Shown here: one piece after another, positions 1 to 64,000 of the stretch
Position numbering within the stretch: the first letter of the stretch is position 1
Layout of the letters: each line of letters begins with the position of its first letter
NCBI GenBank assembly: GCA_036490175.1
Contig: DASXEJ010000272.1
Location: 1-64,000, forward strand
Length of the DNA: 64,000 nt
DNA from: Pirellulales bacterium
GTDB lineage: Bacteria; Planctomycetota; Planctomycetia; Pirellulales; JACPPG01
Direction of reading: 5' to 3'
Notes under the pieces: generated by a model
What the model was told of the DNA's origin: nothing
The model's input: only the letters and a program-made list of their open reading frames with translations
The model's database searches: none
Position numbers and translations under genes: made by a program

Positions 1-109
1 TGGCGCCAATCGTCGTTGACAAACCGCAACGCACTCAGGCCGAAATCGGCTAAGAGGCGAGTATGCCGTAAGTGCTGGCCTGATTTCAAGGGAAGAAATC
101 AAAGATCGT
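1..109. other. window edge, possible tail of an upstream plus-strand gene
   Basis: Frame 3 on the plus strand is open from the window edge and ends at a TAA at 51-53, reading APIVVDKPQRTQAEIG. This could be the C-terminus of a gene that starts outside the window, but 16 residues are too few to identify or prove. The rest up to 109 shows nothing recognisable. Confidence 0.2.
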
Positions 110-136
110 GGGTGCCACGGTTGGCTTGTCCAACCG
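110..136 (+). repeat. REP-like palindrome, GGTTGG subtype
   Basis: A GGGTGCCA head (110-117) is followed by CGGTTGG, a 5-base loop and CCAACCG, a perfect 7-bp stem. The same head introduces the ATG-containing palindromes elsewhere in the window, and a stem of this subtype recurs at about 25234 and 34075. It lies beyond the 3' end of the isoaspartyl peptidase gene. Family membership is inferred from the shared head. Confidence 0.5.
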
Positions 137-218
137 AGTGCATTGCAGAGTGACCTGCCGTCTCAGGGCGCTTCGTGCGCCAGACCGTTCATCATTCCGC
201 CTTCATCATTTCCTCAGT

Positions 219-1238
219 TCATTTCCCCAACTTGATTTCCACCTTGCCGGCGGAGTCGGTCGCGGCGCGGGCCATGCCGGTCGTGTTGAATTGCATCGAG
301 ATGTGCCCCTGGCCGTCGACGGCGATCAGCCCACCGGTGTCGGGCTGTAGCACGTCGTCGATCACCACGTGTACGGCCTTATCCAAGGGAAACTCTTTGT
401 ACTGCATCAAAGCGGCCACGTGAAAGGCGATACTGTTACGGATGAAATACTCTCCGGTGCCCGTGCAGCTGACGGCACAGGTGGCGTTGTCGGCGTAAGT
501 GCCCGCGCCCAGGATTGGCGAATCGCCGACGCGGCCCCACCGTTTGTTCGTTAGTCCGCCGGTCGACGTGCCGGCTGCCAGGTTGCCGTGCTTATCGAGC
601 GCCACGCAGCCGACCGTTCCTTTGTGGGCTTTGGCCTGGCGTTTTCTCTTTTCTTTTTCGACGGCCTCTTGCCACTGCTGACGGCGATCATCGGTGCTGA
701 AGTAACTGTTCGGCACGCGCTCGATCTGGGGCTTATCGCGCATCTCGTCGGCAAAACTTTCTGCTCCTACGCCCAGCAACAGCACATGCGGCGTTTCGGT
801 CATTACCAGGCGGGCCAGCGAAATCGGATTCTTGACCGTGGTGACTCCCGCGACGCCGCCTCCTTGATGTGTCGCACCGTCCATGATCGAGGCATCGAGC
901 TCGTGGTGGCCGGCACTATTAAAAACCGCGCCGCGGCCGGCATTGAACAACGGATCGTCCTCGAGCGCACGCAACGTCTGCTCGACCGTGTCGAGCGACG
1001 TGCCGCCAGCGGCCAGTATTTTGCGGCCCACATCCAAGGCCTTTTCTAAGGAGTCGTGGTAGTGGCGTTTCTCGTCGCCCGAAAGCTTGTCTGGCTCGAC
1101 GCCGGCTCCGCCGTGGATGGCGATGGCGAATTCAGGCTTGTTCATAGGTTGATCGGCGGCGGTGGCAGGTTTGCAAAACAAAGCGGCCCCTATCAGCAGA
1201 GCGCTCAGGCAGAACTGCGTGCGACAGAATGTCGTCAT
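219..1238 (-). CDS. exported isoaspartyl peptidase / L-asparaginase (Ntn-hydrolase)
   Basis: This is a plant-type asparaginase precursor. Family members autocleave before a threonine that becomes the nucleophile, and they hydrolyse isoaspartyl dipeptides or L-asparagine. Visible are IHGGAG near residue 41, the N-A-G-R-G-A-V-F-N segment around 99-107, the cleavage site HKG|TVG with Thr208, and the TSTGG substrate loop at 224-228. A signal peptide covers about residues 1-28 (hydrophobic LSALLIGAALF, then ATAADQ), so it acts outside the cytoplasm. I start it at the ATG ending at 1238 because an AGGAG sits 8 bases upstream. A reading frame 16 codons longer has no such signal. Length (339 residues) suits the family. 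It is transcribed alone, divergently from the next gene across a palindrome pair. Confidence 0.9.
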   Translation of the reverse strand: MTTFCRTQFCLSALLIGAALFCKPATAADQPMNKPEFAIAIHGGAGVEPDKLSGDEKRHYHDSLEKALDVGRKILAAGGTSLDTVEQTLRALEDDPLFNAGRGAVFNSAGHHELDASIMDGATHQGGGVAGVTTVKNPISLARLVMTETPHVLLLGVGAESFADEMRDKPQIERVPNSYFSTDDRRQQWQEAVEKEKRKRQAKAHKGTVGCVALDKHGNLAAGTSTGGLTNKRWGRVGDSPILGAGTYADNATCAVSCTGTGEYFIRNSIAFHVAALMQYKEFPLDKAVHVVIDDVLQPDTGGLIAVDGQGHISMQFNTTGMARAATDSAGKVEIKLGK

Positions 1239-1404
1239 CGGTGAAAAGCTCCTGGGGCATGCTGCGACGTACAGGCGGCTTGGCATCGCATAGGTTACAA
1301 TCAGCTCGCGCCGCGAGCCAGTGGCGACAACCGGGCAGTAGCCGGATGAACTAGCGACCGCTGAACTGGTGCCTCGTCAACGCTTAAATTTCGGGTTGGG
1401 GTTC

Positions 1405-1495
1405 CATGGCCACGCTCGTCGTGGCCATGCCGAAGCATCCTGAGAATACGTGTCTACAGAAGGAGCATGCTCACGCAAGCGTGAGCATGGCACCC
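1405..1495. repeat. inverted pair of REP-like palindromes (BIME-like)
   Basis: The left element is CATGGCCAC, loop GCTCGTC, GTGGCCATG (1405-1429), a perfect 9-bp stem. The right element is CATGCTCACGC, AA, GCGTGAGCATG (1466-1489), a perfect 11-bp stem followed by GCACCC, which is the family head read on the other strand. The two elements face each other across 36 bases between divergent genes. Stem sequences differ but both keep the outer CATG and a CAC/GTG core with compensating changes, as expected of REP elements. Confidence 0.7.
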
Positions 1496-1597
1496 GAACA
1501 TTTGGATTTGACGCAGCACTAGCGACCGCCGACATTGCAAAAAGTCGTGTGCCGCGATTGCACGGCCGCCCGTCACGATCCTAGGAAGGAGCCTGTC

Positions 1598-2416
1598 ATG
1601 CTCAAAACGATTCTGATCGCGCTCGTGCTAGGGTTTCTCTCGTGTGGACTAATGTGCGGCGGAATCTTCTATTTCTCGTTCGAATCGGGCGCGAAGCACC
1701 AAGACCAATTCTTTACCACCATCTCGACGGGTAACTCAGCGCAAGTCGAGGCGCTACTCGCCCCGTCGTTGCGAGCGAAGGTCGACGAACCGCTGTTGGC
1801 GGCCTGGATCGCCTCGATCAACAAAAACCTCGGCCCATTTCAGAAGCTGAGCAGTACCGATTTCTCGACATTTTCGCGTCTCGGTCCCAACGGCAAACAG
1901 CTCGACACGAAAGGAACCGTGGAATTCGCGCAAGGCACGGCCAAGTCGCGGTTAGTGTTCGTCAATAATCTCGTCGAGGAATTCACAGTCACCTCGCCCC
2001 AGCTTCCCGACGATTGGTGGGTGCCGGCCGCGGAGAGCGACTTTTACCAGCGGCGCGGCGAAGAGTTTCTGACCGCGCTGCTGCGGGGCGATACTCCCAA
2101 GGCATTCTCACTGGTCGATCCCGCGCTGCAGCAGGTCACACCGCAAGAAAAGATGGCAGACTTGGCAGAGACATTCGTGGCCAAAGAGGGACTCCCGCAA
2201 CAGATCGATTACGCCGCGCGCCGGGTTGAGGCCAAAGCCGCGCATCAGCTGCGGATCTTTTACAAGCTGCCCGAAAAAGAGGGGGAGACGTTCGCCTCGG
2301 TCTCTTTCGTATTCAAAGAGCTGCAAGCACAGATCGTCGATTTCGAACTGGGGGTCGATGCGGCCGAGATCAAGGACGCAGCCGCGCCACGTGCCGTGCC
2401 GGAAACGGCCTTGTAA
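1598..2416 (+). CDS. membrane-anchored protein with two NTF2-like repeats
   Basis: Function is unknown. The 272-residue protein starts with a transmembrane anchor or uncleaved signal (ILIALVLGFLSCGLMC). Two similar modules of about 110 residues follow. Each opens with a helix (DQFFTTISTGN; EEFLTALLRGD) and then a S-x-V/L-x-P segment, as in DUF3887/DUF4019-type NTF2-like folds, and each ends in beta-rich sequence. That assignment is by pattern only. The start is the ATG at 1598, preceded by AAGGAG at 1585-1590; a frame opening 21 codons earlier adds unlikely sequence. The short membrane protein at 2654 follows in the same direction and may be co-transcribed. Confidence 0.75.
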   Translation: MLKTILIALVLGFLSCGLMCGGIFYFSFESGAKHQDQFFTTISTGNSAQVEALLAPSLRAKVDEPLLAAWIASINKNLGPFQKLSSTDFSTFSRLGPNGKQLDTKGTVEFAQGTAKSRLVFVNNLVEEFTVTSPQLPDDWWVPAAESDFYQRRGEEFLTALLRGDTPKAFSLVDPALQQVTPQEKMADLAETFVAKEGLPQQIDYAARRVEAKAAHQLRIFYKLPEKEGETFASVSFVFKELQAQIVDFELGVDAAEIKDAAAPRAVPETAL

Positions 2417-2653
2417 GAGACGATGGCGCGCAGATCGTTCTGCTAGCACGCGCCGGCGTGGTTTAGCCTGCTGGCACAGGGCGGAATTCGCCTTGCCGCG
2501 TCTGGGATATTTGGGCACAATTCGGCCCGCGCCTGGCAAGCTGCCCATGATCGGCGCGACGATTTTCGTCGCGTGAAGCCAGTTCGCCAGCGGTTTGCGC
2601 GCGGAGCGCCGCCGCGAGGATGGATTGTAACAGAACTGACAAGGAGGTCCGAC

Positions 2654-2860
2654 ATGATACGAAGCATAGTGATGCTCGGCGTTTTGGGCGCGGTGCTGGT
2701 TGGCGCCGGCATTTTGCATGTGAACTACAACAAGGACACCGGCAGCGCCACGGTCTCGATCGATAAGAAGAAGGCCGAGCACGCCGCCGCCGAAGTCATT
2801 GACGAGGCGAAGGTCCTGGAAGCCAACCTGGAAAGCGGTCAGCAGCAGACCACCAAGTAA
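2654..2860 (+). CDS. small single-span membrane protein of unknown function
   Basis: A 68-residue protein with a perfect AAGGAGG 6 bases before the ATG at 2654, which argues strongly that it is translated. It has one N-terminal hydrophobic segment (SIVMLGVLGAVLVGAGILHV, residues 4-23), then a short charged stretch (IDKKKAEHAAAEVIDEAKV) that is probably helical. I recognise no family. Its position after another small membrane-anchored gene suggests a shared transcript ending at the hairpin at 3049-3092. A longer frame opening at 2573 would put 27 basic residues before the membrane segment and is unlikely. Confidence 0.7.
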   Translation: MIRSIVMLGVLGAVLVGAGILHVNYNKDTGSATVSIDKKKAEHAAAEVIDEAKVLEANLESGQQQTTK

Positions 2861-2906
2861 GGCCGGCGGATTGCCGTCACGGCTGGGGCAACAACAGTCG
2901 CCCGCG

Positions 2907-2929
2907 GGCACCGGTCGCCGGTGGCACCC
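2907..2929 (-). repeat. REP-like palindrome, reverse orientation
   Basis: CACCGG, TCG, CCGGTG (2909-2923) is followed by GCACCC. On the minus strand this reads GGGTGCCACCGG, so it carries the same head as the other palindromes of the window. The stem is 6 bp. It lies in the 600-base gap between the 68-residue gene and the kinase. Confidence 0.4.
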
Positions 2930-3048
2930 GTGGCGAGTGGTACCGTGGATTACGGTCAGCCTGCGACCATCGTGCAGCGCTTGTTCAGCAGCATTGCCGC
3001 ACGGGGGCGCTGCGCGTCTACTGCGCCCGGCTTGTGAGATTCCATGAG

Positions 3049-3092
3049 GCTATCGTCCCGCGGTTTCTCGGCCGGGGACGATAGCTGTTTTT
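3049..3092 (+). terminator. strong rho-independent terminator
   Basis: A perfect 11-bp stem, GCTATCGTCCC (3049-3059) against GGGACGATAGC (3075-3085), is followed by TGTTTTT (3086-3092). It lies 190 bases past the 68-residue gene and 375 bases before the kinase, so it probably ends the 1598-2860 transcript or a short RNA made from 2861-3048. Between 3093 and 3466 I see no other feature than the kinase leader. Confidence 0.75.
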
Positions 3093-3466
3093 GGAGCGCC
3101 GCGCCCGGCATCGAATTTCAGCCGGCCCGAATCTGTACTAGAGCCTCGACCCGCGATCGTAATGCGCGGCCACAGGAAGCTCCCCCTGCTGCGGTGGCAT
3201 CGAAATCACCCCAGTACGACCTTGGATTCGGGTGTTAACGGCTATAGTGGTGCTTGATCATCCCCTGCCTGGGGGCAACTGCGGCCAAAAATGGGCTACC
3301 TTTGCATGAGGTGCGTATTCCCAAGAAGGGCGGCGCGGATTCTCTGCGATGCCGTCCCCAGCGACACGCGACGCGGCGGTCCGCTCAGGAGTGTTCGAGG
3401 CAGGCAATTTGCGATCGAGTCGAGTATAGTCGTCACCAAACGCAGCGGTCCGAACAGACAGCAATC

Positions 3467-5968
3467 ATGACGACCGACTCTCGCATCACAGACTTGCTCT
3501 CTCGCTGGGACTCGCTCCGCGAGCAGGGGCAAACATTGTCTGTGGAAGAACTGTGCGGCCAACATCCGGAGCTCGCCGACGAGCTGCGCAAGCATCTCGA
3601 ACTGGCCGATCGTCCGTCGGGCTCGGTCAATGAAACTCTCAACGAGCCGGCGACCGCCGAATCAGACCCCTCGAGCGAAGTCGCCAAGGCCAGTCCGCGT
3701 ACCAAGACAAACTATCCGAACGTGCCCGGCTATGAGTTCGTCGGCGAGTTGGGCCGCGGCGGCATGGGCGTCGTCTACAAGGCGCGGCAAACGAATCTGA
3801 ATCGCCTGGTGGCCATCAAGACCATCCTGGCGGGAGAGCAGGCGGGCACGCGCGACCGGGCGCGATTCTACGCCGAAGCCGAAGCCGTCGCGCGGCTCGG
3901 CCATGCCAACATCGTGCAGATCTATGACATCGGCGAGTGCGACGGCGCACCGTATTTCTCGATGGAGTTTGTCGACGGCCCTAGCCTGCATCGCCGGCTG
4001 GAAAGCAAGCCCGTCGATGCGACCACCGCGGCATTGCTGATCGAGACGGTGGCGCTGGCGATCGACTATGCACATCAGCGCGGAATCGTGCATCGCGATC
4101 TGAAGCCCGCCAACATTCTGATGGCGGGACCGGCGGACGCCTCGTTGCAAGATTGCACGCCCAAGCTCACCGACTTTGGCCTGGCGCGGCAACTGCAAGA
4201 AGACGTGCGCTTGACGCAGACCGGCGTCGTGTTGGGAACGCCCTGCTACATGGCGCCCGAGCAGGTCGAAGACCCCACGGCCGATATTCATCCCACGGTC
4301 GACGTTTATGGCTTGGGTGCATTACTGTACGAGCTATTGACGGGTCGACCGCCGTTTTCGGCGCCGACGAATTTCGAGACCATGCGACAGGTCGTCACGG
4401 ACGCGCCCACCAAACCATCCTTGTTGCAGCCTTCGGTGCCGCGCGCTCTCGAACAAATTTGCATGAAGTGCCTGGAGAAGCGGCCCAAGGACCGCTATCC
4501 CTCGGCGCAAGCGCTGGCCGACGATCTGGCGACGTTCCTCGAAGGAGAACATCCCTCGGCGGCGCTCGAGCGGCCCAGCGGAATGCGTCGCTGGCGCGGA
4601 CGCCGCCCGATATCTTCACGGGGAGGGCGGGGCCAATCACGGGCCGAGCGCAACTGGCAACTAACGATGATCGGCCTGCTGTCGTTGGTCGTCATCATGA
4701 TGGGAATTGCCGGACTGGTTCATCATCGCAACAAACATCACGAATCTGCCGACGGCGCAGGCGCGACGGCGCTACCCGTGATCCCCCTGGCGCCGATCCG
4801 CGTGGGCGTGCTGCACTCGCTGACCGGCACGATGGCCATCAGCGAATCGGCCGTCGTCGACGCCACGCTGTTGGCGATCGACGAACTGAACGAACAGGGA
4901 GGCCTGCTGGGGCGGAAGATCGAAGCCATCGTGCGCGACGGCCGCTCGGACTCTGCCACCTTTGCCGCCGAGGCAAAGAAGCTGATCAAAGACGAGGGCG
5001 TCTGCACGGTTTTCGGCTGTTGGACTTCGGCCAGCCGGAAGACGGTGCTCCCCATCTTCGAGACCAACGACAACCTGCTCGTGTATCCCGTGGAGTTCGA
5101 GGGATTGGAGGAATCAACCAACGTCGTCTATATCGGCGCGGTACCCAACCAGCAGATCATTCCGGCCGTGAAATGGTGCTTTGCCTTTCTGGATCGGCGG
5201 CGATTCTTTTTGATCGGTTCCGACTATGTATTTCCGCGTGCCGCCAACGAGATCGTCAAGGATGAATTGAAGAAGCTGAAAAGTTCGGGGGTCGAAGTCG
5301 TCGGCGAGGCTTACATTCCGATGGGAGAGACCGATTGCGCCGACGTCATCCGCCAGATCAAGGAAGCGCGGCCCGACGTCATACTGAATTCCATCAACGG
5401 CGACAGCAACATCGCCTTCTTCCGCGCGCTGCGGACCGCGGGGATCAAACCGGGAGAGGTGCCGGTCGTGTCGTTCTCGATCGGCGAGCAAGAATTGCGC
5501 AGCATGAAGATCGAGGACGTGGTCGGCGACTATGTAGCGCGCAACTACTTCCAAAGCACCGACCGGCCGGAAAATCAGAAGTTCCTGGAACGATTCTGGG
5601 CCCGCTACGGCCAACAGCGGGTCGTCGGCGACGCGATGGAATCTGCCTATCTGGGCGTACACCTGTGGGCGCAAGCCGTAGCGAAGGCGGGCACGGACGA
5701 CGCGATGAAAATCCGCGACGGGTTTCGCGGCCAGGAGTATCTTGGCCCGGGCGGACGCGTGTATGTCGATCCTGTGCTGCTGAATACGCACCGCATCTCG
5801 CGCATCGGGCGCATTCGCTCGGACGGTCAGTTCGATGCCATCTCTGGATCCGAAAGCCCGGTCGCGCCCGAAATTTTTCCCAAGACGCGTACCCGCGAAC
5901 AGTGGGAAGCGTTCTTGGAGTCGCTCTACGACAAGTGGGACCACAGTTGGAGTGGCCCCACCGAATAG
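3467..5968 (+). CDS. membrane Ser/Thr protein kinase fused to a urea/amide-type substrate-binding domain
   Basis: The 833-residue protein joins two functions. An N-terminal helical region with DELRKHLE, common in planctomycete kinases, precedes a complete Hanks-type kinase: GRGGMG near 95-100, catalytic Lys118 in VAIK, HRD at 209-211, DFG at 236-238, MAPEQ activation-segment end. One membrane span follows at about 399-419. From about 445 the exported part matches the UrtA/AmiC/FmdD family of ABC substrate-binding proteins (RVGVLHSLTGTMA, DGRSDS, VPNQQ, GDSNIAFFRAL, GDAMESAYLGVHLWAQA). Such proteins bind urea or short amides. The likely role is a one-component receptor kinase: ligand outside, phosphorylation inside. 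The ATG at 3467 is chosen over a frame 71 codons longer because kinase relatives start with this kind of sequence; no clear Shine-Dalgarno decides it. No urt permease genes are nearby. It converges on the SDR gene, 9 bases away. Confidence 0.92.
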   Translation: MTTDSRITDLLSRWDSLREQGQTLSVEELCGQHPELADELRKHLELADRPSGSVNETLNEPATAESDPSSEVAKASPRTKTNYPNVPGYEFVGELGRGGMGVVYKARQTNLNRLVAIKTILAGEQAGTRDRARFYAEAEAVARLGHANIVQIYDIGECDGAPYFSMEFVDGPSLHRRLESKPVDATTAALLIETVALAIDYAHQRGIVHRDLKPANILMAGPADASLQDCTPKLTDFGLARQLQEDVRLTQTGVVLGTPCYMAPEQVEDPTADIHPTVDVYGLGALLYELLTGRPPFSAPTNFETMRQVVTDAPTKPSLLQPSVPRALEQICMKCLEKRPKDRYPSAQALADDLATFLEGEHPSAALERPSGMRRWRGRRPISSRGGRGQSRAERNWQLTMIGLLSLVVIMMGIAGLVHHRNKHHESADGAGATALPVIPLAPIRVGVLHSLTGTMAISESAVVDATLLAIDELNEQGGLLGRKIEAIVRDGRSDSATFAAEAKKLIKDEGVCTVFGCWTSASRKTVLPIFETNDNLLVYPVEFEGLEESTNVVYIGAVPNQQIIPAVKWCFAFLDRRRFFLIGSDYVFPRAANEIVKDELKKLKSSGVEVVGEAYIPMGETDCADVIRQIKEARPDVILNSINGDSNIAFFRALRTAGIKPGEVPVVSFSIGEQELRSMKIEDVVGDYVARNYFQSTDRPENQKFLERFWARYGQQRVVGDAMESAYLGVHLWAQAVAKAGTDDAMKIRDGFRGQEYLGPGGRVYVDPVLLNTHRISRIGRIRSDGQFDAISGSESPVAPEIFPKTRTREQWEAFLESLYDKWDHSWSGPTE

Positions 5969-5977
5969 CCGCCGCGC

Positions 5978-6778
5978 CTACGACTGCGACGGAGCCTTGT
6001 GCTCTGGCATCCCCGGCAGGCTGGCCCGCAACCGTTGCATGCCGCGCAGCCAACGGTCGTAGTCAGCCGCCTTGCGACGAAAGAACTCGGCGACTTCCGG
6101 ATGGGGCAGGATCAGGAATTGCTCGGTGGCGAGCCCCTTCACCACGGCATCGGCCACGTGCTCTGGATCGACGGCCCCCTCGCGCAGAAACACGGCGATC
6201 GGATCGTCCGTGCCCATCAGCATGTTCGTGCGGACACCCAGCGGGCACAGACAAGAGACCTTGATGCCGGCGTCGGCGTAGGTGATCGCCAGCCAATCGG
6301 CCAAGCCCACGGCGGCATGTTTGGTGGCCGAGTACGGCGCCGAACTCATCTGCGTCAGCAATCCCGCGGCCGATGCGGTTTGCAGCAGGTAACCGCGTCC
6401 GCGCGCGATCATGCCTGGCAGCACGGCCCGCGCGGCATACACGTGGCCCATCACGTTGATCTGCCAAATGCGCTGCCAGTCGCCGTCGGGCGCGTCGATG
6501 CCGCCGCCGGTCTCGATGCCGGCGTTCGAGCAAAACAAATCGATCGCGCCGAACTTCTCGGTGGTCCGGGCGACCAGTGATTGCAAATCGGCCGAAATGC
6601 AAACGTCGGTCCGCACGGCCAGTCCGCCAATGTCGCGGGCGACCTGCTGCGCGGCGGCCTCGTCGAGATCGGCCACCACAACGCCCCGCGCACCATCGGC
6701 CGCAAAGCGCCGGCACAGCGCGCGGCCGATGCCATGGGCGCCTCCGGTGACGACGATGACCTGGTCCTTGATTTGCAT
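5978..6778 (-). CDS. SDR family NAD(P)-dependent oxidoreductase
   Basis: A classical short-chain dehydrogenase/reductase of 266 residues. The Rossmann motif TGGAHGIG occupies 11-18, ADLD at 36-39 suggests an acidic residue selecting NAD(H), CSNAG lies at 83-87, and the catalytic triad is Ser136, Tyr149 and Lys153 (YSATK). C-terminal sequence around 180-200 ([11 protein letters not shown]) is typical of the family. The substrate cannot be told from sequence. It has no signal peptide and should be cytoplasmic. It stands alone on the minus strand, converging with the kinase. An AAGGCGG precedes the ATG at a usable distance. A C-terminal [17 protein letters not shown] segment is shared with a subgroup of SDRs, from memory only. 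Confidence 0.9.
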
Positions 6779-6831
6779 GATGTAAGGCCGCCTTGAGCAA
6801 AGACTGTGATTGATCCGCCGGGCACTCAGCC

Positions 6832-6921
6832 GGCGGGGACGCTCGTCAAACTACCGGCGCGCAGGACCAGCGCCTAGAGACAAGACAATGTAAGTTGCGA
6901 GCGCGACTTATAGATTGTCGA
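6832..6921 (+). repeat. left copy of an imperfect ~90-bp direct repeat flanking the RAYT unit
   Basis: This stretch aligns with 7613-7702 over about 90 bases, with shared blocks CGTCAAACTA, GGCGCGCA, CCAGCGCCTAGAGA and GCGAGCGC and roughly three quarters identity by eye. The right copy contains the last codons and stop of the DUF1552 gene; the left copy holds a decayed version of the same end. Together they bracket the palindrome-RAYT-palindrome unit. Confidence 0.6.
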
Positions 6922-6928
6922 GTTCCGC

Positions 6929-6959
6929 GGGTGCCATGCCCACGCTCGCCGTGGGCATG
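6929..6959 (+). repeat. REP-like palindrome left of the RAYT gene
   Basis: The GGGTGCCATG head at 6929-6938 leads into CATGCCCAC, loop GCTCGCC, GTGGGCATG (6935-6959), a perfect 9-bp stem. It ends 6 bases before the stop codon of the RAYT gene and faces the element at 7583-7612. Confidence 0.75.
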
Positions 6960-6965
6960 ACGAAT

Positions 6966-7559
6966 TCAAGGAAACCGTTGAGAAAGATCGAGCGGCATCA
7001 GGCTCGGGAGACGATCACGGTCGATCTCCAAGGGCTCGTTTTCTCCCGTGGCCCAGGCTCGCGCGCTGGACCAATTCCACGATTCTGGTGACGTCGCAAG
7101 CCCGCGCCGCACCGGGTTGTTGTGTACATATTCGATTTTCTCGTAGACATCGCGCAGGCTGCGGAGATTGCGGTCGTAGCCCCCGCCGCGCTGCCAGAAA
7201 CGGTACGATCTTCGTCCGCTCGGCCGAACGTCTTCGAGCATCGCAAGAAAATCGGGCGACGTTTCCGCCAGGTAACGCAGGGCCTTTTTCGAAACCGACT
7301 GTTTAACTGTTGATAGTATTTGCGCAACTTTTACATCTTGCTTTGGGCGCATCACGATATGTACGTGCTCGGGCATAACTACAAAGGCCCACAGGTCAAA
7401 TTGGCCACGTTGTCTTGCGAGGGCCAATGCATCGACAAACCACTGACAGCTGCGCGGCTTTGAAAGCAGCGGCAACCGATGAAAGCAAGAAAACGTCAGA
7501 CAATGCACATCGCCGGGCGAGTCGAAATGAACGAGCCGCTTGCGATGTGGGAGTGTCAT
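6966..7559 (-). CDS. REP-associated tyrosine transposase (IS200-like Y1 transposase, RAYT)
   Basis: A 197-residue Y1 transposase-family protein. It shows the HUH motif as HVH at 65-67 within WAFVVMPEHVHIVM, and the catalytic tyrosine in IEYVHNNPVRRGL (Tyr144), which is the signature of RAYTs rather than of IS200 itself. RAYTs are single-copy domesticated transposases that cleave and mobilise REP palindromes, and such palindromes flank this gene on both sides. I place the start at the ATG ending at 7559. A frame opening at 7610 begins inside the right palindrome and adds 17 residues that are simply palindrome sequence. There is no clear Shine-Dalgarno for either start. The frame is intact, so the protein may be active. 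Confidence 0.9.
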   Translation of the reverse strand: MTLPHRKRLVHFDSPGDVHCLTFSCFHRLPLLSKPRSCQWFVDALALARQRGQFDLWAFVVMPEHVHIVMRPKQDVKVAQILSTVKQSVSKKALRYLAETSPDFLAMLEDVRPSGRRSYRFWQRGGGYDRNLRSLRDVYEKIEYVHNNPVRRGLATSPESWNWSSARAWATGENEPLEIDRDRLPSLMPLDLSQRFP

Positions 7560-7582
7560 TGTCGAATCCGTAGTCCGTTCGG

Positions 7583-7612
7583 CATGCCCACGCCAGCGTG
7601 GGCATGGCACCC
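7583..7612 (-). repeat. REP-like palindrome right of the RAYT gene
   Basis: CATGCCCACGC, CA, GCGTGGGCATG (7583-7606) is a perfect 11-bp stem, followed by GCACCC (7607-7612). On the minus strand it reads GGGTGCCATGCCCACGC, almost the same as the left element's first half. It is the inverted partner of 6929-6959. Confidence 0.75.
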
Positions 7613-7702
7613 GGTGGGAACGTTCGTCAAACTACTGGCGCGCACGGCCAGCGCCTAGAGATCAGAGCCGGAGAAGTGCGAGCGCCAATTACAGATCTTC
7701 GA
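7613..7702 (+). repeat. right copy of the ~90-bp direct repeat, overlapping the DUF1552 3' end
   Basis: This is the partner of 6832-6921. It includes the DUF1552 stop codon (complement of TTA at 7689-7691) and its last four codons. Because it carries functional coding sequence it is probably the original copy, with the left copy the degenerate one. Confidence 0.6.
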
Positions 7703-9038
7703 CGCGGCCGGTGCTGTCGCCCAGATGGTCGGCATGCGCGTCGATGCGATCCAGTAGCGACAGCCACAGATTATTGAGCGGCGTTTCCTTGTCGAGCTTG
7801 ACGTGCCGGCCGGCTTGAATGGTGCCGCCGCCGCGCCCCGCGACCAAGACCGGCAGATTGTCGTGATTGTGGGCGTTGCCGTCTCCCAGGCCGCTGCCGT
7901 AGGCGATCATCGCCTGATCCAGCAGCGTGCCGTCTCCCTCGCGAACCGAGTGCAGCTTGTCGAGCAAGTAGGCCAGATTCTCGACGTGAAATTTGTTGAT
8001 CTGGCTGATCTTGGCGTGCTTCTCTTTGTCGCCGCCATGATGAGACAGATCATGATGTCCCTCAGGCACGCCGATGAACGAATAGCTGCGATTGCTGCCC
8101 GCATTGCCAAACATAAAGGTCGCCACGCGCGTCAGATCGGCTTGGAACGCCAACACCAGCAGATCGCTCATCAGCCGCATGTGCTCGGCATGCTCCTGCG
8201 GGATGCCATCGGGCCGATCGAATTTCGGTAGCTCGCGCGTGGCTGTCTGCTCGGCACGTGTAATCCGCTGCTCGACTTCGCGCACCGCGGTCAGGTACTC
8301 GTCCATTTTGCGTTGATCGGTGGCGCCCAGTTGTGACTTCAACCGGCTGGCGTCTTCGCGGACGAAATCCAAGATGCTCTTTTGATACTGCTGCCGATTC
8401 GCGCGGGCCTGCTCGGTCTCGGTGCTCGGCCGGGCGCCGAAGAGACGTTCGAAGACCAGGCGCGGGTCGACTTCCTTGGGAAGCGGCGACGTCGCCGACC
8501 GCCAGGCCATGTTGGACGAATACGCACAGCTATAGCCCGAATCACAATTGCCCGATTGCGCGCCCCGGTCGACACCCAGTTCGAGCGAGGCAAACCGCGT
8601 GCGATGGCCGACTTGTTGAGCGGCCACTTGATCGGCCGAAACGCCGATGTGGATATTCGCGCCGTTGGTTTTATAGGCCTGGCAGCCGGTCAGAAAGCTC
8701 GACAGCGCGCGGGCGTGATCGCCGGCGCCGTCGCCATTGGCGCGCCCTTTGTCTTGGGCGAGCCCGCTGAAAACCGTCACCTGTTCACGATGCGCCGCCA
8801 GCGGCGCCAACGTCGGCGGCAATTCAAAGTCACGGCCGGTCGTCGTGGGGGACCAGTTCGGCAGATGGACACCGTTCGGGACATAGACGAATGCCAGCCG
8901 TCGCGGCAAGGTCGCCAGTGCCGTCGCCTCGGCCCGCGCCCGCAACGGCAACACCGCGTCGAATAGCGGTAAAGTCAGGGCCGTTCCCAACCCCTTCAAC
9001 ACGGTACGTCGCGAGAGATGATTGTGGCCAGGCATCAT
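7689..9038 (-). CDS. Tat-exported DUF1552 domain protein
   Basis: A 449-residue DUF1552 family protein. The N-terminus carries a twin-arginine signal (SRRTVLKG at 9-16, then a hydrophobic run and ARA|EA), so it should be exported folded. Recognisable blocks are the AFVYVPNGVHLPNW start of the mature domain, HARALSSFLTG, the SCAYSSNMAW segment, HHDLSHHGGD and the GSGLGDGNAHNHDNLPVLVAGRGGG end, which resembles the metal-site region of alkaline-phosphatase-like DUF1501 proteins. The biochemical function of DUF1552 is not known. It overlaps the stop of the DUF1592 gene by 4 bases (ATGA), so the two are translated together and probably act together outside the cytoplasm. Confidence 0.93.
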   Translation of the reverse strand: MMPGHNHLSRRTVLKGLGTALTLPLFDAVLPLRARAEATALATLPRRLAFVYVPNGVHLPNWSPTTTGRDFELPPTLAPLAAHREQVTVFSGLAQDKGRANGDGAGDHARALSSFLTGCQAYKTNGANIHIGVSADQVAAQQVGHRTRFASLELGVDRGAQSGNCDSGYSCAYSSNMAWRSATSPLPKEVDPRLVFERLFGARPSTETEQARANRQQYQKSILDFVREDASRLKSQLGATDQRKMDEYLTAVREVEQRITRAEQTATRELPKFDRPDGIPQEHAEHMRLMSDLLVLAFQADLTRVATFMFGNAGSNRSYSFIGVPEGHHDLSHHGGDKEKHAKISQINKFHVENLAYLLDKLHSVREGDGTLLDQAMIAYGSGLGDGNAHNHDNLPVLVAGRGGGTIQAGRHVKLDKETPLNNLWLSLLDRIDAHADHLGDSTGRVEDL

Positions 9039-11365
9039 TCGACTCCTTGCGCGCGTCGCATCTGAAAGGGCTCGCTTCTTACAACATCTAACACCAACGA
9101 CGAGAACTTGTATTCTTGCGTTTTCAAATGGCTGGTGATGTCGTACACCGCCTGCGTATCGTAAGCCTCCAGCCCGCGGCCCAGGGCGTAGGTTAACATC
9201 TTCCGCACCAGGCTGCGAGCAAACAGCTCGGGCCGGGCCTTGAGAATGTCCCGCAATTCGGCACCGCCGGAAAAGCTCTTGCCGCCGGGCAGCGTGCCCG
9301 AGGCGTTGATCTCGTGATCGTCGTCACGATCGCGCCAGGCGCCTACGGCGTCAAAGTTCTCCAAGGCAAAGCCCAGCGGGTCCATGCGGGCGTGGCACGA
9401 GGCGCAGCTCGCGTTGGCGCGATGCTGTTCCATTTTCTGACGCAGGGTCCCTTCCAGCTTTACCTGTTCCAGCTCTTGCACGCCCGGAGGGGGTGGAGGA
9501 GGGGGCGTTCCCAGGATCTGCTCCATGATCCATTTGCCACGTTTCACCGGCGAGGTGCGCGTGGGGTTCGAGGTGACCGTCAGTACGCTGGCCTGCGTGA
9601 TCACGCCGCCGCGGCGACGATCCGGTAGCGCCACACGGCGGAACTCTTTCCCCTCGACACCTTCGATGCCGTAGTGCTTGGCCAACCGCTCGTTGAGAAA
9701 GGTGTAATCGGCGTCCAACAAATCGAGCACGCTGCGATCGTCGTGCACGATGCTGGCGAAGAACATCTCGGTCTCGCGCAGCATCGCCGCACGCAACTCG
9801 TTGTCAAAACCTTTGAATCGTTTGCGATCCGGCGACGCCAGGCTCAGGTTGCGGAGTTGCAGCCACTGCCCGGCGAAGTTTTCCACGAGCGCCTGCGACT
9901 TTGGGTCGGCCAGCATCCGCTTGACTTGCGCTTCGAGCACCTCGTCGCGCGAGAGTTGCCCCGCTTCGGCCAGGCGAAACAGCTCTTCGTCGGGCATGCT
10001 GTTCCACAAAAAGTACGACAGCCGCGCGGCAAGCTGATGGTTATCGATCTGGTGCACCGGTAGATCGCGGCCGCTGCCAGCGTCGAGTTCGACCCGAAAT
10101 AGGAAATAAGGCGAGACGAGCGCCGCCTGTACGGCCAGCCGAATGCCCTCCTCGAACGAGTCGCCGTTGGCGCGAGCCAGCAGATAGAAATGAGTCAGTC
10201 GCTCCACCTCTTCCGACGTGACCGGGCGGCGATACGCACGGCTGCCGAAGCGGGTCAGAATCTCCCGGGCGCAGGCTTCCTCGTCTCCCGCCGGTTCGCG
10301 AAAGATAATCCGCCGGTGCGGCGCGGGGGGCGGACCGATCTCACCGTAAGGGCCATCGACTTCGATCCACTCGATGATCAGATTTCGGTCGCGCCGTGCC
10401 GGATCGGGCTCTTCGAGATCGACAAAGTTGTTGATATACGCGGCAGCCACGCGCTGCTTGCCGGACGTGATATGGGTGCGCGTTTCAAAAACCGCCGGAC
10501 TGTCGGCCACGGCTTTGACGTCGAACGTGAACACATCCTGCCCGGCCACCCGCAAAGTCATCCGCGCCGGTTCTGATCCGGCTTGCTCGGCATAGGCGCG
10601 GCAGCGGACAATATATTCGCCATCGGCCGCGAACGTTGGCTCGACGAAGACTTCTCCCTCGGTGTTCAGGCGGCCGGCCGGTGCCCCTTTGGCGCCCGTC
10701 AGGGTCGATCGCATTTGTCCGGCCGCGAAGCGACGTGTCGTTGGGTCAGGGGGCCATTGCGTGACGATCGCCTCGCTGGCAATCTTCTCGGCAGCAGCCA
10801 GATACTTCTCGAGCAGGATCGGCGGCATCGACAGCACGTCGCCGATGTTGTCGAAGCCATAGCCCACGTCGTCCGATGGAAAATCTTCGGCCGGCTTGAA
10901 CGCCACGCCTACCAGGTCGCGGATCGTGTTGTCGTACTCGGCCCGATTCAAGCGGCGAATCGTCACGCGCCCCGGGTCGCGATGACCGGTCGTTCCCAAC
11001 GTGGCCAGTTGGCCGATGACCCAGGAGTTGACCGCGGCGATTTCGTCGGCCGTGGGCTGCGGCTGATCCTCGGGGGGCATGATGCCGGCTTCAAGGTATT
11101 CGACGACTTGCGCCCAGTGCTCGCGATCCTTCCGCAGGGCCGCAGCGTCGGCGACGCCGTCGAGCGAAAGCGCGGCCTTGGGCTCGTCGCCGCCGTGGCA
11201 GCCGGTGCAGTATGTGGCCAGAAACGGTTGCAGCTTCTCTGCAAAAAACTTGCCATCGCCCGCAGAGACGTCTGCCCCGAGCGCGATCGTCGCGGCAACG
11301 AGGCCGATGATCGTGATCGGCAGGCGCAGACGTGGCAAATCGCAAGGCTGCATGAGTCGAAGCAT
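9035..11365 (-). CDS. exported c-type cytochrome protein, DUF1587-DUF1592-DUF1588-DUF1585
   Basis: A planctomycete multi-domain protein of about 776 residues. After a hydrophobic signal (ITIIGLVAATIALG) comes a CTGCH haem-binding motif at 53-57. The DUF1587 region (TIRRLNRAEYDNTIRDL) and DUF1592/1588 regions (SRAYRRPVTSEEVERL; SRDEVLEAQVKRMLADPK; LTVTSNPTRTSPVKRGKW) follow. A second CASCH motif sits near the C-terminus within DUF1585 (MDPLGFALENFDAVG, TYALGRGLEAYD). These proteins are thought to be exported haem proteins acting with DUF1552 partners; substrates are unknown. I used the ATG ending at 11365; a nearby ATG at 11353 is as good, and a frame opening at 11560 adds non-homologous sequence. 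Neither has a strong Shine-Dalgarno. The stop overlaps the DUF1552 start. Confidence 0.92.
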   Translation of the reverse strand: MLRLMQPCDLPRLRLPITIIGLVAATIALGADVSAGDGKFFAEKLQPFLATYCTGCHGGDEPKAALSLDGVADAAALRKDREHWAQVVEYLEAGIMPPEDQPQPTADEIAAVNSWVIGQLATLGTTGHRDPGRVTIRRLNRAEYDNTIRDLVGVAFKPAEDFPSDDVGYGFDNIGDVLSMPPILLEKYLAAAEKIASEAIVTQWPPDPTTRRFAAGQMRSTLTGAKGAPAGRLNTEGEVFVEPTFAADGEYIVRCRAYAEQAGSEPARMTLRVAGQDVFTFDVKAVADSPAVFETRTHITSGKQRVAAAYINNFVDLEEPDPARRDRNLIIEWIEVDGPYGEIGPPPAPHRRIIFREPAGDEEACAREILTRFGSRAYRRPVTSEEVERLTHFYLLARANGDSFEEGIRLAVQAALVSPYFLFRVELDAGSGRDLPVHQIDNHQLAARLSYFLWNSMPDEELFRLAEAGQLSRDEVLEAQVKRMLADPKSQALVENFAGQWLQLRNLSLASPDRKRFKGFDNELRAAMLRETEMFFASIVHDDRSVLDLLDADYTFLNERLAKHYGIEGVEGKEFRRVALPDRRRGGVITQASVLTVTSNPTRTSPVKRGKWIMEQILGTPPPPPPPGVQELEQVKLEGTLRQKMEQHRANASCASCHARMDPLGFALENFDAVGAWRDRDDDHEINASGTLPGGKSFSGGAELRDILKARPELFARSLVRKMLTYALGRGLEAYDTQAVYDITSHLKTQEYKFSSLVLDVVRSEPFQMRRAQGVE

Positions 11366-11695
11366 TGGCTGGCGGGATGCGCGCGCAGGTGGACGCCCGC
11401 GCGGGTGGGGACAGTCACACCCACCATTGTATAAAGCCGCGTCGATGCGTGTCCATGCGGCAGTTCCGTCTGGCGAGGCGCGAGCAAAACCGACAGGTTC
11501 CGCGTCCCACGCCTGCACCCTCCCCAGAATGTGGCAAAAAACGGGGGGGACTGGCAGCATTCTCTCGCGCGATTCACCGAGCCAAATAAATGGCTGACTT
11601 CTCGTCTTCGCAATTCCTGGAATCCGTCGCCACCCGGGGTCGGAATGGCTAGGCTAAAGGTCGCGTCGCGAAAAGCTCAATCGGGGGAGACATTC

Positions 11696-12775
11696 ATGAT
11701 GAAATCTGCTTGCTCGTCGCCTGCTCGCGCTGGCTATGCGGGGGTCGCCTTGGTCACCTTCGTTCTGGCCATGCCGGCTCGCGCGGCCGACGATCGACAG
11801 GTCAAGGTTCAACCGGATGCCCTGCACTTCGGCACGGTTCGCCAGGGCGCTATTGCCGAAGGTAGCGTGCGGGTCTTGATGAAAGGGGATTCGGCCGACG
11901 GCATTGACGCGCGGGCCGAAGCACCTGCATTCTTGAAAGTGCTCGACGTCAAGACCGGCACGCATACTTACAGCAACCTGGGATCGAGAGTCTATTGCGA
12001 CGTGATGGTTGCGGTTGATACCGAGAAGGTGGGAAATTTCGCTGGCTTGCTCCGGCTTCACGTGGGCGGCGAATCCGTGTCACCGCGGGTCACCGTAACC
12101 GTCGCGCCGCGGGCCGCCGAATCGATCCGGATCCTGGTGGCCAATACTCCGTTCGAAAAGTTCTCGACGTCCGATAGCCACATTTTCGACACCTGGAAAG
12201 AGATCGTCGAGACGGGCAATCTGGACCCAGATTATCTGGACCTTGGGCAGGGACCGGTGCTGCGCAATCTGGACTTGTCGCAGTATGACGTGATTTTCCT
12301 CTCGGGCGGGGGTATCGTCGGCATTCACGAGGAGGACTACGCCCGGTTAAAAGATTTCATCGTGCAGGGGGGCCACGTGGTCATTGCCGCCAGCCATTTC
12401 ATGGGCGGCTCGGTCCCGAAGGCGAATCGTATCTTGGCCGAATGTGGGCTGCAGATGCGCGATTCGGAATTGCAGGACGAGGTAGTGATCGGCAAGGCAA
12501 AGGATCTACCTCGTTCCGAATTCACCGAGGGGGTGACGTCGTTGCGCGTGCACCGGCTGACGCCCGTAAAGGTCGAAGAGGGGGCCACGGCCACGTACTT
12601 GATCAAAGGCGCGCCCGATGGCGAAGGCTTTGCGGCCCTGGGTCGATTCGGCAAGGGGAGCGTGGTGGCGTTAGGCGTTCCGCTGTGGTGGAGTTGGATC
12701 GCCGGCGAACGGGCCACGAACGCGGACAATGCCCGGTTCCTGCAAAACGTCTTGAGCCGAACCAAGGCTCGGTAG
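11696..12775 (+). CDS. exported protein with DUF1573-like N-terminus and GATase-fold-like C-terminus
   Basis: A 359-residue exported protein of unknown role. GGGGGAGA lies 6 bases before the ATG at 11696. A signal peptide ends near ARA|ADD. Residues about 35-140 resemble the Ig-like DUF1573 module (VQPDALHFGTVRQG), a short beta-sandwich common in planctomycete exported proteins. From about 145 the sequence looks like a class I glutamine amidotransferase-type flavodoxin fold (DVIFLSGGG, LKDFIVQGGHVVIAASHF, GKGSVVALGVPLWWSW), similar to DUF4350/ThuA-like proteins, but the Cys-His-Glu triad is not evident, so it is likely a binding domain. It is divergent from the DUF1592 operon and converges on the response regulator. 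Confidence 0.7.
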   Translation: MMKSACSSPARAGYAGVALVTFVLAMPARAADDRQVKVQPDALHFGTVRQGAIAEGSVRVLMKGDSADGIDARAEAPAFLKVLDVKTGTHTYSNLGSRVYCDVMVAVDTEKVGNFAGLLRLHVGGESVSPRVTVTVAPRAAESIRILVANTPFEKFSTSDSHIFDTWKEIVETGNLDPDYLDLGQGPVLRNLDLSQYDVIFLSGGGIVGIHEEDYARLKDFIVQGGHVVIAASHFMGGSVPKANRILAECGLQMRDSELQDEVVIGKAKDLPRSEFTEGVTSLRVHRLTPVKVEEGATATYLIKGAPDGEGFAALGRFGKGSVVALGVPLWWSWIAGERATNADNARFLQNVLSRTKAR

Positions 12776-12801
12776 CGGACAAATCGCGTGGAAATAACGG
12801 C

Positions 12802-13191
12802 CTACGAGCCGACGGGGCCGTGGTCGGTGATTCCTTCCACGGCTTGCCGCACGGCGTCGACCAGTTGCCGGGGCTCGAAGGGTTTTTCGAGCAATTGAAA
12901 GACGTTCAAGTCCTCGATCTGCTGCCGCACCATACTGGCGCCCAGCCCCGTGATGAAAATGATCCGCAGGTCGGGAAACCGTTTGCGTAGCACGCGCGCC
13001 AGGTCGGCGCCGGTGCTGCGGTCGCCAATCAGCCAGTCCGCCACCAGAACATCGGGCCGAAAATCCGTGCTTTGATTGGCCGCATCCAGAGCCGTTGCTA
13101 CGGCTACGACTTCGTTGCCAGCTTGAGTGAGGAAGAACTTCAGACTGGCTCGGTAGCCCGCCTCGTCGTCGACAACTAACACCTTCGCCAT
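12802..13191 (-). CDS. single-domain response regulator (CheY-like)
   Basis: A stand-alone receiver domain of 129 residues. Acidic pocket Asp8-Asp9 (VVDDE), phospho-acceptor Asp52 (VLVADW), the Thr of FITG and Lys of EKPF are all present, so it should accept phosphate from a histidine kinase. There is no output domain. Its target is unknown and no kinase lies nearby; such lone receivers often work through other receivers or by protein contact. The start at 13191 is set by GGGAGG 6 bases upstream; a frame 64 codons longer lacks homology in its extension. Confidence 0.9.
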   Translation of the reverse strand: MAKVLVVDDEAGYRASLKFFLTQAGNEVVAVATALDAANQSTDFRPDVLVADWLIGDRSTGADLARVLRKRFPDLRIIFITGLGASMVRQQIEDLNVFQLLEKPFEPRQLVDAVRQAVEGITDHGPVGS

Positions 13192-14445
13192 ACGGCGCCT
13201 CCCGCGGGAAGGGCGTTTGATGTGCGTGCCACGCCTCACACCGACGTCTGCTCCCTTGCCAGGAGCAGCTCGCAAATCAGCAAGGCGAGGCCCGCCACGA
13301 AACGCGACCGCAAGACAAGCACCGGATCGATGCGCAGCACTTTTATCTGTCAGCAGGGGCGCAGGCCCAATGCCAACCAGCACCGGCCAACCAATAGCGG
13401 CGCAGTGTGCGCGGGCGCACGCCGAACTGGTCAGCCTTTACTGAGAAAAAGTCGCAACGCTAAGACCGGCGCGCCGTGCGTGTGGCAGGCGTCACCTTAT
13501 TGCTTGATGCACCACATCAACTGACGGATCTCGACCGAACGCATAGCCGACAAGACCTGTGGGTCGTGCCGTTGCCTCCTCTGCGTTGTTTCCGCCGTGT
13601 GTCTCCCGCTGCGCTTTGCCTGCCCGGCCTGCCGCTTCTCCGCCGAATGGCGGTACCCCGATAAAGCGCCAACCACGAGTGAGCTGCGAAAATAGATTCG
13701 CGAATTCTAGCAACTCGGCGGAGCACAATTCAAGTCCATTCTGCGCGCTTTCTTTTTCGCATGGTGGTTTTCAACTAACAGGAATTCATCCCCCGATGCG
13801 TCGCACGCAAAGGGCCATACACGCTTCGGGCGTCGATCATTTTCGCGCCTCGTTTCGCAGCGCCTCGCTGCGCCGCGGCCGCACTGTTCGGTCGCAGCCC
13901 TCATAACTTCGCGTCCGGGTCCATCCGCCCGTCGTGGTGTCGGATCCGGAAATTTTTGATCGGCAACGGCGCGTGGGCAGATTCACGACGCGATTGTTCA
14001 CGCGCACGTTACCTACCGTACACCGCATTCGTTCTGGCGCGCGAGAGCGACGATGCGGCAAGCTTCAAAGCGTTGGCGCGACGTCACGCACGGTCGTACA
14101 CGAACGTGTGACCATGGGCGCGCCCTTTAGGTAAACCGCATTGCGCCACCGGCGCCCGCCAACTCGAACGACCATGCTCCGCCGGCCCGTCAGTGCGCCG
14201 CGCTTTCTCGGTCTCAGCGAGGCCTTCGGCTACGCCTCGGCGAACGATTGGCGCCTGCGGCGGATCGCCAGAAGGTTACTACGGGATACCGCAAAGGAGG
14301 GGGATGCTAGCGTGGTCCTCATGCCACGCTCATCATGTCGGCCCTCGCTGGGAATGCCGGTAAAAGCTCGGGCACGGCCGCTATAGGCGGATTTCAACTA
14401 CCGCTGATAGACTGAGGACGGATATGGTCCGAGCCGGAGTCCTTC
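13192..14445. other. 1.25-kb stretch without a convincing gene
   Basis: Only short frames without Shine-Dalgarno, signal peptide or recognisable motif occur here on either strand. There is a 7-bp hairpin (CTGCTCC/GGAGCAG, 13248-13268) just upstream of the response regulator and another (CGAGGC/GCCTCG near 14217). A more AT-rich patch occurs at about 13680-13790. It may hold the promoters of the two flanking genes, a decayed gene or an untranslated RNA, but the sequence alone does not show which. Confidence 0.4.
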
Positions 14446-15933
14446 ATGTCCCGCATTTCGTCTTGCGCCTCCTGCCACGGCGACTTTCTGATTCCTGGAG
14501 CTTCGCAGCCCAAGGATCAGATGCGTTGCCCGTTGTGCAATGCGCAGTTCCTGGTGCAGGATGTGCTTGCTGGCAGCATTTTTGCGCCGCCCGAGGCGAT
14601 ACCGGTCGCACCCTCGGGCGCTAGCCTGAGGGCGAGCGCCGGGGCACGGCAACCGCGGCCGGCCGAGCCGGTCGACTTCGATGCCGAGACGATCGACGTC
14701 CAACCGCCGCAGCGCCGCAAGCAGCCCGGAATCTTTGCGCATCTCATCGGCATTGTCGGCGGGGGCATTCTTGGTCTCTCGCTGGGATATTTGGGGCTGT
14801 TGCGCTTTGGCGGGCCGCAGTACGACTTTCTGCACATTGGCAACAAACTGCCTCCCTGGGTCACGGCCCCCTTACCGCGGCTGTTCCCTGGGAAAGATGA
14901 CGCCGGATTGGAACCGCCTCGTCACGAGCGCGGACTCGAAGATCTGCTGAACCAGCCAGACCAACCCCCTACGGTAGACTTGCAACCTGCCGGTGGACCC
15001 ACGCCATTCGACACCGCGCCCCCATTTTCGCCGGCGCCTGGTTCTACATCGGCTCCTGTTTCATCGACTGCGCCCTTTTCAGCGCCGCCCTTCTCGGCGG
15101 CGCCGCCAGACGCCTCGATAATGCCGTCGCCACAGACTGTGCCGCCGGCCGATGCTTATCCGGTGCCGATGAACGAAGCGCCTCTACCGCAGGCGCAGCC
15201 CGGCGCGCCGCCATCCGCCGAAGCGCCGGCCAACCCGCCTCCGCCGCAGGGAGTTCGTCTTGGTCCGCGACAGTTCTCGGCCTATTCGGCCGAAGACCTG
15301 GCGTTGGCCGTGAACGAGGTCTCGGCCGCCTGGCGGTGCTCTGTTTGCAACGGAACTGGCCAAGGCGCGCGTCCCGTCGTCACCGGCGTTCGCGAAGCGG
15401 GGGGCCCCAAGGTTCAGCAAGCCGCTGATCACCGCGCGCCGTGCGACGCGTGCGGCGGCAAGCCGATTGCCAAGATGACGCCCGACCTGTACGCCAAGCT
15501 TTGCCACCTGGCGGAAGTCGTCACGTTTGTTTCCAAAGGCGATACCAGTGCCTGGAGTCAACGCGAGACGGTGCAAGGCCTGCTGGCGACAGCCGGCGCC
15601 GACCAAAAGGCGGCCGAAGCGATCGGCCGCTTGGCCGGCTTTCAGCTCGAACCAGGACATCATAAGGATCCCGGCATCGCGCTGGCCGGCACGGTCCAGG
15701 AAATGTCGCAGGTCGGCAGCCTGTTCGGCATGAAAATCGTGTTGTTCGGCCTCCCCAAAGTCGTCACGGTCGTCAGCTGGCGTCCGGCCCAGCCCGCCAT
15801 TAACGTACACGACCGCGTGATCATTCTGGGGAGCATTGTGGAGAACCCCACCGAGAACCTGGTCGGCTACGAGGGGCGGCAGCCACAAGTCATCTGGGGC
15901 GGATTGCCCGCCAAGCTGTCGGCCCAGCCATAA
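14446..15933 (+). CDS. zinc-ribbon, single-span membrane protein with proline-rich linker and DnaJ-like cysteine motifs
   Basis: A 495-residue protein of unknown function. Two cysteine pairs (Cys7/Cys10 and Cys28/Cys31) form an N-terminal zinc ribbon. A transmembrane segment lies at about 105-125 (LIGIVGGGILGLSLGYLGLL). A long Pro/Ala/Ser-rich linker follows to about 270. The C-terminal domain carries CSVCNGTGQG and CDACGGK, which resemble the CxxCxGxG zinc motifs of DnaJ, then a beta-rich tail. GGAG precedes the ATG by 6 bases. This architecture recurs in planctomycete hypothetical proteins, from memory. It heads a run of plus-strand genes and may be co-transcribed with the gene at 16020. 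Confidence 0.75.
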   Translation: MSRISSCASCHGDFLIPGASQPKDQMRCPLCNAQFLVQDVLAGSIFAPPEAIPVAPSGASLRASAGARQPRPAEPVDFDAETIDVQPPQRRKQPGIFAHLIGIVGGGILGLSLGYLGLLRFGGPQYDFLHIGNKLPPWVTAPLPRLFPGKDDAGLEPPRHERGLEDLLNQPDQPPTVDLQPAGGPTPFDTAPPFSPAPGSTSAPVSSTAPFSAPPFSAAPPDASIMPSPQTVPPADAYPVPMNEAPLPQAQPGAPPSAEAPANPPPPQGVRLGPRQFSAYSAEDLALAVNEVSAAWRCSVCNGTGQGARPVVTGVREAGGPKVQQAADHRAPCDACGGKPIAKMTPDLYAKLCHLAEVVTFVSKGDTSAWSQRETVQGLLATAGADQKAAEAIGRLAGFQLEPGHHKDPGIALAGTVQEMSQVGSLFGMKIVLFGLPKVVTVVSWRPAQPAINVHDRVIILGSIVENPTENLVGYEGRQPQVIWGGLPAKLSAQP

Positions 15934-16019
15934 GAGAGCGCGCAGCAGGATCATCTGGGCGGGCCACGTGCGGCGGTCGCCGCTAGCGCTTTCGCATGCA
16001 GCAGCAATGGTGAGCCATC

Positions 16020-17081
16020 ATGCCCGACCCGGCCGACGAGACACCCGGCGAGACGCCTGATCCGGGCTACGCCGCCATAGCCAAGTATCTGCGCTATACG
16101 CTCTCGCTACCCGAGCGGGCCTTGCGATCGACGACGGCCGTGGTGGCCGGCGCGGCGCGTGAGAGCGCGGCATTGCTGGTGCCGCAAGCGTTTCAGAACT
16201 CGCAAAGCTATTCGGTCATGATCCGCCAAATGCTCGACTTCCTGGCCGAGGACGTCGGCGGTACGGCGCGCCCCGCGTCCGCTGCGACAGGCTCCGCCGA
16301 TGTGCAGAACTTCGTGGCCCGCAAAGCGGTCGGCAACTTTATCGACATGGCGAACCTGGCGACGTTTCATATCTCGCCGGCTCTGTTATTGGCCGTGGTC
16401 AGCGACATTGCCTATGGCTCGCAGGCATATCTCGGCGAGTTGGCCGATCAACTGAAGCGCGAAGGCGTGATCGACCACAACAGCACGATCCATCACGTCG
16501 ACGATCTACTGGACGCCGTGGCCAAGGCGTCGAGCACCACGGCCAATGCCTTCAACACGCCCCCATTGTCCGTCGACGGGCTGCGCGAGACGATCAACCA
16601 AACGCGCGAATCGTTACGTTCGATCGATCCCGCCACGGTGATCCCGCAAGCCGAGCTCGGGCGCCTCTGGAACGACATCCAAGAGATTGCCCAGCGCGAG
16701 CATGTTAGCCCGCTGGCGATCTCGGGCGCCATGACGTTGTTTGCCCTCACGAAGATGCAGACCGTGGCCCGCGGCGCACTTTCGGGCGTGCGCGTGGCGG
16801 GTCAATTGTTCGACCGGCATGTGATCGATCACTACGAATCGGCGCTGACCGAGATTCGCAACCGAGGGCTGTACGCCACGCTGCGCGAATCGAGCGCGCC
16901 GTATATCGATGCCGTTTGGCAGAACTTCTCGACCGACAAGGCGACGATTACCGAAGGCCTGCTCACGGGCGAGCTGTTGGGTCAAGGCTGGGCGGCCGTG
17001 CGCCGGTGGTTTGGCACGACAAAAGCGGAGGGGCCGCCGGAAGAAACGGACCCCGCGCTTAAGCCCGGGGACTCCATCTAG
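16020..17081 (+). CDS. helical protein of unknown function
   Basis: I do not recognise this 353-residue protein. It has no signal peptide. It is predominantly helical and alanine-rich, with moderately hydrophobic stretches (TTAVVAGAARESAALLVPQA; ISPALLLAVVSDIAYGSQAY; AISGAMTLFALTKMQTVARGAL) that could be amphipathic or membrane-associated. A GGTGAG lies 5 bases upstream of the ATG. Its 86-base distance from the preceding zinc-ribbon membrane protein suggests a shared transcript. Codon usage looks like that of the neighbours. Confidence 0.65.
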   Translation: MPDPADETPGETPDPGYAAIAKYLRYTLSLPERALRSTTAVVAGAARESAALLVPQAFQNSQSYSVMIRQMLDFLAEDVGGTARPASAATGSADVQNFVARKAVGNFIDMANLATFHISPALLLAVVSDIAYGSQAYLGELADQLKREGVIDHNSTIHHVDDLLDAVAKASSTTANAFNTPPLSVDGLRETINQTRESLRSIDPATVIPQAELGRLWNDIQEIAQREHVSPLAISGAMTLFALTKMQTVARGALSGVRVAGQLFDRHVIDHYESALTEIRNRGLYATLRESSAPYIDAVWQNFSTDKATITEGLLTGELLGQGWAAVRRWFGTTKAEGPPEETDPALKPGDSI

Positions 17082-17278
17082 CCCGCGCCGGGCCGCCCGC
17101 AAGCCTTTCCCCCTTGGCACCCTCGTTTCTTTGCGGGACCGCGATCCGCGGCCTGTAGCGGCCGGGACATGTTCCGCCCCGAGCGCAGCTTTTTTCTGTA
17201 ACACCCTGGAACACCTTGCGCTAGTGATACCTGGATGGATGAAGTACCAGGGTTCCTAAACTTGCAAGGGAGGTTCCA

Positions 17279-18511
17279 ATGTTCGCGCACTTGAGAAACA
17301 CGGTCTGCATGTTGTTCGCCACGGCTGTTTTCAGCATGGCTGCCAACCCGGCTGCGGCAGCCCGGTTGGGCGGAATGGGTGGCGGCGCCATGGCCCACGT
17401 GGGCAATTCGTCGCGCAGCCTGTCGGCGGCGACGGCCGGAAAATTGACCCCCAAGAACCTGACGTCGAACAAATTGAAGTTGGCCAACACCACCATTAAT
17501 AAGGTCCCCGTCACGACGGTGTCGGCCCCACTGCTACCGACGAAACCCGTCTTCCCGATTGGGCCCGTAAATCCCGTGGTCCCGGTGAACCCGATCGGTC
17601 CCGTATACCCTGTCTTCCCTGTCGGACCGGTGAAGCCCGTGTTTCCCGTTAACCCTGTGTACCCCGTTGGTCCAGTGAAACCCGTGGGCCCAGTGAAGCC
17701 CATTGGGCCCGTGTACCCTGTGTTCCCCGTGGGTCCCGTGAAACCGATCGGCCCAATAAGCCCCGTGGGCCCCGGACTCCCTGTCGGCCCGACAAACCCC
17801 ATTGGCCCGGTGAAACCGATCGGCCCAATAAGTCCCGTCGGTCCCGGGCTCCCCGTCGGCCCGACGAACCCCGTCGGTCCCGTGAATCCCGTTCAGCCGC
17901 CCGTGACCACGACACCTCCGACTTCGGGCAATCCGTATCCGGGTGGCTCCTACTCAGGCGGACTTGGCGGACTGTTGGGATTGCTGCCGCTGGGTGGCGG
18001 ATTCGGAGGCGGGGCCGGTGGTGGATCTAGTGGCGGGGTTGGTGGTGGCGTCGACAGCGGATCGACAATGGTGGCGGACGCTCCGGCGACTCCTGCCGTT
18101 ACGACCCCGATCGCAGCCACGTCAGGGATCGACTTGCAAATCGTCGATGTCCGGCTGATCGACAATGGCGATGCCAGCCGCCAGATTGGTCCCTGCTACC
18201 GTGTCACGTTCCGCAACGCCGGGTCGACAACCGTCGACCATGAGTTCAACGTGGCGTTGGTGGCTGCCGACGGTGCCAACCTGACATCGGACCTGCCACT
18301 GTCCGAGACACGTGTCGCTTCGCTCGCCAGTGGCGGCCTGAGCCACGTCGACGTGCGACTGCCGGTCACCGCTTTCCAAATGGGAGCCGATTCCCACAGC
18401 GAGTTCGGCAAGCTGTTCGTCTTCGTAGACAGCCATCGGGAAGTCAACGAAACGAATCGCGACAACAACGTGGCGGGCTTCGACCGTACGACGATTCAAC
18501 CGGCGGCCTGA
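17279..18511 (+). CDS. exported proline-rich (P-V-X)n repeat protein with C-terminal CARDB domain
   Basis: A 410-residue exported protein. AAGGGAGG lies 5 bases before the ATG. The signal peptide spans about 1-28. Residues 89-208 form a nearly unbroken (P-[VI]-X)n array, which should adopt an extended polyproline-like rod. A Gly-rich stretch (about 222-262) leads to a CARDB-type Ig-like domain at about 284-405 ([41 protein letters not shown]), a cell-adhesion-related fold. The most likely role is a surface or extracellular-matrix stalk with an adhesive head. A strong terminator follows at 18542. The opposite strand of the repeat reads as a collagen-like Gly-X-Thr series, which I regard as a by-product. 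Confidence 0.85.
17543..17902 (+). repeat. triplet-codon (Pro-Val-X)n array with a 72-bp tandem duplication
   Basis: Forty consecutive three-residue units of P-[VI]-X type make up this coding repeat. Within it a 72-base block starting at 17738 is repeated in tandem at 17810 with few, mainly silent, differences, which shows recent expansion by slippage or unequal recombination. Confidence 0.85.
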
Positions 18512-18541
18512 GTGCAGTACGAAATGCCATCGGCACATCGC

Positions 18542-18577
18542 AAGCGGGACGGTCTACGGACCGCCCCGCTTTTTTTC
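18542..18577 (+). terminator. rho-independent terminator after the repeat protein
   Basis: AAGCGGGACGGTC and GACCGCCCCGCTT pair around a TACG loop (with one internal mismatch), followed by a run of seven T. It lies 30 bases past the CARDB gene stop. Confidence 0.85.
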
Positions 18578-18759
18578 GTTTCTAGCGAGGCACGCGGCGG
18601 CTCGATCTTTCCTGCGCAAGGACCGCTTAGGGCAGGGCCTGCCACGTTACAGCAGCGTCCGTCGTTACAACCGGAAGGGACGTTGTTTTCCGTGCTAGGC
18701 TTGTGGGACGGAAATATTGTGTCACAGCGACGATACTCCACAAGAAACCGCCGCGCGTT

Positions 18760-19848
18760 ATGGTCAGCGCCGAACAACGTCGAGCAATGCGACTTGCCAT
18801 TCCTCTCGGGCAGGATCACGGCGAGCTGCGCATTCACGGCCAGGATTATCCGGTCCGCCTGATCGATCAATCCGCCGGCGGCTTCGGCATTCAGTCGGAG
18901 ATTCCTCTAGAGATCAAAGACGGAGACATCGCCGCGCTCAGTTGGTCGGGCGGTTGCTGCCGCGTGCGTGTCCTCAATCGTTGCGAGGAAGAGAACTTTA
19001 CCCGGATTGGCGTCGAGCGGCTCGAGGAACTCGACTCGGCCGAGGATCTCGACATAAAGAATAGCATCTGGTCACTGCGCCGCCCGCGGATGCCCATGCC
19101 CGGCGCTAATCTGTCGTACTTTGTGTACGGCGTACTGGTGGTAGTGGGGTGCAGCATCGCCGGGTTGACCTGGGGGCTGATGCCGCACGATTCGAATGTC
19201 GCGTTGCAGGCGCCGGTATCGGCCAAAGAGAAAGCCGCTTCGGACGCAGCGGCGGTCGCGGTTCAGGCGCGCGCCAGGAAAAGCCTCACCGACTTCTCGA
19301 CATACGCGGGCCGGGAGATGCATCGCGCGCTTGACTCAAGTCGCATGCCCAAGGCAGCCCAGAAGTGGGTTGCGCAACGCGTGCAGGTGTTGAACCACGC
19401 GATGCGCGGCGTGATGAAGGCGGTGGTACGTGCCTCGGCTGATACGCGTCAGGCGGCGACCGCTGTCGAAGCGACGGCCCGCAGCACCATCGACTCGATC
19501 GGCCGCGCCGCGACGATGGGCAAAGATTCGATATTGCTCGAACTACCACGTTTCATGAACAACTTGCAGCTCACGAAGCGGCAGCGTCGCGAACTCGACA
19601 AGATATTGAAGGCCGCGCATGATGCGACACAGGATTTGCAGCGCCGCAGCCGCGAACTGGGGACGCAGGAAGTCATGCAGCAAATCGCCGAAATCCGCAC
19701 TACGGCCAGCCAGCAGGCGCTAGCCGCGCTATCGCCGGAACAGACCGAGCAATTGCTGGCGCTCGTCTCGAATGGGCACAGCACACAGAAAAAACCGCCC
19801 GCGGCGGAAGCCGCGCCTAAGTCGGCGGCGCAAAAGGGCCGGAATTAG
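18760..19848 (+). CDS. PilZ domain protein with membrane span and long helical tail
   Basis: A likely c-di-GMP effector of 362 residues. The N-terminal PilZ domain has both binding motifs: RxxxR as RRAMR (residues 7-11) and DxSxxG as DQSAGG. A transmembrane helix follows near residues 126-150 (YGVLVVVGCSIAGLTWGLM). The rest is an Ala/Arg/Gln-rich helical, probably coiled-coil region ending with LTKRQRRELDKIL and LSPEQTEQLLAL, reminiscent of LTxxQ (Spy/CpxP-type) motifs. PilZ would be cytoplasmic and the tail extracytoplasmic. I use the ATG at 18760, which places RRAMR at the usual distance; an in-frame GTG at 18703 is possible, and neither has a good Shine-Dalgarno. It converges on the PqaA-like gene across a 6-bp hairpin at 19848-19865. 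Confidence 0.75.
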   Translation: MVSAEQRRAMRLAIPLGQDHGELRIHGQDYPVRLIDQSAGGFGIQSEIPLEIKDGDIAALSWSGGCCRVRVLNRCEEENFTRIGVERLEELDSAEDLDIKNSIWSLRRPRMPMPGANLSYFVYGVLVVVGCSIAGLTWGLMPHDSNVALQAPVSAKEKAASDAAAVAVQARARKSLTDFSTYAGREMHRALDSSRMPKAAQKWVAQRVQVLNHAMRGVMKAVVRASADTRQAATAVEATARSTIDSIGRAATMGKDSILLELPRFMNNLQLTKRQRRELDKILKAAHDATQDLQRRSRELGTQEVMQQIAEIRTTASQQALAALSPEQTEQLLALVSNGHSTQKKPPAAEAAPKSAAQKGRN

Positions 19849-19856
19849 CCAAACGC

Positions 19857-21245
19857 CTATTTGGCAGTATCGTCCGCAGCGTCCTTGGCCTTCACCAGCT
19901 TGACGTTGGTCGACAGGAAATAAGGCTGATGATCCGTGTCGAACACCGCTTCGCCGAACACCGCCGCATAGCCTGATTTCGGCCGTTCCAGCTTGTACTG
20001 GTAGGCCCCCTCGACCAGCTCCGTCGGGTGGCTGGTCCATTTCGACTCGCGGAAATCGCGGGTGGCGGCCGTGGCCACCCAGGCTGAAACCTTGTCCGGT
20101 TTGGTGTCGGCCTTGATGTTCAGAGTCGCGCGCTCATCGTTGTCGGTCAATTCCCACGTCAGCTTGGCGAGGTGCTTGCCGCCCGCCGCCTGACGGTGCA
20201 GAGCCGACACCGTCCCGATGATGCGCGTAAAGTCGTTCAACCCGTGGCCGTTGTTGGGCACGTACAGAATGTGCTTCTCGCCCGCGAGGCCGTTCCAGTA
20301 CAAGTTCAAGGCGTCGAGCGGCCAGTATCGGTCGTTCGTGCCCAGCAGGATCACCTTGGGCTGCGTCAACAGCGCGCGATAGGCGTAGGGATCGACGATC
20401 GCCTGCAACATGCGCCCGACGTCGCTGTCGTTCTGTTGCTGAATGCCGCGATTGGTGTAGTCCTGGATCTGTTCAGAGAATTCGCCGAACGTTGCCACCT
20501 GGTGCTTCATCTGCACGCCCATGTTGAGCATGTCGATGACCATCGGCGCAAAAGCGTTGACGCGTGGATCGACCGATGCGGTGAGCCAAGTGGTCCAACC
20601 ACGCTTGGAAGCGCCTGTGAGCGTGAAGTTCTTGATGTCGAGCGACCACTCTTGCTTGGCGAATTCCTGCACGGCATCCATGCCGCGGACCGCGCTCTTG
20701 ACCATCGGCAACAATAGCGGCCAGGAAGAATCGCCCGTGTTGATGTACTGCTCGAACGTGTAAGAGATCGCGCCGTCTTCGGTCAGTCCGTCGAAGATCG
20801 GCTGGTTCGGCACTTGCTTTAGCACCGCGACAGGACTCTTCACGCGCTCAGCAACCTGCGCCAAGATCGCCGCCTCGGACGGCAGCTTGCCCCCTTTGTC
20901 ATCCGCCGCGGGCTTGGCCAGGTCGTCGCTCCAGGCACCGCCATCGATCAGCATGATGCCTTGCGCCTCGTTCTCGACTTCACTGGGACGGATCACGAAC
21001 AGCTGGTGTTTCCAGACTGTGTCTTTCCAGGTCTGCGAAGTAAGGATCAACTCGGCCCACGTCGCTTTGCCGACCTTGCCTTCCTGGCGTTTGACCCAGC
21101 GGTAGCTGGCGTCAGGCTGTTTGACGTAGCTATGCAGCGGCCCCTGTCCGGGCTGCGACGATTCTCCCTTTTCCGCGGCCGAAATCGATCGTCCGCCCAG
21201 GATCAATAACGCGAGGCAAATGCTAAACTTAAAACGAGTTTTCAC
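19857..21245 (-). CDS. exported PhoPQ-activated pathogenicity-related (PqaA-like) alpha/beta-hydrolase
   Basis: A 462-residue PhoPQ_related family protein. This family has an alpha/beta-hydrolase fold; its Salmonella founding member PqaA is PhoP/PhoQ-regulated, and substrates are unknown. Diagnostic parts are the N-terminal WAELILTSQTWKD and W-K-H-Q-L-F-V-I-R-P strands, LIDGGAW, QVPNQPIFDG, the nucleophile-elbow-like TGASKRGWTTWL, and KVILLGTNDRYWPLDALNLYWNGL. A signal peptide (FSICLALLILGGRSISA) directs export. The GTG ending at 21245 is chosen because AAGGA lies 9 bases upstream and the next residues begin the signal; an ATG at 21371 adds 42 residues with no support. Monocistronic. Confidence 0.9.
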   Translation of the reverse strand: MKTRFKFSICLALLILGGRSISAAEKGESSQPGQGPLHSYVKQPDASYRWVKRQEGKVGKATWAELILTSQTWKDTVWKHQLFVIRPSEVENEAQGIMLIDGGAWSDDLAKPAADDKGGKLPSEAAILAQVAERVKSPVAVLKQVPNQPIFDGLTEDGAISYTFEQYINTGDSSWPLLLPMVKSAVRGMDAVQEFAKQEWSLDIKNFTLTGASKRGWTTWLTASVDPRVNAFAPMVIDMLNMGVQMKHQVATFGEFSEQIQDYTNRGIQQQNDSDVGRMLQAIVDPYAYRALLTQPKVILLGTNDRYWPLDALNLYWNGLAGEKHILYVPNNGHGLNDFTRIIGTVSALHRQAAGGKHLAKLTWELTDNDERATLNIKADTKPDKVSAWVATAATRDFRESKWTSHPTELVEGAYQYKLERPKSGYAAVFGEAVFDTDHQPYFLSTNVKLVKAKDAADDTAK

Positions 21246-21515
21246 GAGATTACGTCCTTGGATCCAATGGCGTGCGGCGGGGGCGACGCGGGCGGGAACG
21301 CGCGGTGAGCCACGCTTCAATGGTGCGAAGCTGGTTCCTTCATCATAGGTTCCGGCCGGTGTTCGCAGCAAGCCAAGGCGAGCCTGCTGGCTAGGTCAGC
21401 AAGCGGCTGCTTGCCAGCCTAAACAACGAAACGAAGAATTACTGGGTCACCCCGGGCGCCCGGCTTCGGTCAAGCAATGCGTTGCCTAAATAACCTCACT
21501 ACGAGGGGTGCGAAC

Positions 21516-22163
21516 ATGATCCCAAAACAAAGCCTTCGCCCAAGCTATCCGGCATGCGGACTTGCTCAAGCCGTGGCGCACGGCCTGGGTCTGACCGGTT
21601 GGTCTCTCGCCGCCAGGCAGCCGAGCGCCGTGGCGGTGCTAGCGACCGTGACAATCGCGGCGGCGCTGACGAGCGCCGGCTGCGGCCAGATTGCCGCCGT
21701 TAAAGAAAAGCCCACGACCGACGAGATCCGCCAGATTCAGGCGACCGTCGAGGCGCAGAAGCCGGCGCTGGACGCGACTCCGTCGATCACGCAACAGGCC
21801 ATCTATCGTCCCTGGGGCGTCAAGGAAACCGCCGTCGACGCGTTGGGCCGCATCGGCGAAAGCGCCGTTCCGACGCTGATCACCGCGCTGTCGGACGCCA
21901 ATCCACGCGTCCGCGCGCAGGCCGGCCGGGCATTGGCACGGATGGGAGCCGCCGGCAAGGACGCCGTGCCGACATTAATGGAACGGCTCGATGACCCGGA
22001 CGAGGATGTCCGCCAGGCCGCGGCCCGCGCCCTGGGGCAAATGGGTCCGTTCGCGGCGCCCGCCGTGCCGGCGCTCGTGGGCATGATCGAATCGCCCGAC
22101 GGCAAAGCGCCCGCTTCGACGATCCCACCGTTGGTCCCACAACCAGGCGCCGCTCGACAGTAA
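21516..22163 (+). CDS. HEAT-repeat lipoprotein
   Basis: A 215-residue protein with an unusually long signal region and a lipobox-like TSAGC (about residue 55), then a helical region and two to three HEAT/PBS-type repeats (ETAVDALGRIGESAVPTLI; VRAQAGRALARMG; VRQAAARALGQMGPFAAPAV). HEAT repeats build a protein-binding solenoid, so this is probably an envelope scaffold; partners are unknown. A GAGGGG precedes the ATG at 21516. A frame 13 codons longer is less likely. It is followed by a REP-like pair. Confidence 0.75.
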   Translation: MIPKQSLRPSYPACGLAQAVAHGLGLTGWSLAARQPSAVAVLATVTIAAALTSAGCGQIAAVKEKPTTDEIRQIQATVEAQKPALDATPSITQQAIYRPWGVKETAVDALGRIGESAVPTLITALSDANPRVRAQAGRALARMGAAGKDAVPTLMERLDDPDEDVRQAAARALGQMGPFAAPAVPALVGMIESPDGKAPASTIPPLVPQPGAARQ

Positions 22164-22214
22164 TGACGCGCGCCAGAAACCGAACACGAATCACTCAGAA
22201 GTATTCGGCGGGTC

Positions 22215-22298
22215 GGGTGCCATGTCCACGTATCGCGTGGACATGTGAACTTATTGTGGTTTTACAGCATGCCCACGCTTTGCGTGGGCATGGTACCC
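22215..22298. repeat. inverted pair of REP-like palindromes (BIME-like)
   Basis: Left: GGGTGCCATG head, CATGTCCACG, loop TATCG, CGTGGACATG (to 22245), a perfect 10-bp stem. Right: CATGCCCACGC, TTT, GCGTGGGCATG (22268-22292), a perfect 11-bp stem followed by GTACCC. The two face each other across 22 bases, between the HEAT gene's 3' end and the 3' end of the ThDP enzyme gene. Confidence 0.75.
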
Positions 22299-22378
22299 CA
22301 AAGAGACCGGATACTCCCCGTGACCGGTCACCCTGGCACCGGAGATCGCATCGCCCGGAAATACTCGGCGAGTGAGCC

Positions 22379-24076
22379 TTATCCGTAGTTCAGCCGTGGT
22401 GGGCTGCCGCGCTGCACTGGCACGTCGAACAGTCGCGGTCGATCGCCGGCCAATGATTCCTTGAGCTTCGACTCCAACTCATCCGGATCGGTAATCCGCG
22501 CCGCTTCCACGCCAAGCGAACGAGCCAAGCCGACAAAGTCGATCTCGGGCTCGGCCAGATCCATGCCGACGAAGTGCCCGGCGCGGGCTGCCGGATAACC
22601 GATCTGCTGCGCGCCCACTTTCAGAATCTGGTACTGCGCGTTGTTGCAGATGACGAACGTGACCGGCAGCCGGTAGCGGGCCGCGGTCCACAGCCCTTGA
22701 ATGCCGTACATCGACGCTCCCTCACCCAAGAGAGCCAATACGGGGCGCTCGGGCCAGGCGAGTTGCACTCCCATCGCGCAGCCCAGGCCCCACCCCAGGG
22801 CCCAACCGCGATGGCCGAAGTAGCCGGTCGTGTTTTTCAAGGCCGCAAGACGCTCCAAGTACGTGCCGGTTGTGGTCACGGCCTCTTCGACGACGGCCAC
22901 GTTGGGCGGCAACACATGCGCCACGCTCGACATCAACGTCAGTGGCGTCAGCGGCCGCGCGCTGCGCTGGGTGCGCGCCTCTTCGATGAGCGCCGTGCGT
23001 GCGCGAGTGTGCGTCTCGGCGATCGCCGCGGCGCGACTTTTGGCTTGCTCGACTTGCGCGGCCGACATGGTCGTGCGCAACAACGCACTCAGCTCGGCGA
23101 GCCCGACTTTCAAATCGCCCAACAGACCGACCTCGACCGGATAGTTCTTGCCCAACTGCCAGGGGTCCTGATCGATGTGCACGATGCGGATATGCTCGGG
23201 GATCGCGCGCGACGGTTCGAAGTATACGTACAAGCGCAGCAAATCCATGCCGACGACAAAGATCACATCGTGATCGGCCAGTCGCGCGCGCACTTCGGGA
23301 GACCAGATCGGCATACCGGGGGCCGAGAGGGGATGATCGGCCGGAAAGCCGAGGCGGCCGTGCGTCGTGCCCGATTCCGACATCACCGGCGCGCCCAGCT
23401 GTTCGGCCACGGCCACGAGCTCGGCCACGGCATCCCCCTCGGTGGTGCGGCTGCCAACGAGTATCGCCGGGTTGCGGGCCCCGGCCAGCACGGCGGCGGC
23501 TTGCCGCAGTGCCTCGACGGGCGGGCGGACGCGCACGTCCAGCGGCTTGGCCGTAGTCAGGTCTAGCTCAGCGATTTCGCTTTGCAGGTCCATCGGCAGC
23601 GAGAGGAACACCGGGCCGGTCGGCGGCGTCAGCGCCACTTGCGCGGCGCGGCGAATCGCGGTCGGCAGATCCTGGACCCGCTGCACTTCGGCCGCCCATT
23701 TCATCCACGGCTTGGCCACGCGGACCATGTCTGACCACAGAATCGGCTCTTCGAACATCAGCCGGCGATCCTGCTGGCCGGCCGTCACCAACAGCGGTGT
23801 GCCGGCGCGATGGGCGTTGTACAGCATGCCCATCGCGTTCCCCAGTCCGCAGCTGATGTGCAGATTGACAAATCCCAGCGAGCGCGAGGCCTGGGCATAG
23901 CCGTCGGCCATGGCCACGACGGGCACTTCCTGTAGACCCAGGATGTATTCAATCCGGCGATCCGCTACCAAGGCGTCTGAAAGCGGTAGCTCTGTCGTGC
24001 CGGGATTTCCGAACAAATAACGCACGCCGAGATTGGCGAGCATTTCGAGCAATGCCTGCACGCCGCTGATGGCCAT
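22379..24076 (-). CDS. thiamine-diphosphate decarboxylase, benzoylformate-decarboxylase-like
   Basis: A 565-residue ThDP enzyme of the acetolactate synthase/benzoylformate decarboxylase superfamily. The opening GNPGTTELP, LQEVPVVAMADGYAQASR and FVNLHISCGLGNAMG follow benzoylformate decarboxylase closely, including the histidine in NLH (His70 of the Pseudomonas enzyme). The ThDP/Mg site is GEGASMYGIQGLW...CNN near 440-475. The serine of GNPGSNELP that contacts substrate in the Pseudomonas enzyme is threonine here, so the substrate may differ. Likely reaction: non-oxidative decarboxylation of a 2-oxo acid. Cytoplasmic. I start at the ATG ending at 24076, where homology begins, rather than 24 codons earlier. 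No mandelate-pathway genes are adjacent. Confidence 0.85.
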   Translation of the reverse strand: MAISGVQALLEMLANLGVRYLFGNPGTTELPLSDALVADRRIEYILGLQEVPVVAMADGYAQASRSLGFVNLHISCGLGNAMGMLYNAHRAGTPLLVTAGQQDRRLMFEEPILWSDMVRVAKPWMKWAAEVQRVQDLPTAIRRAAQVALTPPTGPVFLSLPMDLQSEIAELDLTTAKPLDVRVRPPVEALRQAAAVLAGARNPAILVGSRTTEGDAVAELVAVAEQLGAPVMSESGTTHGRLGFPADHPLSAPGMPIWSPEVRARLADHDVIFVVGMDLLRLYVYFEPSRAIPEHIRIVHIDQDPWQLGKNYPVEVGLLGDLKVGLAELSALLRTTMSAAQVEQAKSRAAAIAETHTRARTALIEEARTQRSARPLTPLTLMSSVAHVLPPNVAVVEEAVTTTGTYLERLAALKNTTGYFGHRGWALGWGLGCAMGVQLAWPERPVLALLGEGASMYGIQGLWTAARYRLPVTFVICNNAQYQILKVGAQQIGYPAARAGHFVGMDLAEPEIDFVGLARSLGVEAARITDPDELESKLKESLAGDRPRLFDVPVQRGSPPRLNYG

Positions 24077-24233
24077 AGCGTTTGCTGCCGAGAGTGCCGT
24101 GGGGCGGGGATGCGATGACGACGAGGCGCCAGTGTACGCCAGGCGCACGCCAAAGCAAATCGCCAGGCCAGAGCCGCCGCGTGGGAAGCGCGGCGCTCGG
24201 GTCTGGCGAGTAAATCAGCAAATCTGCTGGGCG

Positions 24234-25013
24234 TTATCGCACGTACTGACGCTGCGAAGTGCGCCGCACTTGCGACGGAGATTCTTCTTCGACTTGATCG
24301 TCGGGCTCGGCCAGGGTCGGTTCGCCGCGGCGTGCCACGGTGGACGGATTGGCGGAACGACTCGATGGCAAAGTCGCCGGCTTGACCAGCCGATCGGTGG
24401 TACCCAGGTACTGGACTGCACCTTCGTACTCTTGCGGTCGGTTACGCTGCGCCATCTGCGGAGAGGGCCGGCCGGCCGGGTATTGTCGATTATTGCCCGG
24501 ACGAACCATCTGGGGAGTGTTTTGCGGCGGACGACGCGTCATTTGCGGAGCGCCCTGCGACGACGGAGCGCGGCGCACCATCTGCTGCGACCGTTGCGGC
24601 GGACGAGTTTTGCGCGCCATCTGCGGCGCGTTCTGGTCCATCGATCGCGAGGGCACGTCGCGCACGACTTGATTGCCGTAGGGATGTGCACGCGAGTAGG
24701 TTTCAGGCGGCAGACCGTTGCCGCCCGGTGTCGGCGGGCCTACCCAATTGGCACAGTCGTCGCACGTCGAGCAGTGCGGATTGCCGGTGCACCAATCGCC
24801 CCAGTAGACTTCGCCGCAGCCACCCGGTCGATTGCAAGGCCAGCCACACCAACCTCCCCAGCCACAGCCGCTGCCGCCGTTCCAGCCGCAGCCCGGTTCC
24901 CAACCGCACCCAGGCCACGGGCAAGGCGTCCAGCCGCTGCCTTCCCAGCAGCAACAGCCGGCACTGCCCAAAGCCAGGCAGGCCAGGCCAATGCCCAGCA
25001 ATAAGCGCTTCAT
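24234..25013 (-). CDS. lipoprotein with Trp/Cys/Gly-rich head and PQM repeats
   Basis: A 259-residue lipoprotein of unknown function. GAGGGGGGAT is well placed before the ATG. The signal peptide ends in the lipobox GSAGC with Cys20. The next 60 residues are extraordinarily rich in Trp, Cys, Gly and Pro (CGWEPGCGW, GCGWGGWCGW, CSTCDDCANW). Residues about 125-205 carry five spaced Q-M motifs of the type APQMAR, SQQMVRR, APQMTRR, TPQMVRP, SPQMAQR in a Pro/Arg/Gln-rich, probably disordered tract. Low-complexity lipoproteins of this sort occur in planctomycetes and may be cell-wall associated; this is inference. Confidence 0.75.
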   Translation of the reverse strand: MKRLLLGIGLACLALGSAGCCCWEGSGWTPCPWPGCGWEPGCGWNGGSGCGWGGWCGWPCNRPGGCGEVYWGDWCTGNPHCSTCDDCANWVGPPTPGGNGLPPETYSRAHPYGNQVVRDVPSRSMDQNAPQMARKTRPPQRSQQMVRRAPSSQGAPQMTRRPPQNTPQMVRPGNNRQYPAGRPSPQMAQRNRPQEYEGAVQYLGTTDRLVKPATLPSSRSANPSTVARRGEPTLAEPDDQVEEESPSQVRRTSQRQYVR

Positions 25014-25233
25014 GTCAAAAATCCCCCCTCAGGAATTTGTAGGTCGCCGTTGGGTCTTATCGGCGGAATTATCGGCACAGTCGAGAAAATCGTCATAGCT
25101 GGCAGCATGCATACCAGTGACAGTGTCAGCCCAACGGGCTGCGGCAACGGCAATGCGCGATTGCGCTCTCGCAGGGTTTGATTCTGGGGCGTCTCCGTGG
25201 CTTCCGCCGACCTTGCGCCTCGTGCCGATTCCC

Positions 25234-25260
25234 GTGTGCCACGGTTGGCGTGTCCGACCT
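25234..25260 (+). repeat. degenerate REP-like palindrome, GGTTGG subtype
   Basis: GTGTGCCA is followed by CGGTTGG, CGTGT and CCGACCT, a mismatched version of the 110-136 element. It lies in the leader of the VOC gene. It is probably decayed. Confidence 0.35.
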
Positions 25261-25397
25261 TGCGAATTGCCAAGACCGCTCGTCGAGAAACGGGCGGTAG
25301 CTCGCGGCGCGCGCGGCGGGTGACTATATTGCGCGTCGACGTATATGATCGTCCCCGGGTTGCATTCCCGTACCGCTTTTGGACCAGCGAGGCCACG

Positions 25398-25799
25398 ATG
25401 ACCACCGCACTCCCCATTCGTTCCTTGAATCATGTGGGCCGTCTCACCAAGCACTTGGAAGAGAGCAAGGCCTTTTATCGCGACGTGCTCGGCTTTCAGG
25501 AAATCTTGCGGCCGAACTTCGACTTTCAGGGGGCGTGGCTGTTCAACTACGGTTTGCAAATTCACCTGATCGTGAACGAATCGGTTCCGGATCCGAGCGG
25601 CCCGATCCAGACGCGCGATGGCCACCTGGCCTTCGAGGTCGACGACCTGGCCACCGTGGAAAAGCGACTGGAAGAGCGCGGCATCCCGTTCCGCAAAAAC
25701 ACCGTGGCCCAGACCGGCCGAGAGCAGATTTTTTTCCGCGATCCGGACGGCCATCACATTGAGGTGGGGATCTATGCGCCGTCGCAGCCGGTCGCGTAG
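25398..25799 (+). CDS. VOC superfamily (glyoxalase/dioxygenase-fold) protein
   Basis: A 133-residue single vicinal-oxygen-chelate protein with the paired beta-alpha-beta-beta-beta modules: LNHVGRLTKHLEESKAFYRDVLGFQ at the N-terminus and HLAFEVDDL then FFRDPDGHHIEVGIY at the C-terminus. Putative metal ligands are the His of NHVG, a His in IHLIV, the His of GHLAF and the Glu of IEVG. That is the glyoxalase I-like set, but the substrate cannot be deduced. It is cytoplasmic. GAGG lies upstream of the ATG at 25398; the frame extends 67 codons further 5' without homology. It converges on the thiolase gene. Confidence 0.88.
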   Translation: MTTALPIRSLNHVGRLTKHLEESKAFYRDVLGFQEILRPNFDFQGAWLFNYGLQIHLIVNESVPDPSGPIQTRDGHLAFEVDDLATVEKRLEERGIPFRKNTVAQTGREQIFFRDPDGHHIEVGIYAPSQPVA

Positions 25800-25832
25800 C
25801 ACCGGTTCGCCTTGCGATGGTCGCAGCGAGGG

Positions 25833-26987
25833 CTAAATGCGCTCGATGATCGTGGCCGTGGCCATGCCGTGGCCGATGCACATGGTTTGTAAGCCTAGCC
25901 GGCCGCCGGTGGCCTCCAAGCCCACCAGCATTTTGGCCATCAGGCCGGCGCCCGTTGCGCCCAGTGGATGTCCATGAGCGATGGCTCCGCCCCAGGGATT
26001 CACGCGCTCCATATTCGGCTTGATCTCCTTGGCCCAGCCGAGCACGACGCTGGCGAAGGCCTCGTTGATCTCGATCCAATCGATGTCGTTGATGGTTAGC
26101 CCGGCGCGTTTGAGCGCCTTGACTGTGGCCGGAATCACGCCGGCCAACTGCAACGTGGGATCGTCACCCACGGCCACGCGTGCCAGGAATCGGGCCCTCG
26201 GCTTGAAGCCATCGCTGAGGGCGACTTCGCGATCGGCCACCAGCACCGCGGCGGCACCGTCGGACACCTGGCTGCTGTTGGCGGCCGTCACCACGCCGCC
26301 GCCGTCGGGCCGAAACACCGTCGGCAGCGAAGCGATCTTGGCTGGATCTAGTACGTCGCGGATGCCCTCGTCGCGCGTGAGAGTCACCTTGGCCCCGGCG
26401 CCGTCGATCCCGTCGGTCGGCAGGATCTCTTTGTTGCGCTTGTCGTGCGCGGCCTGCGACGCGCGGCGATGACTCTCCATCGAATAGCGATCGACGTCGG
26501 CGCGTGTGATCTTGTACTTGTCGGCCATGCGCTCGGCACTTTCTCCCTGGTGGATCAGGTCGAAGCGCTGGAACAGCTCGGGGTTCATCTTGTCGAGCGT
26601 GCCGATATCGCTGAACATCGGCGCGCGCGTCATGTGCTCGATGCCCGCGCCAATGGAATAGGCCGCGTCGCCGGCGCCGATCTGTTGGGCGGCAAAATGA
26701 ATCGCCTGCTGACTCGATCCGCACATGCGGTTGAGGGTCACGGCTGGCACCTCGACGGGAAAGCCCGCCAACAGCACGGCCAATCGACCGATGTTGGCGC
26801 CCTGCTCGCCGGCCTGGGTGACGCAACCCGTGACCACGTCTTCGATCTTGGCCGGCGGCAAACCGACGCGCTCGGTGAGCCCCTTCAGGGCCAAGGCCAA
26901 CAGGGCGTCGGGGCGTATGTCTCGATACGCGCCCCCCTTGCGGCCAAACGGGGTCCGTACGGCGTCGACGATCACGGGTTGAGGCAT
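25833..26987 (-). CDS. thiolase (acetyl-CoA acyltransferase)
   Basis: A complete 384-residue thiolase. The acylated cysteine lies in [11 protein letters not shown] (about Cys87), the NEAF motif and [15 protein letters not shown] near 320-345 provide the catalytic histidine, and the second cysteine is in [10 protein letters not shown] near the C-terminus. It transfers acyl groups between CoA and acetyl-CoA, either cleaving 3-ketoacyl-CoA in beta-oxidation or condensing acetyl-CoA. The degradative type is more likely because an acyl-CoA ligase is encoded just upstream in the same direction. AAGGAG sits 7 bases before the ATG ending at 26987, so the longer frame from 27041 is wrong. Confidence 0.95.
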
Positions 26988-27124
26988 GACGATACTCCTT
27001 GGCAAAATTGTTCGGCTGGGATTCGCACCTTTTGCACCCATCGCCGCCCGACGAGCATTCCACCCGCCAACGCCACCGCTAAACTCTTCTGAATTCTATG
27101 CAGCACCACGACAGTGGTCGTGAC

Positions 27125-28798
27125 TCAGGCCGAAACCGGCTTGGCCGCGTGGGGCGCCACGACGCCGCAGGCCCCCTTGTTCGAGTAGTAATTCCAAAAA
27201 CGCTCGCGCAGAGCAGACTTCAGAAACTTGCCGGCCGAAGTGCGGGGGATCTCGTCGACGAACTCGACATCTTCTGGCAACCACCATTTGGCGAATTGCG
27301 GCGCCAGAAAACCGATCAGTTCCTGCGGGCTGGCCTGCTGATTGGGTTTGAGCACCACCACGGCCAGTGGACGCTCGGCCCACTTGGGATGCTCGACCGG
27401 CACCACGGCCGCCTCGGCGACGGCCGGATGCCCCATCAGGGCATTCTCCAGCGCTACGGAGCTGATCCATTCGCCCCCCGATTTGATCACGTCTTTGGCC
27501 CGATCTTGCAATTGAATGCAACCGTCGGCGTGGATGGCCACGATGTCGCCGGTGCGAAACCAGCCATCTTCGGTGAACGAGACACTTCCTTCCGGGCATT
27601 CGTAGTAGCTGCTAGCGATCCACGGTCCGCGCACTTCGAGCTCGCCCATGGTCTGGCCGTCGCTGGGAATGATGCCGTTTTCGTTGCGGCCGCGCACTTC
27701 GACCAAGGGGACCGGCCGGCCTTGCTTCGCGCGGAAGCTGTACTTCTCTTCTTCCGAGGCACCGGTCAGTCGCTGCGGCAGATTGGCAATCGTCCCCATC
27801 GGACACAACTCGGTCATGCCCCAGGCGTGGACTATGTTCAGATTGTGCCGCTCTTGGAAGCCGCGAATCATGCTGGGGGGCGCGGCCGAGCCCCCCACGA
27901 CCATGGCGCGCACGCTCGACAAGTCGTAGGCCTGGGGGTTGTTGTCGAGAATCTGCAGGATGCCGAGCCAGATCGTCGGCACGCCGGCCGTGACCGTGAC
28001 GCGTTCGGCCACCATCTGCTCAAGCAAGCTTTGCGGATCAAGATGCGGCCCCGGAAAAACCTGTTTGGCGCCAACCAGCAAGCAGCAGAATGGCAACCCC
28101 CAGGCATTGGCATGGAACATCGGCACCACGGCCTGCGTGACATCGCTCTCGCAAATGCCTTGCGTGTCGGCCAGGCCATTGACGATCGAATGCAACACGA
28201 GAGCGCGGTGCGAGGCCAACACGCCCTTGGGCTTGCCCGTTGTGCCCGAGGTGTAGCACATGGCGGCCGCCTGCCGCTCGTCGAGATCGGGGTATTCGAA
28301 GCGGGCCGGATCTTCAGCGGCCAGCAGGTCTTCGTAATTGAGCGTGCCGGGCGGCGTCGGCTTGCCGGTCGTCGGCACGACGACGATGTGTTCGAAGGGA
28401 ACGTTGTCCTTGAACTTTTCGAAGAGCGGCCACAGCACGTCATCGACCAAAACAATCTTGTCGCCGGCGTGCCCGGCAATGTAGGTCAGATCGTTGGGGT
28501 GCAGTCGCAGGTTCAACGTGTGCAACACGCCGCCGGCGGAGGGAATGGCAAAATAAGCTTCCAGGTGCTGATAGTGGTTCCAGCAGAATGTGCCCACGCG
28601 GTCGCCGCTTTGCACGCCCAACCGTTTTAATGCCAACGACAGGCGTTTGGTCCGCTCGACCATGTCGGCGTAGGTGTAGCAGTGCCGGGTTTTGCACGGC
28701 AGGCGGGTGACGATCTCGCGATCGAAGTGCAACTGCTCGGCGCGGCGCAGCATGGTGGGAATCGTGAGTTGATAGTCCATGATCAAGCCGTTCAACAT
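27125..28798 (-). CDS. fatty-acid CoA ligase (AMP-binding, FadD/AlkK-like)
   Basis: A 557-residue adenylate-forming enzyme. The ATP/AMP signature is [12 protein letters not shown] near 190; [12 protein letters not shown], the A8-type [15 protein letters not shown] and the final [15 protein letters not shown] lysine motif are intact. It activates a fatty or aromatic acid to the CoA thioester. The closest resemblance is to medium/long-chain fatty-acid ligases of the AlkK/LcfB group. GAGGGG lies 7 bases before the ATG ending at 28798, which overrides a 116-codon longer frame. The thiolase gene lies 137 bases downstream on the same strand, so both probably serve fatty-acid degradation. Confidence 0.93.
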
Positions 28799-29334
28799 GC
28801 AATTCCCCTCATAGCGCGAAGTTCTCCTGCCACGGCAGGCAACGTACCCCGGCGCATGGCACGGCCGGCGGCATTGATAGTAGGAGCGCATCGCGATGTC
28901 TGCCTCGCGCGATGATGAAGATGTCGCGACCGCGCGCAGGGATTCACCAGCGCTAGGCAAACCTCGTGATACGGATTCGGCCGCGCAACCGGCCGATCCC
29001 CGGCCGCCATTGTAGTCGCCGGCGCGCACGCGCCACAACATGCCGGCGCTCGCGAAAGTGGGCAGGGCAATCGCCCAGAGACGCACCGCTTTTCGCTCCT
29101 GCAGCCGGGCAGGCGCGTATCCACGCGGGGGGCCTACAATCCTCACAGCGTGACCAACAGGAACGCCACCCGCGGTCGTGGCTCTCTAGCACGGCGGACC
29201 GCTTATAGCGACCGCTGGGGTCCGGGCGTAGAATCAAAAGGTGTCTGCCGCGGTGATCCCCTCGTGGCCGTTCGGCCCCGGGGCGTGGCGATTGCCGTCG
29301 GCCACCTTTTCTTCTGGCAGTTCAAGGACGATCC
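28799..29334. other. divergent intergenic region with a long-range inverted repeat
   Basis: No gene is supported here. It separates the acyl-CoA ligase (minus) from the STN-like protein (plus). AAAAGGTG at 29236-29243 is complementary to CACCTTTT at 29303-29310, 60 bases apart and just before the 29335 start, with GC-rich sequence between that could fold further. Both promoters must lie here, but I cannot point to clear -10/-35 boxes. Confidence 0.4.
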
Positions 29335-30606
29335 ATGGTCAATCCCGTCGTCTGCTTCTTGGCTACTTGTTTATTGGCCGCCCAGGCCGATGCGCCGGCC
29401 AGCGACGTGCCGGCCACGGTTCGCAAACTCGTGCGGCAGCTCGATGCGCCCGAGAAGGCGCGGCGTGACGAGGCTGAGCAAAAGCTACTCGAAGTGGGAT
29501 CAGCGGCCCTTGATGCGCTGCCCGCCCCGACAGACGCCAGCGCCGAAGTGCAACTTCGCTTGGGGCGCGTGCGCGTGCGCCTCGAAACGTTGCGCGGCGA
29601 GGAAGAGGTCCGTTCGCGCGAGGTCACGATCGCGGGCAAGGCGCTGCCGCTGCCCGAGGTGATTGCCGCGATCGATAAGCAGACCGGCAACAAGCTGCTG
29701 GATTATCGCGGGCAGTTTGGCCAGCAGGCCGCGGCAAAAACTTTGGATTTGGAATTGGAGAAGACGCCGTTTTGGTCGGCGCTCGATCAGATACTCGACC
29801 AGGCCGGCATGACCATCTATCAGTACTCGGGCGAACCGGGGCTGTCGCTGGTGAATCGCTCGGGCGGAGAAGTGCCGCGTTATAATCGCGGCGTATATGC
29901 CGGCGCCTTTCGCATCGAAGCGACCGACATCACGGCCCGCCGCGACCTGCGCGACGCCAACGGCCAAGCACTGAAGTTGCAATTAGACGTTGCTTGGGAA
30001 CCGCGGCTAGTGCCGATTGCCATCACCCAGGCCGGCGACGCCATCACGGCCATTGGTGATACCGGCGGCACGCTAGCCGCCGCGCCCAACACCGAATTGG
30101 AATCGACCGTGAATCCGGGCGAAGCATCGGTGCAGGTGCCCCTGACATTCTCGTTGCCGCCGCGTGCGATGACCAAGATCGCCAGCCTTAAAGGAAACCT
30201 GGACGTGATCTTGCCCGGACCGATCGAAACATTTCGGTTCGAAAAGTTGAAAGCCGGGGCGAAAGCCGAAGAGCGGCGGGCAGGCGTCAAGGTGATTCTG
30301 GACCAGGTGCGGCAGAACAACCTGGTGTGGGAAGTGCGCGTGCGCGTGGCTTTTGATAACCCGGGCAAGGCCCTCGAATCGCACCGCACCTGGGTGCTGC
30401 ACAACGAGGCTTACTTAGAGACAGCCGCCAAGGACAAAATCAATTCCGCCGGATTGGAAACCACGCGTCAAAGCGAAAACGAAGTCGGCGTGGCCTATTT
30501 GTTTGACGTCGAAGAGATTACGGATCACACGTTTGTCTACAAGACTCCCGCGGTGCTGCTGGACGTGGCCGTGCCGTACGAGCTGCACGATATCGCGCTG
30601 CCGTAG
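29335..30606 (+). CDS. exported protein with secretin/TonB short N-terminal (STN)-like domain
   Basis: A 423-residue exported protein of unknown function with a short signal (VVCFLATCLLAAQA). A helical, charged region of about 80 residues precedes an STN-like module (LPLPEVIAAIDKQTGNKLLDYRG, LDLELEKTPFWSALDQILDQAG), a fold otherwise seen at the N-termini of secretins and TonB receptors. The remaining 270 residues are beta-rich and I do not recognise them. AAGGA precedes the ATG at 29335. It lies 117 bases before the parvulin gene in the same direction, so both may be expressed together and act in the periplasm. Confidence 0.7.
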   Translation: MVNPVVCFLATCLLAAQADAPASDVPATVRKLVRQLDAPEKARRDEAEQKLLEVGSAALDALPAPTDASAEVQLRLGRVRVRLETLRGEEEVRSREVTIAGKALPLPEVIAAIDKQTGNKLLDYRGQFGQQAAAKTLDLELEKTPFWSALDQILDQAGMTIYQYSGEPGLSLVNRSGGEVPRYNRGVYAGAFRIEATDITARRDLRDANGQALKLQLDVAWEPRLVPIAITQAGDAITAIGDTGGTLAAAPNTELESTVNPGEASVQVPLTFSLPPRAMTKIASLKGNLDVILPGPIETFRFEKLKAGAKAEERRAGVKVILDQVRQNNLVWEVRVRVAFDNPGKALESHRTWVLHNEAYLETAAKDKINSAGLETTRQSENEVGVAYLFDVEEITDHTFVYKTPAVLLDVAVPYELHDIALP

Positions 30607-30640
30607 CGATTGCCGGCAGGCAGGGTGGTATGCATCACAC

Positions 30641-30659
30641 GGCGCGAGGGCCTCGCGCC
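30641..30659. repeat. short perfect GC hairpin between co-directional genes
   Basis: GGCGCGAGG, one base, CCTCGCGCC forms a 9-bp inverted repeat 35 bases past the STN-like gene. There is no T-run, so it is not a standard terminator. It may attenuate or protect the transcript that continues into the parvulin gene. Confidence 0.35.
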
Positions 30660-30723
30660 ACGGCAGCGATACCTGCCGCGTGTCGCGCGAAGTTGAGTTT
30701 CTATCGGGCGAAGAGAGAAGAGA

Positions 30724-31791
30724 ATGATGATGTCTCGCTGGTGCTTATCGCTATTGATTCCGACGATCGTCCTGCCGGCGGTCGCGCACGGGCAAGCTGA
30801 TGTGGCCCGGGCCGAAATGATCGCCGTCAGTGCCCTGAAACCGCCGGGCACCATTGTCGCCAAGGTGGCTGGCAAGCCCGTCGACGTGGCGGCTGTCAAC
30901 CGGCTGGTCAAGGTCGCCCTGCACGGCCGACCGGTCAGCAAGGCGGCGCTGCCGGGGCTGGAAGCCCAGGCATTGTCTCAGGTCATCAACCGCCGGCTCG
31001 TCGAGCTGTATCTCGACAGCCAGAAGGTTTCGGTCACCGACGCCGAGATCGACAAGGCGATCGCGGAACGAGAAAAAGAGATGCAAAAGCAAGGGACCGA
31101 TCTGGCCGTCATTCGCGCCGAATCCGGGTTCACGGCGGCCGCCTACCGTGACGAAGTCAAATGGGAGCTGCGCCGTAATAAATTCCTGCGCGGCGTACTC
31201 ACCGATGAACAGCTGGAAAAGTACTTCGACGCACACCGCCAGCAATTCGATGGCACCGAGCTGCGTGTGTCGCACATCTTGCTGCGCCCCGACGGGGCGC
31301 TAACGCCCGATGAGGTCGATTCGCTATCGGCTCGCGCCGATTCGATCCGCGATGAAATCATTGGCGATATCACGACCTTCGAGGATGCCGCGAAGAAATA
31401 CTCGAGCGGTCCCAGCCGCGAGAAGGGCGGGGACCTTGGCTTCATTACACGGCATGGCGTGATGCCCGAAGAGTTCGCCAAGGAGGCCTTCGCCCTGGAC
31501 AAAGACGAGATCAGCCCCCCGGTGACAACCCACCTAGGCGTACACTTGATTAAATGCACAGAGCTGCGCCCGGGCAAGAATACCTGGCGCGACGTGCGCA
31601 AGGAGCTGGTGCCCGCCGCCACGAATAGCGTCTTCGCGCAACTGGCCGCCGGCATGCGCGAAAAGGCCGAAATCGACTACACCGGCGCCATGGCCCACAT
31701 TGATCCCGAGACGGGTAACCTGGTCGAGGCGACGGACGCAGCGGCCGATAAAGACGCCGCCGATAAGGACAGCTCTGCCGAAGGCAAGTAG
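30724..31791 (+). CDS. exported parvulin-type peptidyl-prolyl isomerase (SurA/PrsA-like)
   Basis: A 355-residue chaperone-isomerase. The signal peptide (LSLLIPTIVLPAVAHGQA) precedes a SurA-N-like helical domain (ALSQVINRRLVELYLDSQKV, TDAEIDKAIAEREKEMQKQG). A rotamase domain of about 100 residues follows (LRVSHILLRP; KKYSSGPSREKGGDLGFITRHGVMPEEF; VTTHLGVHLIKC). Family members catalyse cis-trans isomerisation of Xaa-Pro bonds and assist folding of exported proteins. The C-terminus has a lysine/aspartate repeat (ADKDAADKDS). A purine-rich GAAGAGAGAAGAGA precedes the ATG. It ends near a degenerate REP element and a palindromic hairpin. Confidence 0.9.
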   Translation: MMMSRWCLSLLIPTIVLPAVAHGQADVARAEMIAVSALKPPGTIVAKVAGKPVDVAAVNRLVKVALHGRPVSKAALPGLEAQALSQVINRRLVELYLDSQKVSVTDAEIDKAIAEREKEMQKQGTDLAVIRAESGFTAAAYRDEVKWELRRNKFLRGVLTDEQLEKYFDAHRQQFDGTELRVSHILLRPDGALTPDEVDSLSARADSIRDEIIGDITTFEDAAKKYSSGPSREKGGDLGFITRHGVMPEEFAKEAFALDKDEISPPVTTHLGVHLIKCTELRPGKNTWRDVRKELVPAATNSVFAQLAAGMREKAEIDYTGAMAHIDPETGNLVEATDAAADKDAADKDSSAEGK

Positions 31792-31846
31792 CGGCGGGTG
31801 GGATATCTGCGTGCGTGAACTTGTCGGCTGGGTCGACATTGCTGTG

Positions 31847-31866
31847 CATGCCCACGCTGGGGCATG
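31847..31866 (-). repeat. degenerate REP-like palindrome
   Basis: CATGCCC, ACGCTG, GGGCATG keeps the outer stem of the family but has lost part of the inner CACGC/GCGTG stem. It sits 55 bases past the parvulin gene. Confidence 0.45.
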
Positions 31867-31868
31867 AC

Positions 31869-31895
31869 ACGCGCACCCGATGATCGGGTGCGCGT
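31869..31895. terminator. 13-bp perfect palindromic hairpin between convergent genes
   Basis: ACGCGCACCCGAT and ATCGGGTGCGCGT flank a single G. It lies between the convergent parvulin and TPR genes, where a bidirectional transcription stop would be useful. There is no T-run on either side, so the terminator reading is tentative. Confidence 0.4.
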
Positions 31896-31903
31896 ACGGC
31901 CCG

Positions 31904-32548
31904 CTAAGACGCCGCGCCGTCTTGGGCGGGTCGTTCGCCATCTTCGCTGGGCCACTGCGACAGCCAGTCGCGGGCGCGGAGCGGATCGGTGGGGTCCGCG
32001 GCGATCAATCGCTCAGCGACCTCGCGGGCGCGGTCTCGTTCGTGCAACTCGTAGAGACAGAGCGCGAGCCCCTTGGCGGCCGTGAGGAATCCTCGATTGG
32101 CCGGCAAACTGAACGGCAACGTCCCCCTCAAACCTTCGACGGGCACGGCCTGCATACCCAGATCAAACGCATAGCCGAAATGGGCCCGCGCCAGGCGGGT
32201 GTCTCCTTCGCTCAGCGCCAACTCCCCCAGCAGCTTGTGTGCTTCCAGGCATTCGGGGCAACCGTTCAAAAGCCAGCGCAGCTCGTCGACGGCGATGTCC
32301 AGTTCGCCGCCGTCGATCATCTGGTGGACTTCTTCCAGGTCCTCCGCACGCTGTTCGGCACAATGCGGATGAATCAGCTCGTACTCGCCTGGATTGCCCG
32401 TGCGACGTACCGAGAGCGTCGGCCGCGCGCTGCGCGAGGGTGCCGGCGCAGGGCCATGCGCGCGGCCCGTTTTGGAATTATGTTGCGGACGCCGTTTTGC
32501 AGACAAACAAACTTCCGATCTGAGGCTGGTGGCAGGGCGAATCGACAA
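31904..32548 (-). CDS. TPR-like protein of unknown function
   Basis: Up to 214 residues. The body from about 55 on is helical with two to three degenerate tetratricopeptide-like units (IDGGELDIAVDELRWLLNG, CLEAHKLLGELALSEGD, FLTAAKGLALCLYELHERDRA). TPRs mediate protein contacts. There is no signal peptide, and the N-terminal 50 residues are basic and low in complexity, so the true start may lie downstream, but no internal ATG with a Shine-Dalgarno is evident before residue 77. It is divergent from mutY. The function is unknown. Confidence 0.6.
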   Translation of the reverse strand: MSIRPATSLRSEVCLSAKRRPQHNSKTGRAHGPAPAPSRSARPTLSVRRTGNPGEYELIHPHCAEQRAEDLEEVHQMIDGGELDIAVDELRWLLNGCPECLEAHKLLGELALSEGDTRLARAHFGYAFDLGMQAVPVEGLRGTLPFSLPANRGFLTAAKGLALCLYELHERDRAREVAERLIAADPTDPLRARDWLSQWPSEDGERPAQDGAAS

Positions 32549-32711
32549 CAGATTACAAAGCGTGCTCTTTTCCCGCCATGGGGCCGCGCGCCGCGGAGCA
32601 ACACGCTTGATCCGTCATTCATCATCGTGAGCGACCCGATTATACTAACCTGGGCTCGCGGCGCATGCCGCCTGGAGGGCGGATTCAATCAACCATTGGA
32701 AAAGGATTCCG

Positions 32712-34037
32712 ATGCCTCGCGCAGCCAAGCCGTCGGGACGCGATACGACGGGTAAGCGCCGTGCGGCCCCTGCGCCAGGGAAGGCGGCCTCGCCACGGAC
32801 CCAGCAGCGCGCCACCCGATCTGCCGGCAAGCAAAAACAACCTGTGCGCCTGCCGGCTGGCAAAGGTTCCGGCGGCGCAGGAAGGCCTCGCGCCGGTTTA
32901 CAGCGCGTGATGCTGCATACCACGTCGCTGCACGCCGAGTCGCTGACGCAGCTTGCCGCGCCGCGTTGGCGCACGGCGCTACGGCGCCGATTGCTGGCCT
33001 GGTACGACCGCGGCGCGCGCGATCTCCCCTGGCGTCGATCGCGCGATCCCTACCTGGTGTGGGTCAGCGAAATCATGCTGCAACAAACGGTGGTGGCGGC
33101 CGTCGTCCCCTATTTTCAGCGGTTTGTCGCCAGGTTCCCTACAGTTGAAGCGTTGGCCAACGCCGCGGAAGAGGAAGTCTTGCGGCTGTGGGAGGGGTTG
33201 GGCTATTACCGTCGCGCGCGGCAACTGCACGGCGCCGCGCAGGTGGTGCGCAACCGGCATGCCGGCGTCTTCCCGCGCGACATCGCCGAGGTGCGCCGCC
33301 TGCCGGGCATCGGGCGCTACACGGCCGGCGCGATTCTGTCGATCTCGTTCGACGACCCTCATCCGATTCTGGAAGCCAACACGGTCCGGCTGCTGGCCCG
33401 GCTATTGGCTTACGAAGGGGTGACCACTTCCAGCAGCGGACAACAGATTCTGTGGGGCGCGGCCGAAACACTGCTGCCGCGGCGCGATACGGGACGCTTC
33501 AACCAGGCGTTGATGGAGTTAGGGAGCCAGGTTTGCACACCGCGCAACCCCCGCTGCGACGAGTGCCCACTTGCCGAGCTCTGCCCGACGCATCGCGAGG
33601 GACTGACCGAACAAATTCCCGCGGTGCGTCCGCGCCCCACGATCGAAGAAGTGCGCGAGGCCGCCGTCGTCGTGCGGCGCCAAAAGAACGTCCTGCTCGT
33701 GCGTCGCCAGGCGGGCGAGCGTTGGGCTGGCCTGTGGGATTTTCCGCGATTCGCGCTTCCGGCCGGCAGCGCGAACATATCGCAGGCGCTGATCGACGGC
33801 GTAGCCCGCTCGGCAGGCTGGCGCGTCGCGCCGGGACGCCTGTTGATGACGATTCGCCACAGTGTGACCAGGTTCCGGATCACGCTCGATTGCTACGAAG
33901 CGGACTGCCTGGGCGCCGTGAAAGAGCACCCCACGCATGCCGAGACGCGCTGGGTGGCGCCGCGCGCGTTGGCCGATTTCCCGCTCAGCACCTCGGCCCG
34001 CAAGCTGGCCCGACGGGTAGCAGAAAGTGCGTCCTAG
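32712..34037 (+). CDS. mutY: A/G-specific adenine DNA glycosylase MutY
   Basis: MutY removes adenine mispaired with 8-oxoguanine in base-excision repair. The 441-residue protein shows the catalytic Glu120 in SEIMLQQT, the HhH region LPGIGRYTAGAIL with the Tyr that marks many MutYs, and the 4Fe-4S ligands Cys275-x6-Cys282-x2-Cys285-x5-Cys291. A C-terminal NUDIX-like 8-oxoG recognition domain follows (AAVVVRRQKNVLLVRRQ, WAGLWDFPRF, AETRWVAP). Two oddities: the catalytic aspartate of the usual LDGNVxRVLAR segment is Glu221 here (LEANTVRLLAR), and the first 75 residues are a basic Lys/Arg/Pro/Ala-rich extension that could bind DNA. Internal starts near VMLHTTS cannot be excluded. Confidence 0.93.
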   Translation: MPRAAKPSGRDTTGKRRAAPAPGKAASPRTQQRATRSAGKQKQPVRLPAGKGSGGAGRPRAGLQRVMLHTTSLHAESLTQLAAPRWRTALRRRLLAWYDRGARDLPWRRSRDPYLVWVSEIMLQQTVVAAVVPYFQRFVARFPTVEALANAAEEEVLRLWEGLGYYRRARQLHGAAQVVRNRHAGVFPRDIAEVRRLPGIGRYTAGAILSISFDDPHPILEANTVRLLARLLAYEGVTTSSSGQQILWGAAETLLPRRDTGRFNQALMELGSQVCTPRNPRCDECPLAELCPTHREGLTEQIPAVRPRPTIEEVREAAVVVRRQKNVLLVRRQAGERWAGLWDFPRFALPAGSANISQALIDGVARSAGWRVAPGRLLMTIRHSVTRFRITLDCYEADCLGAVKEHPTHAETRWVAPRALADFPLSTSARKLARRVAESAS

Positions 34038-34057
34038 ACGCTGGCCAGCAGCGTTTT
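34038..34057 (+). terminator. possible weak terminator of mutY
   Basis: ACGCTG, GCCAG, CAGCGT is a 6-bp stem immediately after the mutY stop, running into TTTT. The stem is short, so this is only a candidate. Confidence 0.4.
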
Positions 34058-34074
34058 GCGACGGACCCTTGTTT

Positions 34075-34105
34075 GGGTGCCATGATTGGCTTTTCCAACC
34101 ATGCC
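34075..34105 (+). repeat. REP-like palindrome, GGTTGG subtype
   Basis: The GGGTGCCATG head overlaps ATGATTGG, CTTTT, CCAACCAT, an 8-bp arm with one mismatch. It links the two stem subtypes: ATG/CAT outside, TTGG/CCAA inside. It lies between mutY and the DUF1553 gene. Confidence 0.5.
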
Positions 34106-34347
34106 GTTTAGCTGTCGACGACTCTGTGAATTGTCGATAGACCCAAACTTTCACAGCATCGTCGGGTACGCTCGCCCGGGGCACCCAAGTTGACTGAATA
34201 AAAGAGCCAAATGCTGGCAACCGTACGGTTGAGTTGGGGACTGCTGCCCGAGTAAACTGCTGGTAGAGGCTCTTCGGGGGTTGTTTGTCCGCCGAGGGCC
34301 TCCCCCACCGCGAATGCCTTCCTGCCCATAGTCGAGGATCACGCGCT

Positions 34348-37300
34348 ATGCGCTCTCGCTTTTTCTGGATCACGATTCTGGCCACGATGCCATGGGCATG
34401 TTCGTGGCAAGAGGCCAGCGCCGACGAGGCCCCGGCCCCCAGCCAACCCGCGGAGAACACCGCCGCCAAGCCTTTGGCTTACAACAGCGATATCCGGCCG
34501 ATCCTGTCGAACAATTGCTTCAAATGTCATGGCCCGGATGCTCGCGAGCGCAAAGCCGAATTGCGGCTCGACATTGCCGCCGAGGCGCGCAAGCCGACCG
34601 CTTCGGGAGCCATCGCCATTGTTCCCGGCAAGCCGGACGAGAGCGAACTGGTGGCGCGGGTTTTTGCCACCGACAAAGCGGCCCTCATGCCTCCGCCGGA
34701 TAGCCACAAGCAACTCAGTCCCCACGAGCGCGATTTGCTGCGCCGCTGGGTGGCCGAAGGGGCCGAGTATCAGGCGCATTGGTCGTTCATCGCACCTGCC
34801 CGCGCCGCGGTACCGACGGTCGCGCACACGACCTGGCCGCGCAACCCCATCGATCGGTTCATCCTGGCACGGCTGGAAAAGGAAGGGCTGCAGCCTTCGC
34901 CCGAAGCCGATCGCGCGACATTGTTGCGCCGGCTGTCGTTCGATTTGACCGGTCTGCCGCCGACGCCGGCCGATGTGCAGGCGTTCGTGCTTGATAATCG
35001 GCCGGACGCTTATGAGCAGGCCGTCGACCGGCTGCTGGCTTCGCCCCACTTTGGCGAGCGGCTGGCGCTTGATTGGCTGGACGCGGCGCGGTTCGCCGAC
35101 ACCAACGGCTATCACATCGACAACGGACGCGACATGACGCGTTGGCGCGATTGGGTCATTCAATCGTTCAACGACAATCTGCCTTTCGATCGCTTCACGG
35201 TCGAGCAAGTGGCCGGCGATTTGTTGGAAGGGGCGACCACCTCGCAGAAAATCGCTAGCGGCTTCAACCGCAACCACATGATCAACTTCGAAGGGGGCGC
35301 GATCCCCGAGGAATATCACACCGCGTATATCGTTGACCGTGTTAACACCACCGGCACCGTGTTCCTGGGCATGTCGGTCGCCTGCGCGCAGTGCCACGAC
35401 CACAAGTACGACCCGGTCACGCAGCGCGACTATTACCGGCTGTACGCGTTTTTCAACAACCTGCCGGAAAACGGCCTCGATGGCCGGACCGGCAATTCGC
35501 CCCCCTTCATCAAGCTGCCCAACGACGAGCAGCGGCAAAAGCTCGATGACCTGGTGGCCGGGATCAGCAAAACCGAAGCAGACCTGGCCGGCCCATTGAC
35601 CGATGTCGACGCGGCCCAGCTGGCATGGGAAACGGAAAACAGTGCGCGCGGCCCCGTTGTGTGGCGCGCTGTGCAACCGGAAAGCGTGGCCGCGCAAGGC
35701 GGCGCGACATTTACACGACTCGACGACGGATCGTACCTGGCGACCGGACCGAATCCGGCGGCCGACGTGTATACGATTATGCTCGGCGGCGCAGCGGCCG
35801 TGGGCGCGCCGCCGGCAAGCGAAAAACCAATTACGGGCGTGCGCCTGGAAGTGCTCGCTGACGACAGCCTCACCGCGCGTGGCCCTGGCCGCTCGAACAA
35901 TGGCAACTTCGTCCTGAGCCGATTTGGATTGGCGCTCGACCAGGGCTCGAACGCGATGCAAGCCGTGAAGTTCAAAGCCGCACAGGCCGACTTCAGCCAG
36001 AAGGAATATGGCGTTGAATTGGCTATTGATGACAAACCGGAAACCGGCTGGGCCATCCATCCCGAAATCAGTAAGCCGCACACGGCCACGTTCGCGCTCG
36101 AGCAGCCCCTAGCACTAACGCCAGAAACGCGGCTGTCGGTCACGCTGGAGTTTCAATCACAATTCGCCCAGCATCAAATCGGACGTCTGCGTGTGTTGGT
36201 GACGGATGCCGTGGATCCGTTCGAACCAGCTACGCTGCCCGATGCGGTGCGCGGCGTGCTGGCCATCGCGGCTGCGGATCGCAGCGACGCGCAGAAATCG
36301 GAGCTGCGGACGTATTATCGGGATAACGTCTCGCCGCGCATCAAGGAACTCAAATCACAGCTGGCCGAGCAGCGGAAAAGCCGCGACGCGCTAGACAAGG
36401 CGATTCCCACTTCGATGGTGATGCAAGAGATGGAAAAGCCGCGCGATACGTTCATGCTCGTCCGCGGCCAATACGACAAACGGGGCGACCAGGTCGTACC
36501 GGGCGTGCCCGCGTTTCTGCCGCCGCTGCCGGCCGGCGCGCCCGCCAACCGGCTAGGGCTGGCACGCTGGCTGGTCGATCCGGCGCATCCGTTGGTCTCG
36601 CGGGTGGCGGCCAACCGGCTTTGGCAGATGTTTTTCGGCACGGGGCTGGTGAAGACGGCCGAAGATTTTGGCCTGCAAGGCGAGCTCCCCAGCCACCCCG
36701 AGTTGCTCGATTGGTTGGCCGTGGAATTTCGCACACCGTCCACAGCCGGCAATGCCTCGGCCTGGGATGTCAAAGCCCTCGTGCGGCTGATCGTCACCTC
36801 GGCCACCTATCGCCAGCAATCGACCGTGCGGTCGGAGTTCTTGGTTCGCGATCCAGAGAACCGGCTGTTGGCCCGCGCCCCGCGCACGCGGCTGCACGCG
36901 GAGTTCATTCGCGATCAGGCGCTGGCCGTTAGCGGATTGTTGAATGAGAAGATCGGCGGCGCCAGCGTCTCGCCGTATCAGCCGGCCGGCTTGTGGGAGG
37001 AACTGGCCTTCCGTGCCGACGGTTCGAATTGGACGGCCCAGACATACACGCAGAGCCACGGCGCGGATTTGTACCGTCGCACGATGTACACCTTCTGGAA
37101 GCGCACCTCGCCGCCGCCGACTTTGGTGACGTTCGACGCGCCGGATCGCGAGACGTGCCTGGTCCGCCGCTCGACCACGAACACGCCGCTGCAAGCGTTG
37201 ATCTTGTTGAACGACCCGACCTATGTCGAAGCTTCGCGCAAGTTGGCCGAACGGATTCTTGTCGAGGCGCCCGCCACGACCGAAGAGCGAATTGCCTTCG

Positions 37301-37530
37301 CCTTTCAGCTGGCCACGGCCCGGCCGCCATCCTCTGCGGAAACGGCCATATTGCGTCGCGCGTTCGAGCAAGAGTGGGCCGCCTACCGCGCGAACCCAGC
37401 CACGGCCGAAAAATTGCTGACCGTGGGAGAAAGCCCGCGCAACCAGAATCTGGACGTCGCCGAGCTGGCCGCCTGGACCACGGTGGCCAGCATGATCTTG
37501 AATCTCGACGAGACCGTGACCAAGGGTTAG
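34348..37530 (+). CDS. exported cytochrome-domain protein, DUF1549-DUF1553
   Basis: A 1060-residue planctomycete PSCyt1-DUF1549-DUF1553 protein. The signal peptide precedes a haem c motif CFKCH at 57-61 in [18 protein letters not shown]. The DUF1549 region ([49 protein letters not shown]-like) holds a second motif [12 protein letters not shown] middle beta-rich insert of about 300 residues follows, then DUF1553 ([76 protein letters not shown]). Function is not established; these always pair with DUF1501 genes, as here, 23 bases downstream. GAGGA precedes the ATG at 34348; a frame 21 codons longer has no support. Confidence 0.93.
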
Positions 37531-37553
37531 AGCGAGAAAGTAGAGCAAGAAAA

Positions 37554-39023
37554 ATGAATCAACATCGCGAACACGAATTGCTCCTCACCCGACGCCACTT
37601 TTTCGGTCGCACGGCCACGGGCATTGGCACCGCCGCCTTGGCATCGCTATTGAATCCCGAGTTGTTCGCCGCCGCGCCGGCGCAGCCGAGTCTCGCCACA
37701 CATGGCCTGCTGCCGCTATTACACTTTGCGCCGCGCGCCAAGCAGGTCATTTTTCTGTTCATGTCGGGCGGCCCGTCGGCGATCGACCTGTTCAACTACA
37801 AGCCGAAGCTGGCCGAGTTCCACGGCCAGGAACTGCCCGACAGCGTGCGCCAGGGGCAGCGGATCACAGGTATGACCTCGGGGCAGAAGTCGTTTCCCTG
37901 CGTCGCGCCGATGTTCAAGTTCGCGCAACATGGCCAGTCAGGCACGTGGGTTAGCGAAGCGCTGCCGCACACGGCCACGATCGTCGATCAAATTGCCGTG
38001 ATCAATTCGCTCAATACCGAGGCGATCAATCATGATCCGGCCACGACCTATATCCAGACCGGTGCGCAACAGCCGGGTCGCCCCAGCCTGGGCTCGTGGC
38101 TGAGCTATGGCCTGGGCAGCGAGAACCAGAACCTGCCCTCGTTCGTGGTGATGATCTCGCAGGGAAGCGGCAACAAGACGGATCAGCCCTTGTTCTCGCG
38201 GTTGTGGGGAAGCGGTTTTATTCCCACGCAGCATCAGGGCGTGCGCTTTCGATCGGGCGACGATCCGGTGCTGTATATATCGAATCCGCCCGGCATCGAT
38301 GCGGCCACGCGCCGGCGCATGCTGGACGGCGTGGGCGATTTGAATCGTCTGGCGGCGCAATCCTTCGGCGATCCCGAAATCAACACCCGCATCGCGCAAT
38401 ACGAGATGGCGTTCCGCATGCAGTCGAGCGTGCCGGAGCTGACCGATTTTTCGGACGAGCCCAAGAGCATTGTCGACATGTACGGAATCGACGACTCGGG
38501 CATCGATGGTGGCTTCGCGCGCAACTGCTTGCTGGCGCGGCGGATGGTCGAACGGGGTGTGCGGTTCGTGCAACTCATGCACCGCGGCTGGGACCAGCAC
38601 AGCAATCTGCCCAAGCAGATTCGCGGTCAGGCGAAAGATGTCGATCAGCCGAGCGCGGCGCTCGTCAAGGATCTGAAGGCGCGCGGCCTGCTGGACGAGA
38701 CCCTGGTCGTGTGGGGCGGAGAGTTCGGCCGCACCGTCTACAGCCAAGGCGCATTGACCGCCGACAATTACGGCCGCGATCATCATGGCCGCTGCTTCAG
38801 CGTGTGGATGGCCGGTGGCGGGATCAAAGGTGGTGTCACGCACGGTGAGACCGACGATCACTGCTACAACATCACGCGCGACCCGGTGCACATTCACGAT
38901 TTCAATGCCACGATTCTGCACACGCTGGGCATCGACCACACGCGCCTGACCTATCGCTTTCAAGGGCGCGATTTCCGCCTGACCGACGTCCACGGCAATG
39001 TCGTCACGAACCTGCTGGCATGA
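37554..39023 (+). CDS. Tat-exported DUF1501 domain protein
   Basis: A 489-residue DUF1501 protein, related to the alkaline-phosphatase/sulfatase fold. It carries a twin-arginine signal ([12 protein letters not shown], Arg13-Arg14). Typical blocks are [80 protein letters not shown] and [15 protein letters not shown]. It is translated right after the DUF1553 gene and presumably exported separately, folded, to work with it. The ATG at 37554 lies after the DUF1553 stop; an overlapping frame that opens at 36993 inside the upstream gene is not a real extension. Two hairpin terminators follow. Confidence 0.94.
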
Positions 39024-39121
39024 TGCGGCAAGTTTCTTTTTTGCAGGATGCGCATTCGCGTGGCGTTCTCGACGGGCTTATGCGTCGCCGGGCTTAAATG
39101 CCGCACTTTTATAAGTTAACG

Positions 39122-39144
39122 CCGGGCCGAGTGCCTGGTTTTTT
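39122..39144 (+). terminator. rho-independent terminator of the DUF1553-DUF1501 operon
   Basis: CCGGGC, CGAGT, GCCTGG (one G-T pair) is followed by six T. It lies 100 bases past the DUF1501 stop. Confidence 0.75.
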
Positions 39145-39248
39145 GATTTGGCTGTATGGGTGTCGACTGCCGGTTGGCATATTGTTGCCTCGCGGCCGGG
39201 GCGGCTAAAGTAATCTGTAGCTGCGGGATCCGCTCTGAGACCGCGGCT

Positions 39249-39290
39249 GAAAGCCGCCGGGGCACCCGAACTCCCTTGGCGGCTTTCTTT
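39249..39290 (+). terminator. second terminator-like hairpin
   Basis: GAAAGCCGCC (39249-39258) and GGCGGCTTTC (39278-39287) form a perfect 10-bp stem with a 19-base loop, followed by TTTAT. It may back up the first terminator or end a separate short transcript. Confidence 0.65.
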
Positions 39291-39526
39291 ATGCGCTAAG
39301 GGATTCTCTGCTTACACCTCTCGCCGCAGGCGAGACGGCTGCAACGGCCTGCAGGGCGTTCTGCGAGTCGTCACTTCCCGGCATCCTAATACTCGCTGGG
39401 AGTGCCGCGGCTCGGTCGATTGCTTCGATGCGGCAAGATTGTTTTCGAGTCTAACGATCCGCTATGCTCATCCGTGCTTTCGTTCGTACGAAGATCGCCG
39501 ATTGAAGCCGCTACGTCAAGATCAGC

Positions 39527-40519
39527 ATGCCCGAAAACCGCGCCTCAACTTGTCCTGCCGCGCGTGCGACGCGATTGGTTTCTCGACGCGTCTTTGTTGC
39601 AATCTGCCTCGCCGCGTTAGCCTTGGCGACCGGCGGCATTCCGCTGCACGCCGCCGAAGGGATATCGCTGCGCGTCATGTCGTTCAACTTGTGGCATGGT
39701 GGTGATGCCGGCCGGCAGCCGCTGGCACAAACGTTGGCGGTCATTCGCGCGGCCCAGGCTGACGTTGTGGGCCTGCAAGAAACCGCCGGCCTCGAGCGCG
39801 ACGGCCAGCGCCCCGATAACGCGCAGCGCGTCGCCGCCATGCTCGGCTGGCACTATCACGACCAGGGAGATCGCACGGGGGTTATCAGCCGCTATCCAAT
39901 CGCCGGCGCCACACCACGCGAGTGGGGCGTGCAAATCGAATTGCCCGACGGGCGACGCGTGTGGCTCTTCAACGCGCATCTTGCCTACACTCCCTATCAG
40001 CCGTATCAGCTGTTGAAGATTCCGTACGAGAACGCGCCGTTTGTCGATGACGCGGCCGGCGCAGTAGCGGCGGCCGAAAAAGCCCGCGGCGGCCAGGTCG
40101 AACGACTGCTGGCCGAAGTGCGCGCCGTTGCCGCACAGGATGTTCCACTGTTCATCACCGGCGACTTCAACGAGCCCTCGGTGCTGGATTGGACGCCTGC
40201 CGTGGCGCGCGCCGGCCGCTGTCCTGTGGCGGTGGAATGGCCGTCGACCCGCAGCGTAATGGCGGCCGGCTTTGTCGACGCGTATCGCCAACTGCACGCG
40301 GATCCGCTGGCCGCGCCAGGCTACACCTGGACAACCACCACGGCCGAGGATGACCCCAAAGATCATCACGACCGCATCGACTTCGTGTTCGTGGGGGGTC
40401 GCAAAACCCACCTCAAAGCGGCGCAGATTGTTGGCGAAAAGTCTGATCGCGCCGATATCGTGGTGGCACCCTATCCGTCGGATCATCGCGGCGTGGTGGT
40501 GACGGTCGCCTTGCCCTAG
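39527..40519 (+). CDS. exported endonuclease/exonuclease/phosphatase family protein
   Basis: A 330-residue member of the metal-dependent phosphodiesterase superfamily (DNase I / sphingomyelinase fold). All signature blocks are present: MSFNLWHGG, VGLQE with the metal-binding Glu, LFNAHLAYTPYQPYQ with catalytic His, TGDFNEPS, DRIDFVF and SDHRGVVV with the final catalytic His. A signal peptide (VFVAICLAALALATGGIPLHAA) sends it outside. The substrate could be nucleic acid, phospholipid or a sugar phosphate; the family does not say. The first 18 residues before the hydrophobic core are longer than usual, so the start is not certain. Confidence 0.9.
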   Translation: MPENRASTCPAARATRLVSRRVFVAICLAALALATGGIPLHAAEGISLRVMSFNLWHGGDAGRQPLAQTLAVIRAAQADVVGLQETAGLERDGQRPDNAQRVAAMLGWHYHDQGDRTGVISRYPIAGATPREWGVQIELPDGRRVWLFNAHLAYTPYQPYQLLKIPYENAPFVDDAAGAVAAAEKARGGQVERLLAEVRAVAAQDVPLFITGDFNEPSVLDWTPAVARAGRCPVAVEWPSTRSVMAAGFVDAYRQLHADPLAAPGYTWTTTTAEDDPKDHHDRIDFVFVGGRKTHLKAAQIVGEKSDRADIVVAPYPSDHRGVVVTVALP

Positions 40520-40623
40520 CGAGGGCGCCGTGCTCCGCGAGCATTTGGTTGCCGTGCCACGACCGGTGGGGGACAATGCGTCGACCTCTTAATTGTCGAT
40601 CCCTTGGGCGGCGGAAGACCAAG

Positions 40624-41451
40624 ATGCTGTGGTTCTGCCAAGAACTCGACCGGCGCGATCGCGTGTTGGCGCGCATGGGTTGGTTTCAGATCGCGCTCTT
40701 GGCGCTGATGCTCGTGGCGATGGTGTTCGATCATCGCACACTGCTGGGTCTGAACGTCTGGATCAAGCCCAGCAAGTTTGCCGTATCGATCGCGATCTAT
40801 GTTTGGACGCTGGCCTGGTTCATGCCCTACCTGACCGGCGTACGTTGGGCCAAAGCGCTGATTCGCTGGGGCACGGTCGTGGCGATGGTGACCGAGATCG
40901 TGTGCATAGCGGGCCAGGCGGCGCGGGGTAAAACATCGCATTTCAACCATGACTCGGAGTTCGATGGAAACGTCTTCGGCATGATGGGGCTGGCGATCGC
41001 GTTCAGCACGCTGCTGGACGTGCTGCTGTTAATCCTGTTCTTCGTCCGGAACGTACCGCTGGCCACCACGTATTTGTGGGGCATTCGCTGCGGAATCTTC
41101 GGTGCCATACTGGCCGCCGGCGTCGGTGTGATGATGGCCGGCAACGGCGCGCATTCGGTCGCTGGCCAAGATGGCGGGCCGGGGCTGCCGATCGTAAACT
41201 GGAGTACCCAGTCGGGCGACTTGCGCGTGGCCCATGCCTTGTTGTTGCACGCTTTGCAGATTCTTCCGCTGGCGGGTTTTGCCCTCAGTCGTGCGCGCAA
41301 GCCCGCCACGCCGCGCGGCGTCATGGCCGGATTCGTCCTTCTCACCACGCTTTATGCATTGCTGTGCGCCGCCATGTTTCGGCAAGCCGTCGCCGGACGG
41401 TCCCTTGTCGGTCGATATTTCTCGGTAACGGAGCAGAGCGAGACACTATGA
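40624..41451 (+). CDS. seven-span integral membrane protein of unknown function
   Basis: About 275 residues with seven hydrophobic helices (WFQIALLALMLVAMVF; SIAIYVWTLAWFMPYL; GTVVAMVTEIVCIAG; MGLAIAFSTLLDVLLLILFF; IFGAILAAGVGVMMAG; LLLHALQILPLAGFAL; GFVLLTTLYALLCAAMF). Conserved-looking polar residues lie in loops (LNVWIKPSKF, GQAARGKTSHFNHDSEFD), which hints at a bound group or channel, but I recognise no family. GGAAG lies 6 bases before the ATG at 40624; an ATG at 40576 with GGGGGA very close upstream is an alternative. Its TGA overlaps the next gene's ATG (ATGA), so the two are coupled. Confidence 0.75.
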   Translation: MLWFCQELDRRDRVLARMGWFQIALLALMLVAMVFDHRTLLGLNVWIKPSKFAVSIAIYVWTLAWFMPYLTGVRWAKALIRWGTVVAMVTEIVCIAGQAARGKTSHFNHDSEFDGNVFGMMGLAIAFSTLLDVLLLILFFVRNVPLATTYLWGIRCGIFGAILAAGVGVMMAGNGAHSVAGQDGGPGLPIVNWSTQSGDLRVAHALLLHALQILPLAGFALSRARKPATPRGVMAGFVLLTTLYALLCAAMFRQAVAGRSLVGRYFSVTEQSETL

Positions 41452-42374
41452 GGACGACAGCAAGATCACGCGCGGCAGCTATTACGTGTCTGTCTCTGTT
41501 GATGACGCTGCTTTGTGCGCACACGTGGGCCGTTGAGCCGAATAATGCCGCCATCTTTACGATGAAGCCCGACGGTTCCGATGTGCGGTTATTCGTGGCC
41601 CTGCCGGGCAAAATCTGGAACGGTTCGCCCAGCTATTCTCCTAACGGCAAGCGCGTGGCCTTCGACGCCTCGATGCAGGTCAAAGGGGGTTCGGCGAGCC
41701 ATGTCTTCGTGACCCGCGTCGACAGTCCGTTGGAAATGGCAGACGATCTGGGGCTGGGCAATTGTCCGACCTGGTCTCCCGATGGCACGAAGCTGCTCTT
41801 CGACGTGCAACGGGGAAATCCCGCCAATGCCAAGGTAGGCATCTGGATCATGAACGCCGATGGCACCGACCGCCGCTGGTTCTGCGCCGGCGAACGCGGC
41901 CGCTGGTCGCCCGACGGAACGCGAGTGGCCATCAGCGCGCGCGACGACGGTCCAAGCCTGTACATCGTCACGCCCAGGTTTCGCAAGCGCATCTTGTCTG
42001 AAGAGTTCGACCACATCATCGGCGCCACCTGGTCTCCCGATGGCAACCAACTGGTATTTATCGGACAGCGCGATGACCAGGGTGTGCTGGCCACGATCAG
42101 CGCCAAGGGAGAAGAGGGCTCGTACGCCAAACGTTGGGAGGGAAGAATCGGCTGGCATCCCAGCTGGTCTCCCGACGGCAAGCAGATTCTGCTGTGGGTC
42201 AAAGACGAAACTGGCGCCTCGCGCCTGAATCTCATCGACGTAGCCGGCACTGAGGGTCCGCAAGAGATTCCCGGGCAGCGTGTCTGTTCTTACAACTCGG
42301 ACGCCACCTGGTCCCCCGACGGCGCACGCATCATCTTTACCAGCAATCGCGCCGTCGAGGACGCGAATCCGTAG
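41448..42374 (+). CDS. exported TolB-like (PD40) beta-propeller protein
   Basis: A 308-residue exported protein with six WD40-like PD40 blades, each marked by SP(N/D)G: SPNGKRVAFD, SPDGTKLLFD, SPDGTRVAIS, SPDGNQLVFI, SPDGKQILLW, SPDGARIIFT. This is the repeat of the TolB C-terminal propeller, but the TolB N-terminal domain is missing, so it is not TolB proper. The signal peptide is AAAITCLSLLMTLLCAHTWA. Six-bladed propellers of this kind bind peptides or carbohydrates. The start overlaps the preceding gene's stop by 4 bases. A longer frame open from 41076 lies inside that gene and is not coding. Confidence 0.88.
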   Translation: MRTTARSRAAAITCLSLLMTLLCAHTWAVEPNNAAIFTMKPDGSDVRLFVALPGKIWNGSPSYSPNGKRVAFDASMQVKGGSASHVFVTRVDSPLEMADDLGLGNCPTWSPDGTKLLFDVQRGNPANAKVGIWIMNADGTDRRWFCAGERGRWSPDGTRVAISARDDGPSLYIVTPRFRKRILSEEFDHIIGATWSPDGNQLVFIGQRDDQGVLATISAKGEEGSYAKRWEGRIGWHPSWSPDGKQILLWVKDETGASRLNLIDVAGTEGPQEIPGQRVCSYNSDATWSPDGARIIFTSNRAVEDANP

Positions 42375-42430
42375 CGCCGGTATTATGCTGCCGGCAACGA
42401 ATGTCGCCGGAGAAACTGCACGGTCCGAAT

Positions 42431-43720
42431 TCAATCACCCGCTTTGACCGTAAACGGTATCGCGGCGGTTTCCGTCTCGATGCGTTTTTGAATCGGACCG
42501 AAAGTGTCGACGTCGAATGCACGGCCCACGGCATTGCCGGCCAGGTCTTCGAGCGCCACGTCTGTCACCAACTTATAATCGCCGGCCGACCAGGGCTGTT
42601 CGGGCGTGAACTGCCAGCAGGTTTCGCCGTCGCTAACGTCGACCGTGCCGTGAATGGCATCCCCACCGGCATTCGTCACCGTCAGCATGCGATTCACCAA
42701 CGCATGTTCGAGAGACTCTGGAAAGTGCACCACCAGCGGATCGCGCGTGCTGGCCTTGGGGGACGTGATCTTCCACGTGGCCAAGTCGATCGGAGTGTCG
42801 TCGGGCGGCAGCACGTGGAAATCCTTGCGTGCGGCGGCCGCCAGCTTCTGTCCGTTGGCGTCGAGCCAATCGTCATCGATGACCAGCGTATAGTCCTGGC
42901 CCTCGACGAGCACGGGCCCCAACTGTTCGCGCGGTAGCAAACCGCGCTTCACGCGGGCCGGATCGCAGAGCAACGTGAAGCGGCGCATGGCCGGGTCCCA
43001 CAATTCCTCGCCCAGTTCGAGGAACACCCCTTTCATTTCTTTTCCTTCGGCGTCGAGCAGATGAATACGCTGATACGCCTGCCCACGGCTCATCGGGCCG
43101 GAGAAGTGTAAATAAAACTTGAGCTGATTTTCGGGCAACTGATCGCTGCTGGGATAAATCTGTTCGATCTGGGTAGGGGGCTGGGGCCGTGCCGCCGCAG
43201 TGGAGAAGTAAAACGTCTGTTCCGCATCCGGTTGCGCAGCCGACCCATCGGCAATCAGCGCGCGATTTAAAACGACGCGAAAGCGCAGGCCCCTGGCGAG
43301 CGGATAGCGCGGCGTGAATCGCAGCGCGTCGCCGACAACGGCCAGGTCGCCCGCCACGGGCGGGATATCGTCGTCATCATCGCCGTTGAAGACATAGATG
43401 CGCAAGACATCGGGCCGGCGCGAGGTGGCCTGCTGCTCGAACGCCCGGAGCTCGGTCTCGGCGAGTCTCAGGACATCGACGCTGGTGGTGGGACCGTCGC
43501 CGGTCCAATTCAAACGAAACGCCGGATCGCGCAAGCCGGCATCGCGCGCCGCGACCGTCTCTTCAACTTGGGCATTCGTCTCTGCGTCAGCCGGTGCAGC
43601 CGCCGCATCGACCGCCACCGGCTGCTCCTTGTGCGGCGCAGTGGCGGAATCGCAGCCGACGGCAATACCAACCAGCGCGTAGAAGGCTAGCGCCTGCCAA
43701 CGAGTTGGCCAAATATGCAT
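42431..43720 (-). CDS. lipoprotein with bacterial Ig-like (Big_5) domains
   Basis: A 429-residue probable lipoprotein. The N-terminal hydrophobic stretch ends in VGIAVGC, an acceptable though not ideal lipobox (Cys23). An Ala/acidic linker follows. The body contains at least two to three Big_5/SbsA-like Ig domains (GDLAVVGDALRFTPRYPLARGLRFRV; LYLHFSGPMSRGQ-like segment; EDLAGNAVGRAFDVDTFG), recognised by the sequence pattern of a strand, G-x-x-Y and a final polar strand. A cell-surface or envelope role is likely. I start at the ATG ending at 43720; an ATG 14 codons upstream is the alternative, and neither has a good Shine-Dalgarno. It converges on the PD40 gene. Confidence 0.7.
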   Translation of the reverse strand: MHIWPTRWQALAFYALVGIAVGCDSATAPHKEQPVAVDAAAAPADAETNAQVEETVAARDAGLRDPAFRLNWTGDGPTTSVDVLRLAETELRAFEQQATSRRPDVLRIYVFNGDDDDDIPPVAGDLAVVGDALRFTPRYPLARGLRFRVVLNRALIADGSAAQPDAEQTFYFSTAAARPQPPTQIEQIYPSSDQLPENQLKFYLHFSGPMSRGQAYQRIHLLDAEGKEMKGVFLELGEELWDPAMRRFTLLCDPARVKRGLLPREQLGPVLVEGQDYTLVIDDDWLDANGQKLAAAARKDFHVLPPDDTPIDLATWKITSPKASTRDPLVVHFPESLEHALVNRMLTVTNAGGDAIHGTVDVSDGETCWQFTPEQPWSAGDYKLVTDVALEDLAGNAVGRAFDVDTFGPIQKRIETETAAIPFTVKAGD

Positions 43721-43811
43721 GGCAGTGCCAATTTTTATTGCAGCAACTACTCGGGCTGGCACGTATTTGGCTAGCCTCGAATGACGACGATAGATTTCCG
43801 TGGGTCGCTGC

Positions 43812-44894
43812 CTACGGCAGTTCTACAGCCCGCAAGCTGAAGCCGCCGGAATCTGCGCCTACCAGCAGGATCGCATGATCCTTGTCCAGACGATCGAGTT
43901 GCTCGACCTTCTTGTATTCCTCGATCGTCTGATACGGCAGGCCGGCCGTGTCCGCGATGCGGGCGGTGATGGCGTCGATCTCGGCGACCGTAGCCAGTTC
44001 GACTTTCATCAGGCCGCGCGCGTTATTGGACATCAGCAGCCAATCCTTGCCCCCCTTGCTGTACACGACCATGTCGAGGGGACGATTGTGATTGCCGAGT
44101 TCGGCGACGGTCTTGCCCTTGATCTTGGCGCCCGGCTTCAGCTCGGCCAGCGGAAACTTCACCAGCGGCGTGCAGGTGTAGGCCGCCATGATGGTGGGCT
44201 CGCCCGCCACCTCGAAAACCGCGAACGTGCGGATCGGTGCCTTGGTCTCATACTTGCCGTGCGAGCCGTGATAGATTTCGACGCTGGTTCCCTTGTCGAC
44301 CGTCGTGAAGGGGAACGGAACAGAGCGCAGTTGCGAGGAGAATTCTTCGTTGGACAAGCCGGCCACCAGCACCTGGCCGCCGGTGAACTGCATATCCGTG
44401 GTTACGTTCTGGCGTTGCTTGTCTTCCGGAGCGTCCGGCAACGCAACCTTCGAATACAAAACGTCGTCGAGCGGGAACTCGCTGAGCTTACCGGCCGAGT
44501 CGACGCGCAGGATCACCGGCTTGGCATCAGGCCCGCGACCGCGCCCCACGGTGAGGAATGTGCTGCCCGTCTCGGGATTCACGGCCAGATCGTTGATCGA
44601 GATCTCGCCCGTGGAGGTGCCCAACAAGGCGGCAATCTTCTCATCGATTTTTTCAACGTTCAAGGGCTGAGCAGGGCTGCCCGCCGGCTTGTCATCGGTG
44701 GCGATGGCGAAGAGCGAGGCGCCTTGCGTATCGCCGACGAGCAGAATCCCTTGCGGGGCGAACGTGGCGGGGCCGGCAGATTTCAGCTCGGGCGCGCCGC
44801 GCTTCATACCCACGGTCAGATTCGCGGCATGACTCGGACTCAAGAACGCCGTCACCAAAAACGCGGTGGCCAGCAGGCAGATGCGCGTCGACAT
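43812..44894 (-). CDS. exported protein of unknown function, probably beta-propeller
   Basis: A 360-residue exported protein. TAGGAG lies 6 bases before the ATG, which is followed by a clear signal peptide (ICLLATAFLVTAFLSPSHAA). The rest is beta-rich with sequence that recalls NHL/quinoprotein-type propellers: GILLVGDTQGASLFAI, DLAVNPETGSTFLTVGRG, DMVVYSKGGKDWLLMSNNARGLMKVEL. I recognise no defined family. A C-terminal helix (QTIEEYKKVEQLDRLDKDH) is followed by AILLVGADSGGFSLRAV. A 70-codon longer frame is overruled by the Shine-Dalgarno. It is in the same direction as the Ig-like lipoprotein gene, 91 bases apart. Confidence 0.75.
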   Translation of the reverse strand: MSTRICLLATAFLVTAFLSPSHAANLTVGMKRGAPELKSAGPATFAPQGILLVGDTQGASLFAIATDDKPAGSPAQPLNVEKIDEKIAALLGTSTGEISINDLAVNPETGSTFLTVGRGRGPDAKPVILRVDSAGKLSEFPLDDVLYSKVALPDAPEDKQRQNVTTDMQFTGGQVLVAGLSNEEFSSQLRSVPFPFTTVDKGTSVEIYHGSHGKYETKAPIRTFAVFEVAGEPTIMAAYTCTPLVKFPLAELKPGAKIKGKTVAELGNHNRPLDMVVYSKGGKDWLLMSNNARGLMKVELATVAEIDAITARIADTAGLPYQTIEEYKKVEQLDRLDKDHAILLVGADSGGFSLRAVELP

Positions 44895-45229
44895 GGCATT
44901 ACTCCTAAATGGCTGTGTAGATTCCTGGACGTGAATGTTCGCGTCGCTTAACGGCCGCCGCTCTAAAACATGGCTTTGGCAGACGTCGAGCAAACGCCGC
45001 TGTCGAGAAAACAATGTCAGGCGACACTGGCCCAACCCAGCCCGAACAGAACGAATGTACCCGCGCGGCGCGGCGCCGTCCACAAAGTGCTGCCGCGTGC
45101 TCATTGTCGATCAAAGGCATGTCGCCTCGAGGCCACAAAGCCCGCTGTTAATCGGGCGGTTCGCCATTGAATTGCATCTTGCTGGCACGTAGTAGCTTAC
45201 CGGCCCGTTATCTGGCGCGCAAGTGCGTT
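44895..45229. other. 335-base gap, no feature seen
   Basis: Short frames only. It should contain the promoter of the gene ending at 43812, but I see no convincing boxes, hairpin or repeat. Confidence 0.4.
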
Positions 45230-45913
45230 CTACAGTTCCTGGATGCGAATATTTCGCCAGCGCACTTCTTTCGGCTCGGTTTTATTCCCCACGCCGTGAA
45301 CCTGTAGCGCGATGAAGCCGCTGGGCGTGAGCGAGTCTTTCAAATCGGCCGCCGGCACGCCATTGAGCCAGGTCTTGAGAGAATCGCCACGGCATTCCAC
45401 TCGCACCGCGTTCCACTCGTTTTGGCGGAAGGCCTTGCGGGCGGGTTCGTTGTCTTTGAGATCGTTCAGCCAGAGGCGCCGCCCTTCGTCGTAGATGCCG
45501 CAAGTCCAGGCGCGATCCGAGGGATCGATCTCGACCTGGTACCCATGCACGCGACCGGCCGGAATCTTCAATGTCTTGCCGTCATGCTGAAGTTCCTTAG
45601 GCTCGTCGAAACATTGGCTGCGAATCTGCACGCCCGAGTTCAGGTCTGGGGCGACTTTGAAGTCCAACTCGAGCACGAAGTCGCCGTAGTCGCGATCCGT
45701 GCAGAGGAATGAATTACCGGTGTTGGGGACGCTGCTACCGATGATCTGATCGTCCTCGACGCGATATTGCGCCGCGCCGCCGCGCTGCTTCCAACCGTTG
45801 AGCGTCTTGCCGTCGAAGAGCGGGCGCCAGGCGGGCTCGTCGGCCTGCGCGCGCGATGCGGCAGAGATCATGATTGCAAACAACATCGCAACGCCAAAGT
45901 ATTTCACAGCCAT
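45230..45913 (-). CDS. exported DUF1080 (3-keto-disaccharide hydrolase-like) protein
   Basis: A 227-residue DUF1080 protein. The concanavalin/LamG-like domain starts at WRPLFDGKTLNGWK, the diagnostic opening, and continues with DDQIIG, YGDFVLELDFKV, NSGVQIRSQ, GYQVEIDP, GRRLWLNDL and WNAVRVECRGDSLKTWLNGV. Some DUF1080 members hydrolyse 3-keto-glycosides, and the family is greatly expanded in planctomycetes. A signal peptide (FGVAMLFAIMISAASRAQA) is present. Starting at the ATG ending at 45913 gives a normal signal; a frame 25 codons longer does not. Monocistronic and divergent from the permease fusion. Confidence 0.9.
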   Translation of the reverse strand: MAVKYFGVAMLFAIMISAASRAQADEPAWRPLFDGKTLNGWKQRGGAAQYRVEDDQIIGSSVPNTGNSFLCTDRDYGDFVLELDFKVAPDLNSGVQIRSQCFDEPKELQHDGKTLKIPAGRVHGYQVEIDPSDRAWTCGIYDEGRRLWLNDLKDNEPARKAFRQNEWNAVRVECRGDSLKTWLNGVPAADLKDSLTPSGFIALQVHGVGNKTEPKEVRWRNIRIQEL

Positions 45914-46188
45914 CGTTGTGGGCCCATCAAGGTTTGCAGTGTCCAAGAGCTTCGCCAAGCGATTATCGCGCCCGCCACTTGCCGCCACAAGTCGCGGCAG
46001 CTAATGACCCCAAGGTGTCGGTGCTAGGCGGACGGGCAGCCGCCGAGATGCTGCCGGTGGAACAAGTCCTACAGTCGCACCTGGGTCGCCAGGCAGCGCC
46101 CTGTTTTCCGCGAGATTTCCCGTTTTCCGCCGGCGCCGGACGATTACGCTGGGGTCATGGCCTTGATCGCGGCGTTGTCTGAGATGTC

Positions 46189-48387
46189 ATGAACTGGTCG
46201 AATGTCAGACTGATATTGCAGCGGGAAATCCGCGATCAGTTGCGCGATCGCCGCACGCTGTTCATGATCGCCGTGCTGCCAGTTCTGCTCTACCCCTTGC
46301 TGGCGATGAGCTTCTTTCAAGCCAGCCAATTCTTGCGCGAGCAGGATGTTCCGGTGCTGGTTATAGGCGCACCGGAACTAGCCGACTTGCCCCCCTTGAT
46401 TGAAGAGGGCCAGTTCGCCGCCAAGCTGCTGCCGCATCGAATGCTGCGCTTGACGTCGCGACCGTCGCAGGCGGCCAGCGATACTTCGGCAGGCGACACT
46501 GCCACGGCCGATCCGGTAGCCGCGGCGCGCCGCGAACTGCAAACAGGAAACTACGAGGTCGTTGTCGTCTTCCCGGCAGGGTTCGGCGAGCAACTGGCCG
46601 GTTTCCGCGCCAGCATTCTGCACCACGGTGAGGGCGACAGTGCCGGCAGCCCTGTACGGATTCCCAAGATCGAGATCTTTCCGAACCTCGCCAAGGACTC
46701 TTCGCGGATTGCTTACCAATTAGTGTCCAACGTGCTGGATCGCTGGTGCGACCAATTGGGCGCGCGCAATCTTGCCGATAGCCGCATCGCGCCGGTCGCC
46801 GCGCGGCCGTTTGAATTGGCCACGCAAGATCTGGCCCACAGCGGTCAGCACGCGGCCGTGTTGTGGTCGAAGATTCTGCCGCTGGTTCTGGTGTTATGGG
46901 CGTTAACCGGTGCGTTCTGTCCGGCCATCGACCTGTGCGCCGGCGAGCGCGAGCGGGGCACGCTAGAGACTTTGCTTTGCAGCCCGGCCGAACGCTGCGA
47001 GATCGTGTGGGGCAAGCTGCTGACCGTCTCGTTGATCAGCATGGTGACCGCGATGGTGAACCTGGCGAGCATGGGGGTTACCGGATCGATCGTCTTGCGG
47101 CATTTCCCAGAGCTGGGCGCGCCGCCCGTGGCCACGTTCGCCTGGCTCCTGGTGGCGCTCGTGCCTATTTCGATACTGTTTGCCGCCTTGTGCCTGGCGC
47201 TGGCGGCATTTGCCCGCAGCACGAAGGAAGGGCATTACTACCTGATGCCCCTATTGCTGGTAACGATGCCGCTGTCGATCCTTTCGATGGCACCGCAAAT
47301 TGGCCTCACCTTGGGGACCAGCCTGATCCCCGTGACGGGCATGATCTTGCTGCTGCGCGCCGCGCTCGAGGGTGAATATGCCGTGGCTTTGCTGTACAGC
47401 CCTGTTGTTGGCTCTGTCACGCTGGCTTGCTGCTGGTTGGCCATTCGCTGGGCGATCCGGCAGTTCAGCAGCGAATCGGTACTGTTTCGCGACGGCGAAC
47501 GGTGGAATCTCTGGCTGTGGCTCAAACACGTGGTGCGCGAACGCGGGCCTCGGCCCAGCGTCGGCGGCGCGCTGTTTTGCGGTCTCGTAATTGTCACGCT
47601 CCGTTTCCTGCTCAGCTTCTGCCTCCCTGCGCCGGAGGGCTTGCGCGATTTGGAATGGCTGGCTGTCGCCACGCAGCTACTCGTCATAGCCTTGCCGGCG
47701 CTATTGCTGACCCGGCTGCTGGCACGCAGCCCTAGGGAAACCTTCTCGTTACGGCTGCCGCCGCTACGCATGTCGTTGGCGGCCGTAATGCTGGCCATTG
47801 TCATCCATCCGGCCATTGATGTGCTGCAAGCCGTCATCATGCGGATCTATCCGCTGGACGACCGCCTGGCTGTTGAGCTGAGCCGCATGTTTTCGGCCGG
47901 AAACGATCTCGGCATTTTGCTGTTGGTCTTGTGCGTACTTCCGGCGCTGTGCGAAGAGCTGGCGTTTCGTGGCTTCATCCTGTCGGGGCTCAATAGCACC
48001 GGCCGCACGCAAATGGCGATCGTCGTCAGCAGCATTTTCTTTGCGGTCACGCACGCGGTCTTGCAACAATCGCTGATCGCCGGCGCCTTGGGGATCGTGC
48101 TCGGGTATCTGGCCATCCAGTCCGGCAGCATACTGCCGGGGATGTTGTTCCATGCCGTACACAATGCACTGGGCATTTGCTTGCAGCAGGCTTCGACCGT
48201 GGCGGGTTCGCGCTGGTACTGGGTCCAATGGTCGCTGCGCGACGTAGCCGACGAAGGCTTCGCCTATCGCTGGCCGCTATTGGTCGTCAGCGTTCTGGCG
48301 AGCGGGCTGATCTTGGCGCGCTTGCAGCGCGCCGCGCGCCCGGCGGCTCCCCGATTCGTGGCGCCTGTGTATCAATCGCTGGCCTGA
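46189..48387 (+). CDS. ABC-2 type (NatB-like) permease fused to a CPBP intramembrane protease domain
   Basis: A 732-residue two-part membrane protein. Residues 1-430 are a NatB/ABC-2 permease: a first helix after RDQLRDRRTLFMIAVLPVLLYP, a large extracytoplasmic loop of about 170 residues, then five spans with the signature GERERGTLETLLCSPAERCEIVWGK. From about 460 another group of helices forms a CPBP (CAAX protease / bacteriocin-processing) domain with EELAFR (Glu589-Glu590, Arg594), a His in AVTHAVL and HAVHN, the residues that hold the catalytic site in this family. Fusions like this occur in planctomycetes, from memory. Its ATPase partner is not adjacent in the window. Possible roles: export or cleavage of a peptide, or cation efflux as in NatAB. 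Confidence 0.9.
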   Translation: MNWSNVRLILQREIRDQLRDRRTLFMIAVLPVLLYPLLAMSFFQASQFLREQDVPVLVIGAPELADLPPLIEEGQFAAKLLPHRMLRLTSRPSQAASDTSAGDTATADPVAAARRELQTGNYEVVVVFPAGFGEQLAGFRASILHHGEGDSAGSPVRIPKIEIFPNLAKDSSRIAYQLVSNVLDRWCDQLGARNLADSRIAPVAARPFELATQDLAHSGQHAAVLWSKILPLVLVLWALTGAFCPAIDLCAGERERGTLETLLCSPAERCEIVWGKLLTVSLISMVTAMVNLASMGVTGSIVLRHFPELGAPPVATFAWLLVALVPISILFAALCLALAAFARSTKEGHYYLMPLLLVTMPLSILSMAPQIGLTLGTSLIPVTGMILLLRAALEGEYAVALLYSPVVGSVTLACCWLAIRWAIRQFSSESVLFRDGERWNLWLWLKHVVRERGPRPSVGGALFCGLVIVTLRFLLSFCLPAPEGLRDLEWLAVATQLLVIALPALLLTRLLARSPRETFSLRLPPLRMSLAAVMLAIVIHPAIDVLQAVIMRIYPLDDRLAVELSRMFSAGNDLGILLLVLCVLPALCEELAFRGFILSGLNSTGRTQMAIVVSSIFFAVTHAVLQQSLIAGALGIVLGYLAIQSGSILPGMLFHAVHNALGICLQQASTVAGSRWYWVQWSLRDVADEGFAYRWPLLVVSVLASGLILARLQRAARPAAPRFVAPVYQSLA

Positions 48388-48395
48388 GGCCGCGG

Positions 48396-48842
48396 CTACT
48401 GCAACTGTCTCAGCAGGACCACTTGATACGCGATCAATAGCGCGTACAGCGCGGCCAATATCGGCACCAGGTGGCGGATCCGCGAATGCGTGCCGAACAG
48501 CACCAACAGCGGCAGGCCAGCGGCGGCCAGCACATATTTGCCGATCAAGAAATGCACGGGCCCCCAGGCGAGTAGCGCATGCATTACAGGATTGGCTTCA
48601 TGATAGCCAGCTTCGATCAGCTCGAGCGTCAGAAACCCATCGACCAGTGCGCAGGCCAGCAGCACCAGGATTGGCAATATGGTCGCGAGAGAAAACCGGT
48701 CGACGATGTGCCGCTGCAATCGGTCGCAGGCGCGTCGGATGTGACGGCGTTCGCCGCGAAAGAACGTCGCATCCCAGACGCTCGTCGGCGCTCCTCGTCG
48801 ATCGGACGCGGTCCGCCGCTCTTCTGACCCAGCGCGATCCAT
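48396..48842 (-). CDS. small membrane protein, DUF5658-like
   Basis: A 148-residue protein with a cytoplasmic, arginine-rich head (EERRTASDRRGAPTS) and three hydrophobic helices (LATILPILVLLACALVDGFLT; FLIGKYVLAAAGLPLLVLF; LVPILAALYALLIAYQVVLL). The loop HEANPVMHALLAWG matches DUF5658, a small family of unknown function. GGCGGAGA lies 4-6 bases before the ATG ending at 48842, so I prefer it to the one 6 codons upstream. It is the first gene downstream of the secretion cluster on the same strand but probably has its own promoter. Confidence 0.75.
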   Translation of the reverse strand: MDRAGSEERRTASDRRGAPTSVWDATFFRGERRHIRRACDRLQRHIVDRFSLATILPILVLLACALVDGFLTLELIEAGYHEANPVMHALLAWGPVHFLIGKYVLAAAGLPLLVLFGTHSRIRHLVPILAALYALLIAYQVVLLRQLQ

Positions 48843-48864
48843 GTCATTCTCCGCCCACATTTTG

Positions 48865-48890
48865 CACGTTGATCGGTGATGTCAATTTAC
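48865..48890 (-). promoter_or_regulatory. possible promoter of the DUF5658-like gene
   Basis: On the minus strand TTGACA (plus-strand 48880-48885) is a perfect -35 box, with a CAAAAT-like -10 at 48859-48864 after 15 bases. The -10 is mediocre and the spacing short, and transcription would begin only about 15 bases before the start codon at 48842. Tentative. Confidence 0.25.
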
Positions 48891-48949
48891 TAATGCTGTT
48901 TGTTTCTTGGGATAATAAGCCCTGGCCGGGCGTGCCCGATTGCCATCTA

Positions 48950-49336
48950 TCAGGAGGGGGGCGTCGTGGAGGTGAATAATAGCGGCATCGGCGCGGGGCT
49001 TTCGTTGTCGGCCGTGGGCGCGACCTGCACTGACCAGTTGCCGACATCCTGCGTGGCGAAGGTGACGGTAAACGCCTGCGGACCGCTGGAGGTGTTGATC
49101 GACACGCCGCACACAAAAGGATTAGTCGGCGGATAACCGGTCTCCAGAAGTTCCAACGCTTGGGCCAACGCCGGAACGCAGCCCGCGTCGCGTGTGACCG
49201 TTTGCGCGCGTGCCGTCTCGGCGCGAATCAAAGATCCGAGCTGGCTGTAGGCCAACGCCAATACTGAGAAGAACATAACCAGGAACGCGAGCACCAAGAG
49301 CATCGCGTAACCGGGCCTGTGCGGTTTGCGCTTCAT
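48950..49336 (-). CDS. minor pseudopilin, GspK/PilX-like, lacking Glu5
   Basis: A 128-residue protein at the end of the secretion operon. After a short basic leader (MKRKPHRPG) the sequence Y-A-M-L-L-V-L-A-F-L-V-M has the class III prepilin form, but position +5 after the presumed cleavage is Leu, not Glu. Loss of Glu5 is a hallmark of GspK and PilX tip subunits. The protein is much shorter than GspK (usually around 300 residues) and lacks its large insertion domain. The start overlaps the previous gene's stop (ATGA), so translation is coupled. Expected place: the tip of the pseudopilus. Confidence 0.7.
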   Translation of the reverse strand: MKRKPHRPGYAMLLVLAFLVMFFSVLALAYSQLGSLIRAETARAQTVTRDAGCVPALAQALELLETGYPPTNPFVCGVSINTSSGPQAFTVTFATQDVGNWSVQVAPTADNESPAPMPLLFTSTTPPS

Positions 49337-49872
49337 GGTCTTTTGGCGATCATGGTGTAAGTCTGCGAAATACCCCGATAGAAAAACGACAGCATGATTC
49401 GCAGATCGCCGCTTTGGTCTTCCACGGTCAGACCCGAGACATTCTGCGCAGCGACATATTCCACACCGGTCGCCTGATTCGATCGGACCAGCGTATCGCC
49501 GACGACGGCATAGACAACCACCGTGTCCGGCAGAGTCCAATCGGCCACGAGGTTGGGATCCGTGGCCGAGTCGAAGCACAGCATAAGCTCGACATTGTCT
49601 GGGTAAGTCCAGCCGACAAACTGATTCGCCAGCTTCACGCCGGCCGTCCCTTCGGGCAAGCAACCTCCCAGGTCGAGCGACAGGCAAGCCAGCGCCAGGT
49701 CTGCCTCTTGCGCGATGTGACAACGAGCGGCATTTTGCAGCAACGGGCGCCCCAGACCGATCCAGGCATTCGACAGCAACATCGAGAGCAGCACCACCAG
49801 ACCGGTGCTGATCGTGACTTCGACCATGCTGAATGCCCGCCGGTGGCGATGGCGGCCGTATCTCTTGGTCAT
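49333..49872 (-). CDS. minor pseudopilin, GspJ/PilW-like
   Basis: A 179-residue prepilin-type protein. The leader MTKRYGRHRHRRA is followed by F-S-M-V-E-V-T-I-S, so the cleavage site would be Ala13|Phe14 with Glu18 at +5. Ala in place of Gly at -1 is tolerated by some prepilin peptidases. The long beta-rich C-terminal part (VVVYAVVGDTLVR, IMLSFFYRGI) and the operon position suit GspJ/PilW. Start and stop overlap the neighbours by 4 bases each. A frame that continues 57 codons upstream overlaps the preceding gene and is unlikely. Confidence 0.78.
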   Translation of the reverse strand: MTKRYGRHRHRRAFSMVEVTISTGLVVLLSMLLSNAWIGLGRPLLQNAARCHIAQEADLALACLSLDLGGCLPEGTAGVKLANQFVGWTYPDNVELMLCFDSATDPNLVADWTLPDTVVVYAVVGDTLVRSNQATGVEYVAAQNVSGLTVEDQSGDLRIMLSFFYRGISQTYTMIAKRP

Positions 49873-50300
49873 GGCTGCGTCGTTTGTATCGTGATGAAGG
49901 CTGTGATGGTCTGGTTGGTCAGCGACCGTTCGAGAGACTGAATCTGCACGGTATTTTGGGTCAGGGTTTGCGTGTCGGCCGGCAGTATCGTTCCCGGATC
50001 CTGGTCGGCCAGCGCCGCGGCCGCGCCCAGCTTGCGCGTCCAAATATCGGCCGTGGGAACAAGGTAGTAGACCGACTGTGGACTAAATCTTTGCTGCAGA
50101 TTTCTCAACTGCTTCGTATACATAACCATGTACGGGCCCAGCCCAGCCAGCGCAATGCCAAACAGCACCAGAGCCACCTGGACCTCGACCATCGAGAAGC
50201 CGGCCTGACTGCGCCACCGGCGCGCGCGGCACCATCGCGCGTGCGGCTGGTGCCGTCGCGCGCTGGCGGCAATCGTCGCAGATGCTGTGTTGCGATTCAT
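49869..50300 (-). CDS. minor pseudopilin, GspI/PilV-like
   Basis: A 143-residue prepilin. An unusually long basic leader of 34 residues precedes G|FSMVEVQVALVLFGIALAGL, with Glu39 at +5. Short globular part with Asn/Gln/Thr-rich end. The size and place in the operon (after an H-like, before a J-like gene) match GspI/PilV. Several ATGs are possible (50300, 50309, 50333); I use the one ending at 50300. The TGA overlaps the next ATG. Confidence 0.78.
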   Translation of the reverse strand: MNRNTASATIAASARRHQPHARWCRARRWRSQAGFSMVEVQVALVLFGIALAGLGPYMVMYTKQLRNLQQRFSPQSVYYLVPTADIWTRKLGAAAALADQDPGTILPADTQTLTQNTVQIQSLERSLTNQTITAFITIQTTQP

Positions 50301-50316
50301 GGTCGAGCGCATTGCG

Positions 50317-50778
50317 TTAATAGCTGAGAACAATATTCGTCACCCCGGAACCCGACAGGACGCCGGACATCGATCCACTCTGATCGATGCAGAAGGCGCC
50401 ATTCCAGGTCTGGTTCGCCACGCGCATCGCAGAGGCCGAGAACGTTGTCGAAGTAGCGTAATCGACTTCGTAGGTGTAAAAGTTCTGATCGGAAATGGAA
50501 GAATCAAGCAGGTCCAGCGATTGCAAGGTTGCCAGATCGACCGCATAAGTGCGATTCTCAAGCCAATACAGCCGCTGCGCCGACCAAATGGCGCGCAGAT
50601 TGGCGGACGCAATATCGGCCCGCGATTGTTCCAACGCCTGATGAAACGAGGGGACCGTCAACGAGGCCAGGATGCCGATGATCACCGTGACCATCACGAT
50701 CTCGATCAGCGAGATGCCCCGCCGTGGCTGTACGCCAAGTCGCCGGCAGCGCCGTTGGATTGTGAAACCATCTCGCAT
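50317..50778 (-). CDS. pseudopilin, GspG/GspH-like
   Basis: A 153-residue prepilin with leader ending R-R-G21 and mature start ISLIEIVMVTVIIGILASL, Glu26 at +5. The sequence IGILASLTVPSFHQALEQSRADIASANLRAIWSAQRLYW is close to the GspG/major pilin helix. The C-terminal half has a disulphide-free beta region. Since another GspG-like gene lies at 57082, this one may act as the H-type or as a second major subunit. Its ATG overlaps the gspF stop by one base (TAATG). A longer frame open to 51858 runs inside gspF and is not coding. Confidence 0.82.
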   Translation of the reverse strand: MRDGFTIQRRCRRLGVQPRRGISLIEIVMVTVIIGILASLTVPSFHQALEQSRADIASANLRAIWSAQRLYWLENRTYAVDLATLQSLDLLDSSISDQNFYTYEVDYATSTTFSASAMRVANQTWNGAFCIDQSGSMSGVLSGSGVTNIVLSY

Positions 50779-51872
50779 TAGTGCACCTTGCCGGCCATTT
50801 CGAACATCGGCATGTAAATCGACAGCATCAGCGCGGCAATCGTGACACCCATTCCGGCAATGATGATCGGCTCCAGCAGCTTGGTGACCTTGGAAATCAA
50901 ACCTTCCATCTTTTCCTTGTAGAATGGAGCCAGCTGATCCATAACTTGAAAGAGTTGCCCTGATTCTTCGCCGATCCGCACCATGTCGGTGATCATCGAG
51001 GTGAACAGGCCGGTTTCTTCCAGCGCCACGGCCAACGGCCGACCGCCGGCGACGCGCGCCCGGGCCCGGTCCAATCCGTCGCGATAGATCGGGTTGGCGT
51101 GAAATACTCCCGACAGCACCGACATGGTCTCTAACATGGGAATGCCGCTTTTCAGCAGCAAGGCAATGTTCGAGGCAAAGCGGTACATCGCCATTTGCAC
51201 GATCAATTCGCCGACCATGGGCAGCCCTAACCCCACTCCCAAAAACTGGCGGCGTCCTTGTTCGGTTTTCAGATATTGCCGGATGCCAAAGATCGCGGCG
51301 CCGACGGCCAGCACGATGTACAGGCCGTAAGCCACGATAAAGCCCGACGCGTCGACGACGAATTGCGTCATGCCGGGCAGCTCGGCCCCCATGTCGGAAA
51401 ACATCTTGGCGAACGTCGGCACGACCAGCCACAACAGCACGGTCACAGCGGTGATGGCAACGCCGATGAGGATCATCGGATACATCAGCGAGCCGACGAC
51501 CTTCTTGCGCGTGTCGCGCGATTCGCGAATCTGCTTGTTCAACTCCAACAACACCGAACCCATTTGACCCGTGATCTCGCCGGTGCGAATCACGCCGATC
51601 CAATGGTGCTCGAAAACCTCGCCGTGGCGCTCGGCCGCGGCATTGAGCGTGCTGCCGGCGGCAATGCTCGAGGCGATCTCCTCCAGAACCTGCCGCATTT
51701 TCAAGCTGGGATTTTGCTCGGCCGAGATGCGAATAGCCTGCATCAGCGGCGTGCCGGAATTGACCAGCGTGGAAAGCTGCTGAAAGAACGTCATCTTGTC
51801 GTCGAGCTTGATCTTTTTGTGCGGTTTGCTCGACACTCGCGCTCGGGCGATAAACCAATCTTCAAATGCCAT
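50778..51872 (-). CDS. gspF: type II secretion / type IV pilus platform protein GspF/PilC
   Basis: A 364-residue inner-membrane platform protein. Two T2SSF domains are visible: MTFFQQLSTLVNSGTPLMQAI with GEITGQMGSVL near residues 25-125, and MYRFASNIALLLKSGIPMLETM with GEESGQLFQVMDQLA near 225-330. Three membrane spans separate and end them (VGSLMYPMILIGVAITAVTVLLW; IVAYGLYIVLAVGAAIFG; PIIIAGMGVTIAALMLSIYMPMF). It anchors the GspE ATPase and couples ATP hydrolysis to pseudopilin assembly. The N-terminal region is shorter than in PilC. It lies 18 bases from the PilZ gene and overlaps the next gene. Confidence 0.95.
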   Translation of the reverse strand: MAFEDWFIARARVSSKPHKKIKLDDKMTFFQQLSTLVNSGTPLMQAIRISAEQNPSLKMRQVLEEIASSIAAGSTLNAAAERHGEVFEHHWIGVIRTGEITGQMGSVLLELNKQIRESRDTRKKVVGSLMYPMILIGVAITAVTVLLWLVVPTFAKMFSDMGAELPGMTQFVVDASGFIVAYGLYIVLAVGAAIFGIRQYLKTEQGRRQFLGVGLGLPMVGELIVQMAMYRFASNIALLLKSGIPMLETMSVLSGVFHANPIYRDGLDRARARVAGGRPLAVALEETGLFTSMITDMVRIGEESGQLFQVMDQLAPFYKEKMEGLISKVTKLLEPIIIAGMGVTIAALMLSIYMPMFEMAGKVH

Positions 51873-51890
51873 ATGCTGTCGTTCCTGCTG

Positions 51891-52223
51891 CTAGATCTTC
51901 ATGATGCGGCGCATCAGTTGCGGGCTGGCCGAGGCACTGAGGGGTTCCAGAAACTCCACCCCCAAGCGATTGACATCGGCGTCTGCGTCGCAACGAGCGA
52001 CCCGGCCACTGACTTTGTTCACGGTTTCTTTTCCCGACCCATCGCGAAGCGTGAAAGACAACGTCACCATGCACCCTGGCGCCAGGGCCCGCGGTGCGGC
52101 CAGCCCCACGCCCGCCAGGCTGATGTCGAACGAGTGCGCCTCGAAGGTCGGACCGTCCGGCAATGCCGTCAGCGACACATCGCAAAAGAACGGCACTCTT
52201 TCAAAACGTCTTCGTTCGTTCAT
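51891..52223 (-). CDS. single-domain PilZ protein embedded between gspE and gspF
   Basis: A 110-residue PilZ domain. Both c-di-GMP-binding motifs are intact: RxxxR in RRRFER at residues 4-9, and DxSxxG as DISLAG near 33-38, so it should bind the nucleotide. It has no other domain. Lying between the assembly ATPase gene and the platform gene on the same strand, it is a natural candidate to pass a c-di-GMP signal to this machine. Some PilZ proteins bind pilus ATPases directly (the Xanthomonas PilZ-PilB-FimX case). The assignment of partner is inference. Confidence 0.88.
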   Translation of the reverse strand: MNERRRFERVPFFCDVSLTALPDGPTFEAHSFDISLAGVGLAAPRALAPGCMVTLSFTLRDGSGKETVNKVSGRVARCDADADVNRLGVEFLEPLSASASPQLMRRIMKI

Positions 52224-52319
52224 GGCGACATCTCACCTCTAGAAACACTTTGTCGCTTTCAACGTCGTAGCAATGCTTCACTTCCCAGACGTCCCGTTTT
52301 CACGGTTGCTCGTTTTCCA

Positions 52320-54098
52320 TCATTCCTTGGCCATCGCGATCGAGAGGGCTTCTTCCAGGCTTGTTATTCCTTGGCGCGCTTTGTCCAATGCGCTGTCCCC
52401 CAGCATCTTCATCCCTTCGCCGCGCGCGGCTTCGCGCAGCTCGGGCAGGGGCGTGCGCTTTTGAATCAATTCGCCCATGTTGCTGGTGATGCGGACCACC
52501 TCGAAAACGCCCACGCGGCCGCGGTAGCCTGTACCGCGGCACTTGTCGCAACCTTTGGCGCGAAAGATTTCGTGTCCTGAGTCGAATCCATACAGGCGGC
52601 TGGTCGCTTCATCGCACTCGTCAGGCTGTTTGCAGTCCTTGCACAGCCGACGAATCAATCGCTGTGCTTCCAGCACGCGCAGCGTGGCGGCCAGCAGAAA
52701 CGGTTCGATGCCCATGTCTTGCAAACGACTGACGGCCGACAACGAATCGTTGGTATGAATCGTCGACAGCACGAAGTGCCCGGTCAGCGCGGCCCGCAGA
52801 CAAATTTGCGCCGTTTCCTGATCGCGCACCTCGCCGACCATGATCACGTCGGGATCTTGCCGCAACAGAGCGCGTAGCACGCTGGCAAACGTCAGGCCGA
52901 CCTGCGATTTCACCTGGATTTGGTTCATGCCGTCGAACTTGTATTCGACCGGATCTTCGACCGTGCAGATGTTAACGTCGGGCTGGTTGCGAAAGTTCAG
53001 GCAGGCGTAGAGCGTGGTGCTTTTCCCGCTACCGGTCGGACCGGTTACCAGCATCAAGCCGTGCGGCGACTCGATCGACTCGGTCAGGTCTTTGGATTGG
53101 CGCTCGTCGAATCCCAGCCCGGTAAGCTGCACTGGAATGGCGGCTTTGTCCAAAATACGCATGACGATCTTCTCGCCCCACACGGTTGGCACCGTGCTGA
53201 CGCGCAAGTCGATGCGCTTCTCCGCCGTTCTCAGACCGATGGCGCCGTCTTGAGGAACCCGCTTTTCGGCGATGTCCATCTTGGCAAGAATCTTGAAACG
53301 CGAAACGACTGGCAAATAGACCGACTGCGGCGGGGAAATCAATTCGTGCAGCACGCCGTCGACCCGGATGCGGACGCGGCACGTTTCCTCGAACGGCTCG
53401 ATATGGATATCGCTGGCCCCCTGTTTCAACGCCTGTTCGAGAATGTCGTTGACGATCTGGATCACGCGACCCTCGGGGCCAGGCGGCAGAGACTGATCCA
53501 GGTTCAGGACCTCTTCGTCATCCGCAAACTCATCCTCATCGTCGTCGACCTCGTCAGGCGCCATCGGCCGGCCGAGCTTGGCCGCCTGCTTGCCCGGCGC
53601 CGCGTCATGCTTGATCGTTCGCTTCTTCGCCTTGTGCGTACTGTTCGCTGAGAAGTAAATCTCGATCAGCGTCTCGAGCGCCGTGCGCGCGGTTATCACC
53701 GGCCTCACCACCAGACCCGTCAGAAACTCGATCTCGTCGACGATCAATAGACCGTCGGGATTGACGAAGGCGACCTCGATCGTTTCCGCGTCGACCGCGA
53801 TCGGCGCGATCATTTGGTCGCGGCACAGCTTCTCGGGCAGCTGCCGCGCCACGGTGCGATCGATCGTCGTCACGTCTTCCGGCAGCGCGAAGATCGGCGC
53901 GCCCAGGTATTCGGAATAGACCTCGGCCACGTCTTGCTCTGTGGCCAGCCCCTTCTCGACCAGCAACGTTTCGACGGTCCCCCCTTCGCCGGGCTGAGCG
54001 TTGCGCAATTCCTCCGACTGCTCCGGGCTGAGCAATCCCTTGTCGAGCAACAACTGCACGACTGTGGGCAAGGAGTCATTAAGTTCTGCTATGGGCAT
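52320..54098 (-). CDS. gspE: type II secretion / type IV pilus assembly ATPase GspE/PilB
   Basis: A 592-residue hexameric-type ATPase. The N-terminal T2SSE_N/MshEN-like repeat pair (LLLDKGLLSPEQSEELRNAQ; LLVEKGLATEQDVAEVYSEYLG) lacks the RLG lead-in typical of c-di-GMP-binding MshEN, so nucleotide binding there is doubtful. An acidic linker (DEVDDDEDEFADDEE, near 178-195) follows. The motor has Walker A GPTGSGKST at about 351-359, an Asp box, Walker B DPDVIMVGEVRD at about 413-424, a His box, and two cysteine pairs CKDC and CDKC that hold zinc in GspE/PilB. It powers pseudopilus assembly on the inner membrane. Its gene lies 8 bases from the GspC/PilP-like gene. Confidence 0.95.
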   Translation of the reverse strand: MPIAELNDSLPTVVQLLLDKGLLSPEQSEELRNAQPGEGGTVETLLVEKGLATEQDVAEVYSEYLGAPIFALPEDVTTIDRTVARQLPEKLCRDQMIAPIAVDAETIEVAFVNPDGLLIVDEIEFLTGLVVRPVITARTALETLIEIYFSANSTHKAKKRTIKHDAAPGKQAAKLGRPMAPDEVDDDEDEFADDEEVLNLDQSLPPGPEGRVIQIVNDILEQALKQGASDIHIEPFEETCRVRIRVDGVLHELISPPQSVYLPVVSRFKILAKMDIAEKRVPQDGAIGLRTAEKRIDLRVSTVPTVWGEKIVMRILDKAAIPVQLTGLGFDERQSKDLTESIESPHGLMLVTGPTGSGKSTTLYACLNFRNQPDVNICTVEDPVEYKFDGMNQIQVKSQVGLTFASVLRALLRQDPDVIMVGEVRDQETAQICLRAALTGHFVLSTIHTNDSLSAVSRLQDMGIEPFLLAATLRVLEAQRLIRRLCKDCKQPDECDEATSRLYGFDSGHEIFRAKGCDKCRGTGYRGRVGVFEVVRITSNMGELIQKRTPLPELREAARGEGMKMLGDSALDKARQGITSLEEALSIAMAKE

Positions 54099-54106
54099 GG
54101 TGCACC

Positions 54107-54871
54107 TTAGTGCGTCGCTTCCAAGAGTTCGCGGGCGCGATCCGCCGCCGCTTTTCGCTTCTCGCCCGAGGCGGGCGCGTGGACGTCGGACTCGGTTTCC
54201 TGCGGCGGCTCCTCAGCGGCAATTCTGTGCTTCTCGACCGGGGCTTCGTGCTTGACTGCGGGCGGATCACCGCCTGGATGCACTGCCGGAGCGTGGGCCT
54301 TGATCGAGGCCCGCGCCGGAGTATCTTTGGTCGGCGACTCGTGGCTGGCATAGGCCAGTTCCGCGTGGCGACCGTCGATGCTCACAATCACCCGATCGAC
54401 CTCCACCCGCGCGACGGAAGCCGCCACGGCCGTTGGCCCTGCCGGGGTAATCTGCTCTCCTTCGCTGTACAGCAAGCCGTTGATCACGGCCATGCGGCGT
54501 TTGCCGCGAACGTACGTTCCACTCAGCACCAGCCCTTCGATGCGCTGTACCGGCGCCCCTGGTTGCCGCGGCTTGTTGCCCTGCGCGGCCGTTGCGGGCG
54601 CTCCTGGCGCGGTCGTGGCCTTCGCTTGCTTGTCAGGTGCGCGCGGCGCCGGCTCGGGCGGCATCTCGACGGTGGGCGGCGCGAAAGGATCGCGCTCGAG
54701 ATCCGGCGCCGCGGGGGGCGAAAGCAGCGCCGCGGTCAACTCAGGCGTCTTGGCGGCCGCTTTCGCCGGCGGCGCCATCACCGCTGGCGCATCGAAGTGC
54801 GACCAGCAGAAATAACCCATCGCGCCTGCCACGACGCCAATCGGCACCAACTTGGCGACTCTTGTTGACAT
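54107..54871 (-). CDS. GspC/PilP/GspB-like inner-membrane connector
   Basis: A 254-residue bitopic protein: short cytoplasmic start, one membrane span (LVPIGVVAGAMGYFCW), a long Pro/Ala-rich linker, and a small homology-region-type beta domain at about 105-165 (IEGLVLSGTYVRGKRRMAVINGLLYSEGEQI). That core pattern, L-x-G with A-V-I-N-G and E-G-x-x-I, is shared by GspC, PilP and GspB, which tie the inner-membrane platform to the secretin. The tail is His/Pro/Ala-rich and probably disordered. One base separates it from the PilO-like gene. Which of the three families fits best cannot be settled by eye. Confidence 0.78.
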   Translation of the reverse strand: MSTRVAKLVPIGVVAGAMGYFCWSHFDAPAVMAPPAKAAAKTPELTAALLSPPAAPDLERDPFAPPTVEMPPEPAPRAPDKQAKATTAPGAPATAAQGNKPRQPGAPVQRIEGLVLSGTYVRGKRRMAVINGLLYSEGEQITPAGPTAVAASVARVEVDRVIVSIDGRHAELAYASHESPTKDTPARASIKAHAPAVHPGGDPPAVKHEAPVEKHRIAAEEPPQETESDVHAPASGEKRKAAADRARELLEATH

Positions 54872-54872
54872 A

Positions 54873-55415
54873 TCAACCCATGATCCCCACCACGGTCAGA
54901 CTCACCATCAGCATTCCCTTTCCGTTACGGACGGGTTGAATGCTGACCGAGTCGATCCGGATGAAACGGTCGTTGGTTTCCAGCCACTTCAAGAAGTCGT
55001 TGATGTCGCGCAAGGCCCCTTCCAGATCGATTCGCAGAACCACGGCCTTGTAGGGGCCGACATCACGCACCTTGTCGGGGTCGAGCGTCAGCAGCTTCAA
55101 GGGAAACTTGCGCACGCCACCCAGCACGTATTGAACCCATTCGTTGGTGTCTGACTTGGCCGGCAAACGATCCTTGAAGCTCTTATATTGTTCGCGCAGC
55201 TTGTCGATATCGCGGACGACGTCGAGCCGCTTTCGTTCCACGGCCAGGTTCTCGCGGCTCTTGTCGATCTGGGCGCTCAGCGGTCCGTAAATTCCCATAT
55301 AGGCCACGGCCAGTACGGCACCGGTTAACAGCACGCGCAACTGGTTGGCATTCTGGATGCGGCGGCCGCTCTTCTTTTTGTCCGAAGGACGACGCTTGCG
55401 CGGGGAAACGCTCAC
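54873..55415 (-). CDS. pilO: PilO-like inner-membrane protein
   Basis: A 180-residue bitopic protein. It starts at a GTG whose GTGA overlaps the stop of the upstream fusion gene, with AAGGAGG 8 bases before it. A basic cytoplasmic head (RKRRPSDKKKSGRR) is followed by one span (LLTGAVLAVAYMGIYGPL), a coiled-coil (DKSRENLAVERKRLDVVRD) and a ferredoxin-like PilO domain (VVLRIDLEGALRDINDFLKWLETNDRFIRIDSV). PilO pairs with PilN in the alignment subcomplex between platform and secretin. The end IQPVRNGKGMLMVSLTVVG is typical. Confidence 0.85.
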   Translation of the reverse strand: MSVSPRKRRPSDKKKSGRRIQNANQLRVLLTGAVLAVAYMGIYGPLSAQIDKSRENLAVERKRLDVVRDIDKLREQYKSFKDRLPAKSDTNEWVQYVLGGVRKFPLKLLTLDPDKVRDVGPYKAVVLRIDLEGALRDINDFLKWLETNDRFIRIDSVSIQPVRNGKGMLMVSLTVVGIMG

Positions 55416-56935
55416 TTGTGCGCCTCCTTGCCGGCCGGCTTCGGCGCCGCGGGTCCGCCTGTGGTGGCTTTCGGCAGGCACACGACCGTAAACATGGCGG
55501 TAGGTTTTTTATCCTTGGTGTTCGGCTGGGTGCATTTAATGTCTGCCAGCTCGACCAAGGGAAAGTCCTGCTGCAACATCGGGTGGCCGCGCAGCGCGGT
55601 TAAAAAACCATCGATCTCCTTCGGCGTGGCGCCGTCGTCGCCGATGGGCGCTTCGGCCCGCACGCTGAACGATTTCTTGGTCTTGCCCTTCGTGGGATCG
55701 TCGAGTTCGCACACCCCCTGGAACATGGTCAGCGTGGCGTTCTCGGGCAGCCGGCCGGCGATGTCGTACGTGTACCTGGTCCACAACACGCGACTGCCGA
55801 CGAATTTCTGAATCGCGTCGACCTTCTGCGTCAGATCGCGTTGTTCCTTGAGCAGGTCCGCCTGCTGCTTCGGAACGGCCCACGATCGTTTAGCGAGCTC
55901 GGCGCGCAGCGGCGCGACTTCTTTGCGCGCGTGGTGCGATCGACCTAGCATGAACAACGCCATGCACAGCACCAGCGCGACCTGCACGGCACATTCGCCC
56001 AGGGGAAATATCTGCCACAACGAAGGGCTGGGCGTCAGCGATTGCGACAGGTCGACCACTTCGCTGGATTGCTCACCCAGGCAGCCCACAGCCAGTCCAT
56101 AGGCCACGGCTTCGCCGGTCAGCTCGGGCCCCTCGCACCATGAGACCGTAGCTCCGACCTTCTGCGCGAATTCGTCGCGCGTGAGCTCGCCGCGCAGATC
56201 GGCGCGGCCGTGTACGACGACGATATCAAGCGGCGCATCGATGCCAAAATGGCTGACCAACGTCTGGCAGGAGCGGATTGCCGAGCAGAGGGCCGGTAGC
56301 TCGTTGCCGCTGACCAATTTGAACGGTTTCCACAGCACGCACATCGTGCCGGCGGTGACCACGGCCAGCGCCTCGCGCTGGCCCAAAAACAAACGCAGCG
56401 CCGGCTTGGACCTGCGCACGCGACGTTTCGTGATCGCCACCCGCAGCAAAGCAAACGGCGCCGGCTCTGTCCGGAAGGGCTGCACGTTGCTTTCGCGCAG
56501 CGTCTGCAATAGATCGAACAGATACTCGCGGCGGCAGGAGACCACGCTGGCCAACTTGCGTTTGCCAAACTCGCCCTTGACGACTTGCACCGACAGCTCG
56601 TCGATACAGACATTGGGGGATTGCAGCATCTCTCGCAGGACGGTTTGCGCCGAATTGGCTGCTCCGCTGGCGCTTAGCGGTCGCGTCGAGAAGAAAACCC
56701 GCCGCGTCGGCACGCCGACGGCCACAGGAACACCGCGCTTCTTGGGATCGACCAGTGGCTTGAGAAGTTGCGCGACAACGTCGTCTAGTTGATCGGCCGC
56801 ATACTTCTGGCTGTGACGCGCAAGTTCTACCAGGCCCAGCGGTGTGCTGACCACCTTGCTGACGAAGACTTCATCCTCGCCGACATACAGGCCGAGGCCC
56901 TTGTAGGGCATGAATTTGGCCAGCAGCGCTTTCAC
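55412..56935 (-). CDS. PilM-PilN (GspL-like) fusion of the secretion machine
   Basis: A 507-residue protein combining what are usually two genes. The N-terminal 310 residues look like a PilM/GspL actin-fold domain (KGLGLYVGEDEVFVSKVV, PVAVGVPTRRVFF, LIVVVHGR-like and GEAVAYGLAVGCL), though the nucleotide-binding motifs are weak. A membrane span follows at about 322-342 (VQVALVLCMALFMLG), then a coiled-coil and a PilN-type periplasmic domain (LWTRYTYDIAGRLPENATLTMFQGV). GspL has the same overall plan. I start at the GTG ending at 56935, where GspL/PilM-like sequence begins; an ATG at 56911 or 56992 is possible. The end overlaps pilO. Confidence 0.8.
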   Translation of the reverse strand: MKALLAKFMPYKGLGLYVGEDEVFVSKVVSTPLGLVELARHSQKYAADQLDDVVAQLLKPLVDPKKRGVPVAVGVPTRRVFFSTRPLSASGAANSAQTVLREMLQSPNVCIDELSVQVVKGEFGKRKLASVVSCRREYLFDLLQTLRESNVQPFRTEPAPFALLRVAITKRRVRRSKPALRLFLGQREALAVVTAGTMCVLWKPFKLVSGNELPALCSAIRSCQTLVSHFGIDAPLDIVVVHGRADLRGELTRDEFAQKVGATVSWCEGPELTGEAVAYGLAVGCLGEQSSEVVDLSQSLTPSPSLWQIFPLGECAVQVALVLCMALFMLGRSHHARKEVAPLRAELAKRSWAVPKQQADLLKEQRDLTQKVDAIQKFVGSRVLWTRYTYDIAGRLPENATLTMFQGVCELDDPTKGKTKKSFSVRAEAPIGDDGATPKEIDGFLTALRGHPMLQQDFPLVELADIKCTQPNTKDKKPTAMFTVVCLPKATTGGPAAPKPAGKEAHK

Positions 56936-57010
56936 AGACCACTCTCGCGTAAGGCAAGGTATGTGCTTTGAATTCCAGCATCTGAAACTCAACCGACTGT
57001 CACGTGGGCG

Positions 57011-57044
57011 AAAAAAGAGGGCGGCTGACGAATCAGCCGCCCTC
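57011..57044 (-). terminator. rho-independent terminator with UUCG loop after the major pseudopilin
   Basis: Read on the minus strand, GAGGGCGGCTGA, TTCG, TCAGCCGCCCTC is a perfect 12-bp stem with the very stable UUCG tetraloop, followed by six T. It lies 38 bases past the pseudopilin stop and 75 bases before the PilM-PilN start, so it separates a pseudopilin transcript from the machine genes. Confidence 0.92.
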
Positions 57045-57081
57045 GGAGCCGTCGACTCAAACTAAGCAATGCACAGCAGGA

Positions 57082-57558
57082 CTAGCTCCCGCTGCCGCTG
57101 CCACTGCCGCTACCGGAAATGGTGGCACCGCTCGGATTGATGTCATTCGGGATGGTGCTGTTCGTGGTGTCGAAACCCGACTCGGTGAAGATCACCGTGT
57201 AGGCGCCGTAACCCGACGATGAACCGCTACGCGTCAAGGTCGAGCTCCACGAGTTCTCGAGGCTGCCCGTGCTGCCCGCAACGGGATCGGCAACGGTGAA
57301 ATATTGGGGGGCGGGAAAGCTGATGTCGAGGTTGAGAATCGCGCTGGCATAGGTGCCGTTTTGCGATTGGTAGCGTTCCTGCGAGTCGCGAACGGCCGAC
57401 AGGTAGTTGAACGCTTCCGCGGCCTTCGAACGCTCGACCGACTTCAGGAAGCGCGGCACGCCGAACGATGCCAAAACGCCGATGATCACGATGACCACGG
57501 CCAACTCGACGAGGGTAAACCCTCCACGTGACAACTCAGACGACGGTCGACGACGCAT
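57082..57558 (-). CDS. gspG: major pseudopilin, GspG-like
   Basis: A 158-residue prepilin, probably the main subunit of the pseudopilus. The leader MRRRPSSELSRGG is cut before F14; the mature start FTLVELAVVIVIIGVLASFGVP is textbook, with Glu18 at +5. The globular part has the GspG-type YLSAVRDSQERYQSQNGTYA helix-turn but no disulphide. The C-terminus is a run of Ser-Gly pairs. AAAGGAG lies 7 bases before the ATG. It is followed by a strong terminator, so its output can exceed that of the machine genes, as expected for the subunit needed in most copies. Confidence 0.92.
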   Translation of the reverse strand: MRRRPSSELSRGGFTLVELAVVIVIIGVLASFGVPRFLKSVERSKAAEAFNYLSAVRDSQERYQSQNGTYASAILNLDISFPAPQYFTVADPVAGSTGSLENSWSSTLTRSGSSSGYGAYTVIFTESGFDTTNSTIPNDINPSGATISGSGSGSGSGS

Positions 57559-57945
57559 GTGTTTCTCCTTTAACTTCCACAGCTTGGTGCGTGTGGTTGC
57601 CGCGCGGAGCGGGACGCGACGGGAACATCCCGTGCAATGGCGTCCATCGACCTTCCAGCCGCATGGGTACGACTTGAAGTGTTAATCTGCTCTCCGCAAT
57701 TGCATGTGCAACGCTAGTAAAGTCTTTAGGCCAATACATTGGATTGTCAATTTTCGTGCTGGCAATTCGCCGCTTCACGTCCGCGCGAATGAAACAATTC
57801 GCGCACGCGGCTGGCACCACTGGCGGCACGTTGCACACGGGCGCGGTGACGTTGCGAAAGTGCTACGACAAGACCTCGCAGAACCAGTACACGCCGCACA
57901 ATCGGGCGCGTACGCAGCGGCAAGACGAGCGCCGGCCCGGCGACG
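57559..57945. other. 387-base gap between secretin and pseudopilin genes
   Basis: No gene is supported. It is more AT-rich than its surroundings near 57680-57780 and holds the likely pseudopilin promoter described separately. It implies a leader of about 160 bases before the pseudopilin start codon. Confidence 0.45.
57722..57750 (-). promoter_or_regulatory. possible promoter of the major pseudopilin
   Basis: On the minus strand a perfect TTGACA (plus 57745-57750) is followed after 16 bases by TAAAGA (57723-57728), a weak -10. The spacer contains CCAATGTATTGG, a 5-bp inverted repeat around two bases, at 57731-57742, which could be an operator. The -10 mismatch keeps confidence low. Confidence 0.35.
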
Positions 57946-60558
57946 TTAGAATTTGCCCTGCACGACGGTCGGCAAGGGCTTTGGCACGCCGGCCGACAAC
58001 AATTGCTTCGAGGGGAAGCCGTCGTTGAATTTGATCTCGCAGCCGCTGTTGGGGTTCCAGATGTGCGTGGTCAGCAGCACGATCAACTCTTTCTTGACGA
58101 CGTTCGTCGAACGATTACGGAAAAACGCCCCGACCACAGGCAAGGTGCTGAACCAGGGAATGCCGTTCTGCGTGATCTCGACTTGCTTGTCCATCAAACC
58201 GCCGATGACCAGCGTGGCGCCGTTGGGGACCATGACGTTGGTCGTGACTTCCGACGTGCTGGCCTGCGGAATGCTGTTGACGATGGCGCCGGTGCTGCGT
58301 TCGGGGTGGACCTCCATGCGGACCATGCCATCGCTCGAGATAAACGGTCGCACGCGCAGCAGAGTTCCCACGTTCATGAAGCTAATTTGTTGGGTGGTGC
58401 TGACGATGCTCTGACTGAACGTGCTATAGCCCAACCGGTCTCCTAATTGCAACTCGGCGAGTTGCTTGTTCAGCACCAGCAGGCGCGGCGTGGCCAGCAC
58501 TTCGACCGAGCCGATCGTTTGTAGTGCCGAGACGAAACTGGTCAGATTCCGGCTCGAGTTACCAAACTTGAAAGCCTGGTCGTCGGTAGCAAAGCCGGTG
58601 TTAGACGGGCCCGTGGTCCCCGATGATGTCGAACTGGTTCCCGATGTGGCGGTGGCGGGAATACCGCCGCGGATCAAACCTGACGTGAGAACTCCCAGCG
58701 GCGAGAAGCCGGCGGCCGCGTTCAACGTCGCTCCGTCGCCAAACACACCCAACATGTTGCCCGCCCCGTCGAGAAGGCCGAAGTTGACCCCCAGGTCGCA
58801 ACTGTTCGTATGCGTCACGTACAGGATCACGGCTTCGATCAAGACCTGCTGCGGTTGCACATCCAATTGCATGATGACCTGGTCGATCTTCATGAGCGCC
58901 GATTCGTGATCTTCGATCACCAGGGCTTCTTCATTCGCTAACGAGTCGCCGCCGGACAGCGACTGCTGGCCGCCGCCACTACTGCCGCCACCACCACCTC
59001 CTCCTCCACCGCCGCCGCCACCGCCACCGGAAGAGCCGCCGCCACTGCTGGCTGCCGTACCGCTGATCGGATTGATCGGACGGATGCCCACCTGGCTGGC
59101 CGGAGTAGCGGTGATATGCCCATCGGGACTGAGGAATTGTTCGATCATTTTCTTGATGTCGGTACTGCGCGTGTAATTCAGCCGGTACACGCGAATGTCG
59201 ACCTTGTCTTCCTTCGATCCGCCGTTTCTGGCTCTGAGTTCCTCGGGCGTGTGAACGTAGATGATGCCATTCTCGTGCCGGGCACCCAGATTGCACGATT
59301 TCAGAATCGCATCCAGCGTTTGCTCTACCGATAGGTTGGACGACAAATCGGCGGTCACGGTCCCTTTCACGTTGGGCGATACGAGAATATTCAGGGCGTG
59401 GTCGCGACTTAACATTTCCAACACCTTGCGGACGTCCACGCCGTCGAGGTGCAACATAGTCGTATTGTTGCCCAGCTTCAGATCAGGTCCCGATTGCAGA
59501 CCAAGCTCGTCGGGTCGTATCGAAGGTTCCCGGTTGACCGGACGCGATGGCCCGCGCGTCGCGGCGCCCCGAGTCCCCGGCACGGGCATTTCCAAGGGCT
59601 CGGCGCCGATCACCTTCAGATAGTCGTCCTCGGTCTGCGGCCCACCCATCGCGCCGTCGTTGTCATCGCCGACGTCACCATCACTGTCGCCATCTCCGTT
59701 GCTGTTGCCATCACCGTCGCCGGCGTTGTCGCCATCGCCGTCCCCTTCGTCTTGGTCCGTGTCATTCGATTTCGGTGGGGCGGCAGTCGGTTCCGGAGGT
59801 CCCGGCGCCGGCGCGGCGGTTGCACTATCGGATGATCCCACGTCGAACGGATCGTCACCTTGACCGGCCCCGGATCGCGCCTGAAACGCCGCCTGATTCG
59901 CGCGTGACGAGGTCTGCTCCCCATCGGCCAAGGGGGCGAGGGCTTGAACTTGTTGGATCTGGCCCGGCTGTAGCCCGGCACCGCGGTCCCGAGCGGCGGC
60001 GTCTTTGGCGGAAGCCTCTCCACCGCGCCCTTTCTTCGAGAGGCCGGCGAATCGATCTTTGAACGACTTCTTAAGCGGCTGCTGCGTGTGTGAGTCGTCG
60101 CTGGCCGTTGACGTCTTGTTCGGCATATTTGCCGGCGAGATCTTGGATGTCGCGTCCGGAGCCAAACCGACCGGCTGGCGAAGGCTGCTGTACGAATCGC
60201 TCTTGGCCTTAAAGATCGCCACCTGTTCTTCGGTGGCCTGGCCAGGCACGCCGTAGTCGCCGCTCTTAAGCGATATGGGGGTCGCGCATCCCACGCTGAA
60301 CGCTACGCCCAGTCCCAAAAGCATCGCCGGCAGGGAAAATGCCCGAGCGGCATTGCTGGTGGTTGGCCGGGCAGCCTGGGGTTTTTCACCCAGCGAGCGA
60401 CTCGGCAGATCCGGCCGCATAGAAGTGGGAACAACAGTCGGACCTGCTTCCGTCCGGCCTCGGCCGCTGCCGAAAATCCGCGCAGCGATCGCCAGGCCCG
60501 AGGGCTGATCAGACATCCGACACGACGAAGCCAATTTCCAGGCTTCCCTACGTTCCAT
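57946..60558 (-). CDS. gspD: secretin GspD/PilQ with acidic DGD linker and polyglycine loop
   Basis: An 870-residue outer-membrane secretin. A hydrophobic signal near 74-90 ends in SVGC (Cys91), a possible lipobox, behind an unusually long N-terminal extension. Residues 266-302 are an Asp-Gly-rich tract like calcium-binding thrombospondin type 3 repeats. N0/STN-like sequence begins near 366 (MLHLDGVDVRKVLEMLSRDHALNILVSP), an N1-type domain near 452-480, and between them and the next N-domain lies a Gly/Ser insert with 15 consecutive Gly (511-525). The beta-barrel secretin domain covers about 690-850 (VEVLATPRLLVLNKQLAEL, VPNGATLVIGGLMDK, PVVGAFFRNRSTNVVKKELIVLLTTHI). It forms the outer-membrane gate for the machine encoded downstream. 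Confidence 0.93.
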   Translation of the reverse strand: MERREAWKLASSCRMSDQPSGLAIAARIFGSGRGRTEAGPTVVPTSMRPDLPSRSLGEKPQAARPTTSNAARAFSLPAMLLGLGVAFSVGCATPISLKSGDYGVPGQATEEQVAIFKAKSDSYSSLRQPVGLAPDATSKISPANMPNKTSTASDDSHTQQPLKKSFKDRFAGLSKKGRGGEASAKDAAARDRGAGLQPGQIQQVQALAPLADGEQTSSRANQAAFQARSGAGQGDDPFDVGSSDSATAAPAPGPPEPTAAPPKSNDTDQDEGDGDGDNAGDGDGNSNGDGDSDGDVGDDNDGAMGGPQTEDDYLKVIGAEPLEMPVPGTRGAATRGPSRPVNREPSIRPDELGLQSGPDLKLGNNTTMLHLDGVDVRKVLEMLSRDHALNILVSPNVKGTVTADLSSNLSVEQTLDAILKSCNLGARHENGIIYVHTPEELRARNGGSKEDKVDIRVYRLNYTRSTDIKKMIEQFLSPDGHITATPASQVGIRPINPISGTAASSGGGSSGGGGGGGGGGGGGGGSSGGGQQSLSGGDSLANEEALVIEDHESALMKIDQVIMQLDVQPQQVLIEAVILYVTHTNSCDLGVNFGLLDGAGNMLGVFGDGATLNAAAGFSPLGVLTSGLIRGGIPATATSGTSSTSSGTTGPSNTGFATDDQAFKFGNSSRNLTSFVSALQTIGSVEVLATPRLLVLNKQLAELQLGDRLGYSTFSQSIVSTTQQISFMNVGTLLRVRPFISSDGMVRMEVHPERSTGAIVNSIPQASTSEVTTNVMVPNGATLVIGGLMDKQVEITQNGIPWFSTLPVVGAFFRNRSTNVVKKELIVLLTTHIWNPNSGCEIKFNDGFPSKQLLSAGVPKPLPTVVQGKF

Positions 60559-60961
60559 GACTGGCGATCCCTAACGCTCGACGGACAGTGCCCAACGCAA
60601 TCAAATCGCCATGCGACAGCTGACAATTCGGCCGTGTGGTAATCGACACAATCTAAGTCGAGATTGAGGGTAATTCCGAATACGCCGACACGGCCACCTA
60701 TTCTATGGACATTCGCTGCTATCTCTGTTGAGCCTGCGAGGCTTAGGAAGAATGGGTCGGGTGGCCGGTGCCATGCCCACGCAGGGCGTGGGCATAAGAA
60801 GCGTTTGCGGTGCGGGAAGACCTGCCACGCAAGCGTGGCCATGGCACCCAGGCTAGCGAGGCAATGGCACAATTGCTAGCTACTAGCGGAATAGACTGCT
60901 AGCAATTAATGCAAGGGATCTTTATTGGCAGAGCAGCAGTGCGCTGCACGCCTGAGATCGC
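60559..60961. other. 403-base gap upstream of the secretin
   Basis: It contains a REP-like palindrome pair (60767-60849) and, next to the secretin, presumably its promoter, which I cannot define. AGGGA 8 bases before the ATG ending at 60558 is the Shine-Dalgarno that favours this start. Confidence 0.4.
60767..60849. repeat. inverted pair of REP-like palindromes (BIME-like)
   Basis: Left: GGTGCCATG head then CATGCCCACGC, AGG, GCGTGGGCAT (to 60795). Right: GCCACGC, AA, GCGTGGC followed by CATGGCACCC (60824-60849), whose left arm has lost its outer CATG. They face each other across about 28 bases between two minus-strand genes. Confidence 0.7.
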
Positions 60962-62419
60962 TTACGCCTCGTGGAACTGAACGGCTGGCTTCGCGGCAGC
61001 GATAGCTTCGTCCCGCGACGCGGCCACCACGCGATTGCGCCCTTCACGCTTGGCGTGGATCAGTGCTTGATCCGCTCGATCGACCAGGCTGTCGAACTGA
61101 TCTCTTTCACCCTGACACACCGCCACGCCAAAGCTGGCCGTCACGATGATGGAGCCTTCGACCACGGCGACGGGGCTATCCTCCAGGGCCGCCCGCAGAC
61201 GGTCGGCTAGCTGCACCGCCCCCAGCTCGGATGCATCGGGCGCGATCACACAGAACTCTTCTCCGCCGTAACGCGCCAGGATATCGGCCGGACGACATTG
61301 CTGCGTCAGAATCGTGGCGACCCGTTTCAGGACCGTGTCGCCAATCGTATGGCCGTGGGTATCGTTGACGATTTTGAAATGGTCGATGTCGAGCATGATG
61401 CAGGACAGCGGTTGGCCGCTCCGTTGAGCGCGGCTCCATTCGCGATCGAGGCGATCGCGCAGACTGCGGCGGTTCAACACGCCCGTCAAGGGGTCCAAGT
61501 CCGAAAGTATCCGCAGATCGCGCTCGCGCTGGCGTGCTTCTTCTTGCTGTCGATCGACTTCGTTCAGCGTGCGGGCACTGTACCAGGTCACGCGCGCCAG
61601 GACAGCTACCATCGCCACGGCATGCACGGCCACGGCCGATTCAAAGCCGTACAGTTCCATCTGTTCCCCCTTCAGAAAGAACCAGCCCAGCATCAAGGGG
61701 GACGCCGCAATGCCCGGCAACGAAGTGCGGGCCAGCACCCCGCCCATGCGTTGACTGCGCAGCGGCATCATCAATTCAAAATCGCGGCGTGCGTACAGCA
61801 TGCCGATGCTGACAAACAGCAGAATCAGCGCAGTCGCCAGCGGGATCGATGTGTAGGGATCCGTCGCATGCAGCGTTTCGGTGCCATACCAGGCTCTGGC
61901 CACGGCGATCGAGGAAATAAACAATGTCGTGAGCAGCAGGCATTGGGCGGTCCGCTTGGGCCACACGCCTGTCGAGGGGAGCCAGAACAGGGCGCTTCCC
62001 AGCAGGATAAAGGCCACAGCGGTGGCCGGTTCGAGCCGGCCGATAGACAGTTCTTCGACGGCTCGCTGCCGCATGTTTTCGCGCAAGCCCACCTCTTCGC
62101 GGAATAGATCGCTGGCCCAGGCCACGGTCGAAACCAACACGATGGCCAAACCCGCGCCCCGCACCACGAACGAGCGCCAGCTGGCCGAGGTATTCAGCAG
62201 AAACGACCATAGTGCCATGCCCACCAATGTGAACAGCATGGCGACCGTGGGCGTCATAACCAGCGAAATCGCCCAACGCCCATTAGATAATGCCGCGTTG
62301 CAGGCCGCACTGATCAGGGTTGTCAGGCCGCCCAATAGCGCCAAAGTGCTCGACGCAGTGACGATGAAGGGAATCCCCTCCACGGTACACGCGTTTACTA
62401 TTTCTTTCGTTGAGATCAT
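60962..62419 (-). CDS. membrane diguanylate cyclase (GGDEF) with intact I-site
   Basis: A 485-residue cyclase making c-di-GMP from two GTP. About eight hydrophobic segments fill the first 290 residues, forming a membrane sensor I cannot assign to a named MASE family. A short coiled coil (RTLNEVDRQQEEARQRERDL) leads to the GGDEF domain: DPLTGVLNRRSLRDRL, DIDHFKIVNDTHGHTIGD, and the active site GGEEF. RPAD five residues before GGEEF is the product-inhibition I-site. The ATG ending at 62419 is chosen because a longer frame runs into the next gene (S1/P1 nuclease), overlapping it. Nearest neighbours on the same strand are the secretin and pseudopilin genes, and the operon has a PilZ protein. Confidence 0.92.
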   Translation of the reverse strand: MISTKEIVNACTVEGIPFIVTASSTLALLGGLTTLISAACNAALSNGRWAISLVMTPTVAMLFTLVGMALWSFLLNTSASWRSFVVRGAGLAIVLVSTVAWASDLFREEVGLRENMRQRAVEELSIGRLEPATAVAFILLGSALFWLPSTGVWPKRTAQCLLLTTLFISSIAVARAWYGTETLHATDPYTSIPLATALILLFVSIGMLYARRDFELMMPLRSQRMGGVLARTSLPGIAASPLMLGWFFLKGEQMELYGFESAVAVHAVAMVAVLARVTWYSARTLNEVDRQQEEARQRERDLRILSDLDPLTGVLNRRSLRDRLDREWSRAQRSGQPLSCIMLDIDHFKIVNDTHGHTIGDTVLKRVATILTQQCRPADILARYGGEEFCVIAPDASELGAVQLADRLRAALEDSPVAVVEGSIIVTASFGVAVCQGERDQFDSLVDRADQALIHAKREGRNRVVAASRDEAIAAAKPAVQFHEA

Positions 62420-62616
62420 CTGCCGACCCAGGAAATGCCATAGCCGTTCTGGCCTTTTATGGAAGAAGCCTAGGTCAAGGAATCGTGCCACGCGCAGCCC
62501 CGACGCTCGAATCCTGCATCTGGGGAAACTGCCGCGTGCGACGGCTGGACCGAAAAGGTTGCTCATGCCGAAGATGCACGCGAGCGCGCGATTTAGAGAA
62601 GGACGCGCTGCCGGCT

Positions 62617-63567
62617 TCAGGGAACTATCTGCTCGAGCACGAAGGCCAGGCGTTCGCCCGCCTTGCCAACGCACACCCGTGCTACGAGACCAGCCTGTTT
62701 CGCGTACGGTTCCGGCAGATCAGGCGCGACGCTCGCCTGGCGATGACGTTCGGCGACCGCCGGAATGACGCGGCCGCCGTCGTACGCGTAAGTGGTGGCC
62801 AGCGCAAAACTCTCTCGGGCCCACGACTCGATGGTGGGATTCGTCTGCAACTCGCGTGTGATCTCGGCGCGATTCGCGTCGACGGCTTGCTGTGCTTCGT
62901 CGGCGCCTCGTTCAATCGAGGTCTTCGTATCGGCAGTGCCCAACAAGTCGTCCCAGAAAGAGTGCAGCTTGATGATCCTGCGCCCGGACAGCCGGTAGAG
63001 CGAATCTTCTCCGCCGTGATCCCCCTTGGGAAATTCGGCGCAAACAAGATCCGCGCAGTGCAGCGGCTGGTGAATGTCTCCCATCAGGTGCAGCACCCAG
63101 CACAAGTACATGGCCTTTTCCTGACCGGTCGCGCCGCGCGCTTTCTCGATACTCAGCGGCAGCGCGGTGAGGATATTCTCTCCCACCGGCTCATGATTCT
63201 GCGCATTCTCGGTCGAGCCCGGCGGCACGAAGGGCAGATTGACGTAGTGCCAGTGCGGCTTGCTGAACTGCTCATGATGGTGCTTCACCCAATCGGGCCA
63301 TGTCGCCGCGCGCCACAGGGCCCATTGATCCTCAGGCACGTTTTGCGGCCGGTCGGCATTGAGGAATTCGGCCCAGTGCGGATGCTGCTTGAGAATCTCG
63401 ACCAGCGCCTGCCGCTGCTGCGGAGTCAGATGCCGATACGCCAGCTCGGCCACCACCATATGCCCCTTATCGTTCCAGGCCAGCGCGGGCCCGGCCAGCA
63501 GCAAAATCAGGGCCATCGCCAGGACGCCCCGCCGCAGCATGGCATCCTTCGCAATCTTGGTCCGCAT
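62617..63567 (-). CDS. exported S1/P1-type zinc nuclease
   Basis: A 316-residue S1/P1 nuclease. Signal peptidase cleavage before Trp in ALA|WNDKGH exposes the N-terminal tryptophan, whose amino and carbonyl groups bind zinc in this family. Other zinc ligands are visible: GH of NDKGH, WPDWVK aspartate, WHYVNLP, LHLMGDIHQPLH and GDHGGED, LHSFWDDLL. It cleaves single-stranded DNA and RNA and 3'-nucleotides, here outside the cytoplasm, perhaps for phosphate scavenging. GGAAGGA lies 6 bases before the ATG ending at 63567, preferred to one 7 codons upstream. Followed on the same strand by the GGDEF gene. Confidence 0.93.
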   Translation of the reverse strand: MRTKIAKDAMLRRGVLAMALILLLAGPALAWNDKGHMVVAELAYRHLTPQQRQALVEILKQHPHWAEFLNADRPQNVPEDQWALWRAATWPDWVKHHHEQFSKPHWHYVNLPFVPPGSTENAQNHEPVGENILTALPLSIEKARGATGQEKAMYLCWVLHLMGDIHQPLHCADLVCAEFPKGDHGGEDSLYRLSGRRIIKLHSFWDDLLGTADTKTSIERGADEAQQAVDANRAEITRELQTNPTIESWARESFALATTYAYDGGRVIPAVAERHRQASVAPDLPEPYAKQAGLVARVCVGKAGERLAFVLEQIVP

Positions 63568-63653
63568 GACGATTCCTTCCGTCATCAAGAGTCAGCCGGC
63601 AAGCACTGGCATTACCGTGGTCCGCGCACAAGGACAGGCGTCTGCCGCGCGAA

Positions 63654-64000
63654 TTACAGTTGCCCGCAATCCGCAACTAGGATGCGCGCCGCAGTGTCGC
63701 CGGATTCAGAGCCAAGGCTCTCGATCTTTCGCACCACATCCATGCCGTCGATAACCTGGCCAAAGACGACATGCTTGCCGTCGAGCCAGGGGGTCTTCTC
63801 GGTGCAAAGAAAGAACTGCGAGCCGTTGGTATTACGTCCGGCGTTAGCCATGCTGAGCACTCCGGGACCCGTGTGGCGGAGCTTGAAGTTCTCGTCGGCA
63901 AACTTTTCGCCGTAGATCGACTTGCCGCCGGTGCCGTCGCCATTTGTAATGTCGCCCCCCTGGCACATGAAGCCGGGGATCACCCGATGGAATTTGCTTC
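63654..64000 (-). CDS. cyclophilin-type peptidyl-prolyl isomerase, C-terminal part
   Basis: The gene runs off the right edge of the window; its 5' part is missing. The visible 115 residues contain the cyclophilin signature: [16 protein letters not shown] (catalytic Arg), [13 protein letters not shown]-like [52 protein letters not shown]. The enzyme catalyses cis-trans isomerisation of prolyl bonds. The Phe, Gln and Trp of the active site (SQFF, WLDG) are conserved, so it should be active. Whether it is exported cannot be seen without the start. Confidence 0.93.

Follow-up and report, generated by a model that had tools for sequence, protein, structure and literature searches.

Overall architecture of the gene

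The window, the whole analysed stretch of 64,000 nucleotides from a Pirellulales bacterium, contains at positions 3467–5968 of the forward strand a single unbroken frame that starts with ATG and is translated into 833 residues. The same protein, at full length and with the same junction, was found in three congeneric genomes (G001, G003, and G004; 66–70% identity). Therefore, an assembly artefact is excluded, and a split or frameshifted gene was ruled out on the same grounds. The E-values and the conservation exclude a chance match. The features of the gene are as follows.

3467..5968, + strand: gene for the predicted receptor Ser/Thr kinase, 833 aa and a stop codon (open frame; G001, G003, and G004 have full-length counterparts that share the junction)
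3467..3616, + strand: N-terminal helical segment, aa 1–50 (model helices H5–19, H26–32, and H34–47)
3731..4522, + strand: Hanks-type protein kinase domain, aa 89–352 (PF00069, 1e-53; all motifs)
4172..4261, + strand: activation loop from DFG to APE, aa 236–265, DFGLARQLQEDVRLTQTGVVLGTPCYMAPE, whose Thr and Ser residues are candidate autophosphorylation sites
4664..4720, + strand: predicted single transmembrane helix, approximately aa 400–418, rich in Arg on the kinase side (hydropathy peak 2.43; model helix 395–423)
4796..5890, + strand: UrtA/AmiC-type Venus-flytrap binding domain, aa 444–808 (PF13433, Peripla_BP_5, 1e-144; model; Foldseek)
5021..5029, + strand: putative pocket residues W519 and S521 (UrtA Trp120 and Ser122; comparison with the UrtA-urea contacts, PMC10392092)
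5084..5101, + strand: putative pocket residues Y540 and E545 (UrtA Tyr141 and Glu146), with E543 in place of Gln144 and F544 in place of Tyr145
5225..5233, + strand: putative pocket residues Y587 and F589 (UrtA Tyr190 and Phe192; pocket comparison)
5396..5398, + strand: putative pocket residue N644 (UrtA Asn246; pocket comparison)
5477..5479, + strand: putative pocket residue S671 (UrtA Ser274; pocket comparison)
5891..5965, + strand: C-terminal tail of the kind found in the sensory clade, TRTREQWEAFLESLYDKWDHSW (helix at aa 810–823 in both models)

The Pfam match (PF00069) and motif inspection identified all elements of a Hanks-type kinase: the glycine loop (GRGGMG, residues 96–101), the catalytic Lys (VAIK, 115–118), the HRD Asp and Asn (HRDLKPAN, 209–216), DFG (236–238), and APE (263–265). 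The N-terminal segment is also present on other planctomycete Ser/Thr kinases, and the alignment to many unrelated kinases of the order begins at residue 4. Ten Arg or Lys residues flank the transmembrane segment on the kinase side. This is the only hydrophobic segment, and the charge distribution predicts that the kinase lies on the inner side of the membrane and the binding domain outside. The predicted layout is that of a single-pass receptor kinase, in which one transmembrane helix connects an inside kinase with an outside ligand domain. An intact Hanks kinase, one membrane span, and a full UrtA/AmiC-type domain in one frame had been described in the initial annotation, and the open frame, Pfam, hydropathy, and the congeners all agree with this description. 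The NCBIfam model of UrtA (TIGR03407) was matched over its full length with 458.6 bits, slightly short of the cut-off of 492.75.

Structure model and putative urea pocket

The binding domain was modeled by AlphaFold2 on an alignment of 66 relatives, with a mean pLDDT of 96.1. A Foldseek comparison placed urea-bound UrtA structures (8tg1, 7s6e, 7s6f, and 8hic) within 1.1–1.6 Å of the model. The nearest solved structures include a urea-binding protein from Caldicellulosiruptor (8tg1; 51% identity, 1.6 Å), and the cyanobacterial UrtA structures with urea (7s6e, 7s6f, and 8hic) lie at 1.1–1.3 Å. AmiC with acetamide or butyramide (1pea and 1qnl) lies at 1.6–1.7 Å. The structural comparison with UrtA and AmiC, suggested earlier as a check, gave a close fold in both cases. 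In the full-length model (mean pLDDT 77), the kinase and the binding domain were reasonable; the linker and the membrane segment had pLDDT values of approximately 25–65, and the model is therefore uninformative about signalling geometry.

In UrtA from Prochlorococcus, nine residues are located near urea, and eight of them are strictly conserved in importers (PMC10392092): W120, S122, Y141, Q144, E146, Y190, N246, and S274, whereas F192 is variable. The window protein keeps eight of the nine (Trp120, Ser122, Tyr141, Glu146, Tyr190, Phe192, Asn246, and Ser274), that is, seven of the eight importer-conserved residues and the variable Phe192. The exception is Gln144, which is replaced by Glu543. 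The side chain of Gln144 holds a urea nitrogen in UrtA, and its mutation to Ala impairs binding (PMC10392092). Glu543 can act as acceptor for the same hydrogen bonds with urea, but it brings a charge; therefore, urea is a plausible ligand but not an assured one, and guanidinium-like compounds are reasonable competitors. The Glu543/Phe544 pair is shared by the congeners G001 and G003, and Gln is retained in G004. All eight conserved pocket residues are present in 25 of 40 kinase-fused domains and in all 15 UrtA proteins from urt operons. As judged from these residues, the window domain probably binds a ligand. The initial annotation had named loss of the ligand contacts as one finding that would speak against its reading; one contact has changed, and the other eight of nine are kept.

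Relationship to importer UrtA proteins

A domain-alignment scan of named genomes returned 80 loci. Twelve of them are kinase fusions, another 12 belong to urt operons, with permease and ATPase genes next to them, and 43 are flanked by a receptor with a dCache-type N-terminal region; the remaining 13 are unassigned. In 41 of the 43 cases, the receptor lies on the same strand and starts where the binding-protein gene ends or close to it. Pfam analysis of 19 such receptors identified 10 histidine kinases (several of them hybrid), seven MCP chemoreceptors, one SpoIIE phosphatase, and a single PAS protein truncated at the contig end; their dCache_1 match is often under Pfam's curated score.

The kinase-fused and dCache-paired domains share a C-terminal tail with the consensus RxxWxxFLxxLYxxWxxxW, which is not found in the full C-termini of the 15 urt-operon UrtA proteins. 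The tails are distinguished by sequence rather than length, since cyanobacterial UrtA is about as long. The 40 kinase-fused domains cluster in a single branch of the domain tree, although the support is not decisive (SH-aLRT 81). This branch is located within otherwise sensory, dCache-paired domains and apart from importer UrtA, and a grouping of the window domain with importer UrtA was rejected (p-AU 0.0005). By its tail and its position in the tree, the window domain thus belongs to a sensory UrtA-like clade. The proposal that an import protein had been reused as the sensor needs correction, given the tail, the tree, the AU test, and the lack of an UrtB match over cut-off in the genome. Unchanged reuse of an importer subunit was ruled out by the tail, the tree, and the absence of UrtB. 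Because of its clade membership, the origin is better stated as the joining of a pre-existing sensory UrtA-like module to a kinase. This branch is widespread, apparently undescribed, and used for sensing rather than import.

The 43 dCache-flanked loci (L105–L178) consist of UrtA-like genes directly before dCache/HAMP receptors, in many phyla and in Nitrososphaerota. They have the look of a portable, so far undescribed sensing pair whose outputs (histidine kinase, MCP, or SpoIIE) are exchangeable. A different arrangement was observed in the planctomycete genome G291, where an UrtA-like domain is joined directly to a hybrid histidine kinase that carries two receiver domains (L089:4966–7809). The same genome also holds a Ser/Thr kinase fusion.

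Kinase fusions across the order

Peripla_BP_5 scored over its cut-off in 131 of 297 genomes of the same order, and a kinase in the same frame was confirmed in 27 of the 297, from seven families. The belief expressed in the initial annotation, that such fusions exist in planctomycetes, was therefore correct. Two kinase-UrtA fusions are present in the genome of the window itself. The second (L002, contig C259:6045–7139, − strand; congener copies in L016 and L092) has an altered pocket: Tyr190 is replaced by Gly and Asn246 by Ser, and the equivalent of Ser274 is also lost. These replacements make a different ligand likely. Since this paralogue has lost more of the pocket, specificity drifts in the family, which counts against a urea-type ligand for the window protein.

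In the kinase tree, the kinase domains of the window protein, of its congeners, and of G024 fall among ordinary planctomycete kinases. The comparison kinases were the best matches to the kinase of the window and favour that side; the split itself, a fully supported branch dividing window-type kinases from those of every other fusion, the own-genome paralogue among them, is independent of this choice. The fusion kinases (window 3731–4522 versus L002 and the others) thus belong to two lineages, yet their binding domains share a single branch. This reflects either a swap of the kinase or two fusion events involving related binding domains. The AU test was compatible with the fusion lineage of the window inside or beside the other fusions.

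Two further observations concern relatives. A kinase-UrtA fusion was found on a contig labelled Myxococcota (L136, in a Deltaproteobacteria MAG), reflecting either transfer between phyla or a misbinned contig. A sub-branch with an altered pocket (L012, L039, L041, L043–L062, L119, L121, L124, L127, and L130), from the planctomycete family f8 and others, has Gln144 replaced by Ala, Phe192 by Trp, and Asn246 mostly by Val. The receptors scanned beside this sub-branch are chemoreceptors. Its ligand is probably larger or less polar than urea, as far as the replacements indicate.

Gene neighbourhood and genome context

The next gene is convergent and encodes a short-chain dehydrogenase, the preceding gene matches DUF3887 weakly, and a gene of the asparaginase family is located 2.2 kb upstream on the other strand. 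No local operon partner or pathway-supporting neighbour was found at the locus, and the downstream gene order shared with two congeners contains no signalling partner. Elsewhere in the window, four consecutive frames of 353–495 aa on the same strand (14446–19848, +) have no Pfam match; relatives of the first, at 56–58% identity, lie downstream of the same block of genes in two congeners. A weak IS200-type transposase match just under the Pfam cut-off (6966–7610, −) is located beside a conserved DUF1552/DUF1592 pair and has no counterpart there in two congeners of the same gene order.

The initial annotation had noted that no urt genes are nearby. This is correct, and in the whole genome no match to UrtB, urease alpha, or urea carboxylase reaches its curated cut-off. 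The arginase-family ureohydrolase has no match in this genome and none in the genus, and no guanidine-I riboswitch was found in 20 genomes. A link with urea use was rejected on the lack of urease alpha and urea carboxylase matches over cut-off and of any arginase-family match in the genome, although these absences are provisional because the genomes are incomplete (that of the window is 96% complete). A role in nutrient uptake is therefore doubtful. Among the 297 genomes of the order, UrtB is over its cut-off in four, all of which have urease, and the fusion is present in 27, with no genome shared. The receptor kinase and the importer are thus not partners, although the overlap is too small for a statistical test. 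An acetamidase/formamidase-family gene (PF03069) is present in five of five genomes of the genus, as a weak match (about 71 bits) on another contig. It is absent from the fusion-carrying genomes G005, G006, G024, and G050.

Proposed function and alternative explanations

The best explanation is a single-pass Venus-flytrap receptor Ser/Thr kinase that would sense urea or a closely related small amide or amidine through a binding domain from the sensory UrtA branch; we give it a probability of about 0.68. The one-protein receptor kinase with a urea/amide-type domain that was first proposed thus stands in its sequence, model fold, and eight of nine site residues, but urea itself is not assured. 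Several observations count against the explanation: the replacement of Gln144 by Glu, the lack of a urea-using enzyme over cut-off in the genome, the pocket losses of the own-genome paralogue, the low model confidence across the linker and the membrane helix, and the lack of a neighbouring gene pointing to a pathway. Binding of such a ligand would close the outside UrtA-like domain. Closure would be passed through the single membrane helix as a changed arrangement of the paired receptor chains, and the inside kinases would then phosphorylate each other's activation loop and subsequently their targets. This scheme follows the workings of PASTA kinases and solute-binding-protein receptors as they are understood; PMC9602780 covers binding-protein-driven receptors and PMC6069109 GlnH-GlnX-PknG. 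The anatomy, the fold, the pocket residues, the clade membership, and the lack of urt and urease genes at family cut-offs were shown by the analysis, whereas we infer kinase activity, the ligand, pairing, the transmembrane signal, and the targets.

A receptor kinase of the same build could instead have its pocket shifted to a cationic urea analogue, such as guanidinium, formamidine, or acetamidine, because Glu543 puts a negative charge where UrtA has Gln. The change from Gln to Glu with the adjacent change from Tyr to Phe is common to two congeners, and the geometry of the remaining contacts is kept. However, Gln is kept in the third congener, Glu is able to accept the same hydrogen bonds from urea, and neither a guanidine-I riboswitch nor an arginase-family ureohydrolase was found in the genus, which leaves this ligand class rather unlikely. 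It is likewise doubtful that the domain is an AmiC-like sensor of short-chain amides, read alongside a cellular formamidase or acetamidase. AmiC is a structural neighbour at 1.6 Å and the PF03069 gene occurs throughout the genus, but the domain lacks the YPTPYEG signature of AmiC, its pocket resembles that of UrtA, and the PF03069 match is weak, on another contig, and missing from four other fusion genomes.

The outer domain might also have a structural or protein-binding role without ligand signalling, with the kinase otherwise regulated. The pocket has lost residues in several relatives and in the second fusion of the own genome, which indicates that pocket function is not always under selection. 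We regard this explanation as improbable for the window protein, since eight of nine site residues are kept at an overall identity of about 46–51% to the UrtA structures and the whole pocket is kept in 25 of 40 fusions. The strong UrtA match (TIGR03407, 458.6 bits) would suit an importer UrtA that was recently fused to a kinase and still serves transport. However, the match is under the UrtA cut-off, the sensory-clade tail is present, the importer grouping was rejected in the tree, and UrtB is under its cut-off in the genome; this explanation is largely refuted and highly improbable.

Comparison with known systems

Compared with UrtA of the UrtABCDE importer (8hic, 7s6e, and 7s6f; PMC10392092), the window protein is alike in fold (1.1–1.3 Å), sequence (46–47% identity), and eight of nine near-urea residues. 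It differs in its fusion to a kinase through a transmembrane helix, its sensory-clade tail, the Glu in place of Gln144, and the lack of a permease and ATPase. AmiC, the sensor of the Pseudomonas amidase operon (1pea and 1qo0), has the same family fold turned to small-amide sensing. However, AmiC is soluble, acts by binding AmiR, and has about 30% identity and a different pocket motif. In the GlnH-GlnX-PknG system of mycobacteria and corynebacteria (PMC6069109 and PMC9769921), a solute-binding protein likewise controls a Ser/Thr kinase, but the system consists of three separate proteins with another binding-protein family and Asp or Glu as the ligand, whereas the window protein is one chain. 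The PASTA kinases (PknB, PrkC, and StkP) also combine an inside Hanks kinase, a single transmembrane helix, and an outside ligand domain in one chain; their outside domain consists of PASTA repeats, whereas that of the window protein is a Venus flytrap. The UrtA-like and dCache receptor pairs (L105–L178) share the domain clade and the tail, and most of them have the urea pocket. However, their binding protein is separate, and the receptor has its own dCache domain and histidine kinase, MCP, or SpoIIE outputs.

Binding-protein-controlled kinases and chemoreceptors are already known, AmiC is an established case of this fold acting as a sensor, and databases carry automatically assigned names such as 'bifunctional Ser/Thr kinase/ABC substrate-binding protein'. 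In the literature searched, mostly open-access, neither a urea-type receptor Ser/Thr kinase nor the pairing of UrtA-like proteins with dCache receptors was described. The main text of a 2024 survey of planctomycete kinases gives WD40, TPR, sulfatase-modifying, and DUF1080 as outside domains, and we found no mention of a binding-protein domain in that main text (PMC11032199).

Our knowledge of the window protein can be extended with a single protein: because its pocket is comparable residue by residue with solved urea-bound structures, the ligand and activation are testable. Planctomycetes have dozens of Ser/Thr receptor kinases per genome, and to our knowledge very few bacterial Ser/Thr receptor kinases have a known ligand. 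More tentatively, the clade may be a portable receptor module for urea or small amides in many phyla and some archaea, which plugs into histidine kinases, chemoreceptors, SpoIIE phosphatases, and planctomycete Ser/Thr kinases of two lineages, with urea as an environmental signal rather than a nutrient in host cells without known urea use; we hold this to be possible, somewhat short of probable. The wider clade is a natural set for studying one small-molecule receptor wired to different outputs, and it suggests that urea or a mimic may be a signal in organisms without known means of using urea.

Follow-up and report, generated by a model that had tools for sequence, protein, structure and literature searches.

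Closest described systems and the planctomycete cluster

Type II secretion systems (T2SS) and type IV pili are usually distinguished by their gene content. Sections of two published accounts describe GspL as the counterpart of PilM plus PilN (PMC3815138, PMC4471445), and one of them also places H-K pilins in type IV pili (PMC4471445). According to an excerpt of Denise et al. (2019, PMC6668835), the 'T2SS' of Bacteroidetes (Cytophaga) clusters with type IVa pili (T4aP) and is involved in protein secretion. Dextran-binding, pili-like fibres were reported on Planctopirus and Gemmata, in an account whose relevant part does not name the gene for the fibres (PMC5394234).

The window, i.e. the whole stretch of 64,000 nucleotides that was analysed, carries twelve genes on the minus strand (48950-60558) in the order D-G-L-M-C-E-PilZ-F-H-I-J-K. 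Names and order had been proposed in an earlier note on this DNA and were confirmed by family and profile searches. For L, J and K, which lack a family match, identification relied on fold (L) and on cleavage motif, position and conservation. A thirteenth gene is a conserved partner, present at 16/22 near and 3/11 deep loci. The features are as follows.

57946-60420, minus strand: secretin D, 824 aa when started at ATG 60420 (PF00263, 129.2 bits)
57082-57558, minus strand: major pilin G (N_methyl, 25 bits; cleavage motif GG/FTLVE)
57017-57044, minus strand: terminator-like hairpin directly after G (12 pairs, 9 of them G-C, then TTTTTT)
55412-56935, minus strand: L, PilM-PilN fusion, 507 aa (by fold; no family match)
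54873-55415, minus strand: M, PilO/GspM (PilO 27.6 and T2SSM_b 25.5 bits, both over cut-off)
54107-54871, minus strand: C, PilP/GspC-like (weak T2SSB/GspB and GspC matches only)
52320-54098, minus strand: E, assembly ATPase with MshEN domain (PF00437 463.8, MshEN 50.5 bits)
51891-52223, minus strand: PilZ-domain protein (PF07238, 51.6 bits; RxxxR and DxSxxG)
50778-51872, minus strand: F, inner-membrane platform protein (PF00482, 164.6 bits)
50317-50778, minus strand: second GspG/PilA-like pilin, called H (cleavage motif G/ISLIE)
49869-50312, minus strand: minor pilin I, short in the window (family search)
49333-49872, minus strand: minor pilin J (motif A/FSMVE read by eye; conservation)
48950-49336, minus strand: minor pilin K, 128 aa, without Glu5 (cleavage motif, position, conservation)
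48396-48860, minus strand: DUF5658 membrane protein, the thirteenth gene (PF18902, 51.2 bits)

The genes are intact open frames, and the set is kept in near and deep relatives. It had been claimed that nearly all of them overlap by 1-4 bases. With the chosen starts, only four of the eleven junctions from D to K do so (L/M, I/J and J/K by 4 bases, F/H by 1 base), while four have gaps of 1-18 bases and large gaps were found at D/G (387 bases), G/L (146 bases) and E/PilZ (96 bases). In a survey of conserved neighbours, three near loci share a gene resembling the 3-keto-disaccharide hydrolase of the window, a family that is abundant in planctomycetes. Among the titles and abstract openings listed, mostly outside subscription journals, no paper on the cluster was found.

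Components compared with type II secretion and type IV pili

The system belongs to the type IV filament superfamily, as it features prepilins of the G/FTLVE type, an assembly ATPase, a platform protein and an A24 peptidase in trans. No prepilin peptidase is encoded in the cluster itself, and two A24 peptidases were found on contigs C102 and C149, in line with the proposal that this enzyme is supplied from elsewhere. The noted lack of PilT likewise holds for the cluster, and two PilT are encoded on contigs C302 and C62 of the same genome (95.8% complete). PilT as a second ATPase was absent from the stretches at all 33 loci (22 near, 11 deep), and each of the 21 tested genomes carrying the system encodes PilT away from the cluster. 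Loci L168 and L171 were unused, and L109-L119 and L136-L158 lie outside the studied set.

Comparison of E with family profiles yielded 599 bits for PilB (cut-off 675.7) and 557.7 bits for GspE (cut-off 630.3), neither of which is reached. Against PDB sequences, the E profile scored 605 bits with full-length PilB and 543 with the best GspE; confined to the core, it scored higher with GspE (1p9r, 539.5 bits) than with Thermus PilF (474 bits). A 12-row alignment of E shows no variation at the Walker and tetracysteine residues. By eye, the N-terminus of E in the window lacks the RLG motif, and the MshE-related c-di-GMP motif scored 22.2 bits, below the cut-off of 38. F scored best with GspF (275.1 bits, cut-off 424), followed by PilC (239.7 bits, also under cut-off).

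The open reading frame of D is extendable to 60558. Its domain plan comprises N0 and a single Secretin_N stretch split by a poly-glycine run (22.3 bits, cut-off 28.2), followed by the secretin domain. D scored 221.8 bits with PilQ (cut-off 284.4) and 218.5 bits with GspD (cut-off 351.4), again reaching neither value. The window D and four relatives (L062, L065, L123, L126) have one Secretin_N match, as do PilQ and HofQ, although this match exceeds the cut-off in L062 only and further copies may be too diverged for detection; the GspD controls of K-12 and Skermanella have three. The domain search found no AMIN domain in the window D, compared to two stretches in Acinetobacter PilQ and none in HofQ.

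L combines a PilM-like actin fold, a transmembrane helix, a coiled coil and a PilN-like ferredoxin domain in the AlphaFold2 model (pLDDT 75), so that it is predicted to follow the GspL-type plan of an actin-like domain, a transmembrane helix and a ferredoxin-like domain in one protein. No Pfam or NCBIfam match was obtained up to E 1. The fold search, which covered about residues 9-302, gave Z 20.7 for PilM (271 residues aligned) and 16.9 for EpsL (234 residues), and the PilN-like part was assigned from predicted topology. PilM (E 0.0028) was the only pilus or secretion protein matched by the L profile among PDB sequences, and a profile comparison (GspL 40, PilM 29) was not decisive. M scored best with GspM_XpsM (39.5 bits, under the cut-off of 60), and family searches found no PDZ domain in C.

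Scores of G were 44.5 bits for PilA and 41.8 bits for GspG (cut-off 88.9), both under cut-off. The gene is present in tandem copies at L125 and L128. Among 22 loci, 15 of them near and 7 deep, 10 have a hairpin after G comparable to that in the window, compared to 76 of 2200 single-base shuffles. The pilin called H had been described as H-like, a label that did not hold, as its scores are higher for GspG (43.4) and PilA (42.7) than for GspH (25.6 bits), all under cut-off; ComP_DUS (30.6) is the sole Pfam family over cut-off. A CBM-like (carbohydrate-binding-module-like) domain is present on minor pilin I in 10 of 21 scanned proteins, all from relatives (L056 and L059 among them), whereas the window's I lacks it. 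J has no Pfam or NCBIfam match and K no Pfam match. With 128 aa, K is small relative to the 285-327 aa of six GspK controls, and the bulk or extra domain of GspK is absent; by eye, Glu5 is missing in GspK controls as well.

Taken together, the cluster shares with T2SS (Gsp) the fused L, M, C, the order of the minor pilins and the lack of PilT, but differs in its single Secretin_N match, small K, GspG, GspD, GspE and GspF cut-offs that are not reached, and core genes that fall outside the T2SS rows of the concatenated tree. With T4aP (PilB/PilC/PilMNOPQ; Acinetobacter, Neisseria) and E. coli Hof, it shares the grouping of E, F and D, a one-Secretin_N secretin and minor pilins of the H-K kind. 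It deviates from T4aP in the fusion of PilM and PilN, which are separate proteins there, the absence of PilT from the locus and of AMIN from D, and scores below the PilB and PilQ cut-offs; from both T4aP and Hof it differs in a single cluster that includes PilZ and DUF5658. The same genome holds a planctomycete type IV pilus locus of the same superfamily (E-PilT-E-F, contig C302), which carries PilT and two PilB-like ATPases and whose E and F lie apart from this system in trees. We infer that this locus corresponds to Plim_0410-0402 of Planctopirus, as given in part of PMC10632474. The Cytophaga 'T2SS' is likewise a secretin machine named T2SS with markers clustering with T4aP, but belongs to another phylum; the sole Bacteroidota row (Persicobacter plasmid) formed a long unstable branch apart from this system.

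The interpretation as a hybrid stands in part, since none of ten scanned proteins reaches a T2SS or type IV pilus equivalog cut-off. The hybrid look is owed in part to GspL being equivalent to PilM and PilN together, and to the occurrence of H-K pilins in type IV pili as well. Two shortcuts were ruled out: genes of the PilM-N-O-P type do not establish a type IV pilus, as PilM and PilN correspond to GspL, and HIJK pilins without PilT do not establish a T2SS, as type IV pili have H-K pilins and PilT sits elsewhere in the genomes.

Phylogeny and occurrence

The T2SS compared were Gsp systems, a second type with a PilN-domain L (Comamonas, Skermanella, Bradyrhizobium, Methylomonas), referred to as Xcs-type, and the planctomycete Gsp loci L159-L165. 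Reference stretches of Aeromonas (MSHA), Neisseria and Acetoanaerobium were unannotated, and their labels were assigned in this analysis. In the concatenated E+F+D tree (39 rows), the proteins of the system form one clade (100/100), which joins the T4aP of Acinetobacter and Neisseria and E. coli Hof (100/98). Forcing this clade to group with 15 T2SS rows was rejected (AU p 0.0058), with few T4aP references, Hof as a long branch and groups that were named after the first trees had been viewed. In quick single-gene trees, the branch with the same three rows received support of 91 (E), 96 (F) and 31 (D). A separate D tree excluded the Tad secretin. Grouping with T2SS was not rejected for E alone (AU 0.111; own C95, HofB and Persicobacter excluded), F alone (AU 0.184; own C95 and the second F of L074 excluded), E+F without Hof (AU 0.082) or a first E+F+D concatenate with four classical T2SS rows (AU 0.063), and a first F tree failed to recover the T4aP grouping. 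Excluded from the concatenates were Persicobacter, Acaryochloris, Deinococcus, all PilT rows, second pilus ATPases, the L077/L078 ATPases, near loci L055, L060, L070, L074 and L135 and deep loci L120 and L122, and the own C393 secretin entered as a gap.

The earlier suggestion of a lineage's own variant of type II secretion is borne out as far as a separate planctomycete clade was obtained in the concatenated trees, but type II secretion as its origin is unsupported by the concatenated tree and by the secretin domain plan. The outcome that the earlier note named as refuting its idea, all core parts falling into one known class that also shares the gene order, applies by half at most: the core falls on the T4aP side, yet order and fusion differ.

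Of 294 genomes sampled across the phylum, 12 carry the L-bearing system, the source genome among them, and its distribution is patchy. Singulisphaera acidiphila and Aquisphaera insulae also possess the cluster. Four other genomes of the source genus (one 77% complete) yielded E matches at the level of pilus ATPases only, and a plasmid search with L gave no match. A GspD-type secretin scoring above cut-off was found in 91 of the 294 genomes, and at least two genomes (G276, G445) have it alongside this system. Given its patchiness and the many sampled genomes with GspD-type secretins, the system is not the general planctomycete T2SS. The source genome has a single GspD-type match (E 1e-40), by inference the window D itself.

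Proposed filament assembly and alternative explanations

The sequence reveals a PilB-like E, a platform protein (F), pilins whose cleavage motifs are of class III, the PilM-PilN fusion L, M and C, and a D of the PilQ plan. On balance, we favour a planctomycete type IV filament machine of shared ancestry with T4aP, in which E and F would polymerise G into a fibre passing through D; the system would be a lineage of planctomycetes standing next to type IVa pili, and its product is most likely a surface fibre. We favour this T4aP-type pilus because of the E+F+D tree, the one-Secretin_N D, the full-length PilB score of E and the higher Z of L with PilM, and also because of the small K, the CBM-like I in relatives, PilT elsewhere in 21/21 genomes, the hairpin after G and the coexistence with GspD-type secretins. 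Counted against it are the best matches of F (GspF) and M (XpsM), the fused L, the lack of local PilT, the AU values of E, F, E+F and the first concatenate, the first F tree, the D support of 31, the few references, the groups named after the first trees, the E core score, the Secretin_N matches under cut-off, the missing AMIN, the window's I without CBM and the indecisive profile comparison of L. Minor pilins H-K would serve as the primer onto which E and F add processed G pilins, with an L-M-C alignment complex coupling this machinery to D. The fibre would exit via D to the surface and there attach to surfaces or glycans. The prepilin peptidase would act in trans, as would PilT if the fibre retracts, and the PilZ protein may provide cyclic-di-GMP control. 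The fused L, T2SS-like in layout, would have arisen independently of GspL.

The main rival, a serious though minority possibility, is type II-like secretion, in which G forms a short periplasmic pseudopilus pushing folded enzymes through D, either as a divergent T2SS or as a pilus that turned into one independently, the origin proposed for the Cytophaga system. The fusion in L, a GspM-like M, the H-I-J-K set of minor pilins, absence of PilT from the locus and K without Glu5, as in the GspK controls by eye, agree with it, as does the single GspD-type match (E 1e-40), presumably the window D. The E-alone and F-alone trees leave room for a T2SS grouping, and the Bacteroidetes 'T2SS' clustering with T4aP, as excerpted from PMC6668835, points the same way. 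Evidence against it comes from the concatenated phylogeny, the PilQ-plan secretin, the small K, the CBM-like minor pilin in relatives, the tandem G genes of L125 and L128 and the two genomes (G276, G445) in which a GspD-type secretin accompanies the system. A Hof/Com-type competence pilus for DNA uptake is improbable: the concatenate groups the system with E. coli HofB/C/Q and T4aP, and D resembles HofQ in having N0 and a single Secretin_N while lacking AMIN, but Hof is a long branch and the CBM-like domain that relatives carry on I suggests glycans. Chance resemblance can be dismissed because the same gene set was found again in other planctomycetes. Together with a decayed, functionless cluster, it is very improbable; the patchy occurrence (L in 12/294 phylum genomes, congeners with pilus-ATPase-level E matches) would fit, but open genes, their conservation in near and deep relatives and the invariant Walker and tetracysteine residues of E contradict it.

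A further-reaching version of the favoured pilus reading is tentative and rather doubtful: a separate Planctomycetota class of secretin-spanning filament machine, sister to T4aP, whose PilM-PilN fusion arose separately from GspL, forming a glycan-catching fibre with a CBM-like tip in relatives and a candidate for the type of dextran-binding, pili-like fibre observed on planctomycetes. If the tree holds, the clade combines a T2SS layout with type IV pilus ancestry, content-based naming would misfile it, and it offers a test of whether a GspL-like fusion without local PilT suffices for a secretion machine. The pilin fused to a carbohydrate-binding-like domain in relatives suggests how bacteria living on polysaccharides may catch them.

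A self-lipidated secretin was also considered and rejected as a rule, as the lipobox pattern occurs in just 5 of 11 near and 0 of 8 deep D proteins. The window D has a lipobox-like SVGC only, while three of the five matching near proteins (L058, L060, L070) have lipoboxes that were judged plausible.

Gene set and occurrence of the cluster

Two neighbouring features of the window are considered here:
48950-60558, minus strand, cluster of filament machine genes
60962-62674, same strand as the secretin gene and directly upstream of it, GGDEF diguanylate cyclase gene

The minus-strand gene order is secretin (D), major pilin (G), PilM-PilN fusion (L), PilO/GspM (M), PilP/GspC-like (C), assembly ATPase (E), PilZ, platform protein (F) and the minor pilins 'H', I, J and K, followed by DUF5658 as thirteenth gene. 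This gene set is conserved in relatives, so the cluster is real and no accident of open frames. The tight packing described in the earlier note, with nearly all genes overlapping, proved overstated, as overlap was found at 4 of 11 junctions.

Comparison of F against 84,980 species, each represented by a single genome, by a method that detects close relatives only, yielded 16 loci, 14 of them planctomycetal (including Singulisphaera acidiphila, Singulisphaera sp. GP187 and Aquisphaera insulae) and two from Kineococcus (31–32% identity). Genes were then counted by profile in closer (near) and more distant (deep) planctomycete loci.

Genes counted by profile. Near loci include the window; many are cut short where a contig ends, and two are fragments from a single genome.
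Near loci, n = 22: F 21, I 21, E 20, H 20, J 20, K 19, G 18, C 18, L 17, M 17, DUF5658 16, D 12, PilZ 6
Deep loci, n = 11: E 11, F 11, D 10, G 10, L 10, M 10, H 9, J 9, K 9, I 8, C 8, DUF5658 3, PilZ 1

The order is preserved in most near loci. In the deep loci D comes after F, and some are rearranged. The cluster is broken into two divergent arms in L065 (Aquisphaera insulae), L068, L133 and L134. Occurrence of the system is patchy: with the own genome counted, L detects it in 12 of 294 genomes sampled across the phylum (F in the same number), and it is present in 17 of 198 in the class sample. In one other family, 15 of 45 are positive. Four other genomes of the own genus showed only pilus-ATPase-level matches to E.

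Position relative to type II secretion systems and type IVa pili

HMM scores fell between those for PilB/PilQ and GspE/GspD/GspF, and none of the ten cluster proteins scanned reached an equivalog cut-off; trees were therefore built. The system forms a single group in quick single-gene trees (support 99 for E, 99 for F, 94 for D) and in a 39-row concatenate (16 rows, 100/100). Also among the concatenated rows are Gsp loci of planctomycetes (L159-L165), a second proteobacterial type II secretion system (T2SS) type and one MSHA-like, one Bacillota and planctomycete pilus rows. In the concatenated tree, the system joins Acinetobacter, Neisseria and E. coli Hof at 100/98, a placement to be read with the few type IVa pilus (T4aP) rows and the long Hof branch in mind.

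Forcing the system together with 15 T2SS rows was rejected (p 0.0058), as was forcing it with four classical T2SS rows (p 0.0041), the tested groups having been named after the first trees. Smaller row sets gave p values of 0.0178 and 0.0052 in one case, 0.0225 and 0.063 in another, and 0.082 when D and Hof were omitted. E alone (p 0.071–0.111) and F alone (p 0.184–0.19) do not reject the T2SS groupings. A constraint uniting the 15 T2SS rows to the exclusion of this system was not rejected (p 0.272). The T4aP grouping was absent from the first F tree (system forced with PilC and HofC, p 0.105) and emerged, with support of 91 for E, 96 for F and 31 for D, when more references were added. Against PDB, the E profile scored higher with full-length PilB (605) than with GspE (543), whereas over the core it scored higher with GspE (539.5) than with Thermus PilF (474).

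A single Secretin_N stretch was found in window D and in four relatives, scoring below the cut-off in all but L062. PilQ and HofQ likewise have one, whereas GspD of K-12 and Skermanella has three. L is predicted to fold into an actin-like and a ferredoxin-like domain, with a membrane helix and a coiled coil between them, which is the topology of GspL; its actin-like part matches PilM (Z 20.7 over 271 residues) and EpsL (Z 16.9 over 234). Since PilM plus PilN are described as the counterpart of GspL in passages of PMC3815138 and PMC4471445, the class cannot be told from the fusion by itself. Should the tree be correct, such a PilM-PilN/GspL-type fusion arose twice. K is short and lacks Glu5 in all 24 rows (mechanical parse). 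Six GspK controls also lack Glu5 (by eye) but measure 285–327 aa, and planctomycete GspK candidates, identified by weak matches, 357–533 aa. PilT is absent from the cluster and lies elsewhere in the genome in the 21 genomes tested.

Based on gene set, conservation, trees within the limits named, domain plans and predicted fold, we regard the system as a type IV filament machine of a lineage particular to planctomycetes, standing beside T4aP as far as tested and with a T2SS-like layout; the sub-cut-off secretin domain hits and the mixed E core scores weigh slightly against this. It is assigned neither to T2SS nor to T4aP, since it lacks tested defining features of each.

Indications of an exposed fibre or of secretion

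The machine most likely works in an adhesive, type IV pilus-like mode, in which it would export a fibre that may mediate adhesion. An exposed fibre is favoured by two observations in relatives, namely a domain in I and multiple copies of G. Pfam Golvesin_C was matched by 10 of 21 I proteins. A domain profile built from seven of these found ten distinct near loci (L054-L061, L071, L074), in I only, and no further ORF in the loci searched; there, minor pilin I is fused to a Golvesin_C/carbohydrate-binding-module-like domain. The model of I from L056 (pLDDT 66–86 by blocks over residues 121–220, 58 overall) resembles xanthan lyase in its last domain (Z 14.9, 128 residues, rmsd 2.5) and, at Z about 10–12, carbohydrate-binding modules. 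It likewise matches domains with this sandwich fold from Cry toxin and ephrin receptor, and this modelled likeness would be no proof of function. The window's own I lacks the domain. Tandem G copies were observed beside machine genes in two deep loci (four at L125:1241-3446, two at L128:15448-16480).

A hairpin of 12 pairs, with six T behind it, lies 3' of G at 57044-57017, in a stretch with 20 terminator-like sites against 11.5 expected. Of 22 loci (15 near, 7 deep), 10 have a comparable hairpin after G, versus 76 of 2200 single-base shuffles; this would fit excess production of pilin over machine.

A secretion role in the own genome is possible, as its one GspD-type match (E 1e-40) is probably window D itself. 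The system is no simple T2SS replacement, because GspD-type secretins exceed the cut-off in 91 of 294 genomes and both secretin kinds co-occur in two of them (G276, G445). A gene of lipoprotein-like type lies between D and H in five deep loci, in a place where one could expect a PilF-like pilotin, and is possibly such a pilotin; TPR repeats were found in all three scanned (L123, L125, L126).

Lipoprotein-like genes between secretin and minor pilins
L122:5885-7171
L123:11319-12266
L125:10891-11988
L126:12303-13451
L128

Regulation and further filament genes

Regulation by cyclic-di-GMP, if any, would enter via PilZ, as suggested by the RxxxR and DxSxxG motifs of the window PilZ and the degenerate MshEN start of E; PilZ is present in only 6 of 22 near loci, and DxSxxG was not found in that of L056, L057 and L059.

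The own genome holds a further E/F/pilin cluster with a very divergent GspE-like ATPase on contig C95 (L018:6795-14298), where no secretin was found. On contig C393 (L020:332-8378), two large proteins without Pfam match are followed by a secretin protein of 1376 aa, which may belong to the genome's PilT-bearing pilus. L077 and L078 carry ATPases with 46% and 43% identity to E, with no platform or secretin match within the 20-kb stretch; L078 also has a neighbouring L-like gene.
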